Source of the DNA: Nymphaea colorata
Lineage: Eukaryota; Streptophyta; Magnoliopsida; Nymphaeales; Nymphaeaceae
Direction: 5' to 3'
DNA length: 64,000 nucleotides
Assembly: GCF_008831285.2 (NCBI RefSeq)
Contig: NC_045147.1
Span: 11,659,427-11,723,426, forward strand
Shown: one piece after another, positions 1 to 64,000 of the stretch
How positions within the stretch are numbered: the first letter of the stretch is position 1
How the letters are laid out: the number at the start of each line of letters is the position of its first letter
Position numbers and translations under genes: made by a program
The notes under the pieces: model-generated
The model's input: the letters and a program-made list of their open reading frames with translations, nothing else
Told to the model about the DNA's origin: nothing
Database searches by the model: none

Positions 1-384
1 CTCATCTACGTACGTGTATATCCTTGCCATCCGACATATCTAGGCAACAATTTTTCTTCTTAATACTACTGATAAAACAACCGAGGAAACTGTGTTCGCA
101 AGAGCTTGATCAGCCACTTAGGGTGGCCTTGGTTGAGTGCACACTTTTGATTTCGATAGAACCATCAGAGTATTCAATTACAACCCAAGAAATCCAAACA
201 AAAAAAAACAGTATATACGAAGGACTACCCCTGTAATCAAGCAACGTTTCATATCCAGATAATGCCGGTATCATGGAGCACTTTGGCTACATAATTATAA
301 TGTAGATAACAGTATTTTGACGTTATTTACATAATCAAACTACTAGTGTAGGCAGAGTTCGGATTGAACTGTCCTTGGTGGCCA
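1..384. other. 3' flank of SDR gene 1, no gene seen
   Basis: AT-rich sequence downstream of the stop codon of the first SDR gene, which is on the minus strand. Short open frames here have no recognisable similarity and no splice context. The part next to the gene probably carries its 3' untranslated region. Confidence 0.5.
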
Positions 385-1542
385 TCAGAACTGAGAGTCC
401 TCGCATTCCATGAAATTGTGTCCGGAAGGACCATCAACGGAGAAGAGAGCAACTCGCACGACGTTCTCGGCTCCTTCAATGGGTGAGAGGTTGCCTGTAG
501 AATCCGTCATATTAGTTTTCACGGCCCCAGGGTGCACACTGTTCACATAAGCTACGCCATTCAACTGAAGGGCTAAAAGCCTCCCGTATGCGTTCAAGGA
601 AGCCTTGGAAATGGAGTAAGCAGGCAACTTGAGTGGCCACTTCTCCATGGCCTTCTCAGACTTGAGGTCCTCCAAGAACAGGTTCAGTACCCCATCGATC
701 TTCTGCTCTGTCAAGCCCTCTGTCTCCGACAGTTGCTTCCTCAACCCTTCATCCCTAACATACTGATGAAACAACCCGATTATGTTTGAAGCAGGGAAAG
801 GACACCTTAAACTACCAACACATCAAGAGAAATTTAATGGAGCACAACTGAATGAAAGAGAAGAATTTTGTAGAGCAGAAACTACTTATGCTATCAAGTT
901 TGATGCTACTGCTGCTATTGTAAATAGTACGGCAGTGTTAGAACTCACACATAGCAGTCCTGCAATGGAAGACACCATGACAATCCTGGCATTGTGAGGG
1001 GAGAGGCGGAGGAAAGGGAGTAAGGCCTCGGTAAGCTTCACGGTTCCATAGTAGTTGGTGTCTATGCACTCCTTTGCTGATTCATAACTCTCCCTTGTCC
1101 CACCCCCGTAGTCGAAGTTCGACTGCAACACCAATATCAGTGCTAGGTAAAAATGTGAACTTTAAACAAGATAATGTTTTGATGGGGACAGATCCCGAAG
1201 ACATGAAGTAGGAATGGTTGGTTTGGTATCACTAATTAATCCTTCAAAAACTACTATACAGATAAAGTATCATGTGTTCTTCTAGTTTCTGAAAATTCAG
1301 AAGTTGGGTTACACACATACATACAAACACGCATAAAGAGCAGAAGTTGGGGGTGGTGTGAAGTGGGGAGAAGGGAGGAAGAGGACAATAGCCGGTCCAC
1401 TCGACAGAACTATGCCTAATCATAAGATTAACACGCTTCAATACCATCAGGATAAACACTCTTGAAGATAAACACTCTTGAAGACTGAAATGGAGAATGT
1501 GGTCATTACATGCCACCCAACCCTGCCTGTTGCTCTAGCCAG

Positions 1543-1592
<50 letters not shown>

Positions 1593-3144
1593 AGAGAGAG
1601 AAAGAGACCAGAAATGTATTGGGGTCCACATTGTTGTGTTCCATGAACTTCCAGTGTACCTCTGCCTTTTGAATGGCAGCATTGTTTACCTACATCAACA
1701 AAATATGTTCTTATTAAAGCAGTGAAGAATTTTGGTACATTAAAAAAAAAAAAGTAAGAGCAGAAAATTCTTTAAAATTCAAGGGCAAATATTTTGTAGG
1801 TGAATTTCATTTAAAGTGCTTTTACATGGTGCTTTCCACTATATGGTGGTTGGAAAATTCAATCAAATCCAATTATTGTCGTTTGGATAAACTGTTGGTC
1901 CTTTCTGTATAGAATTATTTCATTTGTGCAAACCATAGTTAATTATGGTAGGTCATAATTGTGGCATTCTCAATGTAAAGAAAAAAAAGAATATTTCTTC
2001 ATCATAATGGCTTCTTAGGGCGCCTGATTAGCCTGAGGAGAGTTTAATATTCTACTGAATTCGAGAAAGTTAAACCTTTCGTGACGATCGAGTGATATCT
2101 TTTGTCCATAGTAGTTTATCTACAGAATGCCCTTCACCCCATTTGTTTATAGGGTTTTCAAAGTTTCAATTTGTAGAAAAACCGCTCATCCCTTAGTTTT
2201 GTGCTTGCAAGTTTTGTGCTTGCACTAGAATGTTTCTTGAAAAATTTTGTGCCCAACTTTTTAGTTTTCTGGGAAAATACTAATTTCGCAAAACCATTTT
2301 TTATCAAGAATTTCATTGTTTTTTCTGGGCAGATATTTTGTCTAACCGGGCAGATTCTCAAAGTAACATCTAAACATAAGAAGACATCTACAATTATCGA
2401 TAATTCTTTTGAGGAAAAAATTGAAAAAACATCTACAATCTTCCTCTTTGGAACAAAAATAAAACCAAGTTGTGTCAACACAACAAAATTGGTTATAATA
2501 TATATATATATATATATAGTAAAGTTTTTATCAAATTTGAAGCACACATTTTTTAAGAACAAATTGCACGTACGCCTAGCTGCTGCTGAAGACATTTAAC
2601 AAAAGAACATGATTGCATACTGTAGACCAGTGGCATAGTGAGTGCTAGGGCAGTAGACCTACGAGATTTCATTTATGCTTACCACCTCCGCTATGTGCTG
2701 TAGACCTACTTTATGCTTACCAGAATGTCGACTAACCCAACACGTAATTTCAACCAGTCGACGAAATCCAGCACACTTTGCTGTTGAGTGATATCCAGAG
2801 TGTGGAAGATGACATTCTTCCTCTTTGCTTCTGCTGCTTCTTGCAGGAACTGTTGAGCAGGGACTGAGAGTTGCTCCTGTGGCTGACGAGCAGTCATGAT
2901 GACGGTGAGCCCCTTGTCTGCGAGCTGCCGGCACACCTCCAGCCCGATCCCTCTGTTCCCTCCCGTCACCACCGCCACCGTCTCTCCACTCCACCACTCT
3001 GATCCCTTTGCTTCCTGCAACAACACAAAAAAGTATCATATCTTTCTCATCGAAGCTCAAGGGATCGGAGCCTTCTTCCCTACGTGGCATAAAGTAAACG
3101 CCCAAGTTCGCACTAGGGCCATTTCATGAGGAGAAGCTCACCAT
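385..3144 (-). CDS. SDR gene 1: NAD(P)H-dependent short-chain dehydrogenase, neomenthol dehydrogenase/salutaridine reductase-like
   Basis: Spliced gene. Coding exons in transcript order are 3142-3144 (ATG only), 2721-3014, 1609-1689, 949-1122 and 385-762; all introns are phase 0 with GT..AG ends (the intron-3 donor, GTCTCT, is weak). The product is 309 aa, the usual size for the plant SDR114C clan, whose members reduce carbonyls on terpenoids, alkaloids and other small molecules in the cytosol. Visible motifs: cofactor glycine motif TGGNRGIG (about residues 20-27), NNAA (101-104), catalytic Asn in CIDTNYYG (N149), Ser in VMVSSIAG (S178), YSISK (Y233, K237), then the NSVHPG loop. The ~40 residues between Ser and Tyr (QLSETEGLTEQKIDGVL region) match the insertion typical of this clan. 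Gene 2 is its closest neighbour in sequence. The substrate cannot be read from sequence. There is no signal peptide. Confidence 0.88.
1547..1589. repeat. (TA)n microsatellite in intron 2 of SDR gene 1
   Basis: About 21 TA repeats followed by a short GA-rich run, just downstream of exon 3 in the transcript. Another (AT)n run lies at about 2498-2518 in the same gene. Likely length-polymorphic. Confidence 0.9.
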
Positions 3145-3312
3145 TTTCCTGGAAAGTACTGTTCCTGCAATTAGCGCAACTATGGGACAATCTATCACAA
3201 GCTTATTGTGAAAATAGAAGGATTAATCGGAAACTGAGTAGGAAGGAAATTCAATCGAAGCAGGAAGTATGTCTAAGCATGAGCACGCCAACATGAATAG
3301 TCACCTCGCGCA

Positions 3313-3320
3313 TTTATATA
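3313..3320 (-). promoter_or_regulatory. Candidate TATA box of SDR gene 1
   Basis: On the minus strand the sequence reads TATATAAA, about 170 bp upstream of the ATG at 3144. This is a plausible distance for a plant TATA box plus a 5' leader. It is a motif match only; AT-rich DNA gives such matches by chance. Confidence 0.4.
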
Positions 3321-4601
3321 AGTTGTAGGACCCTCGTTAATTGACTTGTCATAGTTGCGTTGCGTGCACACTAACAAATATGTCAAAACTAGTTATATTC
3401 ACTACTACCTTTTCAAGATAAAAATAAAAATCCATAAAAAGTAAAAAAGCACCCTAGCTAATTGACTTGTCGATCGTTACGTTGCGTGCACACAATAAAT
3501 ATGTAAAAATTAGTTACATGCATTAATGACTAAAATAACTTTTCAAGATAAAAATCAAAATAAAAAAAGTAAAAAAAATTGTAAATTTTAATAAAATTAC
3601 AAAAATATCCCTTGCTCCTTTGCTGCATGCACAACTTTCTCTACAATATGCACTAGAGAAAAAGAAAAAGGTGGCAGTGGCATCTAAGATTTTCTTTTTT
3701 TAAATTATGTACATTTTAGTCCTTTAATATTTTTATAAATTTTATTTTATCCTTTCATAATCGTTTCTTTTTCACTTTAATGAAAGGCATTTTAGACTTT
3801 AGTCAATAGTGGAGTGTGTATCTTACCAGCTTTGGGAGAAGTAAATTAAGATTGAGTTGCAGACACATCTGTGTGCACGCAATAGATATACACAAAAAAA
3901 AAATGAAGGAGGCAATGACATTTTATAAATTTTGAAAAATTATGTATATTTTAGTCTTTTAATATTTTAATATTTTTCATTTTACCCTTTCAAGAGACTT
4001 ATTTGTTCACTTTAATGAAAGAGTTTTGGCATTTTAGACTTTAATTTTTTTTTAAAGATTTTCAAACATAGACACCCATTTATACTAAAGTAACCGTTTG
4101 ACAACAATAATAATATATTTTTCGTATTCCATGAATGTTAGCTCTCATTCATGAAGCACAAGAGCTGAGCAAATTCATCATATCCATATTCAGTTATAGA
4201 ATATTTGTGCCTTATCTGAACCAAACAGATAATTATTTAATGCAGGCGCTGAGCAGTGGGAGAATCCAACCACCAAATAGAGGGCTGTTCTCCATATTTT
4301 CCCATGCTGTTAACGGATGCATATCTGTATAGATTTCAAAATCACGTTAATTGTAGAATAAATTTCATGGATAAAAGTATTTAAGGAATGGTTCTTGTCA
4401 TGTTGTAATGTTTTTCGGATCCTTCGTTATATGAAGTCCACACCATGCTATGAAATTTTACTATCTTCTAACAGTAAGATTGATGTCAAATCCTTTTGCT
4501 ACTTGGAAAGGGCATCATGTCCCACGACAAGAATATCGATTTGAGGTTTTGCAAGCATTTTCATTTGCAAACAGTCCTCCATTTTCATTTGCCGAGTTGC
4601 A

Positions 4602-4639
<38 letters not shown>

Positions 4640-5038
4640 TAAAAATTAATTAAAAATATGATTAGCCGCCGATAAAATGAAAATTCATTCAAAACAAAAT
4701 GTGGTGACAAGGCGTCGCCAATCAACAGAGTCAAAGAAAAAGATACGAGTGGCATAAAAGAAAAACTAACAAAAAAAAAAACAATAACAAACAGCATGAA
4801 AATAGCACTTTTTGCCGTGTCTAAGAACATTCGATTAAGTCTCTACATTTAGTATTATCTTAATGTATCCAATTGCAATCCAAGTTGGAAACCACTACAC
4901 CAAACTTCAATACACAGGAGCTCATGACTGAGTCATCACCATGATCCATACACATAATAGTGGACATGATGCAAACAGTACATAATCGAAGTACTTACAT
5001 AAACTTGGGGTTTACTATTGGTCTGAGCTTGATGGACA
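3321..5038. other. Intergenic region between SDR genes 1 and 2 with internal duplications
   Basis: No gene is recognised. The block around 3345-3420 recurs around 3460-3560 (TTGACTTGTC and GTTGCGTGCACAC shared). A ~190-bp block at 3610-3800 recurs at about 3855-4045. A (TA)n(GA)n tract lies at about 4603-4640. Confidence 0.6.
3610..4045. repeat. Two direct copies of a ~190-bp AT-rich repeat
   Basis: Copies at about 3610-3800 and 3855-4045 share TGCACAC-type leaders, then TATGTA(C/T)ATTTTAGTC, TTTAATATTTT and TTCACTTTAATGAAAG in the same order. A third, more diverged copy lies at about 30715-30900 in the same orientation. It behaves as a local dispersed repeat; no transposon ends were recognised. 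Confidence 0.65.
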
Positions 5039-8000
5039 TCAGAACTCAGAGTCCTCACGTTCCAAGAAATTGTGTCCAGACGGACCACCAACAGGGAAGA
5101 GAGCAACACGCAACACATTCTCAGCCGCTTCAGTGGGGGAGAGATTGCCTATAAAATCCGTCATATCGGTTCTCACGATCCCAGGGTGAACGCTGTTCAC
5201 ACAAACTATGCCCTTCAGCCGATGGCTCAGGAGCCTCACGTATGCATTCAGGGAAGCCTTGGAAATGGAGTAAGCAGGCATCTTGAGTGGCCACTTCTCC
5301 GTGGCCTTCTCAGACTTGAGGTCCTCCAAGAACAGGTTCAGTACCCCATCGATCTTCTGCTCTGTCAAGCCTTCTGTCTCTGACAGTTGCCTTCTCAACT
5401 CTTCATCCCTTACATACTGATGAAGCAACTAGATTATGTCGTTTACTTGTTAAAAAAAGTAACCCAGACCACATGTTAGTATTCGGCACCTAAACAATGT
5501 GCAACGAATTCAACATGCGATCATGTGTGAATTCTTTACCATGCATGTTCTCTGGATACAAGAACATGGCATGTGAACAATGTGGTTCCTTTACAATGAA
5601 GAGGTCATCTGAATCTATGCGACATCACAAATTTGTTAAAACTTTTACATAGTTTTTGAGTATACAAACACACACACACACACACATATATGTATCATGG
5701 TCATGCTTGTTTAATTTGTGCACTTCGACATAGCTCTTTCTACACTATTGAGCATTAAGTTAAGATGGCAGCCGACCATGACACTGGTGCAGGCAATATT
5801 TTGAACCAATTGGGTGTAAATAGAGAAGTACCAAACGTGGAGGGCTCCAAGCGATTGCAATGGCATCTCTAAATATGAACTTGACCGTGAAGTCATCCCA
5901 TGAGACTTATCATTTTCTACATGAACTCATTCAAAGGTTTGTTGAGTATATCTTATATAAAAGCCCAAAATCCATAAGAACCAATAGCAAATCTTGTAGG
6001 TAACATATTTTTGGCTTTTACATCCTTGCCTCATGTTTGGGTCCTTACCTCATGGTTGGGTCCTTAACACAAGTGCCCCTAACCACATAACCCACAAATT
6101 TTTAACCTACACAACAAGCCACCTTCCCACCTATTTGCCTATGCAATGAAATTCATGCAACCATAGTCATCCATTGGAGATGTGTTATTGTACTAAAGAA
6201 CTTCATTTTTAATGGGATATTCTGCAGCAACAAACATTTTGTGAGTGTTACATGAATATTCCATAAAAAATAAGATATAATGTTAATAAAATAATAAAAC
6301 AAGTGTTCTATGAATCTACCTCAATCTATGGGGTACATTCATAAAGCATTCACCAAGCATTTCAACTGCGGCTGTTTGGCAATGGGAACAATTTTTTACT
6401 ATTTCATGAATTCACCTCAAAGATTAGACATATTTATGGAACATTGTATTACAGTGTTTCTCAAACATACCTCAATGTTTGAGGTAGATTCATGAGATAG
6501 TAACAAAATGTTACTATTGCCAAACAGCCCCTAAAATACCATATTTGTTCCCGACGTTTCATTGAGCCTCATTTATTTCAGTTGTTCAACTTTTTTCAAG
6601 ATTCTAAGTGTGATACTGTATTTAGTGGAAACTCTTGTTTATGCAAGACCATCGCTCAATGACTATAATTTGGATTAGCAAACTTTTCAATAGTTGATAT
6701 GACGTTGAGATGCTAGTCTTGTTGCCCTTTCTTTGAGTTTAAATGACCCTAACATTTGGCAATATCGGTTGAAGCATAATTCTAAACTTGGAATTTGATG
6801 TATAAACTGCACTGGCTATTGCAAACGTATGCATGCCAAAATCGTAGATTGTGATTTGGCAAGACAATAATCCTGTCCAACTTCATTTCTACCAATATGA
6901 TTTTTTGATCTCATTAGTCTAAGGCTATGGTTTTTTTTTTTTGGGTATTTTGTTCATTGTGGCACATGGGGAGGATGCCAAGTTGCTTCATTAATGGGGG
7001 ATCACTCAACAACTGGTAATTGTACTATGTGATCCTCCATGAGCAAACCAAACACATTAAAGTTGACTTTTCATCACGTGTAATTGTTAGTTGGCTTGTC
7101 AAGTACCCATGCACATGGCAGCATCCTCCTCACACATGAAAAGGATATCAACATCCTCGTCATCATATCGTGATGCTTGGCAAAAGAAATGCTTCAACAA
7201 ACATAGTGTAACTGATTGGGCTAAAGACATGTATGTAGTTCGATTCATATGTGTGCTATACTTCTATGTTTCAAGGTGGTGGATTGTGGTACTTAGGTTG
7301 AAGGGCGCACTATTGCTACCATTGATGCCTATGTAGTTTAAAACCCAAAAGGCGGGAGGACCTCTTTTTTGAGCAGTGAATTATTAACCTCCCACTCAAC
7401 TAGAAATAGTTGAATGAGAATTAGCAGTCAGTTGAACGAAAACTATGTGGCTGGTGTAAATTTCCTATTATTATAGGTCGTTTTATCGTTTTGGTAGCCT
7501 CAAGTATATTAGTCAATTAGGTATCCAAGGTAAAGTACTTTATGCACGTTCTAGAGAAGGAATAAACCACTTGTTTCATTCCAATTTTTACCAATCATCT
7601 CCAAACTGTTCGAGACTTCTCACACATTTTCCTATGTTAAAATGCGGGTTACATTGACGTCGCAATTTTTTCTAATTGTTCTGATTCTATGACATAGAAG
7701 ATCTAATAGACCATACCAATCTGAAGAAAACAACAGAGATGGACGTATGGAGTCAGGAATTTTTAGCATGAAATATAGCACGACAACAAAGATGAACGCC
7801 TATGCGGATTGAATCAAGAGCTAAATGAATCATGCTTTTTGGCATATAATAGGAAGGAAATAATACTACATTCTAAAAAGGTTACTACTAGTACTGCTTG
7901 TGCTATTTATACTGCAACATAAGTACATACATGGATATTTTAAAAGACTCACACATAACTGTCCTGCAAGGGCAGACACCATGACAATCCTGGACTTGTA

Positions 8001-9151
8001 AGGAGAGGGGCGGAGGAAAGGGAGTAAGGCGTCAGTCAGCCTCTTGGTTCCATAGTAGTTGGTGTCTATGCATTCCTTTGCTGATTCGTAACTCTCCGAT
8101 GTCCCACCAGCACACGTGAAGTTCACCTGCACCATCGATATCAGTTCTTGTTTCTCAAAAGGGCCGCGGGTTTCACAAGCACACTGTGAGCGTGAGAGAT
8201 TCAAGCCTCCAAACAAGATGTTAACAAAGAGAACAAAATACAGAGATCAGTTTCGAGAGAGGGAGAGAGAGTACCAGAAAGGTTCTTGCGTCCACATTGT
8301 TGTGTTCCAAGAACTTCCAATCTACCACTGCCGTTTGAATAGCGGCATTGTTTATCTAGAGCAGCAAAAATATTTTCTGATCCTTAATGAACGAAAACTG
8401 TATAGTGGAATATTCTGTATTTTTAAAGCAACTTTACTGCAAAGAATGAGGAAAAAGATGTCTTCAATACTATAAAAAATGGATCCTCCAAGACTTGAGG
8501 AGGCCTTCTTTTCATATATGCTCCCATAACATAAAGGCAATGCAAAACCAAGTCAAAAAATTAGGTTAAATTAGATATAATAAACTCTTATCAAATTAAA
8601 GCACAATTTTATAAGAAAAAATGGAGGTTAGCTTTTGTAAGGGTAGGAATTTGGAAAGGTTCAGGAGATGAAAACTTATTGAAGATCAGCTACCAACTTT
8701 GGTTTCCGCTTACCAGAATGTCGACGAACCCAACACGTAGCTTCAACCAGTGGACGAAATCCATCACACTCTGCGGTTGAGTAATATCCAGGGTGTGGAA
8801 GATGACCTTCTTCCTCGCTCCTTCTTGCAGGAACTGTTGAGCAGGGACTGAGAGTTGCTCCTGTGGCTGACGAGCAGTCATGATGACGGTGAGCCCCTTG
8901 CCTGCGAGCTGCCGGCACACCTCCAGCCCGATCCCTCTGTTCCCTCCCGTCACCACCGCCACCGTCTCCCCACTCCACCACTCCGCTTCCTGCAGCCAAA
9001 ATAGAACCACATCTTTCTGATAAGTCGGAGCGCACACAAGATCGGCAGCTTCTTCGGTAGGTTGTAGAGCGATTCGACAAATTAAATTTCCTTGACGCAA
9101 GAGTTTCGCTTGTGGGCGTTCTACTTTCATGAGGATCTGCGCTCTTACCAT
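5039..9151 (-). CDS. SDR gene 2: SDR114C-like protein with catalytic Ser replaced by Ala
   Basis: Coding exons in transcript order: 9149-9151 (ATG only), 8714-8989, 8275-8355, 7953-8126, 5039-5416. Introns are phase 0 with GT..AG ends; intron 4 is unusually long (about 2.5 kb). The product is 303 aa. It keeps TGGNRGIG, INNAA, the Asn of CIDTNYYG (N143) and YSISK (Y227, K231). In the strand that normally carries the catalytic serine, it reads VMVSALAG where gene 1 reads VMVSSIAG, so the second Ser is Ala at residue 172. Two 3-residue deletions in exon 2 explain the shorter length. The frame is open throughout, so this looks like an expressed-type gene with altered catalysis, or a recently inactivated enzyme. 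The last exon is close to that of gene 1, which suggests a recent duplication. Confidence 0.82.
5417..7952. other. Intron 4 of SDR gene 2 (about 2.5 kb)
   Basis: No coding sequence is recognised. It contains a (CA)n run near 5668-5686. A degenerate duplicated stretch lies around 6310-6525, where TCTACCTCA..ATTCAT-type words recur in both orientations. Intron size here is far larger than in genes 1 and 4 (186 and 168 bp), so it has probably grown by insertion. Confidence 0.5.
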
Positions 9152-10199
9152 TCGCGTGGAGAGTTCTGGCTCCTACGATCTTGCACTTGGCAACAATCTT
9201 CCAAACTGGTTTTGGGAAGATGGAAACTATGGCCAAGTTGCCAATAAAATGCTACGTCTTTCCTAACATCCTCTGCCTCGCTTTCACTGGCTTGACCCCA
9301 AACACATGAATCTGTGCACCAAATCATATCAAACTGCTTTTGGCTAACACCTTGAGGTCACTCCATGCGTCAACTCAGTTTGGGAGGCCAAAAAAAAACA
9401 AAAATTAAGACAGCATGCTTGGTAGTTGTGGGGCTTCATTCATTTATTGATGGGACAGTTGTAAGTGGAAAAATCAAGATACGACAAGAGGTTCTATCCA
9501 TGATCAGCTACGTGTTTGATGGGCAGTTCAATTGGTAGGTAAATGTCACAAAAATCGTTGGGAGCAATTAGGGTTCAATTGGTAGCCATGAATAATGTTG
9601 CAAAAATTGACCGACTCCCATTAAGAGTGTATGTATGAGATTAGGCTTAATTGGTAGGTGGGAATAATGTTAGAAAAATCGACCAGTATCAATCTATTCA
9701 CTGGCTGATCAAGAACGATAGCTACCTGTGCGTCTTTTTTTTTTACTATTTTTAAATATTTTAAAGCATTTTTAATCTTTACTTAATTTTTGTACTTTTT
9801 CAGGAATATTTTAATAATTTTGCCTGTTAATTTTTAGAACCGATTCACCGATTAATTGCAACTTCGCCAACTACATTCAGAAACTCGAGTTTTATAAAAA
9901 TAGATTAAAATGAGGCCGATTGGAACCCGTGTGAATCTACCCTTAATCCCATCATCCGAGTGAAGGTCATAGTCCTCTCTTTATCTGATCATCATCCAGA
10001 TTCAACAGTCTTAATATAATATTTAACTGTAACCGGACATATATACTGAAATCCTGGAACGGCGATAAAATCAGTGGGTATTGTTCGCCCTACTACTTTT
10101 GGCCGTGTCACGTTGTGTCCAAAAGATTACATTCATATCAAGCACGGAAATAATGATATAAACAACTTGTTGGTTTATTACAACTATAGTCACAAATAA
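9152..10199. other. Region upstream of SDR gene 2, no gene seen
   Basis: Holds the promoter and leader of SDR gene 2 in its first few hundred bases. No clear TATA box was found at a convincing distance. The rest is AT-rich with no recognised open frame. Confidence 0.5.
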
Positions 10200-10600
10200 C
10201 GTCTAGTTGAGGTTTTTTTCGGATAGAATACAGTGAACTTAAAAAAAAATGAAAAAAATACATAAATTTTTAAAAATTTTAATAACAAAAAATGAGAGAA
10301 ACATAAAATAATTAAGAAAATAATAACACAAACATCAAAAGAATAAGTATATTTTCAATAAATAAAAAATAGGAAATGAAAAAAATTGTTTGACATTAAA
10401 AAACTAAAAAAAATGAAAAAACTAAAAAAAACTGAAAAAAACACTGAAAAAAGTGTTAAAATGCATTTTTTTCGTTTTTACCGTTTTTTTTTAAAAACGC
10501 ATTTTTTTTAGTTTTAGATGGCTAGTTAATTTATCACGTTTTTTTCGCATTTTTATTGAAAAAAATGTGTTTTTTGTGACTATACAAGTATAATAGGTAA
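10200..10600. repeat. A/T-rich dispersed repeat, copy 1
   Basis: Poly-A-rich sequence with GTTTGACATTAAAAAAC, AACACAAACATCAAAAGAATAAG and an AGAATACAGTGAACTT end. The reverse complement matches 40760-41080, where AATGTCAAACACTTTTTTTC and CAAGCTCATTGTATTATACCC occur in the same order. Two inverted copies 30 kb apart indicate a small dispersed element, class unknown. Confidence 0.65.
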
Positions 10601-10805
10601 TTTTTTCCTTTTTACATATGAGTATTCCTTAAAATTTGAGATTAAACTTAGAGTGTCCTTCACCCAGAAATGTTTTTTACTTCACCACTCACTAATGTTC
10701 TTTACGACCCTGTTTTTACAACAAAACAAGTTCCACTCACTAATGTTCTTTAAGACCATGTTTTTACAACAAAACAAGTTGACTTGGAAAATAGGTGTTT
10801 AGTCA

Positions 10806-11100
10806 TAGGGGCGGAGCCAAAGGGGCTCACATGGGCCTTGATCCCACCTTAATTTTTTTTAAAAAAATTTACATGTAAATTTTAGAAAATGTTACTTGTC
10901 TTATATAAAAATTTTGAAAATGATATTTCGGTCCATGTCAAAATTTAGAAACTTTAATTTGGCCCTCCTCATGAAACATTTTGAGCTCTCCTATTCATCT
11001 TATCTATGGACTATGGGACAAAAAATTTTTCAGGAAGGGCAGTATTCATTCTTTTCTATACGCCCGACTTTTACAGCTAACACTCTTTGTATTTAGAGGG
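10806..11100. repeat. hAT/MITE-like fragment
   Basis: Begins AGGGGCGGAGCC followed by a GGGGCTCACATGGGCC stretch and an AT-rich body. This start is typical of small non-autonomous elements in plant genomes and recurs in variant form at 19260-19290, 24270-24300, 27097, 33575 and 34290. The far end is not resolved. Confidence 0.4.
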
Positions 11101-11475
11101 GCGCTAATGATATATATTTTGAACTTGAAGGAACACTCATTTAAATAAACAAAAATGACTAAAATTTTAGTATGCACGCACTCGGCTGCATCAACCCACA
11201 CTTGTCTCCCCCACTGTTTGTATGGCTAAAATTTGTCATTGGCAAGGGTAATTATTTGATCTCATTTGAGGACCTGTCATGGATAGTTGCTATGTACATA
11301 TTTCAGTTACATAATCTATTTTGTTAACTGAAGAATGATAGCTATTGTTAAAATCCAATTTTATTTTCATTCACTGGTTTTGTGATATATATATGCAATT
11401 TGTGGCATATATGGACAACACCCATCCTCCTTAAAGTTAAAATTAAGTCTCAATTATTAGGAAAATTATGGTTAA

Positions 11476-11815
11476 GCTTGGGCATAAGCCCGACTCGAAA
11501 ATGAGTCGGGTTTAGGCTGGCTGAAACCTGAGCTCAGGTTCGGGCCGACACTTAAAACCCAAGCCCTGCCCGGCTTGGCCCAACTTGATTGAATTAAGAA
11601 TTATATTTTTAATATAAAATAATATATAAATATAATTAATTATAATAAAATATTATAATTATATATAAAAAGCAACAAAGTATATATTTAAAAAATATTA
11701 TTGGGCCCACCCAAACTAGTCTGATAATTGATCATTGATCGGGTCAGCCCAGTGCTTTTTTTTTTTCAGGCTCAAGTTGGGTCGCTTACATGGTACCAGT
11801 TACTCAGCCCGACCC
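11476..11815. repeat. MITE-like element with GGCCC-rich ends and AT-rich core, copy 1
   Basis: Ends are rich in GGGTCGGG/CAGCCCGAC words; the middle is an AT-rich block containing ATATAAATATAATTAATTATAA. A related element in the opposite orientation lies at about 20415-20745, with the same core and GGCCCGAGC-rich ends. Structure fits a fold-back MITE; the exact termini and target duplication were not identified. Confidence 0.55.
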
Positions 11816-11984
11816 CTAGCGTTAATTACGACCCCTAACGTTAATTATGGTTATCATAAAATTTATGAAAAATCCCTTTTCTCAATAAATGTTGGGTAGA
11901 TATAAAATCCAGAAGACATATAAAAAAAAAAAATTAACTGACTCTAACCGTCCGATATATATCGAAATCGGGGGTGACGGAGGT

Positions 11985-12052
11985 GCGCCTGAGCCCTTGT
12001 GGTGGTACCAAATGGTAGCGTAATGCAACGTCGAGGGTTCGAAATCTGATAT
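11985..12052 (+). other. tRNA-like B-box sequence, possible SINE head
   Basis: GGTGGTACCAAATGGTAGCG is followed, about 15 bases on, by GAGGGTTCGAAATCTG, which matches the RNA polymerase III B-box core GGTTCGA. Plant SINEs often start with such a tRNA-derived head. The A-box is poor and no tRNA cloverleaf could be drawn, so this is tentative. Confidence 0.3.
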
Positions 12053-12084
12053 ATGAAGAGGACCTCCTTTTAGACATGTTCACT

Positions 12085-12545
12085 ATCTCTCTCCTCACGA
12101 AGCCCCCAACCGCCTCCCGCTCTCCACTCGCTACCCCTCACACCCGCTCTCGGCCGCCTCTCCCCTGATCTCAGGGCTACTGGAAGCCCTGTCCGGCCAC
12201 CTCCCTCGACGCTCTCCTCTTGCTCGCACCGGTACCCCTCTCTCTCTCTCCCTCTCTCTCGCTCTCGCGTTTTGCTTTGGCTCCACGGCCGATGCATTTG
12301 GCGAGGTTTCCCTTTCAATCGGCCCCATGGCCGACTGCTTCTATGTATGTGGTTTTTTTGCCTTTTTGCTTATGGAGCTGCCGGAGGGCAGCCCGTTTCC
12401 TCCACGAAGGGGCTGCCGGAGCAGCCCCGGTTTCAGTCGGCCCCATGGCCGACTGCTTTTGTTCATTTTTTTTACTTATTTTGTTTAAGTAGCTGCCGGA
12501 AGCCAGCCCCTTTTTCTCTCTCTACACGAGGGTCCCAACTCTCTT
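12085..12545 (+). repeat. GC- and CT-rich leader with ~113-bp tandem duplication
   Basis: A locally GC-rich stretch with a (TC)n run at about 12239-12270. Two copies of a ~113-bp unit start near 12317 and 12430. Both carry TCGGCCCCATGGCCGACTGC, a near-palindrome, then a T-rich run, then GAGCTGCCGGA/TAGCTGCCGGA and an AGCCC word. It lies 1.2 kb upstream of the PPR gene and may be its promoter/5' leader, though that link is inferred from position only. Confidence 0.55.
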
Positions 12546-13720
12546 GAGAGTTGACTGTTCGGCAAAACTTGGTGACTTGCAGACACAGCAAGAAAAAGGA
12601 GAGCTCAATCATGGTTCACCTCGCAAATAAACACTGAAAGAGTGGGTGAGGCATTTCATCGAATGCACTTCGGCTTTTACGATGGCTTCTTGATACCTCT
12701 TACTAAGGGGATTGATTTGTGCTTGTCTAATGACATCTATGAATCATGCTGGATTTATTTTCACAGAAAGCCCGATGAGAGTTTGTAGGACGAGTCTCTA
12801 TTATGTTTGTGTCCTATTGTGGTTGGTATGAAATGAATGATGGTCTTATGTGGAAAACAATTGATGGAGGAGCTGTGGGATTAATTATGTGTTGTGGGAG
12901 TATCAAGCCCTTGAAGTGATTCAGGAACAGATTCTACTTCACAGGCAGTTTAGTCATTTGATCTGTTCCAGAAGGGCTAGAGGAAGTAAGAGAAAATAAT
13001 TATATACATTGTGGTTGAAAGCAGCCTTGTAGCATGGTTACCTGAAGGAAATACTACTGTCAATTTAAAGATCCTTGTTGATCATTCTTGCTCAAGAACA
13101 TAAGGCGAAATGGAAACACGAGAAGGATAGAAGTGAATAAGTGGTAGCCGAAGTGGTCTGGTAGAATGTCTAGCAGTAAAGGAACATATGGTAAGAAGTC
13201 CATTGCTGATCTTACTTCTATAAGGACCCATGGTGATTCGAGAGATTACATGCCATGTACTACAGTTGGACTCAAGAAAACAGAATTAATTGTATTTGTT
13301 TTTATGTGACATATATCATTTTAACATCTCCGGTGATAAATTTAGAATTCTTACAGGTCACACCATTCTCCTTGAAGCATCAATTTTAGCATATCTTAGC
13401 AGCTTCATAATTTTTTTTTCTCGTTAAAGCATAGAAGTGATAGCAGGTATCTAATGTTTTGTGATTGGTACTTGAGCGTGTGAGCATCCTTCTGAGTCTA
13501 ATGGGTTAGAAAAATGTTCCGTTGAACCTTGAGCTCTTTTTTTCTTTTTGTAATGATACTTCTCGGACTGCCTTAAGCTATATTTTGAATTTTACTAATT
13601 TTTGCTAAAATTAAATTTTTGTCCCATATCATTTAGGAATATGCATTGTTTGTATTCACATTTTAATGTGCCAATGTCTTGCACTCGTTTACTTGGTGCA
13701 GGATAGGGGATTTTAAATCC
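12546..13720 (+). other. Probable 5' UTR/intron region of the PPR gene
   Basis: No open frame of note. A good acceptor (TTACTTGGTGCAG) ends at 13701, 20 bases upstream of the chosen PPR start codon, suggesting that a spliced 5' leader precedes the single coding exon. Confidence 0.4.
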
Positions 13721-14602
13721 ATGAGGACTCTGATTTGGAAGTGTCAGCATTGGGATAGTGTTTGGATGAGCAAGCATTTGGTTTTTTTGGTGAAGAACCC
13801 ATTGACCAAGGATTCAGTTGCTCGGGTTGTGGAGATCGTGAATTCGGCCAGTGGTGGTTGCTGTAAGTCAGGCATCCACAGCTTGATCAGCTATCTCTCA
13901 AGGGCTAGTTTGTTTGACTTGGCTGTCCTCGTCATGGAAAAGACGGCTAAAAGGACCTCTTACTACAATCTGTTGATAGGCGCAAAGTGTCGAAATGGCA
14001 GTTTTGAAGATGCGAGGCATCTTCTTGATGAGATGAAAGGAATGGGGTGTGATCCAAATGTCAAATCGTATAATTTTCTGCTGGGAAGTCTATGCAAGAG
14101 TGGGAAGATTGCTGAAGCTTGTGAACTCATTGAGATAATGGAGCATTCAGGATATCAACCAGATGAGATTACATATGAAATAATTGCTTATCATGCTTGT
14201 AGAATCGGGAGGATGGATTTTGCGACTGAGTTCCTGGACAGAATGCTGCTCGAAGGGCTAAGCCCTCGATTCACTACTTATGCTGCATTTGTGAAAGGAT
14301 ACTTCTACTCTGGTCAGGTTCATGGTGCTCATAGATTTGTGGCTGAGATGTGTTACAAGGATAAATCTTCGGCGAATATGAACTATAGTCTGCTTGCTAG
14401 TCTGTTTCAGAAATCAGGAAAATTTGTGGATGGATACTCGATTCTGGTGGAGATGATGGAGAAAGGACTGAAGCCAAATTTCCCTGTATTTGTGAAGTTG
14501 GTGAAGAATCTGCATCATTCTGGAAGAAGGGATATGGCCAAGGATTTAAAAGTGAGATTTTCTAAATTTGCTGGGGTTGTGTGTAAAACGAGTGGTGGGT
14601 GA
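13721..14602 (+). CDS. P-class pentatricopeptide repeat (PPR) protein
   Basis: Single coding exon, 293 aa from the ATG at 13721 (MRTLIWKC). An earlier in-frame ATG at 13679 lies before a likely acceptor at 13701, so it is not favoured. Five consecutive 35-residue PPR motifs span about residues 79-253; typical anchors are SYYNLLIGAKCRNGSFEDA, SYNFLLGSLCKSGKIAEA and ITYEIIAYHACRIGRMDFA. All motifs are of P length, with no PLS pattern and no E or DYW editing tail. PPR proteins bind organellar RNA; the N-terminal ~25 residues contain basic residues and few acidic ones, which would fit organelle targeting but do not prove it. It is short for the family, so it may be a small PPR protein or a shortened copy. 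It points the opposite way to the SDR genes around it. Confidence 0.85.
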   Translation: MRTLIWKCQHWDSVWMSKHLVFLVKNPLTKDSVARVVEIVNSASGGCCKSGIHSLISYLSRASLFDLAVLVMEKTAKRTSYYNLLIGAKCRNGSFEDARHLLDEMKGMGCDPNVKSYNFLLGSLCKSGKIAEACELIEIMEHSGYQPDEITYEIIAYHACRIGRMDFATEFLDRMLLEGLSPRFTTYAAFVKGYFYSGQVHGAHRFVAEMCYKDKSSANMNYSLLASLFQKSGKFVDGYSILVEMMEKGLKPNFPVFVKLVKNLHHSGRRDMAKDLKVRFSKFAGVVCKTSGG

Positions 14603-15234
14603 AGTTACTCTTCAGCAGGTGAAAAGTTCAGTGAACGTTAGCAAATTTTTGATCTGCTTATGCTGCTTCAAGAATGACAAGGATGCCAATGCTGATAGTC
14701 TTTTAGGCGAGGAAAAAAGGCGAAAATCCTTGTCGGCAGTTTGACTACTATGCCCAGCATGCTACAGAGTACAAGAAAAGGGCACATCTGCAAATGCTTT
14801 GAGTCATTGACAGAGCATCTGACAGGTAGGAATTGATTTAAAGATGTGTCAGATTTGTTGTTTTGCTTTCTTTTGTTTCTTAGGATAAATTCTTCTGTTC
14901 CAGGTCCAATACCAATGACCATGTGTGCAGAAATATTTGCTCCTCGAGGATGCACTGGCACATATTATTTGCGCATCATTGATACACGTGGTGCAACCAA
15001 TGGACATTGGAAATACACAATCACCCACCTAAAATTATGCAAGCCAGTTGATTCTGGTCCTATTTTCATTGGCCACCTTAACCATAAGGGGCATGTGAGA
15101 AAACAGAAAAACAGGTGGGAGGATCTGATAGCTCCAACAAGTCTGCTAGTTTCTACTCATTTTTACTTCTTAATAGCAGTGTGTGATGAATCAGTTCTCT
15201 CTTGTATCTTTGTGCACTAGAACCACTAACTTCG

Positions 15235-15618
15235 TTGAGTGGCTGCCTTAGATTGTGAGATGTTTGGAGGGGGGAGTGATGGAACATTGGATCTTTATGC
15301 AAGGAATTTGTCTTGTTGATGAAGACAAAGAAGTGCTTTTTCTGGCCTATGTCCAACATGAGATTGCTGTCTCAGATTATAGGTACTGCATGTCTTTGGA
15401 TAGGGCATCTAAATGTTTGGTTTCTATGAACTGATTGATAAACTTTGTATTTTTTCAGAAGTGAAATTACTGGAATTACAGAAGCTGATTTTGCCAATGC
15501 ACTGCCACTGAGTCAAGTAAGAAATATTATTCGAAATATCTTATATAATGGAGAATCAATAGGCAGGGTCCACCTAAATGATGGCAGTGCGAGTGCTCTT
15601 GTTGGGCGTGTTAGATGA
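15235..15618 (+). pseudogene. Possible coding exons of an unrecognised gene
   Basis: A frame running to GATTATAG at about 15381 is open from about 15254 (a stop lies just upstream). After a candidate intron (GT at 15382, TTTTTTCAG acceptor ending near 15460) it continues with SEITGITEADFANALPLSQ and stops at about 15618. The residue mix looks protein-like, and the splice sites preserve the frame. I do not recognise the family. It could be a decayed gene fragment, or 3' exons of a transcript sharing the PPR strand. Confidence 0.3.
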
Positions 15619-16726
15619 CCTTACTTGTCCTGAGATGCACTATCCTGTCCATTTGATCATTGTTGGTTTCTAATTTTGCTTTTAATGTTCTCCACAATTG
15701 TAATTTTCAGATTTATATAATGGCCTTAGGGCTCGTCAGAACGTTTTTATTATCCCATCTTGAAGATTGATTTTCATGTACTGGGTTGATTTTTTTTGGC
15801 TGCTGATTTAGTATATCAAACCATATCTTCATATGGTCATATCTGAAAATGGTATCTGTTCAGATCATTTAGTGCAATCTTATATCAACTGTACATGCAT
15901 TACAAACATTCATATGTGTGTGTGTGTGTGTGTGTGCACGGAGAGGGAGGGAAGGGGAGTTTAAGAGGTAGTTTTTAATCTATGTTCGGAGTGCACAACT
16001 AGCTTCTACTACCAAAATTTTGACCCTTTTTTTTTTATGTTGGTTGCATTTTCCGAGGCAGGTTCAAGTTACATTGCATAATTTGAGACTCTGGTTTCGT
16101 AGCTGATCACCACTAATGCACAACATTGTTCACTAAATATAAGCTTGACATTCTCCTTCTACTACAGAAACACTTCAGAAGATCTTATATTGATGTGAAG
16201 GAACCATATCGTCACTCGTCAAGTATCATATTCAAGATTACTTGGGTAAATTGCATTTGGACATTGGATAATTAAGATAGAGATCAGACATGATATTGTA
16301 CTGGAGAAAATCTCTATATATTAGTAAAGATGGATGTACAGAAAATATCCTTGATTTGGCAGAAGGCCAATTGTGCTGTGAAATTTCGCCCAACGTAGCA
16401 GAAACACGGATACTTTTTACATAGACCTATAAAATAACTGTTTTCTCTTTCTGTCTGACCCACCACAAAAATGCTAGTGCAGCGGTTTGTTTTATTAAGT
16501 TTGACTAACTGTAATTTCATGTTGAGTAGCTGCACTTTCCTACTTGTGGAAAAGTACACATAATGAACCAAATCCCTCATCAAAAGATTGGGGCAGACTC
16601 ACAGACTGCATTTCGGTTCTGCATTTTTGTATTGCATGGATATATCCCAATGTTTAGAGTGTTCCTTTGGCCAAACATGTTTTGAAATTACAAGGATAAC
16701 TTTGCTACATGTATGGCAACAAGGCT

Positions 16727-16874
16727 GTGGGAAAAACACGTTTGGACGCTGAGCGAATTCTATAGGCAGGACAATAAAGAGCAGGATCGCCTGTGGGAGA
16801 AACACAGCACGACACTGGAGATAAGAAACCAGGAGCGAATTCTACACGGCAAAACAATAAAGAGCAGAATCATA
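16727..16874 (+). repeat. ~81-bp tandem duplication
   Basis: GAGCGAATTCTA..GGCA.GACAATAAAGAGCAG occurs at about 16752 and again at about 16833, each preceded by TGGGA.AAACAC. Two imperfect units only. Confidence 0.65.
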
Positions 16875-17473
16875 ATGAGATTGAAAGGAGATACAGCTGA
16901 AATTAACCAGAAAGAGATTTCGTAAGCCCACATTGAAATATTCCGGCCTGTACCTTCTAAAATGCCGGTAGGAATGGGAAGAACTACTGTTAACAATGCG
17001 GCAAAATCTGGCTGCAAGGAGGGCTTTGTTGATTTGGGCTAAGGGGTCGTAAGCTACATCCTCTTCCTTTCATTATGCGTTTTGAGCTTCTCCGTTACCT
17101 CTTCCTCATAATCAACCACGAACATTTTTCTAGAGTTGGAAGGTATTATAGCTTGAGAAAAAGTTAAAAAAAATTGTGATTCGGTTGGCAAATGGGAACC
17201 TAAGTGCAAATTAGTGACCCAACTCAGATTCGTTTTAGTAATGAAACTCTGCAGAATGTCCAACTAAAATGCAACCTACTGAAGATTTTTAAACGATGAA
17301 ATTGCAATTACATCACAAAGTATCCAGAAATGAAGAAACATAAATGAAAGATATTGGGACGGATTCACGAGCCTGTAGATAGATGACCAGCGGTCCACTG
17401 CTCACTTATTGAGCACGAAAATCAAACAAACACAACAAGTTTGGCTTGGAAACCGAAAGCTATTTGGTGATCA

Positions 17474-20400
17474 TTAAAAGCCAACATCCTTGCTCTCGAG
17501 GAAGTTGTGGCCGGAAGGTCCACCGGGAGGGAGGAGAGCAACGCGCACCAAATAGGCGGCGCCTTCGGCCGGAGAGATATCGCCGATGCCAAAGTTCATA
17601 TCAGTCATCACGTAGCCAGGGTGCACGCTGTTGACGCAAGCTTTGTCATGCAATTGAAGGGCCAAGAGCCTCGTGTATGCATTCAACGAAATCTTGGAGA
17701 TGGAGTAAGTGGGAAGGTTACTGGGCCACCTGTCCATCCCCTTCTCAGACTTCACATCTTCAAGAAACATGTCCAACACCTGATCGATCTTTTCCTCTGT
17801 TAAGTTCACCGTATGGCACAGTTGCTTCCTTAACTCTTCATCCCTTAGAGGCTGCGACACCAACATCGTTGATCTATTCACAAACCTCATTCCCAAGTAA
17901 TTTTTTACATTTTAGAATGTGTAACTTTCATTTTAAGAAAGCTAGGATAGAATTGTCTATATATATAGTGATTGGTAGAAACCAGATAGGTCAGAGACAA
18001 AATCCAGACCCTTTAAATATGACATTTAAAATGTTTTTTCTTGAAATCTAACCTTACTAATATGAAGTATTAGTAAAAGTTAATATTCAAGAATGGGAGT
18101 CTTACCCACAGTAGCCCATATCTGGATGAGACGTTGACAATCCTTGGCTTGTGAGAAGAGGGGCGCAGGAGAGGGAGCAAAGCCTTGGTCAACCTCTTGG
18201 TTCCATAGAAGTTGGTCTCCAGGCAGCCCCTAGCCGACTTGTATCTGTCTGAGGTCCCGTTCGCCCATACAAGATGTCCCTGTGCAAAATCGTTTTCGCA
18301 AGGTTAATGGAGAAGGATAATTAAAATTTTAACTGTTTTTTTTTTTTGTTTTTGTGGTGACTTGAGTGTTCTGAGATCTATCAACTCTTCAGCACCCTAA
18401 TCACCTGTTCTATAAGTGCTCATTTATTAAATTGTATCTATGTTTTCTAGTGGGTCGGCTAATGAACAGTACATGACTCGACATACTCAACTCGAATCCA
18501 TCTCGTTTGAGTAAACAAGTTCACACTCCGGTTCGAACTCATCTTGTCTGAGGAAGTTGAACAGAAACGCTAGACTGTGGCACGATTAGTTGAAATTCTT
18601 TTAGAAGATGGTGATATATGGGAGGTTGAGATCTGCTCTCTCTTTTTATCATGTTTATAGGGTTAGGGTTTAGGGCTGATTCAAGACTTGAGTGAAAAGC
18701 CATACACATGTAAACTAGAATGTTGTGTAACTACTATTTACAGTCAAAATGAATGACACTCACACGAATCAAATTGATGACCAAACTTTCACCGGCCTAC
18801 CAATCTGACCAGGAGTCCTATAACTGATAAAAATACCGACTTACAGACAAGCATCCTTTCACGTCAGCCGACATTAAAATAGTGGCATGAATTTTATGAG
18901 GCCAACAAAAGTTATTGGACTGGTAGGGCTGTGATAAATTTTCTTTTTGAATTATTTGTAGTTACCTTTTCATTCCATTAATGGGCGTGATATATGGTAC
19001 AATCCTATGAGTGATAACAATATTGACTTGGGAACTTAAATGCATGTTGACCAATGTGCATGCATGGTTATCGGCTTGGCTGCTGATCTCTTGGGTGTGC
19101 CTTGAAAGCCACTTGCTCAGAGTAAAAAAACTTTTGGCTAAAAGGTACTATTTATAAAATTTTAAATTTTTAAGGAGCACCAATGTATAAATGAAAAAAA
19201 AAAATCTCAGAAACATTAATATAAAAATAAAAAGTTTTTTAATGTTAGTGTGGGCAATTGCCTACATGTAGCTCACACCAGCCTCCGCCCCAAGATAGCA
19301 ATAAGACATATTTATCAAACATTATGTTTTATTAATTTAAACAATTTTTTGGAATAACTTTATGAGACAGTAACAATGAGTTACTACTAATAAACGAGCC
19401 CTTAGCATTTACACTACCTTAATTAGGTAGCTTTTCAAGGCTCAAGATCATCATCCCCATATGCACAATAACCAAACACCTAAAGCATGAATTCTGTCCT
19501 TACAGGAGGGATAGCCCTAGTTAGGGGCACGGCAAACATCACCTTGACTGCTTATTTCGAGCAAATCGTGTTTGCGTAGACTTGCAAGTTAATTTCAAAC
19601 AACAACACGAACTCAATAGTATTCAACACATACTCACATGCGAACTTAGAAATTGACGGCTGTGAGCCTACTTAAAAAGATGGTGGGCTGTTAATATACA
19701 TTCCTTTCTGGTAGCTTTTAAGATTGAGGATTTTTTTTTTCCTTTTTAATGTTTGCTTGAGAGAAAATGTTTACTTGAGAGAAACCGTCTTTTATGTAAA
19801 CGTATCAACGCCATATCCTCGTGTCTTGAAGGTTTTGGTTTGCTTTGAGACTTGAGTGGACATGAAGTCACCTTTCAATTCGAGTATCACGCTTACTACT
19901 GTTTGCAATTTATAGTAATAACATTACTGAAACGTGATAGCAGCTATGATATTCAAACTTCAAAGACGTAATTGAACTACACCCCTTAGACAACCTTCTC
20001 CTTGTAATTTTTCCTTTTTGGTAAAAAATGCTGATTCATGGCACACAACTAGAAAGGTAGCCATATTGAGCGCATGAAGCCGTATTGCTTTAATAAATAA
20101 TCCGACAACTGCAATTTGTCGGCCCACTTGTTATAAAATCTTAGTGAGGTAACACTTACCACCGTATTTGCTTTTCATTTTTAAATTAAAATCATTTTAA
20201 TTAAATTTTTTCATTTAAAAAAAATTTTAATTACCTTCTCGCTTCTTTAAAACAAAAAATATTCAATGTTCAGATAGCAGTCATGGGCACCAAATCTATA
20301 CAGTGTCCAGCTTGAGTGCTAGGCAACCGGATATGTACTCAAGCATAGGCATTCCTACTACTTATTATGAAACATAATTTAAAAAACCTGATTAGGGAAA

Positions 20401-22862
20401 CCGAAAAGTGAGGCTGCGCACCGGGCTGGGCCGCCGCGGGGTACTCGGTTACCCGACTCTACTCAGGCTCGGGAAAAAGGGACCCGGCCCGGCCCGATAA
20501 ACTCCATTCAGGCCCGATAATTGGTTTTTTAAATCTTTTTATTAATATATATATATATATATATATATATTATTTTATCACAATTAATTATATTTATATA
20601 TTATCTTATATTAAAAAATATATTTTTAAAATTTAATCAGGCTGAGCCCCGTTTTTGGATGTCGGGCTGGCCCGAGCTCGACCCGTTATCAAGCTGACCC
20701 GAGCCCGTTATCGGGCCAGTCCGGCCCAATGCAGGCTTACCGAAAAAGGTTTCACAAACAAAAGATTTATTTCTGACTCAATACCAATGGCGCTGAGTGG
20801 TTGACATAATGAGTTTGTGGACCTGAATATGTGTGTGTGTGTGAATATGTGCGTAAGTTCTTTTTCTTTATTTTGATGTAAAAATAATTTGAATTTAACA
20901 GGAAGGTGAAGTAGATACGGAAGATTTTTCTCTCAGACATAATATTTCATGGGAGTATTAAATCTACCTCTCTAACTCTCAAATTCATTTAGCTCATCTG
21001 ACTGCACAATCCACTAGCAATATAATGCACAAGTTTTTCCCCTTAATTCCTGACCCATAGAAAATAATTAAATAAAACACAAACTTGAAAAAAATTCTTT
21101 AAAACCGTCCATTGTGATATCTAGCAATGCATTTTTAAGAATGAAAGATCAACCGCCTAAAATTTCTGAATATTGAAAGGCCCGGATACCAGATTATTCA
21201 AGGAAAAAGTTATAGGCATCCATTCATCTAATCTAGTCCTCACACATGCAATTAGGTTTTCCAATTAACAACTTTGGCAAATTGATCTAAGAAAAGGAAT
21301 TCATCGCATAGAATCCTTGCTTAAAGCATCACATATTGTTTAAATGGCCAGTATGCTGTTGAAGTTGGAAACCGGTCTACAAAATTCTCTTGCTGCCAAT
21401 TGTGCTCACATGACGTCCAGTTTCAATAAACAATAAAAAAAGCAAGTTGTAGACCATTCAAGGAGGTGTCATGCGATTATCAATATGAAATATTAGCTTA
21501 TTTTTTTAGATTAGGGAAAGAGAGAGAGAGAGGATGCAACCGGCAACCCCAGTGGCTTAGGGACATTGTGATTGACGTGGGCAGTTGCGGACTTCAATTT
21601 TTTTAAAATTCTTTATTTTTAAATATATATGTATATATATAGTGCCCCATCAAATTTAAGTATTTTTAAACAAGTGCCTCTCCAACATTTTTTTTTGACT
21701 TCACTACTATGCAACCCCGTTGTCCTGAAAGTTTATAGGGCTTCACCTTCAACCCTTGTACTCTCTAAGACCCCTAGTAATCTCAACACCGAATAAGACC
21801 CTTTGTACTCTCAACGCCGACTAAAACACATTATCCAAGTGCTGCGGGACTACACTCTTAACACCTATGGTCCGACCAGCTATGCTACACAACAGTTTTG
21901 GAAGAGAGGAAGAGAGAGAAGACCCTCAACCCCCAACAGTTTGAAAAATTGTGCAATGGTTAAAATACACTCAATAAAATAAAAAAAAACTTTTGAAAAT
22001 AATAAAATTGTGAAAAAGTTTAAAAAATCTGAATTACTTTATATAAAAAAAAAAACTCTAATCCCAGATGTCTGTACACGCAATGCGATCTCTATGTCCA
22101 TGTGAGCCACGTTCGGTATTCAAACAGCGATAGATCCACTGCTCTCGTTGACAATAGAGAGGGAGAACAGAGAGTACCATGACAGCTCTTTTGTCGTTAT
22201 CGTCACTTTCCACGGCGCCCCAATCTATCGCCGAGTTGTTAACACCAGCATTATTTACCTACAGTCAAACCATGCAGATCCATCACCTGATAAACACAAG
22301 GATCAGTGATCTCCTTCCAACACAACATGTAAAAAAGTTTACCAGAATATCGACGAATCCAACATGTTGCTTCAACCAATCGACGAAATCCATCACACTC
22401 TGCTGCTGAGTGATATCCAGAGTGTGGAAGATGATCTTCTTCTTCCCTGCTTCCGCTGCTTCTTGCAGGAAGAGTTGAGCAGGTTCTGAGAGTCGCTCCT
22501 GCGGCTTGCGAGCAGTCATGACGACGGTGAGCCCCTTGTCTGCGAGCTGCCTGCACACCTCCAGCCCGATCCCTCTGCTCGCTCCCGTCACCACCGCCAC
22601 CGTCTCCTCACTCCACCACTCTGCTCCATCTTCTGCCTGCAACCAAGAAAACAAACACCATAGATCTGTGATTTCATTGTAGCACAGAACAGCGGCTGCT
22701 TTGGCGTAATTACTCTCACAGTGGCTAACTTCTGAATTGCTGAACGCTTTGATCAAGTTCAGAAACAGCAAAGAAGAAATCGAACCAAAGTAGCCCCTGC
22801 TGCATGCTTAATTTCTAAACATCCTAAATAAATCAACTAAAATTCTTCACTGCTCTCACCAT
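17474..22862 (-). CDS. SDR gene 3: NAD(P)H-dependent short-chain dehydrogenase, SDR114C-like
   Basis: Coding exons in transcript order: 22860-22862 (ATG only), 22343-22636, 22178-22258, 18106-18279, 17474-17851; phase-0 GT..AG introns. Intron 3 is 3.9 kb and holds several repeats. The product is 309 aa. It carries TGASRGIG, the classical NNAG motif (other copies have NNAA), Asn in CLETNFYG (N149), Ser in VNVSSRYG (S178), YSISK (Y233, K237), and a HPGYVMTDM loop. All catalytic residues are present. It differs from genes 1 and 2 in exon 3 and in the start of exon 4, which line the substrate pocket region in this clan, so a different substrate is likely. Its exon 4 resembles gene 4 more than genes 1 or 2. 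Confidence 0.85.
18280..22177. other. Intron 3 of SDR gene 3, repeat-filled
   Basis: No coding exon is seen. It carries a MITE-like element (20415-20745), a hAT-like tail at about 19230-19300 and several AT-rich runs. The stretches at about 18500-18615 and 20965-21195 have clear relatives at 30370-30470 and 31845-32050, so this intron was copied to the 30-32 kb region. A further stretch near 21290-21415 resembles intron 3 of SDR gene 4 (58440-58540), showing that the intron is shared by descent. Confidence 0.6.
20415..20745. repeat. MITE-like element with GGCCC-rich ends, copy 2
   Basis: Opposite orientation to the copy at 11476-11815. GC-rich ends with GGCCCG words enclose an AT core with a (AT)n run at about 20545-20570 and AATTAATTATATTTATATATTA. 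It lies inside intron 3 of SDR gene 3. Confidence 0.55.
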
Positions 22863-24299
22863 TTTTGTCCTCCCTTGTCTACCTTTATGAGAAAGCGCCG
22901 ACAGCCTCGAAAGATGCAGGATGATAATATATATATATATAATCGGACCAATATGCTAGGATTCACAATTTGGTGAACATGAGCTCCCTTACTGAGAACA
23001 TGAGCTCCCTTCCCGCGGCTCTCTCGCGACCAATATGTCTTCGTTGGCTTTATGTGAAGTTATCATCTACTTCTTCTACATTAGCATTTATTCTAAGTTC
23101 ATACATCTCTCCACGTGAGATACGTGCTTCAGCATGTCAAATAATTGAAAGCAATCATGCTTGAATTTGAGTTATCCGTTTACTATAGGTTAGTTCGATT
23201 GAATACCAAATTCTAGCATGTCACCATGACTTGTATATATTATTCCCATCCAAAATCCCATGGAGCAGAGAAGTTCAAAGCTTTACTATGAATATATTTG
23301 TGTGCAGATGAATTCGAATTTCTGTGTTTCAACTCATTTAAGAATAACAAATGAACATTTATGCAAGTAAATATTTGCCTTCTTAAATGAAATCTTAAGA
23401 AAATCTGACCAGCCCTTCTTAGTTGAAAGACCACTATTTTCAACGCTCTTATACACACCAAAAATGTCATTTACAGTGGGTGTTTGGACAAAAGAACAAT
23501 TTGTGAGTGTCTATTGAGTTTATTTTAAAACATGAAGAAGATTTATAAAAAACTATGCTCTAGTGCTTTATGAAATTGTTTAAATTTTTGGAATAAATTT
23601 ATTGAACACTTTATAGGCGAAAGCGAAAGCAACCAACATACATACACCAATGAATTTCGAGTCATTTTTGTCATTTCTGAAAAGAGAAATTAGATATTTG
23701 GGGGATTTATTTATTTTTATTTACCTTCATACTTTAGACCTTTTATGAGGATTTGTCTTTCGCATGATAGGGGCATTGGTCATTTTACATCTGTATTAAG
23801 TGGCGCATAGAGCCAAATTTGTTCAGAACCCTAATCATGATTGATATGAAATTGGCTAAAAATATGATAAGAAGACGCGTTTGTGGCAATTTTTGGTCGG
23901 GTTAGTACGTTGACATTTTTCAATTTCTATTATTATTTCCCTTAGCTTTCAATTCCTACAAGACAAAAGATAGGGATTTTTAAATTATGTGGCACATATT
24001 GGATCGCGTTTGCTTACCACACATACATTCCATTTCAATTGGAATAAAATAAAACATATTTGGTTTCCTAACATGATTGAGAGAGAGAAATTATATAGGG
24101 AGTGGGGACTTTTCCTAAAATATATTTGAAGGAGTTAATTTTTTGTTTTGTTTTGTGGAAGCAGAATTATAGTTTCAAAATTTTAACAAGAGTCAAAATA
24201 TAAATTTTCAATTAAATTAAACTAAAATTTATAATTTTGTTTGAATTTTTAAAAATATCAAGAAGGGCCGTAACCCTCCCGCCCCCCTGCTAGCTCCAC
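22863..24299. other. Region upstream of SDR gene 3
   Basis: An (AT)n run at 22926-22942, about 65-80 bp upstream of the ATG, could act as a TATA region. The first ~190 bp are duplicated at 25325-26060 in spread-out form. A hAT-like element occupies roughly 24090-24300 and abuts the exon 3 relic. No gene is recognised. Confidence 0.5.
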
Positions 24300-25325
24300 C
24301 GCTCCCAAGAACTTCCAATTTACCTCAACATTTATAATAATTGCATTGTTTACCTGCATCGCTTTGACAGCCTCACTCTCGGGCCCCATGTTATCGTTAG
24401 GAAATAATTTCTCAGATGGCGATGGTGTATGAGAGGCAATTTTCACGGTCGGCGGGTGGTCTTCTGTTAATTATTTGACAGGCCTTTATGGACAAGTTGG
24501 CCATGTCGACTCCAATTTGGCTGATTCATTAACTTGGGTGAGCCCCATCCCCGGGTTTCCCATTGATTGATCAAGTTTTGTTTTGCAGGTGACTCAGTCA
24601 AACTAAACCCGAATATAAAAAATACATTAACCAACTAAAAATTTTCAGTTTTTGTAATGTAATTTTTTCTTTTCAATTAGTTAGGGTAGAAACACGGCTT
24701 AGGCGGCCCCCACTCCCTCAGCCCCTAGTCGTACGGGTTGCTAGTTGTGCGACGACATGCCAATGTTAGTCATCGTGGCTGGGAGGCACGGTCAGACACC
24801 AATTATGTAGGAGACTTGTTCCAATCCCTTACTTTTTTTTTTTTTTTATGTAAGGGCATTTTAGATATTGCATATCCAAGCACTGAGGTGGGTGCTTCCA
24901 ACTTCACTCAAGAATGATTTTGGCTGTGTAATTGGTTGATTGACAACTAAAACGAAATGTGTAACTTGCATTTATTTTCTTTCTTGATCCAAGTTATTTT
25001 CTTTTTTTTTTAAAGGTTTTCTGTCATTTTTTTCTTTGTCCTTATACAAAGTTTCTTTATGAGTCATTTGGTAGTGAGAACACTTTGTGACTAACTTAAT
25101 AAAACCTGTTTTAAAGATTGGGCCTGTATTTTGTGACTAACTTAATGAATCTATCTCAAAACGGGCACCATATATCGGTGGTATAGCTTATGAATTGCTG
25201 AACTCTTTGATCAAGTTTCAAAAAAGCAAACAAGAAATAGAACCACACCAAATACAGCTCCTACTGCATGCATTGTTTGTAAACGTCCTAAAAAAATAAA
25301 CTAAAATTCTTCATTGTCTCACCAT
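24300..25325 (-). pseudogene. SDR relic: partial exon 3 and first exon
   Basis: 24300-24353 (minus) reads VNNAIIINVEVNWKFLG after a TGCAG acceptor, a clear relative of exon 3 in genes 1, 2 and 4. Its downstream half is cut off exactly where a hAT-like tail (AGCTAGCAGGGGGGCGGG on the minus strand) begins. About 1 kb upstream in the transcript direction, 25190-25325 matches the intron-1 and ATG-exon region of SDR gene 3 (22720-22862), including ATG followed by GTGAGA at 25323-25325. No exon 2, 4 or 5 remains. This is a dead copy derived from a gene-3-like duplication. Confidence 0.7.
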
Positions 25326-25388
25326 TCTTCCCTCTCCTATCAATTATAAGCAGTGGCAACCTCAAAAGGTACAGGATTATATGTATGT

Positions 25389-27096
<1,708 letters not shown>

Positions 27097-27262
27097 GGGC
27101 AGGAGCCAGGATTTTTTGTGGGTTAGATTTGGGTAGGGCTAAACTTAACTCACACTAAAAAAAGTACGTGTAAGCAAAAAAAAAAAAAAAATTCAATTTT
27201 TACACTATATATTTGGGGTGGGGCCATGGCCTAGGCGCCCCCCCCTTCCCTTTGCCCCTGTG
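27097..27262. mobile_element. hAT-like MITE
   Basis: Starts GCAGGGGCAGGAGCCAGGAT and ends CTTCCCTTTGCCCCTG, giving a short terminal inverted repeat CAGGGGCA. The inside is AT-rich with a poly-A run, and the sub-terminal GGGGCCATGGCCTAGGCGCCC is shared with copies near 33700-33760 and 24690-24740. No transposase. A clear 8-bp target duplication was not confirmed. Confidence 0.5.
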
Positions 27263-29102
27263 TGCAGACCTATTACAGACGAGAGGTGAAAAGCGAAAGG
27301 GGCCAACCAGGTGACCCAGTTGTGATGACCCAGTTGTGAACGAGAGGGGAGTCTTTCCTCTTTTCTATATATCCAGCTTGTTACGTTCAGAAAGCAGCGT
27401 TTTTTGATCCAACAATATATATTTAGCAACCGACAATATAAATAAATAAAAAAATTATATATATATATATATCGAAGAACAGAGCAGATCTTTATATATA
27501 ATTTTAATATTGAGGCAAATGGAGGCTACCTGGTTTCTAGAGGTGATCGTGTCTGCTTGCCTTGCTAAATGACTTGAAGCTGCAGCTGGTTAAACTCGTT
27601 CTTCAACCTTACCCAATCAGACAAATTCTTCCTATGGCCCTATGCTCTTACCTGGATTCGGGACATTTTTGGAAGAGATTAGATATTTGGTTTTTTCACT
27701 TTCCATCTTTTTCCCCTGCAGGGAGACTTATAACTTCCTTATGGTGGGGGTACTCTGGTCATTTCGCATTTTTTTTTTTAATGCAGGGGTGGTATATAGA
27801 GACAAATTCATTAAGAAATGGGAATGTCAACGAATCATATTAGAATATGTATTCTAATTGAACATTTATCGAATATTCAAATATTCAGATTCAGATTCAA
27901 ACACAAATAAATAAAAGTCATATACAAATCTAAAAACCAATTTTACAGTTTAAATTTGATTTTTACATTCATATCTAAATCCAAATCTGAACCGAATTTG
28001 GCCGGTTTTCAAAAGGATTACATGTAAGATACTAAAATAATTCAGCTCCCCATTTTAATAAGATAACGACAAGCATTTGTAAACTTTGTTGGTCTAGTAC
28101 GTTTTATTTTTCCAATTTCTCTAACCATTCCTATTAGCTTTTAATTCCTCTAAGACAAAAGAAGAGTCCAAAAAGCTGACATGCAAAGGACGAACTTCTT
28201 TAAGATCGTTTAATTTGACATTTAGCTATGCTTCTTTAACAAATGAACTGTCAACGGCATAAAATTTCCATGGATCTTCAAGATGCAGATTTCCAGTTAT
28301 ACAAGAGAGGTATTAGTGATCTAAACCTAAATACGAATCCATTCATCTACATTCAAGCACATAGGCAACATCTACTCATGTTCACTACATTGTTCGTCTT
28401 TATGATAAGAACTACTATAGTTTGCTACTAAGTTATACTGCTTAAATAAGAAGACATAAAAAACATCTATACAGCTTCACAGCAAGTAATGTTTTCCTCG
28501 GTGAGGTGGTTGCAGAGTGTTATGGGAGTGCAAAGAACATTGTGTTTTAAATGCTTCATGCTCTTACCACACGTGAATGAACCTGCGAAATTAGAAGTTC
28601 TTACGGTGGTGAAATCAAGTCAAATTCTTCAAGGTTCTAAAAAAAAATTACATGGCTACTCTACCATCTAAAGGCTCAGTAATATCCAATAGCTCTCATT
28701 CATGATCTGCTACTGCTAATTTTAATTTTAGATTGATTTTTACTGCAAATCTATCTCCTATAGATGCCAAGGGGATAGGCCCTCCTAATTCCCCTGCATC
28801 TTCATCTCTCCATTATTTGGAACTTGCAACCACTCTTGAAATGGACACGATGGATTAACAAGAAAGAAACTTACAGCCAATTGTGTGTGTGTGTGTGTAC
28901 TGTTGCAGATATGGTGATATAAGCATATAAAAAAGAACGTCCATATTACTGTTGACAAAAAGCAATTGTTTGCTGTGGTTGCTAACATGTTATACTAAAA
29001 GTTTTCAGTGGGGAGTATGGGGATCTTAAATCCATGAATTTCAAAACTTGAAGACCTTGAGATTAAATCAAATGTGAAGGAGAGGCAAAGGTTGTTGATC
29101 GG
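27263..29102. other. Intergenic, no gene seen
   Basis: Includes a degenerate repeat at about 27820-28020 rich in ATTCAGATTCAGATTCAAA and TCCAAATCTGAACCGAA, which resembles the GGATTCGGAT-type repeat at 41480-41800. A (GT)n run lies near 28883-28898. Small open frames have no similarity I recognise. Confidence 0.5.
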
Positions 29103-29107
29103 TTAGA

Positions 29108-29981
29108 TGTTGGAACTTTCTAGAGAGAAGATTATGCTGGATTCTTCTAGAGAGGAGATTAAGTTAATCAACAATGATATTCTTGGAAGGGGGCTGCGAC
29201 AATCTTGGATAGAGATATCTCTCCTAATTTTTTGTGCTCTATCCCTAACGTTTCTCCCCTTCCACCTCGAGCATGTAAGTACAACTATAAATACCTCTCA
29301 TGTATCATCGAGTGATTCAAGTTCTCAATGAAAGAAGATCTCCTCTCTTCTCTGGTGGATGTAGGCTAATATGCCGAACCACGTAATTCTTTGTTCTCCA
29401 TAGTTGATTGTTATATACCATCACTAAATTTAACATGGTATCAGAGCAGGATGCTTGAAGAAGAAGATCAATGCCCAAAGATGGCTCGCAGACGACCAAA
29501 GAGATCGCTGCCTTCTTCACCAAAGCGAGGACTCATCCTATGAACAAAATATTCAAGAATCAAGCTTGAAATTTCTGAATTGCTGTTAGAGCATGATCTG
29601 CCTCCACAAAATCTCCATGGCAAATTTGGACTTTGTGAAATGCCGTCTAATTTGAGGGCAGATGAAAAGAATGATGGTTAACGGCACACATATGATATGG
29701 ATGCCAACATCATGGTAAAGATCAATTAGAAAAGATCATGGCAAAAATCAAGACGATGGATTCTGGAAACAGTTACAGCAAAAACCAAGGAACTGTTTTG
29801 TTGATAATAAATATCTTGTAACAGCTCCTTAAAATAAGGAGTTATCTCATCTATAATGTCTATATAAGAGATTGACATACTTTGTCAATTTTAAGGCCGA
29901 GGGCCTTCCGTAGGTAAAGAAAATATGCTCAACGTTAATTCCCTAAGCTTTTTTTCTATTATTGCTTTATGTTTTTCAACA
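29108..29981 (+). mobile_element. Small non-autonomous LTR-retrotransposon-like element
   Basis: Starts TGTTGGAAC and ends TTTTTCAACA, flanked by the 5-bp direct repeat TTAGA (29103-29107 and 29982-29986), as expected for LTR-element integration. A 328-bp 5' LTR-like segment (29108-29435) contains TATAAATACC and ends AACA. It is followed at once by TGGTATCAGAGC, the primer-binding site complementary to initiator Met tRNA used by many Copia elements. No gag or pol can be read. The right end carries promoter/leader-like words (CTATATAAGAG, CTTCCGTAGG) but is not obviously the same sequence as the left LTR, so it may be chimeric or strongly decayed. Confidence 0.7.
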
Positions 29982-30239
29982 TTAGAACGAGGCAATCGAC
30001 AGTGGCAGAGGCCTGGTTGATGAAACATTATCTAAATTTTAGATTCAACCACACACACACACATACACATTGTATTTGTTAATTTGCTTCTTCAATAAAT
30101 GGGGGCTTTCCCCTGCATGTTGTATTGAAAAGCAAGACATGCACCCATTCGGGAAGCCGCAGTTAAAAAAAAAAAAGACGTTAAATAATTAGTAATGCAC
30201 TTTTTTCGTTTGCAATAGTTTGCTACTAAAACAAATTTT

Positions 30240-32080
30240 TAAGCAATGAAATTACAATTGTTGATCTATTCACAGACCTCATTCCGAAGAAATCTTGTGA
30301 TATTTTCGAAGCACAAGGGTGTGTAAATGATCAACATACCTCTGTTTAAGTAAAAAAAAGGTTTAGTAACTCGAACCCATCTTGTTTGAGTAAACAAGTT
30401 CACACTCCGGCTCGAACTCATCATGTCCGAAGACTGTGGCACGATTAGTTCAAATTCTTTGAGAAGATGGGGTTCATTTTTTAAATTATTTTTTAGTAAC
30501 ATTTTCATTCCATCAGAACAAAAAATATCTAATATGTCGAAAATTTTTGGGGCTTGACCCTTTTTGATTAACTCAGGAACAAATTAAAAACTGAGTAGCT
30601 CCATGTGTTGCGTGGTCTTACACAAATTAACCTACATTTCATATTGGGCGTCTCATTCTCTTCTCTTACCTACTGGTCTTTTTTATATGTCGCAGGGCGA
30701 GCTTTCACGAGATTGAGTTGCATGCACACCTCTATGCGCACAACAAATATGCACCATGGGAAAGAAAGTAGGAAGCAGTGGCATTTTAGATTTCTTTAAA
30801 GCTATATACATTTTAATCTTTTAATATTTCATAATTCTCATTTTTTCCTTTCAAAAGTCTTCATTTTTCACTTTAATGGAGACGTTTTAGTCATTACATA
30901 CTCCTCTGCATACACCGGGATATGTACATAACCAACTTTGGAGCTTCGAGACCAGGAGCCGGATATATGGTAAAAACCTTGACAAATAAAAATAATGACT
31001 TGGGAGCTTAAATGCATGCTTGGGCAACGTGCATGGAAATCAGCTTGGCTTTTAGAGGCCATTCGGTACAGTGAATCTGCTCAAAAAATAAGAAAAATTA
31101 ATTGAATATTTGTCAAAGTGTTATATGCATCTACCCCATGTTTTAGAACAAATTCATAAAGTTTTACCATTGCTAAACAACCCCTTAGTGCACACCTCGT
31201 TCATAAGGTTGCCTTTCAAAACCAAGGTGTAGGGATATACAAGAAGCCAACTCGAGCTTGACTTGAACTGGTAATTTTTCTTAGGTTTTGTTTCTAGTGA
31301 GAAATTATTATTATTATTTTTTGCTAGCTTCTACAATTTTATCCTGCGGCTTTTTGTTCTTATTTAGTACCAAGATTCCGTTCGTGGCACGGCCCTAGAA
31401 AGATAACTATGTTGAGCACATGGGACTAGATTGCTTTAATAAATAATCCTGACACATGCCATATTTTCTTTCCATTTTTTAAAATTATTTTTGTTACTTT
31501 TTTCATTTTTTAAATTTATTTTCATTACCATTTCATTCCCTTAAAACAAAACAATATCCAATAGTTAGATAGTAGTCGTGGGCACCAAATCCATGCACCG
31601 TCAATACACTCAATAACGTTAATGCTGAGTGGTTAATATTGAGTGTATCAACGTGAATATGTGTGTGCGCGCACGCGTGTTTCCCTATTTTTGATATAAA
31701 AATAACTTGAATTCAGCACGAAGAGAAGTAGATCGGGAGGCTAATTAAAGCTATCTAAAGCTTTAGGTGCATGAAGAAAGAACAAAAATTTGCTCACACA
31801 CATGAAATATGAGCATTCACGGCTGTATTAAATCTACCAGATCTAACTCTCAATTCATTTAGCTCTTTCGTCAGTGCACGATCCACTTGCAACAAGATTT
31901 TTGACTTAGTTCCTTGCCCGTAGAAAACACTTTAAATAAAACGCGAACTTGAAAAATTCTATAGTAAATTGTCTATTTTGATATGCAGCACTGCATTTTT
32001 ACGACATGAAAGATCAACCGCCTAAAATTTCTGAATATTGAAAGGTACGGATACCCAGTTATTCAACGAAAATACATATC
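30240..32080 (-). pseudogene. Segmental copy of SDR gene 3 introns; exons lost
   Basis: 30255-30310 matches the intron-4 start of gene 3 (GTTGATCTATTCACA.ACCTCATTCC). It is followed by blocks matching intron 3: 30380-30470 with 18500-18610 and 31845-32050 with 20965-21195. The order and orientation are kept, so a gene-3-like copy was duplicated here and its exons 4 and 5 were deleted or eroded. A copy of the ~190-bp repeat (30715-30900) lies inside. No coding potential remains. Confidence 0.65.
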
Positions 32081-32414
32081 TTAAAAACATGTTATCCTGA
32101 TTCACAAACTAAGAAACTCTTGTCCTGACTCTTGGGAGAGAGTTAGTGGAAATGGAATCTTATCCTAATCCATCTAATTGAAAAAACTTCCAACACACAC
32201 ACACACAAGAGAGGGGGGAAATCTAGAGTAAGAGGGAGAAAAAAAAAAGAGCCAATAAAATGGGAATACTTAACAAAATTTGGAGACGAGACGTCCTCTA
32301 GCTACAAGAACAAACCGCAAAAACAGAAATAAAAAGACGAAATATGCAAGACAACTGCCCAGTAAAACAAAATAAGAGGGGTGTAGAGAGAGTGAATAGA
32401 AAGAGCGGCACAGT

Positions 32415-32560
32415 CACCCAGCCGCAGATGGAGGACGGTGCCGTATCCAAATAGCAAAATGAGCATCTCCCTGCACAAGACGAGACACAAAATCCGGCGA
32501 TGAGAAGGTGCTCCTGAAGATCCTGTTGTTGCGTTCCTCCCAAATGCGCCATCAAGAGGA
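32415..32560 (-). mobile_element. LINE 3' fragment (C-terminal region of non-LTR reverse transcriptase ORF)
   Basis: On the minus strand a frame reads WRIWEERNNRIFR, the conserved tryptophan-rich motif near the C-terminus of plant LINE ORF2 (zf-RVT region), followed by a QGDAHFAIWIRHRP-like stretch. A-rich tracts downstream (about 32190-32330 on the plus strand is the 3' side) fit the tail of such an element. Only a truncated piece is present. Confidence 0.6.
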
Positions 32561-33030
32561 AATGAGAGAGAGAGTGGAATCGCTTTTAAAAAGTAATTTA
32601 CAAGGCCGCTGCTATATAAGTGAAGATAAAACGGCATTGTATGTAATTTATACAACAAACTTAAAATGAAAGCAAGGCATTTTAAGTAACTCAGATAACA
32701 AACTTAAAAATGAAGACAGCGATTGATGTCATGACCATCCCATTTAAATTTGTTGTTTAAAAAATAATCATTTTTTGTTTTTACTACGTCCCTTCTACCG
32801 TAATATTAATGATTCAGTACAACAATTACGAAAATAATTTTTTTAATGTGTAAATAAGAGTGTATAAGCCAACCAAAGAATTGAATTCTGATCCTAAAAT
32901 TCTATGTTGTTTTTTTTCGTTCAGTTGTCAAAATGGAGATTCGATACAAAAAGTTTTAGGATTGTGCAAATCAAATGGCAGTCGTGCAATCAACTTCAAA
33001 ATCCATTCCTAACTTTATATTTTTCTTGCC

Positions 33031-33107
33031 CCCCCCCCCCCAACCCCAACCCCCGCCACCACCCCCACCCCCCCCCCCTCTCTCTCCCCCCCCCTTTTTT
33101 TTTTTGT
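33031..33107. repeat. C-rich/CT-rich low-complexity tract
   Basis: Runs of C of up to 14 separated by AA, GCCACCA and similar words, then CTCTCTC, C9 and T11. The minus strand holds many runs of four or more Gs, so it could form a G-quadruplex, and the plus strand an i-motif. Confidence 0.8.
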
Positions 33108-33574
33108 CCAAAATCAGTCATTGAATAAAGCAAGACTGTTTCTTCGCTAACTTAGGCAGTTTCCGGTGATTACTTCAACAATGGACCAGTCTATAGCCTG
33201 AAGGAGGGATCTGTTAAACAAAGGAGAAATGGAAGATGAATTCTGGACAGTTGTAAAAAGTTGAGACGAAGATAAGACCAAACTTCACTTATAAATACTC
33301 GTGCAGTCTTTACATCTCATTGTAGGTTCTCTTCTCTCAGCTTGTCGATTTCCATTAGAGCTGCAAGTTTTGTGGGCAACGGAAATATCTGCGGAGGCTT
33401 CGGTTGAACAGGTTTCAACAACGATGGTTCACCTTCCCCGGAAGGTTGACACCCTACTCGATTGGAGCTAGGTGCATGGGATTTGTCCATGCTTTCCATT
33501 CACTACTTACAGCTTTGCATGGTCTTTCCTAAGCCACCTGTGCCATTCGACGACATTATCATCTGTTGCTTTCA

Positions 33575-33758
33575 AAGGGGTGGAGCGAGGATCTTTTTCA
33601 GGGGCAGGTCAAACGGTCTAACGCGTTATAAGAGACATTACGCAAAAAAATACATTACGCAACTAATTTTTTAAATTTTTTTAATGTAATTTTTTTTTCA
33701 ATTAGCTGGGGTGCGGCCACGGCCTAGGCGAGCCCCTCCCTCCCTCTGCTCCCTAGTG
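33575..33758. mobile_element. hAT-like MITE with a repeated flank
   Basis: Left side GGTGGAGCGAGGATC and CAGGGGCAGGTCAAACGG; right side GGCCACGGCCTAGGCGAGCCC ending CTCCCTAG. The 14-mer GCGTTATAAGAGAC occurs at about 33621 and again just after the right end at about 33761, as if duplicated or re-inserted. A relative in reverse orientation ends at about 34295 (CCTGGTTCCGCC). Confidence 0.45.
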
Positions 33759-34139
33759 CGTTATAAGAGACACTTCTACAACTCCTTGGGGATCACTAGC
33801 TTTTCCAAGAAATCTGAGAAAACAATTGAACAATATGATATAAGTTAGGAAAACTTTTCAAAAAGCTTTTACAAATTCAAGGATAATAAAAGCATTTTTT
33901 ATTTTTAGAAACAGTCCCGAGTTTTGCTTCAAGAATGAAAAAACACTATAATTATAGAAGCACAGGTTATCATGAACATCACAAGTAAAGCCCTCTTGTG
34001 AAGAGGGCTTTGCTCTGACGTGGCCTTCAGAAGCTTCAGCAATTTGAAGTTGCGAGTGCTTTCTGAAAGAAGGGAATGGATGGTCATTGGAATTGCAATT
34101 GATCTTCAATAAAACACCAATGACATTGGTTGATGGAAA

Positions 34140-34300
34140 ATGGCCCCCACCCAAACTAATTGAAAAAAAAAACATTAAAAAAATTAAAAAATTTTAGTTG
34201 TGCAATGTATTTTTTAGATTCAAGTTCAGTTTGATCCTATTGGATTTGAGGTTAGACTGTTTGGCCCGCCCTTGAAAAAAATCCTGGTTCCGCCTTAAAG
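34140..34300. mobile_element. hAT-like MITE fragment, reverse orientation
   Basis: Ends AAATCCTGGTTCCGCC, the complement of the GGCGGAACCAGGAT start of this family, with TTTGGCCCGCCC sub-terminal. The stretch TTTAGCCCTATTCGGATTCGAGG to about 34350 repeats part of it, and this lies inside the decayed Gypsy gag remnant. Confidence 0.4.
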
Positions 34301-34319
34301 TTCACTTTAGCCCTATTCG

Positions 34320-35260
34320 GATTCGAGGTTGGACTGTTTGGCCTGCCCTTAATACCTTGGGGGTGCTATCATCATCACAAATCTTGAGATCATTGTTGTT
34401 GAAGTCTTGGATAATGTTTTTGAGGACAAAACAATCCTCAGTGTCATAACTAGGGGCGCGATGAAACTTACATAGTTTTTCTTTATTTCCACCCATCATT
34501 TTCGGAGGCTCTGATACTTTTGGCAAGATGATAGTTCCTTGGGCAAGGAGGTATTCCAGGATTTTCTCGCGAGACTGACTAAGAGGAGTGAATTTCCGGT
34601 CATAACTCCAACCTGGGTATTTATTTTTCCTTTCGTCATTGCCCTTGGGTAATTATACGTTCTTCTTGTGATTGATTTCTTTGTCCTGCTTGTAACTGGT
34701 ACTATTGTCATTTCAAATGTCAGCATTAGCTATGAAGTGTGCAGACAACTGACAACTGTGTCCTTTCACTTTTCTATTCATCTTCTTTATACTTAGGACC
34801 AATGATTCCATCAAAATCACCTTCCTCAATTCCTTTCTCTATTGAGTTTGCTTGTTCGATCAACTTGACAAAGGTCTTGATTGGAGTATTGTAGATGAGA
34901 CTTTTCAAGAGCTAGACAAGATTCTTCCTGATGAGTGACAAAGCTTGTATTTCAGAAATTGGCTCATTCATCTTGTTGCATTAAATTCTATATTTTCAGA
35001 TGAATTCTCGAGTTTTTTCTCCTTGTTTCTGACGAAGACTGCAAATGGTACTGAGGGTTGTATGTAACCAAGGTTGGAGCCATTGGAGCATTTTGCTCAA
35101 ATCTTTCGATAAACATGTTAATCAATTTGTCAAATTTCTTTAGTTCGATCGGGTTGACATTTTTTTTTGTACCATTGTGCGGCGATGCCTTCAAGACTTA
35201 TCAGAAAATAGCGAAACAAAGCTATGTTTTTTGTTCGGATTTTGTAGCAATCATTGAAGA
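34320..35260 (-). mobile_element. Decayed Gypsy-type retrotransposon gag
   Basis: Minus-strand frames, interrupted by several stops and shifts, read in order: KKFDKLINMFIERF, EPISEIQALSLIRKNL, NTPIKTFVKLIEQANSIEKG, SREKILEYLLAQGTIILPK and KLCKFHRAPSYDTEDC.LK. The last resembles the C-x-x-H..H-x-x-x-x-C region common to a large plant Ty3/Gypsy gag group. No protease, RT or integrase follows. A relic, not a gene. Confidence 0.65.
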
Positions 35261-36744
35261 AGGTTGAAAGATGAGGCTGTGCATCTCGGGCCTATTTTCA
35301 GATGTTGTTCTAGAAACCCTAAACTCCTTTTTCCCTTATCAATTTCTTTGTCAATGCAACTCCCAAGTAACATCTATTATGTGGCTTGAATTTCATAAGC
35401 AGCCATATAGTTGTTGGAATAAGGATGCAAATCCAAGGGATCAACAAAACAGTGGAACAAGATCCCTAGCATTAGAACACATTGCCGCCAAGCACAACTA
35501 ATTTTTAGAAAAGTGATGCAAATCCATCTTTGCTGATTCCAGGAGACTAATCCTGGGATGTTGATACGAAGATTTTAATAAAAAATGAACATTTACTCAA
35601 CTAAATATTCGCCTTCTTTAGTTGCATTTGAAAATATTACCTTTGATTTAAGTATAAGTGCACCATGAGGCGCATTTTAACCTTGTGTGCCCATAATAAT
35701 ACACTCTGCGTGAAAAGAAACACAGACCAGACATTGTCTCACACATTTCTGTTCATATAATAACTAATAAAAGTTCAATGTCCTAGTTGCAGACGATCAT
35801 ATAGTTTGCATCCAAATAGTTTTCTTGATTTGCATAAAAACAGATTATATTATTCAATTAAATTGCATCCACATACTTCTAGGAACAGCTGCCCATAATT
35901 TCAGGAACAGTTTTTTAGTCATTCATAAAAGTGTATATTGTTGTTGTGAAAAAACTCCTTACATTTTCTTGTCTCTCCATTTCCACATACACTTGTGTGC
36001 ATCAATCAACCCAAGTAAAATTGATCATATTCTTCCTAACCCATCCATTTTTAATTGTTTCCATGCACTAAAGGAAGATTATCCCAACTACATAGTGAAA
36101 TTTTAAGGTAATCCATGTCAATTCTATATTAAATGAAAAAGTTAGATGATGGGATGTTTTTTTCTCTTCTTCTTTTTTAAGATGAATGTTTACTTTTTTC
36201 TACCTCTCCGATGAGACGTTGTAGCCCAACCTATGGCCTTATGATGTGAGGTTACACAGAGCATGTTTCGAGACCTTTTTATGATTTATAAATGTAACAC
36301 ACTAGGTCGTGTCAACGTCCATGGGCATCATAAGATAAACCCCTTGAAAATGGTCTACCTTGCCACCTAACACGCTACGGCCTTCGAGGGTGCTAGAATG
36401 TTTGAATGGGAAATTTAACATCCTACTTTTCTTTTCCCACCATAACTTTCATGTTTTCCCTTTTTCTTTCCTTGTTACTTTTCTTTCTTTACCTAAGGAT
36501 TTAAGATCTTCATTTGCAGGTGTGTGCTTCTTCCTTTCCTATCTTGTCTTTGTCTAAAATATCATATCCGCATTGGAACGGTTTCCTAAGTTACAAATTT
36601 ATTATGTACCATGAGCTTATTTATTTCCTCCTAACTTAATTTCCTGTCAGGGCATGTGATGGTCCCGTTGCTCTTTCTGATCTTGTTGCTTTTGCTTACT
36701 GACTTGACCTTGGAATTCTTATGTAGATGTTGGAAGGCTAGTGC
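35261..36744. other. Intergenic, no gene seen
   Basis: AT-rich DNA without a recognisable coding exon, RNA gene or transposon end. Confidence 0.45.
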
Positions 36745-36945
36745 CTAGGGTAGAGGCAGGTGTGGGCATGATGTCGGCAATTGCTCATACAGTCCACAAA
36801 AACGTGTCTATTTTTATATTGAGTCTATTTTTATATTGAAATCTCATGAAAGTTCTTCTCATTTACATACAGATATTTTTTAAAAATTAAAAATTATATA
36901 ACTAATATCCTTTAGCCAAAATTTTCTGACTCGGCCCCTAGTAAG
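36745..36945. repeat. Small TE-like sequence ending in GACTCGGCCCCTAG
   Basis: Starts near CTAGGGTAGAGGCAGGTGTGGGC and ends CAAAATTTTCTGACTCGGCCC followed by CTAG. A shorter relative sits inside the SDR pseudogene at 37505-37635 with GGGTAGGTGTGGGT and CAGAATTTTCCGACTCGGCCC ends, which shows that it is a mobile sequence. Confidence 0.5.
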
Positions 36946-36956
36946 AGCATCACAGT

Positions 36957-37760
36957 TAGAGGTTGGAAGGTTCTACGTATTTAAAAAAGAACTACAAGTA
37001 TTGTGGTTCATTTTGCAATTCATAAGAACCTAGCTAAGTGCAAATACAAAACCAAAATTTAGATCACCAACTTAACTTGGAGGCGGATCCAAGTAAAATC
37101 TGGCCCACTTATATGATTCATATACAGGTGAAATTTCAACGGCGCCACGTTCCAATAAATATCCAAACAAGAAAGATAAATTAAGGATGAGACAAATTAA
37201 TCTGTTGATAGAAGTCCAGTTGTACTCACTGCACTTATGAGAAAAATGTAGAAACAAAAAACAAACAACACCATGCATTTGCTTTCGAATACCAGATCTG
37301 TTTCGGTGATCATCATGGAAGTGGTGACCTGCTGGGCCACCTTGGGGAAGGAGAGCAATTGGCGGCACCTTCAGCCGGAGAGAGATCGCCGGTGGCGAAG
37401 CTCATGTCAGTAATCACAAGCTTTGCCGTTCAATTCAAAGGCCAAGAGGCGGGTGTATGCATTCAATGCAACCTTGGAGATTGTGTAGGAGGGGAACTTG
37501 AGGGTAGGTGTGGGTTAATTGTGGGTAATTCTAAAAATTCTTAATTTTATATTGATATTTCTGAGTAATTTTTCATCCATTAATTGATTATTTGAATATA
37601 TATTTGACCAGAATTTTCCGACTCGGCCCTTGCTTAGGGGCCACTTGTCCATGCCCTTCTCCGCACCCCACCGATCTTCTGCTCTGTAAAGCCAACCGCA
37701 TCAGAAAGCTGCTTCCTCAATTCATCATCCCCTATAAGCTGCTATCATCATTGTTGATTT
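36957..37760 (-). pseudogene. SDR pseudogene: exon 5 and 3' flank with an insertion
   Basis: Exon 5 homology runs from about 37735 to 37310 (minus), nearest to gene 4. It is broken by a ~130-bp insertion at 37505-37635, an internal deletion around 37655-37665 that shifts the frame, and loss of the last C-terminal codons. The 3' flank (36957-37310) is nearly the same as 56264-56620. No exons 1-4 are seen upstream. Confidence 0.8.
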
Positions 37761-39936
37761 ACAGTCACAAAACTCATTCCCTAGAAATCTTGTGATATTT
37801 TATAATATTTAGCTTTTTTTTAAGAAATCTTAAAAAAGAAAAAGTATTGAAATATATATTACAAAGTGTGAGGCAAGAGTCCCCTTTGTATAAAATGGGA
37901 ACTTGAAAAGGGTCGATGAGATCATATATCAGATTGATCTCCACTCATTTGGCAAGCTACAATCCAAGTGCAATCATTCTTGACCGAGAATATCAACTTA
38001 GAGAGTGCAGTGTTTTGTTTTCTTGTGAAAAGGAAATCTTAGAGATGGAAACGTGTGAGAAGCTGCAAGTGTATAACTTGTGATTGAAAGTATGTTTTTT
38101 CTATTTTTGATTCTTTTGCCACTGGTCGGTTTTAGTTTGAGATGACTGTGATAAGTCATCTATGGTTTCTTTGATGACATTGGTATTCTTTGCAAGAGCT
38201 CCGGCCCCATTATTGGAACAAGACGGGTAAAGAGAATTGCTTGTTTTAACCAAATCAAGCAACTTCAAAGAGGGAAAGCAGATTGAATATGTGGGCACTG
38301 CAGATTGAACTAAATCTTAGAGGCCAAAAAGTGCCCGAGAACTATAAAAATGTAAAAAAGTGTCCTTTGCGAAATTTGAAGAAGTAAATTGTCTTTTCGA
38401 AAAGATGAAAATTCCCTTAAACGAAAAAAAAAACCCTGCAAAACAGAAGATAAAAAGCCTCTGGCATGTCGGGTTTATTTAACCCATGGCGCCTCGCCCT
38501 GGGCACAGTCAAAGAGGACGTTTGATTGCAGGAACGCTTATGTTCCAGAACACCTTCAAACATATTTGCTGCTTTGGGGTAACGCTTTTTCAATGCATTT
38601 CAGGCATCCCCTCCACCCACCCTAAATGCTTACTTAATCCAGATGATTTTGTTGTTGAAACAGGTTTTTTTTGTTTAGCTTTTTTTTTTCAATCTGTTTT
38701 GTGCATAGTCGGCAAACCCGTGACTCATATTTGGATTGACAGATGACCGATCAATGAGTTGACTTGTCGACCCGGTCGAGTTTTAAAATAACCATAATGT
38801 AACAGCAAATCACTACAGCTGAATCGGAAGAGTTAGGGCAAGTTGGGCTGAGTCGGCCCAACCTTGACTCATGACCAAATTTTTTTAGCGATCCGAGCTG
38901 ACTTGAGCAATTCCTGAGCCAATTGGGCCAGTTTGCCAACTACTTTTTTGTGTTGCCTAAGCTTCAAAATAATACCATTCGTGGAAGAAGAGGTCGTCGA
39001 CCTTGTGTTCGCTAGCCGTGTAGAAGAAAAGAAACTACTGAGGAGCTGAATTTGGACACGGAATCAGATCTTCCGAATCAAACCATTGCTGTCACACTTA
39101 TTCAATATGATAATTTTGTATTTAAATACTTTGTAGAACCTTTTTTTCAATTTTTTGAAGGGACCGTTTTGCAATAATCAAGTGAGACATTGGGGCACGT
39201 CGTCTAAGATGTCTTATAAAACGGACATGGTGTCATTACGTCTCTTTTTATTTATCGTTCTTTCTGCCAAAAAGAGTATTACGTAGCTAGTTGGAAAGTG
39301 TATATACAAGTGCACAAAAATATGAAGAGCGTGTCATTGACTTACTCTGGTGCTTGCCTACACAATTGTAAAATGAAGCCAGGTTCTCAAGAATAAGTTT
39401 ACATTAAAAAAAAAAATTGCTTACAAAAAATTGACGTTTTTCCATATTAATCAAACAGCTAGACAAAGTGGCATCTCTTTCTCTTTCTCGAGACACCACG
39501 GTTGACAAAAAAAAAAAATGCATTAGGTAAAATTTATGCCGTGCAAAACTTTATCATCAATCAAACAGCTATGCAAAATGGCATCTCTCTCTCTCTCTCT
39601 GTGTTTGTGTGCATGTGCTTGTGCGTGTGTGTGGGGAGACAGCATGGTTCGAATTATTGCTAGGTGAGGTTGTCCCTCTCATGAACTAGATATTTTATAC
39701 CGTAAGAAATGCAACCAAGTATGGTGTCCTCACTGCAGTTCCTCCGAGTAAAAACCAATAAAACAAAAGGATTTTTGAGAGTTGAATGCCGATCGAATGG
39801 ATGATAAATAATAAGCTTACACCAATTACAGCAACTGATAATCAAAACGGACATTTAGAATCATTACACAGACGCTGCTGTCCTTGTTGTTTTTCTTTAT
39901 TATTTCCACTTGGGAAAGCATCACTGGTGCTGCCAC
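37761..39936. other. Intergenic, no gene recognised
   Basis: A minus-strand frame at 38101-38298 (65 aa) has mixed composition but no recognised family. GGCCCAACCTTGACTC-type sequence at about 38750-38940 resembles the ends of the GGCCC MITEs. The part below 39936 would be the 3' UTR of the KAS-like fragment. Confidence 0.4.
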
Positions 39937-41420
39937 TTATTTTATCTCCTTGTAAGGAGCAAACAGTGTGGAAGAGCTGTGGCCACCAAAGCCGAACGAA
40001 TTCGACACAGCCACTTTGATACCTAGCCTCTCCTTTTTAGGGCCAACCAGCAACTTCGCATCCTGCAACATCAGATCACATGATCTTGGTACATGTCAAC
40101 TCTCTCTCAATGTTTGTGCAGATTCAAAACAGCATAATATTGACAGTTAAAATCTAGTGAGCAGTTGGGGAATTTTAAAATTTCCTACTTTTTTAGTTAA
40201 AAGGGTAACTAAAACAACTAAAAAAATTCATTAAGAAGGGCTTAAAATCAATTAAAGAACAGTTCTAAGAATCTGAGTAGCACCGTTTCATGCCTTTAGA
40301 GAAACTGCAAATATGAGTTTGTGTGTCTGTGTGTTTGTGTTTTCATTTCAGCTGCATTCGTGTTTATCTTCACAGAGGTACTTGTTAAAGTAAAGTTAAT
40401 ACAAACCATGCCTGTATCTGGATTTTCCATATTTATGTTTGGATGAACCCAACCTGATCGCATTGCCTGTATTTAGCAAACAATTAGCCACAATTATATC
40501 CATGATCGACAGTGAATCATCGTCTCTGCAATATGAAAACATTGGTAAATATTAACTAAAGCACATAAAACTATATCGCCTGCCTGGTTTGTAACTGAAC
40601 AAAACAGATACGGAACAAAGGAAAAGCAAAAGTACTTGCTGATGATGTTGACATGCGTGTTCACATTCAACAGCAACAATACATCTGGTTTTTGAAAAGT
40701 TCTCTAACCACACTGAACATAAAGAATGGTCAATTGCACACACACACATATATATGATAGTCACAAGCAACATGTTTTTTTCACCAACAAAAAAAGTGAA
40801 AAAGACGCAATAAATAAAATTGCTGTTCAAAACTTTAAAAACTTCAAAAATGCGGTTTTTGCGTTTTTTTTGCGTTTTTCCTTTTTTTCCTTTTTTTCAA
40901 ATTTTTAATGTCAAACACTTTTTTTCATTTTTGTATTTTTATTTGTTGCAAATCCACTTATTTTATGTTTGTGTTATTAGTTTCTCACTCATTTTATTGT
41001 TTTCCTATTTTTATTTTTTAAATTTTTAAAAATTTACCATTTTTTTCAAGCTCATTGTATTATACCCAAGAAAAATATCATCGTTTAAAACTCCAAAACA
41101 TTATTTCTGATTATGATATATAAATATATATATGTATAATAGACATATATATCTCAGGCATAGCTTCCTCTTTTCTTTTGTGAGTCCAGAATACATCTTC
41201 TTACGAACAGTTACTAACGTAAAATGCCAATATTAGTCATTACAGTATAGCACAAAGTTCTAGCCCTTTCCAAGTACAACAAACTGAAGCCATGTTAGTG
41301 TTTTCTGTTTTGTCTTGCTATTGAATAAGCTGCTTGTACCTGTATTGTAGCAACAGCCTCTACTCCTGCTGCTGCTCCAAGTAGGTGATTGATCATTGAT
41401 TTTGTAGAATTAACATGTAA
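39937..41420 (-). pseudogene. 3' end of a beta-ketoacyl-ACP synthase II-like gene (three last exons)
   Basis: Three exons on the minus strand with clean splice sites: 41340-41420 (27 codons), 40407-40466 (20 codons) and 39937-40062 (41 codons plus stop). They read NSTKSMINHLLGAAAGVEA, then SGWVHPNINMENPDTG, then KVAVSNSFGFGGHSSSTLF, which is the C-terminal part of plastid/mitochondrial condensing enzymes that extend acyl-ACP in fatty acid synthesis. The His of KSM-x-x-H (the second catalytic histidine) is present; the residue before it is Asn instead of the usual Gly. The Cys and first-His exons are absent from the 1.7 kb upstream, where the ribosomal L4 hairpin array begins. Best read as a truncated gene copy, unless upstream exons lie beyond the window. 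Confidence 0.75.
40760..41080. repeat. A/T-rich dispersed repeat, copy 2
   Basis: Reverse complement relative of 10200-10600. It lies in an intron of the KAS-like fragment. Confidence 0.6.
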
Positions 41421-41479
41421 CTACGCAAAATATTAATTTCAAATCAAAATTTCACAAGGGAATTTACAGTATTGTTTTT

Positions 41480-41800
41480 AGGGATGTCAACGGATCGGAT
41501 TCGGATTAGACATACCTTTTACCATATCTAATTTTTTAGATATTTATATATTCGGATTCGGACTTGGATTCAAATTCAGATGAAAAAAAACTTATGCCAT
41601 GTCCGAATCCGACTTTAAAATCTACATCAGAATCCGAATTTTAAGATATATTTGAATCTGATCCGAATCCGAATTTTAAGTTATATCTGAATCTGACATT
41701 CATGCTATATCCGAATCGGACTTTTAAGTTATATACGAATCCATCCGAATCAGACTTTTAAGCCATATGCAAATCTAATCCAAATCTGATTTATGTATGA
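41480..41800. repeat. Degenerate minisatellite of GGATTCGGAT type
   Basis: About seven imperfect units of roughly 35-40 bp with TCCGAATC.GA.TTTTAAG.(T)ATAT. It continues on from a GGATCGGATTCGGATTAGA start. A relative occurs at 27820-28020. Confidence 0.6.
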
Positions 41801-43095
41801 AAAATGTTCATTAAACATCAAATGAATTAGAAAACCCAATCTTAACATCACACCAGCCCAAACTTGATTGGTGATAATTGTCAGGCTTATTAAAAGAGAG
41901 AGAGAGACCAAACACACACATATATATATATATATATATAATTGTTTTTATTATTTAGAGCATGATTTTTTTTATTATCTGGAGTGATTCACTTTACATG
42001 TGTTTTGTAGTTGAGAAATCTAGTGTGGGCTATTTCAAAGCATGATGTCTACTTTTAATGTCTGGATTTTTTGTGAACCATTGGTCCTCATTATCAACCA
42101 TCTTAATAAATGATGCAATGGAGGGAATATAACTTATATTCGATAAGGCTTACCAATGTACCCAAGGGTCAATGGAAGCACAAAAAATTACCGCCAAATT
42201 GCAAAGAGACAAATCAAATGTATGGTAAATATATGAATGCTTTCTAAAAATAAGTTACATTCTATTGTAACTTACACAACAAAATTGCAACTAAAATTGC
42301 AATTAACCTGGTTAAATTCAGAGCCGAAAGTTGGTCTTGAACAGCCATATTGGCTTCAAAGCCAATGTGGTAAGATGTACATAAGATCCAGATTTACATT
42401 CGACACTTCTTTCTACATAATGCAGTAAGATGTACCTCCTATGAATATGCCAGAAATAACGTCAGTTCGATTCATGACTCCTCTTGAACTCAGGCCTTTG
42501 TGCGATTAATCTAGTAGGTATACCAAGTATCTTTCTTCCAACATTTCCTATATTAAGCTTCGAACCTCACAAATAACACATAACTTGTTCCCTCCTCCTT
42601 GTATGCAACCTTCCTGTAATGTGTAAAGTGTCATGTTTGTGTAATTTCAAAAGCCGGAATAAGATTCAGAAAAGGACTTCCCTCCACAAGATGAACCTAG
42701 GACATACAACCCATGGCCCTTTTCGATTATGGTTTCAGGCCAGACAAAAATCTTTATACATTCATGATATAGATGTTTGCTAAAGAATAACAATTATTTG
42801 GCAGTTCAAAATTTCAGCAATTAAGGGCATTCCTTTCAAAGGAATGACAATTATAATACACACACATGCGTTCACACAATATAAGAAGCACGTGATTTGG
42901 TAAAGCAGAATGCATAATATGAATCATAAACATAATACATACGACAGTCTATTAATGGTTAAGTCATATAAATAACAGAAAATAGAAACAGTATAATATT
43001 ACTAAAAACAGTTATGCAACATATTACAGTGTACATATTACTAGAAAATTAGAAATCAGAAATAGTCATACATACAAAGAGTATAAAACAGAAAA
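41801..43095. other. Region between KAS-like fragment and the array, no gene seen
   Basis: Contains an (AT)n run at about 41920-41942. I searched for upstream KAS exons (Cys and His-Ala-Thr motifs) on the minus strand and found none. Confidence 0.5.
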
Positions 43096-43390
43096 TCACT
43101 TCACCCTTAGCCTTCACCGTCTGCTCCCCTCTGCTCCTCAGCAAGCAGAGCCATCCACCTCACGGTCTTCGCATAGTGATTGAGCTTTAGGAGCGCATGG
43201 AGGTTCTTCTGCGGATTCTTCTCTCCATCTTTGCGGGCTTCATGACCGACTGCACTTCGTCGAAGTTAATGATTCTTGCTAAATCGACATTTATTATTTT
43301 AGCCCTGGGAAGAATGTACGCAGTCTTTTTCTCTGACACCTTGTCTATGGAACCAACTGATTGTAGACCAATGCCCATCTCGCCAGCCCG
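43096..43390 (-). pseudogene. Ribosomal protein L4 (RPL4/uL4) pseudogene fragment
   Basis: Minus-strand translation gives [14 protein letters not shown], then [19 protein letters not shown]. After a frameshift comes [19 protein letters not shown] and WMALLAEEQR. This is colinear with the C-terminal part of eukaryotic RPL4, the 60S subunit protein (the plant form has [51 protein letters not shown]). At least two frameshifts break it. It forms the left edge of the hairpin array and is the only unit that continues into RPL4 sequence beyond the KP residues. It therefore probably represents the gene piece from which the array arose. Confidence 0.85.
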
Positions 43391-46037
43391 GCCACCGGTT
43401 TGACCACCGGTGGCCGGAATTTCAAGAAGTCATCTAAATGGTGGGAAGAAGTCATCTGAATTTCAAGAAATCGTCTGAAAGGCAGGAAAAAGTCGTATGA
43501 ATTTCAAGAAACCGTCGGAATTTCAAGAAGCCGTCGGAATTTCAAGAGTTAGTCTTCGATCCCTTGGTACCATAGAGTAGGTGTCAGAGAAAAAGACTAG
43601 GTACAATCTTCTCAGGGCTAAGATAACAACGACATTAGTCTTCAATCACTTGGTACCGTAGAGTTGGTGTCGGAAAAAAGACGGGGTACAATCTTCTCAG
43701 GACTAAGATAACAAATGCCGATTTAGCGAGAATCATTAACTCCGACGAAGTGCAGTTGGTCGTGGAGCTCGCGAGATCGACATTTGTCATCTTTGCCCTA
43801 TGAAGAATGTATCAAGTCTTTTTCTCTCACACCTATTCTACGGAACCAAGGGATCGAAGACCAATGCCAATCTCGCCTAAGTTCCACGTCTTCTTGAAAT
43901 TCCGATGGCTTCATGAAATTCTGATGGCTTCTTGAAATTCTGGCCAACTTCTTGAAATTTTGACAGCTTCATGAAATTCAGACAATTTCTTCTTCGACAC
44001 TTTGTCTATGTAACCAACTCATTGTATACCAATGCCGAACTCGCCAACTTGGCCATTGATTTCTCCTCCAAGGCCAGAATTTCAAGAAATCATTTAAATG
44101 AAGGGAAGAAGTCGTCTAAATGGTGGGAAGAAGTCGTCTGAATTTCAAAAAGCCATCGGAATTTCAAGAAGCCGTGGAACACTGGCGAGATCGGCATTGG
44201 TTTTCAATCCCTTGGTTCCGTAGACTAGGTGTCGAAGAAAAAGACTGGGTACATTCTTCTCAGAGGTAAGATAACAAATGCTGATTTAGCAAGAATCATT
44301 AACATCGACGAAGTGCAGTCGGTCATGAAGCTCGCGAGATCGGCATTTGCTATCTTTACCCTGGAAGAATGGACCTAGTCTTTTTCCTAGACACCTAGTC
44401 TACGGAACCAATGAATCCAAAACCAATGCCGATCTCACTTGAGTTCCATGCCTTCTTAAAATTCTGATGGCTTCATGAAATTCTGATGGCTTCTTAAAAT
44501 TCCGATGCTTCTTGAAATTGAGACGATTTCTTCTCAGACACCCTGTCTACGGGACCAACTGATCGTAGACCAATGCCGATCGCGCCAGCCCGGCCACCGG
44601 TGTCACCTCTGGTCGCCAGAATTTCATCTAAATGGGGGGATAAAGTCGTCTGAATTTCATGAAGTCATCTGAATGACAGGAAGAAGTCGTTTGAATTTCA
44701 AGAAATCGTCTGAAGGGTGGGAAGAAGTCGTCTGAATTGCAATAAACTGTCGAAATTTCAAGAAGCCATCGGAATTTCAAGATTCCGTCGGAACTAAGGC
44801 GAGATTTGCATTGGTCTTCGATCACTTGGTATCGTAGACTAGATGTCGGAGAAAAAGACCGGGTACATTCTTCTCATGGCTAAGACAACAAATGTCGATT
44901 TAGCGAGAGTCACTAACTCCGACGAAGTGCAGTTGGTCGTGAAGCTTGCGAGAACAACATTTGTCATCTTTGCCCTCGTAAAAATCTACCTAGTCTTTTT
45001 CTCCGACACCTAGTCTACGAAACCAAGGGATCGAAGACCAATGCCGATCTCGCCTGAGTTCTGCGGCTTATTGAAATTCCAACGACTTCATGAAATTTCG
45101 ATGACTTCTTGAAATTCCAGCCGACTTCTTGAAATTCCAATGGGTTCTTGAAATTAAGACGATTTCTTCTACAACACCTTATCTATAGAACCAACTGATT
45201 GTAGACTAATGCCGATCTCGCCATCCCGGCCACCAGTTTCACCTTCGGTGGCCAGAATTTTAAGAAATCATCTGAACGATGAGAAGAAATCGTTTGAATT
45301 TCAAAAGAATCTGAATGACGGGAAGAAGTCGTCTGAATTTTAAGAAATCGTCTAAATAACGGGAAGAATTCATTGAATTTCAAGAAGTCGAAATTTCAAG
45401 AAGCCATCGGAATTTCAAGAAGTCAGCTGGAATTTCAAGAAGCCGCCAAAATTTCAAGAAGCCATGAAACACAGGTGAAATCGGCATTGTTATTCGACCT
45501 CTTGGTTTCGTAAACTAGTGCCGGAGAAAAGGACTGGATACGTTCTTCTCAGGGCTAAGATAACAAATGTTGATTTAGAGAAAATCATTAACTCTGACGA
45601 AGTGCAGTCAGTCGTCGAGCTCACAAGATCGACAGTTGTCATTTTTGTCTTGGGAGGAATGTTCCCAGTTTTTTCTCTACACCCTATCTATGGATGGAAC
45701 CAAGGGATCGAAGGATGATAAAGATCTCGCCTGAGTTCTATAGCTTCATGAAATTCTGATGACTTCATGAAATTCTGATGGCTTCTTGAAATTCAGACGA
45801 TTCTTTTCTGACACCTTGTCTATGGAACCAACTAATCGTAGACCAATGCCGATCTCGCAAGCCCGGCCACTGATTTCACTTCTAGTGGCCTGAATTTTAA
45901 GAAATCATCTGAATGGCAGGTAGAAGTCGTTTGGATTTCAAGAAATTGTCAGAAGGGCAGTAAGAAGTCGTCTGAATTTCAATAAACTGTCGGAATTTGA
46001 AAAAGCTATCGAAATTTCAAAAATCCGTTGGAACTTA

Positions 46038-46294
46038 GGCAAGATTGGCATTGGTCTTCGATCGCTTCGTACCATAGACTAGGTGTCGGAGAAAAAGACA
46101 GGGTACGTCATTTTCATGCCGAAGATAATAAATGCCGATTTAGCGAGAATCATTAACTTTGACGAAGTGCAGTCGGTCGTGAAGCTCGCGAGATCGGCAT
46201 TTGCCATCTTTGTCCTCAGAAAAATGTACCCAGTCTTTTTCTTCGACACCTAGTCTATGGAGCCAATGGATCGAAGACCAATGCCGATCTTGCC
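46038..46294. repeat. Example hairpin unit of the array
   Basis: Left arm 46038-46150 and right arm about 46186-46294 are reverse complements at roughly 85-90 % by eye. They share unit-specific changes such as CCATAGAC where many other units have CCGTAGAC. The loop holds the RPL4 core TTTGACGAAGTGCAGTCGG. Confidence 0.75.
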
Positions 46295-49200
46295 AGAATT
46301 AGTCTACGGAGCCAAGGGATCGAAGACCAATGCTGATCTTGCCTCTTGAAATTCAAACGATTTTTTCTCTCACACCTCATCTACGGAAGCAACAGATTGT
46401 AGACCAATACTGATCTCGCCAGCTCGGCCATTGGTTTCTCCTTTGGTGGCTAGAATTTTAAGAAATCATCTGAATGGCGGGAAGAAGTCATTTGAATTTT
46501 CAAAAGTCATTTGAATGGCGAGAAGAAGTAGTCTGAATTTCAAGAAATCGTCCAAATGGCGGAAGAAGTCATGTGAATTTCAAGAAGCCATCGAAATTTC
46601 AAGAAAACAGTAGGAATTTCAAGAAGCCATGAAACAATGGCGAGATCGGCATTGGTCTTTGATTCCTTGGTTTTGTAGACTAGGTGTCGAAGAAAAGGTC
46701 TAAGTACATTCTTCTTAGGGGTAAGATAACAAAGGCCGATTTAGCGAGAATCATTAACTCCGACGAAGTGCATTCGGTCGTGAAGCTCGTGAGATTGGCT
46801 TTTGTTATCTTTACCATGGAAGAATGGACCCAGTCTTTTTCTTCGACACCTAGTCGACGGAACTAAGGGATCCAAGACCAATGCCGATCCCACCTGAGTT
46901 CCACGACTTCTTGAAATTCCGATGGCTTCATGAAATTTTTGATGGCTTCTTGAAATTCTGGCCGACCTCTTGAAATTCCAACAGCTTGTTGAAATTCAGA
47001 CGATTTCTTCTCCGGCACCCTGTCTACGAGACCAACTGATTGTAAACCAATACCGGCCACCGGTTTCACCTCCGGTGGCCAGAATTTCAATAAGTCATCT
47101 AAATGGCGGGAACGAGTCGTCTGAATTTCAAGAAGTCATCTGAATGACAAGAAGAAGTTTGAATTTCAAGAAATCGTCTGAACAGCAGAAAGAAGTCGTC
47201 GAAATTTCAAGAAGCCATCGGAATTTCAGGAATCCGTCAGAACTTAAACGAGATTGATCTTCAATCATTTGATACCAAAGAATAGGTGTCGGAGTAAAAG
47301 ACCGGGTACATTCTTCGCATGGCTGAGATAATGAATGTCGATTTAGCGAGAATCATTAACTCCGACGAAGTGCAGTCGATCGTGAAGCTCGCGAGATCGG
47401 CATTTGTCATCTTTGCCCTTAGAAAAATGTACCCAGTCTTTTTCTTTAACACCTAGTATATGAAACCTAGAGATCGAAGACCAATGCCGATCTCGCTTGA
47501 GTTTCGTAGCTTCTTGAAATTCCGACGGCTTCATGAAATTCCGATGACTTCCTGAAATTTCGTTCGACTCTTGAAATTTCGATGGCTTCTTGAAATTCCG
47601 ACGATTTCTTCTCCGACACCTTATTTACAGAACCAACAGATCGTAGACCAATGCCGATCTTGCCACCGTGGCCACCAGTTTCACCTCCGGTGGCCAGAAT
47701 TTCAACAAATCATCTGAATGAAGGGAAGAAGTCATTTAAATTTCAAGAAATCTACATGGTGGGAAGAAATTGTCTGAATTTCAAGAAATCGTCTAAATGG
47801 CAGGAAGAAGTCATTTGAATTTCAAGAAGTCGTCGGAATTTCAAGAAGTCAGCAGAAATTTATAGAAGCCTTTTGGAATTTCAAGTACCCATGGAACATA
47901 GGTGAGATCGGCATTGGTCTTCGATTCCTTGGTTTCGTAGAATAGTTGTCAGAGAAAAGTATTGTTTAGGTTCTTCTCAGGGCTAAGATAACAAATGCCG
48001 ATTTAGCGAGAATAATTAACTCCAACGAAGTGCAGTCGGTCATAAAGCTCGCGAGATCGGCATTTGTCATCTTTGCCCTAGGAAGAATGTATCCAGTCTT
48101 TTTCTCTGACACCTAGTCTATGGAACCAATGGATCGAAGACCAATGCTAATCTCGCCTAAGTTCCACGTCTTCTTGAAATTCTGATTGCTACATTAAATT
48201 CTGATGGCTTCTTGAAATTCTAGCCGACTTCTTGAAATTCCGACAGCTTCATGAAATTCAGATGATTTCTTATCTCACACCTTGTCTATGGAACCAACTG
48301 ATTATAGACCAATGCCGATCTCACCAGACCGGCCACCGACTTTATCTACAGGGGCCAAAATTTCAAGAAATCATTTGAATGGCAGGAAGAAGTTGTCTGA
48401 ATTTTAAAAAACAGTCAAAATTTTAAGAAGTCAGCCTGAATTTTATGAAGTCGTCGGAATTTCAAGAAGACGTGGAACACAGGCGATATCGGCATTGGTT
48501 TTCGATCCCTTGGTTCCATAGACTAGGTGTTGAAGAAAAAGATTGGGTACATTCTTCTCAGGGGTAAGACAACAAATGCCGATTTGCGAGAATCATTAAC
48601 TCCGATGAAGTGCAGTCGCTCGTGAAGCTCGCGAGATCGGCATTCAGTTTTTTTCCCAACACCTAGTCTACGGAACCAAGGGATCGAAAACCAATGCCTA
48701 TCTCACCTGAGTTCCAGACTTCTTGAAATTCCGACGGCTTATGAAATTCTGATGGCTTCTTGAAATTCTAGCCGACTTCTTGAAATTCTGATGCTTCTTG
48801 AAATTCAGACGATTTCTTCTCAGGCACCATTTCTACGAGACCAATTGTTCGTAGACCAATGCCAATCTCGTCAGCCCGGCCACCAGTTTCACCTCTGATG
48901 GCCAGAATTTCAAGAAGCCATCTAAATGGTAAGAAGAAGTCATCTGAATTTCAAGAAGTCATCTGAATGACAGGAAGAAGTCGTCTGAATTTCAAGAAAT
49001 CGTTTGAAGGGCGGGAAGAACTCGTCTGAATTTCAATAAACTATCAGAATTTCAAGAAGTCGACCAGAATTTCAAGAAGCCATCAGAACATCGTGAAGCC
49101 GTCAGAATTTCAAGAAGCTATGGAACAAGAAGTCAACCGGAATTTCAAAAAGCCATGGATTACAGGTGAAATAGTCCTTGGTCTTCGATCCCTTGGTTTC

Positions 49201-49969
49201 ATAGAGTAGGTGCTGGAGAAAAAGACTGGATACATTCTTGTCAGGGCTAACATAACAAATGCCGATTTAGTGAGAATCATTAACTCCAACGAAGTGCAGT
49301 CGGTCATGAAGCTCACAAGATTGGCAGTTATCATCTTTGTCTTGGGAGGAATGTACCCATTCTTTTTCTTCAACACCTTGTCTATGGAACCAAGGGATCA
49401 AAGAACGATGCCAATCTCGCTTGATTTCCATGGCTTCTTAAAATTCTAACGGCTTCATGAAAGTCCGATGGCTTCTTGAAATTCCGGACGACATCTTAAA
49501 CTTTGATGGCTTCATGAAATTCCAATGGCTTCTTAAAATTATGGCAGACTTCTTGAAATTCCGACGGCTTCTTGAAATTCAGACGATTCTTTTCCGACAC
49601 ATTATCAATGGAACCAACTGATCATAGACCAATGCCAATCTCGCCAGTCCGGCCACCGGTTTCACCTCCAGTAGCTAGAATTTTAGGAAATCATCTGAAT
49701 GGTGGGAAGAAGTCATTTGAATTTCCAGAAATCGTTTGAAGGGCGGGAAAAAGTCGTTTGAATTTCAAGAAATCATCTGAAGGGCGGGAAGAAGTCGTCT
49801 GAATTTCAAGAAATCGTCTGAAGGGCGGGAAAAAGTCATCTGAATTTCAATAAACTGTCGGAATTTCAAAAATCCGTTGGAACTTAGGCGAGATTGGCAT
49901 TGGTCTTTGATCACTTGGTACCGTAGACTAGGTGTCGCAGGAAAAGACCAGGTACATTCTTTTCATGCT

Positions 49970-51102
49970 TGTTCGCATCTTCAAATTTTTTGGTTTTTGG
50001 AGTGCTCCAAAAAATGAGATTTTTATTTGAAATGGAGAGAGAAAGGGGACTCACCCATCGGTACGAGGATCAATCGTTCTCGCACCTTTATCAGGGGTAA
50101 TCAATCCAATGGTTATGTCTATTATTTATGCATTTCATTTTAACTTAAACATCTTTTTTTATTCTATATGTTGTGTAAGAAAATATTGAAAGTTTTAATG
50201 TTTCAAACTTTTGAAAAGGTTCTTGAAGAATCATTTAAGAATGTGAAATATTTTAGGGAAAACTAGAATTGAGAAATCTTTGTAAAGATCATTTGGAAAA
50301 CATGAGAAATCATTTTGAAGTCACTTTAGTGTTCTCTTAAGATTTTAAGTAGGTTTGAGATTTTGCTCTAATTCGGTTACTACCTAGTTAGAGCTTCATC
50401 TCATTTTGCTTAAATTCTTTTGGAGAGGTGCTTGTGATCATAAGTGATATTAAGTGATTGTGGATGCGTGAATGCATTGATCCTATATAATTGAAAGAAA
50501 ATAAAACATTCCAAATACAACATTCATCTAAGACATTTCTACCATAACATACATCTAAGATTTTTGTTTATATAGTCAGCATAAATGTTTATGAAGAAAG
50601 AAAAGTTTTGAAAATAGATTGAGGTTGGGGTTGGGGTTGTAGACCATCAAACATGAATTCAATATTGAGTCATTACTTGAGTATTGGTCTTAGTGAAGTC
50701 GATAAATGGAAATGATCTTAAACCATGAGAAAAAAATATTTGAAAGGATGGAGAAGATGAAATACTCTTCTGGAGAGAAAGAGAGATAGAGAAAGGGATT
50801 TCAAAGATTTTTAAACAGAAGATTTCAAAAGGATGAGAAGATGCATATCTCTATATGTATGCATATACGTATATATGCTCTTGACAATGAGGTCTTAACT
50901 TAAGTAGAATGAGAAAATGAAATGAGGTCTTAATTTAAGTAGAATGAGAAAATGAAACTTTTAGAAGAAAGAGGGAAAGAAAGGGAGATAGAAAGAGATG
51001 CATATACATGTGTATATACCATCACATATACACATATATAAAATTTGGTAAAAATGATATTGATTTGAATAGAAAGAAAGATTTTAAAGGAAAATATATA
51101 GA

Positions 51103-51147
<45 letters not shown>

Positions 51148-52530
51148 AAATTTATAGATGAAGACATTTGAGTTGAAAAAAAGATTATAGAGATAGAAAA
51201 TAAGACATTCATGTAGGTATTAAAATAAAATATAGAAGCATAGAGAGAGGAAAATGAAAGGAATCATCATGTTGATACATATGTATATAATATGTATACA
51301 CATATGTGTCTTCATGAGATTAGAAATCAAGAAATGAAAAATAACAGACTTCAAGTTTGATGTAGGCCGAAGGGAAGTTTGGACTCATGCAAGAGTTTAA
51401 GCTAAGTCCCCAAAGCCACATTAGAATGTCTCTTTTAAAAATGTTTTGGAAAGTATGATTTATATAAACATAGAATGTTATTATTTGGTTTGTCACAAGG
51501 GATATATTTCTTCCACCGTTGGTTGTTGAAGAAAAACAAGTAATATAATGAGGCACTCGTTAGGGTTCTTAATTGGGTGATTAGGAAGAAAAATAGCATA
51601 AAATGACATGCAAATACATATTAACATGTACATTTTTGTGAGGATTTTTCTCGGGTTGGACAAGTCCCAACCTCAAAATTTAATATGAAGATAAAGATAA
51701 ACAACCCTAAACCACACTTTCATTCTCACCATACATTCACATATAAATGGAAAACCAAACAACTATGCATGGATAATATATAGACAATCTTTAAAGAAGG
51801 AAAAGAGAGAGATTGAGAGCATGATGGAGAGAGAAATGTTCAACTAGGAGGGAGGACATGGTGTAACTATGAAATGATATACCATCTCATCTTCTCATGC
51901 TCCCGGTGCACTTGAGCATAGCCTTTTGACTCTAAACTAGAGATTGAGAACTATCTCATACGGCCATTGGGAGATGAAGAAGGGGAAAAAATGAAGAAGC
52001 AAAACAAGACAATTTTTGAGAAATGAAATAACATGATTCAAGCATGAAAATAAAAGATCATCTCATTTTCTCATGCTCTCGGTGCACTCAAGCATAGCCT
52101 CTTGACTCTAAAATGGAGATTGAGGGCTATCTCCTTTGACCATAGGGAGAGGAAGAAAAGAGAAAAATAGGAGGAAGCAAAAGAACAACAAGAATGTATT
52201 CAAGAAATGAGAGAACATGATTCAAGCACATCTCCAAATTCGTTCTAAATCCGATTTTGTTTAGTCGGTTGTCAACTCATTCGAGCGTGCGACTTGGGTT
52301 TTTTTTTTAAAAAAAAATGTTTTGGTGTGAGAAATGAGTTCTGAAAACAAAGGAAAGGTCCGTGCACGTGCGACACTCAAATTTTGTCGTTTCAAACTTG
52401 ATTCTAATTTTGGGTTTGAAATGCTTGATTTCGATTTGAACTTAGGTTTTGGATCTAATTTGGATCCAAAGGTTGGGTTTTGTATTTTAATAAAAGAACG
52501 TATCATTTGAAAAAATTCGGGTTGATTACA
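49970..52530. mobile_element. Probable solo LTR inserted in the array
   Basis: Unrelated 2.56-kb sequence interrupts a unit between TTTTCATG and TCGAAGATAA, which are adjacent in other units (compare about 46110-46125). It starts TGTTCGCATC and ends GATTACA (TG..CA). Flanks are ATGCT on the left and ATGTC on the right. The uninterrupted unit near 46115 has ATGCC, so each flank differs from a 5-bp target duplication by one C-to-T change. No gag or pol is visible, so a long solo LTR fits best. It contains an internal ~180-bp tandem duplication (about 51885-52230, CTTGAGCATAGCC../CTCAAGCATAGCC..) and an (AT)n run at 51105-51145. Confidence 0.6.
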
Positions 52531-55500
52531 ATGTCGAAGATAAAAAATGCCGATTTAGCGAGAATCATTAACTCCGACGAAGTGCAGTCGGTCGTGAAGC
52601 TCGCGAGATCGATATTTGTCATCTTTGTCATCGGAAAAATGTACCCAGTCTTTTTCTCCGACAGCTAGTCTATGGAACCAAGGGATCAAAGACCAATGCC
52701 GACCTCACCTGAGTTTTGCACCGTCTTGAAATTCCGACGGCTTCTTCAAATTCCAGCCGACTTCTTCAAATTCCGATGGCTTCTTGAAATTCAGACGATT
52801 TCTTCCATAACACCTTATCTACAAAACCAACAGATCATTGACCAATACTGATCTCGCCAGCCCGGCCATCGGTTTCACCTCTGGTGGCTGGACTTTTAAG
52901 AAATCATCTGAATGATGGGAAGAAATCGTTTGAATTTCAAGAAGTCATTTGAATGGAGGGAAGAAGTCGCCTAAATGGCAGGAAAAAGTCGTTTGAATTT
53001 CAAGAAGCCATCGAAATTTCAAGAAGTCAGCCAGAATTTCAAGAAGCGGTGGAACACTGGCGAGATCAGCGTTGGTTTTCTATTTCTTGGTTCTGTAGAC
53101 TAGGTGTCGGAGAAAAATACTGGGTATATTCTACTCACGGGTAAGATAACAAACGTTGATTTAGCGAGAATCATTAACTCCGATGAAGTGCAGCCGGTCG
53201 TGAAGCTTACGAGATCGGCATTTTTATCTTCACCCTGGAAGAATGGACCCAGTCATTTTCTCCGACACCTAGTCTACGGAACCAAGGGATCGAAGACCAA
53301 TGCCGATCTCACCTGAGTTCAATGACTTCTTGAAATTCCAACGGCTTCATGAAATTCTGATGGCTTTCTGAAATTCCAACCGAATTCTTGAAATTCCAAT
53401 GGCTTCTTGAAATTCCGGCTGAATTCTTGAAATCCGATGCTTCTTGAAATTCAAATGATTTATTCTCCGACACTCTATCTATGGGACCAACTGATCGTAA
53501 ACCAATGCCGATCTCACCAGCCCGGCCATCGGTTTCACCTCCAGTGGCCAGAATTTCAAGAACTCGTCTAAATGGAGGCAACAAGTCATCTGAATTTCAA
53601 GAAGTCATCTGAATGACAGGAAGAAGTCTGAATTTCAAGAAATCGTCTGAAGGGTGAGAAGAAGTCGTCGGAATTTCAATAAACTGTTGGAATTTCAAGA
53701 AGCCATCGGAATTTCAAGAATCCGCCGAAACTTAGGCAAGATTGGTCTTCAATCACTTGGTAGGGTAGAATAGGTGTCGGAGAAAAAGACCCGGTACTTT
53801 CTTCTCATGGCAAAGAAAACAAATGCCGATTTAGCAAGAACCATTAACTCCGACGAAGTGTAGTCGGTCGTGAAGCTCTCAAGATCGGCATTTGACATCC
53901 TTGCCCTGGGAAAAATGTACCCAGTGTTTTTCTCTGACACCTAGTCTACAAAACCAAGGGATCGAAAACCAATGCGATCTCGCTTGAGTTCTGCGGCCTC
54001 TTGAAATTTCGACAGCTTCATGAAATTTTGATGGCTTCTTGAAATTCTAGTCGACGTATTCAAATTCCGATGGCTTCTTGAAATTTAGACGATTTCTTCT
54101 CCGACACCTTATCTATGGATCAACTGACCGTAGGCCAATGTCGATCTCTCCACGCCGGCCACCGATTTCACCTTCGGTGGCCAGAATTTAAAGAATCATC
54201 TGAATGGTGGGAAGAAGTCGTTTGAATTTCAAGAAATCTGAATGATGGGAAGAAGTCGTCTGAATTTCAAGAAATTGTCTAAATGGCGGGAAGAAGTCGT
54301 CGGAATTTCAAGAAGTCGTGGAACATAGGCGAGATCAGCATTGGTCCTTGATCCCTTGGTTTCGTAGACTAGGTGTCGAAGAAAAATACTGGATACATTC
54401 TTCTCAGGGCTAGGATAACAAATGTCAAGACGAAGTATAGTCGGTCGTGAAGCTCACAAGATCGGCATTTGTCATCGTTGTCATGAGAGGAATGTACCCA
54501 GTATTTTTCTCCGACACCTTGTCTATGGAACCAAGGGATCGAAGAACGATGCCGATCTTTCCTGGGTTTCATGGCTTCTTGAAATTCCGGATGACTTCTT
54601 GAAATTTTGATGGCTTCATCAAATTTTGATGGCTTCTTGAAATTCTGGCCGACTTCTTGAAATTTTGACGGCTTCTTGAAATTCAGACGATTCTTTTCCG
54701 ACACCTTGTCTATGGAACCAACTGATCGTATACCAATGCCGATCTCGCCAGCCCAGCCACCGGTTTCACCTCTAGTGGCTAGAATTTCAGCAAATCATCT
54801 GAATGGCAAGAAAAAGTCCTCTGAATTTCAAGAAGTCATTTGAATTTGAAGAAATCGTCTGAACGGCGGGAAGAAGTCGTCTGAATTTTAATAAATTGTC
54901 GAAATTTCAAAAAGCCATCAAAATTCAAGAATGTGTCGAAACTTAGGCGAGATTGGCATTGGTCTTTGATCACTTGGTACCGTAGACTAGGTGTCGAAGA
55001 AAAAGACCGGGTACATTCTTCTCATGGTTAAGATAACAAATGCCGATTTAGCGAGAATCATTAACTTCGACGAAGTGCAGTCGGTCGTGAAGTTCACGAA
55101 ATCAGAATTTGTCATCTTTGCCCTGGGAAAATGTACCCAGTCCTTTTCTCCGACACCTAGTCTACGGAACCAAGGAATCAAAGAGCAATGCTGAACTCGC
55201 CTAACTTCCACCGCTTCTTGAAATTCCGATGGCTTCATGAAATTCTGATGGCTTCTTGAAATTCCGGCTGACTTCTTCAAATTTCGATGGCTTCTTGAAA
55301 TTGAGACAATTTCTTATCTGACACCTTATGTACGGAACCAACAGATCATAGACCAATACCGATCTCGCCAGCCCAGCCACCGGTTTCACCTCTGGTGGCC
55401 AGAATTTCAAGAAATCATCTGAATGGTGGGAAGAAGTCGTTTGAATTTCAAGAAATTGTCTAAATAGCAGGAAGAAGTCATCGGAATTTCAAGAAGCCCT

Positions 55501-56263
55501 TGGAAGTTTATGAAGTCTGCTGAAATTTCAGGAAGCCATCGGAATTTCAAGAAGCCGTGGAACTCAGGCAAGATCGACATTGGTCTTCGATCCATTGGTT
55601 TTGTAGACTAGGTGTCGGAGAAAAAGACTAGGAACATTCTTATCAGGCCTAAGGTAACTCCGACGACATGCAGTCGGTCGTGAAGCTCACAAGATCGGCA
55701 TTTGTCATCTTTGCCCTGGGAGGAATGTACTCAGTCTTTTTCTCCGACACCTAGTCTATGGAACCAAGGGATCGAATACCAATGCTGATCTTGCCCGAGT
55801 TCCACATCTTTTTAAAATTCCAACGACTTCGTCAAAATTCAATGGCTTCTTGAAATTCCAGTCGACTTCTCTAAATTCCGTTGGCTTCTTGAAATTTAGA
55901 CAATTTCTTTTTCGACTCCCTACAGAACCAACTAATCGTAGACCAATGCCGATCTCACCAACGCGGCCACCGGTTTCACCTCCGATGGCCAGAATTTCAA
56001 GAAAAGTCATCTGAATGGCAGAAAGAAGTCATCTGAATTTCAAGAAGTCATCTGAATGATGAGAAGAAGTCGTTTGAATTTCAAGAAATCGTCTGAACGG
56101 CTTGAAGAAGTCGTCTTAATTTCAAGAAACCGTCGAAATTTCAAGAAGCCATGGAACTCAGGCGAGATGGGCATTGGTCTTCTATCCATGTACTCATCCG
56201 TGTTACACTCCTTTTAGCTTTGAGAGTTAGGTTGAGGGGGTATGCCATGTCGCATTTTTAGAG

Positions 56264-56800
56264 GTAGAGGTTGGAAGGTTCTACCTATTTAAAAAAGAAC
56301 TACAAGTATTGTGGTTCATTTTGCAATTCATGAGAACCTAGCGAAGTGCAAATACTAACCAAAATTCAGATTCATTTTATAAATTACCATCTTAACTTGG
56401 AGGCGGATACAAGTAAAATCTGTCCATAAATGATTCGTAAACAGGTGAAATTTCAATGGCGGCATGTTGAAATAAATATCCGAACTAGAAAGATAAATTA
56501 AGGATGAGACAAATTAATCTGTTGATAGAAGTCCAGTTGTATTCACTGCACTTATGAGAAAAAAGTAAAAACAAAAAACAAACAACACCCTGCATTTGCT
56601 TTCGAATACCAGATCTGTTTCGGTGATCATCAGAACCCGACATTCTTGCTTTCATGGAAGTGGTGACCTGCTGGGCCACCTTGGGGGAAGGACAGCAACG
56701 CGTACCAAATTGGCAGCACCTTCAGCCGGAGAGAGATCGCCGGTGGCGAAGCTCATGTCAGTAATCACAAGCTTTGCCGTTCAACTCAAAGGCCAAGAGG
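56264..56800 (-). pseudogene. SDR pseudogene: truncated exon 5 and 3' flank
   Basis: Nearly the same as 36957-37443 and nearest to gene 4. Exon 5 homology from about 56798 down to 56633 ends abruptly upstream at GGCCAAGAGG|ATTATG, so the YxxxK part is gone. The C-terminal codons are better kept than in the 36957 copy. It sits immediately right of the RPL4 array. Confidence 0.8.
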
Positions 56801-57349
56801 ATTATGTTCACCAAATTTTAGTGCTTGATGTCTCGCATTGACAGAGGACGACTGCCAGTTCGGTCCATACTCATTTAGGCTACTTGGAGAAATGTTTAAT
56901 AATTGGAGACATACAAATTATTTAGCCAACACCGCTACATGTTGATTCTTTTGGAGCGATCAACTATGACTGGGGCCAAGGCCAAGCAAGTCAAATTATT
57001 AGTAAAGGTTTCTAATAACAATAAGAACGATTTTGCGTTTGTTTGCTTGATATACCCTTGGTGTTTCAATTTAACCCAAAAACAAAACTACAAAATATTA
57101 GATTTCATTGGCAAGGAGAATCTAACTGCAGATACTAACCAAATACAGATTCATTTTAAATTTATATGTCCATCATAACCTGGCAGACAATCCAAACTTG
57201 AACTTAAGATTGCCATTGCCTCAAATTTCAGCAAATATCCAAACAAGAAAGGTAAACCAAGATAGATTAAGTTGAGGGCGAAAAAAGAAAAACAAAAAAA
57301 CAAAATCATTACACATTTGCTTTTGAATTCCAGAACTTTTTGGTGATCA
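56801..57349. other. 3' flank of SDR gene 4
   Basis: About 57120-57345 is homologous to the 3' flanks of both SDR pseudogenes (ACTAACCAAAT.CAGATTCATTTTA and CAAATATCCAAACAAGAAAG words), confirming gene 4 as their nearest relative. No other gene is seen. Confidence 0.55.
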
Positions 57350-59524
57350 TCAGAACTTGGCATCCTTACCTTCAAGGAAGTTGTGGCCAGAAAGGCCACC
57401 GGCGGGGAGGAGAGCAACACACACCAAATTCGCGGCCCCTTCAGCCGGAGAGAGATCGCCGGTGCCGAAGGTCATGTCAGTCATCACATAGCCAGGGGTG
57501 GCACTATTGACACAAGCTTTGTCGCCCAATTCAAGGGCCAAAAGCCTCGTGTATGCGTTCAACGCAATCTTGGAGACGGTGTAAGAAGGAACCTTGAGGG
57601 GCCACTTCTCCATGGCCTGTTTGGATTTCAGATCTTCAAGGAACGTGTCTAACACCTCATCAATCTTTTGCTCCGTCAACCCCTCTGTATCGCTCAATTG
57701 CTTCCTCAACTCATCATCCCTGAGAAACTGCTAGCATCATTGTTGATTTACTGTCAATTTTATATATCTATCTTTGGTTTAAGAACACTTGGAAAACAAA
57801 AAAAAATTGATTTGTTTACTACTTGCAAAAAAAAAAATAAAGCCATATGAGCTTACGGGGTTGAACCAGGGAACAGATTAATGTTGGAGACTTACAAGAA
57901 GTAGTCCGTAGACGGATGAGACGTTGACAATCCTGGGCTTGTAAGAAGAGGGGCGCAGGAGAGGGAGCAACGCCTTGGTCACCCTCTTGGTTCCGTAGAA
58001 GTTGGTCTCTATGCAGTCCTTTGCCGACTCCTGCTTCTCCAGTATCCTGTTTAAGCATGGAGGATGTACCTGTGTATAATCCTTTTCTCAAGGAGAAAAA
58101 TAAAAAAATCAACACACATGTACAAACACACACACACTCACAGTTTTCAAGATTCTGAATTACACTTCAAAGAAGACAATAGTCTTTGACAATAGCTTCA
58201 ATTAAGGAAACTTTTATACCAGTAATTGTCATGCACACAGACCTGTGCACATTTGCGCCGTGTACAAGCCTGGGATCATGACCAGGTTCCCAAATCTTTA
58301 TGGGGTAAACGACTCGTTAATTGTTTTAGTTGCCGACTCGTTATTCCTTAAAATATCAACACCCTAAATTTTCTTATCTAAGCGTAAATGGTTAGGTAAT
58401 CTATTCATCTATATTGAAGAATTGATCTAAAGGAATAATTCATTGTATAGAATCCTTGCCCAGAGCATGCATTACATATAGTTTAAATGGTCAGAAAGAA
58501 CGCTGCCACAGTTGAAGCTGAAACTGTTCCACAAAATGTGCAGACGACGGCTTCTTCAGTTTATGGAATCAAATAAAACGCCTCCTAATACAAGGGCATA
58601 CGAATTTCATGAACTAGGAGAGAGGAAGAGGGAGAGGGTACCAGAAAGGTTCTCATGTCTACATTGTTCTGTTCCAAGAACTTCCAATCAGCATTTAGAA
58701 CAGCAGCGTTGTTTACCTGCATCAACAATATATTTTCTGCTTAATCAACCTATGAAAATTAATATACCTTGGGGCTTTTATTTTAAATCAACTTTATGGC
58801 GAGAAGAGGAAAAGAAGCTTCATTGATGAGCGAAAAGTTCGAGGAAACTTTCTTTCACGATGCTTGATACTTGATTGCCCCTACAAAATAGGAAATCAAT
58901 CGAACACCAGGGTTCGATACTCGAGCGCTTTTCTTCCCTCTTGCGAGGAAGGTCTGAACATACAAGGAATTAATTTCTATTATACTTCGTGTCTAATAAG
59001 TTTGGTTTCTGATGTCAATTGATTTTTATTGAAAGCGTTTGACCGACACGTAGGGAGGATGGAAACCTAACAACTTTTGGTTTCTACTTACCAGAATGTC
59101 GATAAATCCAACATGTAGCTTCAACCAGTCGACGAAATTCATCACACTCTGCCGTTGAGTAATATCGAGAGTGTGGAAGATGACCTTCTTCCTCCCCAAT
59201 TGTGCCGCCTCCTGCAGGAACTGTTGAGCAGAGGCTGAAAGTTCCTCTTGTGGCCTACGAGCAGTCATGATGACGGTAAGCCCCTTTTCTGCGAGCTGCC
59301 GGCAGACTTCCAGCCCGATCCCTCGGTTCCCTCCCGTCACCACCGCCACTGTCTCCTCACTCCACCACTCTGAAGTACCCTGCGCTTCCTGCAACCAAAA
59401 TTAAACCGGTCGACGTTTATCATCGGATCGATCCAGAAGATGTATCGGCAGCCAGGTTCTAGGTAACAAATTTCCTTGACATAAAAGTTCTTTGGGGTGT
59501 TTTTCATCAAGATTTGCTCACCAT
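57350..59524 (-). CDS. SDR gene 4: NAD(P)H-dependent short-chain dehydrogenase, SDR114C-like
   Basis: Coding exons in transcript order: 59522-59524 (ATG only), 59092-59388, 58642-58716, 57896-58069, 57350-57727; phase-0 GT..AG introns, all short. The product is 308 aa. It has TGGNRGIG, NNAA, Asn in CIETNFYG (N148), Ser in VNVSSVYG (S177), YTVSK (Y232, K236), and an ATPGYVMTDM loop where the other copies have a VHPG loop. All catalytic residues are present. Exon 3 is two codons shorter than in the other copies, and the start of exon 4 (VHPPCLNRILEKQ) is unlike the others, pointing to a different pocket. It is separated from the other three intact genes by the RPL4 array and over 34 kb. Confidence 0.87.
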
Positions 59525-60429
59525 TTTTTGTGGGAATACCGGTCCAATCGGATCCAGAACTCGGACAACAATCTTTCAAACTGGAAAATTGCAGAGAGTT
59601 GATAATTCTTTAACCTTCCTCTCTCTTATCTCGCATTTCGCTCACCCTCTCCCTCAAATGTGCAACTACGATAAAGAGATTCGGGTTCAGAGATGTCTCT
59701 TTCTCTCGTACGTTAAGATAAGACTCTGGAACAAGTTTGAAAAAGAACGAATCTGTGGTTTGTATGGCGCATCTTAGGTGGCGGTAAGAGATTGAAGGTT
59801 TCATCGTCTCCCTTTAGGTGGTCCAGCAGGTCTGTTATTTCAACAGGTGTTTCGTACCGCTTGACAACTAGTCAGCATCAGAATCACGTACAACTCTGTA
59901 GCGTTTTGCAAAAGACTGTAGATGTCAGACGCCTTGGGAGATTCGAGTTTCACTGTTTTACTTTAATTTCACTTTCGTCCTTCATCACATTTGGGCAGAA
60001 CCACCCAATTCATTCATGTGGCAGTCTGACTCGTCATGATGAACAGAAAAAAATATGTCATGATGAACATACGTAAGTCGAGTGAGGAATCCACTTAAAA
60101 AAAAAAAAAAAAAAAGAGAAATATGAACAGGATGTACTTGTGGAGTGTTGAAGTGGGTTCCTCATCCTGATTTTTAAAAAATTTGATTCTCGAGACAAAC
60201 ACAAGACCGAAATCCCGAATCTTTTATGAAAATATGAAGAAATTGGGATTTCGCTCTGTGGATTTAGATCCCAACATGTTTGTTAGTGGTTATAAGATTC
60301 AAGCAAACGTCGTTTTCAATTAGCGAGTGAATCAGTGATGGCTTTGAGAGGGCTTTTCAACAACAAATATTTGTTTTCTTTTACTCGTAAAAGAGCATCA
60401 ATTTTTGACACAGTTGCAAGGTCTAATTG
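59525..60429. other. Upstream region of SDR gene 4
   Basis: Should contain the promoter of SDR gene 4; no convincing TATA box was picked. A poly-A run lies at about 60097-60115. No gene is recognised. Confidence 0.45.
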
Positions 60430-60965
60430 TTGGGTCAAGTCCAGTCTCAAGTGAGGACTCAACCCGACCCATCACTTAAGTGATGGGCGGAGGAAAAGAG
60501 AAGGGCACCAGTTGGTGCCCCCATCGCCCTTACATCTCTTTCTTTTGGGGAAAAAGAAAAGAGATCTCCCCCTTGTGGCTGCACACAACAAAAGGAGAAG
60601 GAAAAGAGGAAGGCAAAGAAGAGAAGAATGAGAAATCGCAGCAAGGTTGCGTGTGTTGATTGGCACGCCAAGAAGAGAAATGAAAGACAAAGAAGAAAGA
60701 AGAAATTAAGGGAGTCTTCATTGGGTGATCTCTTTCTTGTTTCTTTGAGGCTCTTTCTTTCACTCGTATAAGAGAGTGTTATTGCTCTCTTGAGTTCACT
60801 GTTTTTCGTAAAACAGTAAGGATATTGTTGCTGGTGTATTTGGCTCCTTTCTTGATGTATAAAAAGTCTCTCTTGCCCATGGTTTTTTATCCCATTATTG
60901 GAGGGTTTTTTACGTAAATTGGTCTCTTATTTCTGCATTATTTAGCATATATTTGATATATATTA
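60430..60965 (+). mobile_element. Older LTR-like sequence
   Basis: Begins TGTTGGGTCAAGTCC. It later has a promoter-and-leader pattern (GTATAAGAGAGTG, GATGTATAAAAAGTCTC) and ends with a TTTTTACGTAAATTGGTCTC stretch as found near the end of many Copia LTRs. No internal region follows, because the minus-strand Copia element begins at about 60977. It may be a solo or partial LTR hit by a nested insertion. Confidence 0.4.
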
Positions 60966-60976
60966 CTTTAATATAA

Positions 60977-61364
60977 TGAAAAACAAGGAAGAGAGAATGA
61001 GAGACACAGAGCTTAACGTGGTACGGAGAATGATTCTCCTACGTCCACAATGAACCTCTCTCACAGATTATTCTAGGTGAGGTTTCATTATTTATAGAGG
61101 AAGAATTACATCTCGTCAATCTTGGAAAGATGTCTTTCCTTTTGTTTACAGTTTGGCTTATTCATTCGTTGGGATTTTCTTCCCTTTGTTGGCTTGAAAA
61201 TTTCTTCTTCCTTGCTGCTCTAATCATGGGATTTTTTCAGTTGACGCTGGTTTCCTTTTTCCTCAATTTTCTTGCCTTTGTTTTCAGCTTGTTTTTCTTG
61301 CCTTTGTGGTGTGTTTCCAAATTCATCGCTGGATTGGGATCTCGTTGGATCTACTATGCTGACA
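60977..61364 (-). mobile_element. 3' LTR of the Copia element
   Basis: On the minus strand the polypurine tract GAGTTTGAGGGGGGA is followed by TGTCAGCATAG, the LTR start, at 61364. The body contains GGAGAATCATTCTCCGTACC, a hairpin-like word common in Copia LTRs. The far end is placed at TTGTTTTTCA (60977), but this boundary is uncertain because the other LTR is outside the window. Confidence 0.6.
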
Positions 61365-64000
61365 TCCCCCCTCAAACTCAATGGTCCGGAACGAACATTG
61401 AGTTCGAAACGTCCTCGAACAAATGCTTCTACGGATAGAGCTTTGGTGAGAGGATCTGCCAATTGATGAGAGGTAGGAATGTGTCTCACAGAAAGTTGCC
61501 TTCAAGTGACATGATCTCGGACAAAGTGGACATTGAGTTCAATATGTTTACTTTTCTAGTGAAGAACTGGATTCGTTGTCGTATGGGTGGCACTAATGTT
61601 ATCGCACCAAAGGATTGGTGGTTCAGAAGGAGAGACACCCATATCATGTAATAAATATTTAAGCCAAATGATCTCTGCAGCAGTGCTGGCGACTGCCCGG
61701 TACTCAGCTTCAGTGGAGGATCGAGCTAGAGTTTGTTGTTTCTTCGAACTCCAAGTGATCAAATTCCGGCCAAGGAAGACAGCATAGGCCCCAATGGACT
61801 TGCGATCATCTGGACAGCCAGCTCAGTCTGCATCGGAGTAGGCATGCAGGTGAGTGGATGAGTTGTGTCTGAGGAGAAGGCCATGATGAGTGGTGGCTTT
61901 GGCATAGCGTAATATTTGTTTCACTGCATTCTAGTGGTCAATCGTAGGAGTGTGCATGAACTGACAAACCTTATTGACTGCATAGGATAGATCATGCCTA
62001 GTAATGGTGAGGTATTGAAGAGCCCCAACTGTCTGGCGATATAGTGTGGCATCTGAGAAGCATGTTCCAACCTTTGTCAGTGAGGAATTTGCTGGTAGAA
62101 GCGTTGAGATAGGCTTGACACCAGTCATATGTGTTCGAGCCAAAATGTCAATGATATATTTTTGTTGTGACAGGAGCAGTCCTTCTGTTGTTGGAATAGC
62201 CTCAATACCCAAGAAATAATGTAACTCGTCGAGATCTTTAGGAGAGAAGGTTGTACTGAGGCGATGAATTAATTCAGTAACCTGTACAGTAGAGTTACTT
62301 GTGATTAGAATATCATCAACATAAACCATGATAATGATCCTAACTTAATCTGTAATCAAGGTGAACAATGAGGTGTCAGCTTGAGACATTTTAAAGCCCA
62401 TATGAGATAGTGCCTGACTGAGACGATGAGACCAGGCTCTTGGAGCTTGTTTAAGTCCATAGATTGCTTTATGAAGTTTGCACACATAAGATGGGTGATG
62501 TCGATCCTCAAATCCTGAAGGTTGAGCCATATATACATATTCAATCAGATCTCCATGAAGGAATGCATTATTGACATCAAGTTGTTTTATAGGCTATTTG
62601 AGGGAAGTAGAGAGAGATAAAATAGTGCGCACGGTGGCTGGTTTTACAACAGGGCCGAATGTTTCATAGTAGTCGATGCCTTCAATTTGATCATAGCCTT
62701 TGGCGACCAATCGAGCCTTGTAACGTTCCAAAGTTCCATCAGTTTTACGTTTAATCTTGAAGATCCATTTACACCCTATAATGGTATATCTTCGGTTTGG
62801 TGGAACAAGAGTCCATGTTCCATTTTGATGAAGAGCTTGCATTTCTTTGGCCATAGCCTCTTGCCAATGGACTGACTTGAGTGCTTGGACATAAGTTGTT
62901 GGTTCCTGATTGGATCAGTATTGAGTTACAAGAGCAGTGGGAAGAGGGTAGGGTGTTGGAAAAGAGAGTTTGGGTTTTCTCATACCATCTTGTGACCGAG
63001 TGAACATACTATGGGTTCGAAGAGATGGCATTTGAGGATCTGTAGTTGGAGGTTCGGCAGGCATAAGTGTTGTGGATTGGGTGACATTTGGTTCACATGT
63101 AGAACTAGTTAGATTGGATGGTGGCTGACCTGAGGGATTGTTGGGTAAGGGAGGTATCACATGTAAAAGAATAGGTATTGGTGTGGTGGTAGGATGGGTA
63201 ACATCAAGTGATTTTGGCTAATCGAGGAATGGAAAATTTGACTCCTTGAACACAACATGTCGGCTGACAATGATTTTGGAACTTTGTAGGTTGTTACATA
63301 AGTATCCCTTGTGGACATTAGAGTACCCAAGAAAGATGTGCTTGGAGGATTTGGGCTGAACCTTGTGGTCGCGATAAGATTGTAGGTTTGGGTAGACAGC
63401 GCAGCCAAACACTCGCAAAAAGGAATAATCTGGAGGTTGTTTGTGTAGAGTTTCAAAGGGAGACTTGCCTTTGAGTCTGGTTGTAGGAACACGGTTCAAT
63501 AAGTATGCTACTGTGCTGAAAGCATATGTCCAAAATTCTGCTGGAATGCCTCCATGTTTAAGAAGAGAGACCAGTTTCTTCAATGGTGTGATGTTTCCTT
63601 TCAGCAGTGCCATTCTGCTCATGTGTATGAAGGCATGAGATTTTTCTTTCAATAGCATGATCTTGAAAGAATTTGTTAAGCACTATATACTCACCACCAC
63701 CTTCAGATTGGAAAAATTTAATTTTTGTAGCATACATATTTTCAACTTTCACCTTGAATGCTTTGAACGCCTTTTCAACATCAGACTTATATGCTAGAAA
63801 GTAAATCCATGTAAACTTAGAGTATTCGTACATAGTATCGATATATGTCTTTGCTAATCATGGGCACTGGACCCCAGACATCCGAGTGAACAACTGCTAA
63901 AGGTTTAGTGGCCTTATGATCAGATTGGGTAAATGGAAGTGCATGTGACTTCCCAGATTGGCAAGCATCACAAAAATAATTGTTTTTGACATCATAATCA
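61365..64000 (-). mobile_element. Decayed Copia retrotransposon pol (integrase, RT, RNase H), cut by window end
   Basis: Read from high to low coordinates: pre-integrase/integrase start at about 63835-64000, integrase core (63558-63833), integrase C-terminal part (63218-63658), linker, reverse transcriptase with KARLVAKGY (62594-62854), [13 protein letters not shown] (62345-62530) and the YVDD catalytic motif (about 62315-62325), then RNase H with SSTEAEYRA (61556-61762) and the HIPTSHQLADPLTKAL end (61365-61490). The order INT-RT-RNase H defines Copia. In-frame stops at about 61823, 61931, 62345, 62594 and 62915, a shift between overlapping frames near 63560-63660, and a small deletion near 63833 make it non-functional. 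Gag and the 5' LTR lie outside the window. Confidence 0.9.

Follow-up and report, generated by a model that had tools for sequence, protein, structure and literature searches.

A 12.6-kb locus (insert included) in the water lily Nymphaea colorata is built from scrambled pieces of a gene for ribosomal protein L4 (RPL4), arranged as 16 tandem copies of a hairpin whose arms have decayed without clear co-evolution, whose RPL4 frame is changing neutrally and whose CG and CHG sites carry an excess of transitions. With a probability of roughly 0.7, we favor an account in which an RPL4 fragment was scrambled, folded back, amplified and then left to decay neutrally into a mostly inert, satellite-like repeat. 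The order of events, the methylation, the silencing and any past output of siRNA in this account are what we infer from those observations. The window, that is, the whole stretch of 64,000 nucleotides analyzed here, corresponds to C10:11659427-11723426 of the assembly.

The locus consists of an inverted head followed by the units, one of which is interrupted, and is laid out as follows, with unit U02 serving as an example of unit structure:

43105..43345, minus strand: RPL4 pseudogene head, covering about positions 1474-1723 of the RPL4a locus, with a frameshift and a 19-bp gap, opposite in orientation to the units
43341..43386, plus strand: a pair of short RPL4 pieces in inverted orientation, adjoining the head, from about positions 1295-1310 and 1524-1544
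43595..49963, plus strand: units U01-U10 and the first part of U11
44176..44293, plus strand: U02 left arm, antisense 1524-1542, antisense 1297-1320 and sense 1474-1544 of RPL4 (consensus map set on U02 by eye)
44294..44330, plus strand: U02 loop, 37 nt, RPL4 sense, within the slowest-diverging stretch of the unit
44331..44447, plus strand: U02 right arm, repeating the left arm in inverse orientation (end set by eye)
49964..52529, no strand assigned: insert in U11, 2.57 kb, AT-rich and G-skewed, with ATG at both junctions (by eye)
52530..56190, plus strand: the rest of U11 and units U12-U16

All 16 units lie in the same orientation, spanning 43595-56190 on the plus strand, and measure 563-722 bp each, with a consensus of 637 bp. 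On average, they share 0.80 identity pairwise and 0.88 with the consensus (n = 16), and so constitute head-to-tail monomers of common descent, as expected of a satellite. Each carries an inverted repeat that is flanked outward by 19/41-bp repeats in opposite orientation. A sequence-only reading of this DNA had placed the array correctly and had recognized this outward extension by short repeats; its tandem array of one orientation also holds, with the count amended from about 17 units to 16 plus the inverted head. It had overlooked the 2.57-kb insert, the opposite orientation of the head and the three-stretch RPL4 mosaic of the arms.

The units fell into two groups in a FastTree phylogeny (support 0.98), mostly alternating along the array, and unit identity was 0.807-0.818 at lags 2, 4, 6, and 8 versus 0.789-0.802 at lags 1, 3, 5, 7, and 9. 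Together, the alternation and the excess identity at even lags suggest, short of proof, that the array is organized as a dimeric higher-order repeat. The stretch that splits U11 (49964-52529) has no homology to the array, and no terminal inverted repeat was seen among 25 of its 29 inverted pairs listed. Within it, about 180 bp are directly duplicated (51872/52048, 78%).

The identity of the core was established by protein comparison. With plant uL4 residues 268-357 as the tblastn query, all 29 matches at E <= 1 lay in the array or the head; a plus-strand match was present in 15 of the 16 units, with E < 1e-4 in 14, and unit 14, the one lacking such a match, has a 22-nt deletion in its core. 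The RPL4 sequence of the array was closest to plant uL4, the query being a hand-made composite, and the Pfam domain PF14374 matched the head directly from DNA (E 1.9e-9). These matches bear out the claim, made from the letters alone, that the core encodes RPL4.

A protein search across the 407.8-Mb assembly (783 contigs; match counts are lower bounds) scored 17 RPL4 matches, of which three are gene loci and the other 14 lie in the window, the head included; in that search, this is the sole non-gene locus with scored RPL4-core matches. Open frames of 384, 384, and 355 codons occur among these gene loci, which are RPL4a, RPL4b, and L003. In L003 (C10:6471927-6475031), which shares the array's contig, an in-frame stop comes after about 349 residues and intron-like sequence follows it; the locus is possibly a decaying RPL4 paralogue. 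The head is 77.7% identical to RPL4a over 238 nt.

The distribution of matches bears on whether the array stems from amplification of a fold-back or other DNA transposon carrying captured RPL4 sequence; the sequence-only reading had offered the fold-back form as an alternative. Fold-back elements have inverted arms with outward short repeats, and the shape of the unit resembles them. However, the array ends share no repeat, inverted or direct, beyond chance-like matches of 10-20 nt (the best inverted match of the edges scores 15 in a 20-nt alignment), so that terminal inverted repeats are lacking when the array is taken as the element, and no convincing target-site duplication was seen by eye at the array ends, where duplications were sought. 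The unit consensus has no match elsewhere in the window, all 14 non-gene RPL4 matches of the assembly search, as lower-bound counts, fall at the array locus, and the array's only open reading frame of 110 aa or more is a unit frame (54372-54704, minus strand; one candidate) with no homologue in the protein collection at E <= 10. At the scale of the array, the unjoined ends and the absence of copies in the window leave a fold-back transposon unsupported, and we regard a transposon origin of any such kind as highly improbable. A 30-base repeat pattern had no exact match in viral contigs.

The surroundings of the array are repetitive in their own right. The right flank, from 56262, 72 bp past the array edge, duplicates sequence from 36954 onward (56262-56800 / 36954-37449; 85% by blastn, 95% over ungapped columns). 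Repeated SDR genes or fragments occur at 385-9236, 17474-22771, 36954-37767, and 57280-59407, and one SDR exon has as its best solved relatives alcohol dehydrogenase 1 (5o98) and isopiperitenone reductase. The window also holds a PPR gene and, at 61931-63658, retrotransposon fragments with RVT_2 and a retroviral polymerase SH3-like domain.

Mapping of the unit consensus onto the gene loci revealed that both the arms and the loop consist of RPL4 pieces whose orientation alternates, the arms being built from three RPL4 stretches. The right arm reads antisense from about 1541 to 1474, then sense 1297-1320, then sense 1524-1542, and the left arm is its inverse. The piece 1297-1320 is identical in the consensus to RPL4a and RPL4b at 24 of 24 positions (E 4.6e-8) and to L003 at 23 of 24. 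The same order of pieces recurs in the head and in a third partial RPL4 copy within the unit, as short matches that are individually weak (E 0.007-1.5 and 0.09-0.34 to RPL4a); those beside the head are 16 nt and 21 nt long (E 0.09 and 0.34 alone). At the inverted joint there is a 5-nt microhomology, GACAA, common to both source stretches, which is kept in the head and reads GACTA in the unit consensus.

The alternating pieces and the microhomology joint argue that the founder was probably made by template switching and fold-back, and amplified afterwards. A different founding event could have given the same array: a retroposed RPL4 copy carrying a 5' inversion of the twin-priming type, amplified later. 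Twin priming gives 5' inversions in retroposed copies, and upstream 1297-1320 is inverted here ahead of sense 1474 onward, with a gap between them and the 5-nt microhomology at the joint, as it would produce. No poly-A tail was seen next to the head, though, whose RPL4 match ends near 1723, short of the inferred intron, and the extra antisense piece requires one more switch; loss of an intron cannot show in any case because the fragment precedes the first inferred intron of the gene. We consider this retroposition unlikely.

Under template switching, the process probably took two steps. One lysine codon of the RPL4 frame reads TAG in 15 of 16 left arms and 12 of 16 right arms and in none of the 16 third copies, seven of which have AAG while the other nine vary (a crude pattern), and the third copies cluster with the head in the tree (support 0.94). 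This distribution and grouping point to a first fold-back that probably made the mosaic and a second that made the hairpin. An ancestral RPL4 exon fragment would thus have been scrambled into antisense 1524-1542, antisense 1297-1320 and then sense 1474 onward, and a second inverted duplication would have produced a hairpin whose arms of about 117 nt were near-perfect at the time of amplification. Local amplification would then have generated the tandem array of about 637-bp units in its two mostly alternating subfamilies, which, if transcribed, would have been a good source of hairpin siRNA at that stage. Later the array seems to have undergone neutral decay, in which mutations at CG and CHG sites left a mark suggestive of methylation, to what would now be a mostly inert, gene-seeded, satellite-like repeat.

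The hairpins themselves remain strong and are far from their presumed initial state. In the consensus, left and right arms are identical at 112 of 117 positions, and to this extent the description of the arms as near-perfect was apt; in real units, own-unit arm identity is 0.71-0.90, with a mean of 0.79 (0.86 counting G:U), and inverted pairs are 71-86% complementary (25 of 45 pairs listed), which rules out near-perfect arms today. Folding nevertheless exceeded chance: unit 2 (44158-44540) had a fold energy of -192.7 versus -95.0 ± 6.0 in 100 shuffles (z -16.2), and its opposite strand gave z -19.2. Fold energy was -235/-229 kcal/mol for the consensus and -81 to -169 kcal/mol per unit and strand, far below the mean of -66 for 96 block-shuffled plus-strand units, and the longest uninterrupted helix, 84 and 77 pairs in the consensus, was 7-43 pairs in the units. 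Of the sequence-only interpretation, the RPL4 origin and the hairpin potential therefore stand.

Arm identity was no higher within units than between them (0.791 versus 0.790; fraction 0.46 of 10,000 permutations, 0.28 with G:U). Swapping arms among units weakened folding only slightly, from -139.2 to -137.0 on the plus strand (fraction 0.10) and from -134.6 to -133.0 on the minus strand (fraction 0.15), with fractions of 0.03 and 0.09 for swaps inside a subfamily. Column-shuffled units folded about 3% worse than real ones, the observed mean being reached by 0 and 1 of 20 shuffles. There is no clear coupling between the arms of a unit, and the data may be compatible with a weak one.

The RPL4 frame evolves neutrally. 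The three codon positions had changed in 32/416, 36/415, and 30/414 cells, and the synonymous share was 0.26 versus 0.34 expected, which rules out selection on the frame. Transitions relative to the consensus affected 0.195 of CG, 0.181 of CHG, and 0.083 of CHH cells, giving ratios to CHH of 2.3 (1.9-2.9) for CG and 2.2 (1.7-2.8) for CHG by site bootstrap. In unpolarized pairs within the array the values were 0.298, 0.331, and 0.257, a modest CHG excess, whereas eight pooled pairs of paralogues from the SDR region gave 0.272, 0.153, and 0.171, a CG excess with no CHG excess. This control is small, contains some coding sequence and uses certain stretches more than once, and in two of its eight pairs CHG exceeds CHH; measured against it, the array shows the larger CHG excess. 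Plants mark heterochromatin by CHG methylation, and the excess of C-to-T changes at CG and CHG suggests past heterochromatic methylation of the array. The CpG observed/expected ratio, still 1.0 in the array versus 0.59 in the rest of the window, counts against our preferred account and shows decay to be far from complete.

Another feature also counts against that account, since neutral decay does not predict slow divergence. The loop shows 33 changes versus 68 expected from base contexts, in a comparison spanning arms, loop, third copy, and palindrome. The lowest 37-nt window starts at consensus position 126, with an observed/expected ratio of 0.44 reached in 1 of 2,000 site permutations, and the 12 lowest of the scanned 37-nt windows all lie inside consensus 125-176, mainly loop. 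The consensus loop matches RPL4a at 35 of 37 positions and each other locus at 33 of 37, the genes matching one another at 31 of 37, and the inner arms match RPL4a at 56/68 and 59/67. Deletions within the slow stretch in units 14 and 16 speak against an essential role. It may be that exchange between the three RPL4-like copies in each unit brings additional variants into the arms.

Perfect matches to the genes persist. In 43050-56195, with head and insert included, we counted 56 perfect 21-mers to RPL4a, 46 on the plus strand (units) and 10 on the minus strand (head); plus/minus counts for RPL4b and L003 were 10/8 and 1/11. In RPL4a/b, perfect matches are situated close to codons 219-226 and 301-312. 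Two 13-kb control stretches, compared on the plus strand only, had no 21-mer matching RPL4 with <= 3 mismatches. The array keeps a residual capacity to match RPL4 mRNA.

This capacity would come into use if the locus were active, its read-through transcripts folding, being diced into siRNAs and causing the array to be methylated and RPL4 paralogues perhaps to be repressed. The hairpins that both strands still form strongly, the 21-mers to RPL4a on both strands, the CG and CHG transition excess and the slow loop are all consistent with such activity. The CHH transition rates cut both ways: those of the arms (0.071 and 0.088) exceed 0.032 in the loop, 0.045 in the minus-oriented repeats, and 0.035 in the palindrome, yet fall below 0.095 in the third RPL4 copy and 0.126 in the plus-oriented repeats, and this mixture gives no clear sign for or against RNA-guided methylation directed by the arms. 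Against activity are the lack of clear arm co-evolution, whether own arms are compared with others or swapped, the mainly unpaired position of the slowest part, the neutral decay of the RPL4 frame, the drop in fold energy from consensus to units and the absence of any Rfam match at gathering score. We judge an active locus rather improbable. It is very doubtful that the array is, or was until recently, a self-amplified, RPL4-aimed siRNA locus that is itself silenced or methylated and keeps the 37-nt loop as a guide or target. A gene-seeded tandem repeat with a hairpin-siRNA potential that would once have been strong and now appears to be decaying is the reading that we infer.

No Rfam family matched the window at gathering score, which rules out a known RNA family at that threshold. 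Below it, 18 matches fell in 43050-56250, and 17 were to families of miRNA precursors. MIR5638 reached 83.8 bits (gathering 500, E 3.3e-20) and MIR821 reached 85.1 bits (gathering 249, E 1.5e-14); these two strongest matches cover whole hairpins at 46614-46914 and 54304-54586; we judge that such matches reflect long hairpins in general. The arms contain no conserved miRNA/miRNA* duplex of the kind that marks MIRNA genes, the slowest windows being mainly loop. At the foot of the hairpin (unit consensus 286-307 and 1-23), miR396-like stretches occur at edit distance 4 on both consensus strands, a distance reached by 0 of 100 shuffles in a comparison with 22 miRNA sequences, and Rfam MIR396 scores 30 bits versus a gathering score of 80. 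We note the resemblance as a curiosity and not as a claim.

If the preferred account of scrambling, amplification and neutral decay is true, a single locus illustrates the path from a coding exon to a satellite-like repeat through template switching, fold-back, amplification, and decay with a CG/CHG mark. Its 16 replicas of one formerly near-perfect hairpin would then form a natural experiment on the durability of small-RNA capacity, and would also probe whether essential source genes tolerate hairpins derived from them.

Hairpin siRNA loci derived from inverted gene repeats include soybean CHS and maize Mu killer. Like these, the array is a long inverted gene repeat able to pair with its source gene; unlike them, its arms have decayed and its transcription is hypothetical.

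Inverted duplication of protein-coding sequence founds young MIRNA genes and foldback loci, for which drift and death is perhaps the commonest fate, according to the passages of Fahlgren et al. (2007, PMC1790633) considered here. The array was likewise founded on an inverted duplication of coding sequence, and differs from the loci in those passages in that one foldback was amplified to 16 tandem units, its arms form a three-piece mosaic and its slowest stretch is mainly loop. For satellite DNA, the passages of Garrido-Ramos (2017, PMC5615363) considered here state that a satellite can in theory start from any sequence, with rDNA spacer and transposable elements given as seeds. The array shares with the satellites described there its tandem monomers, nested shorter repeats and possible higher-order arrangement; unlike them, it was found here as a single 12.6-kb locus, insert included, and its seed was an exon of a ribosomal-protein gene folded into a hairpin.
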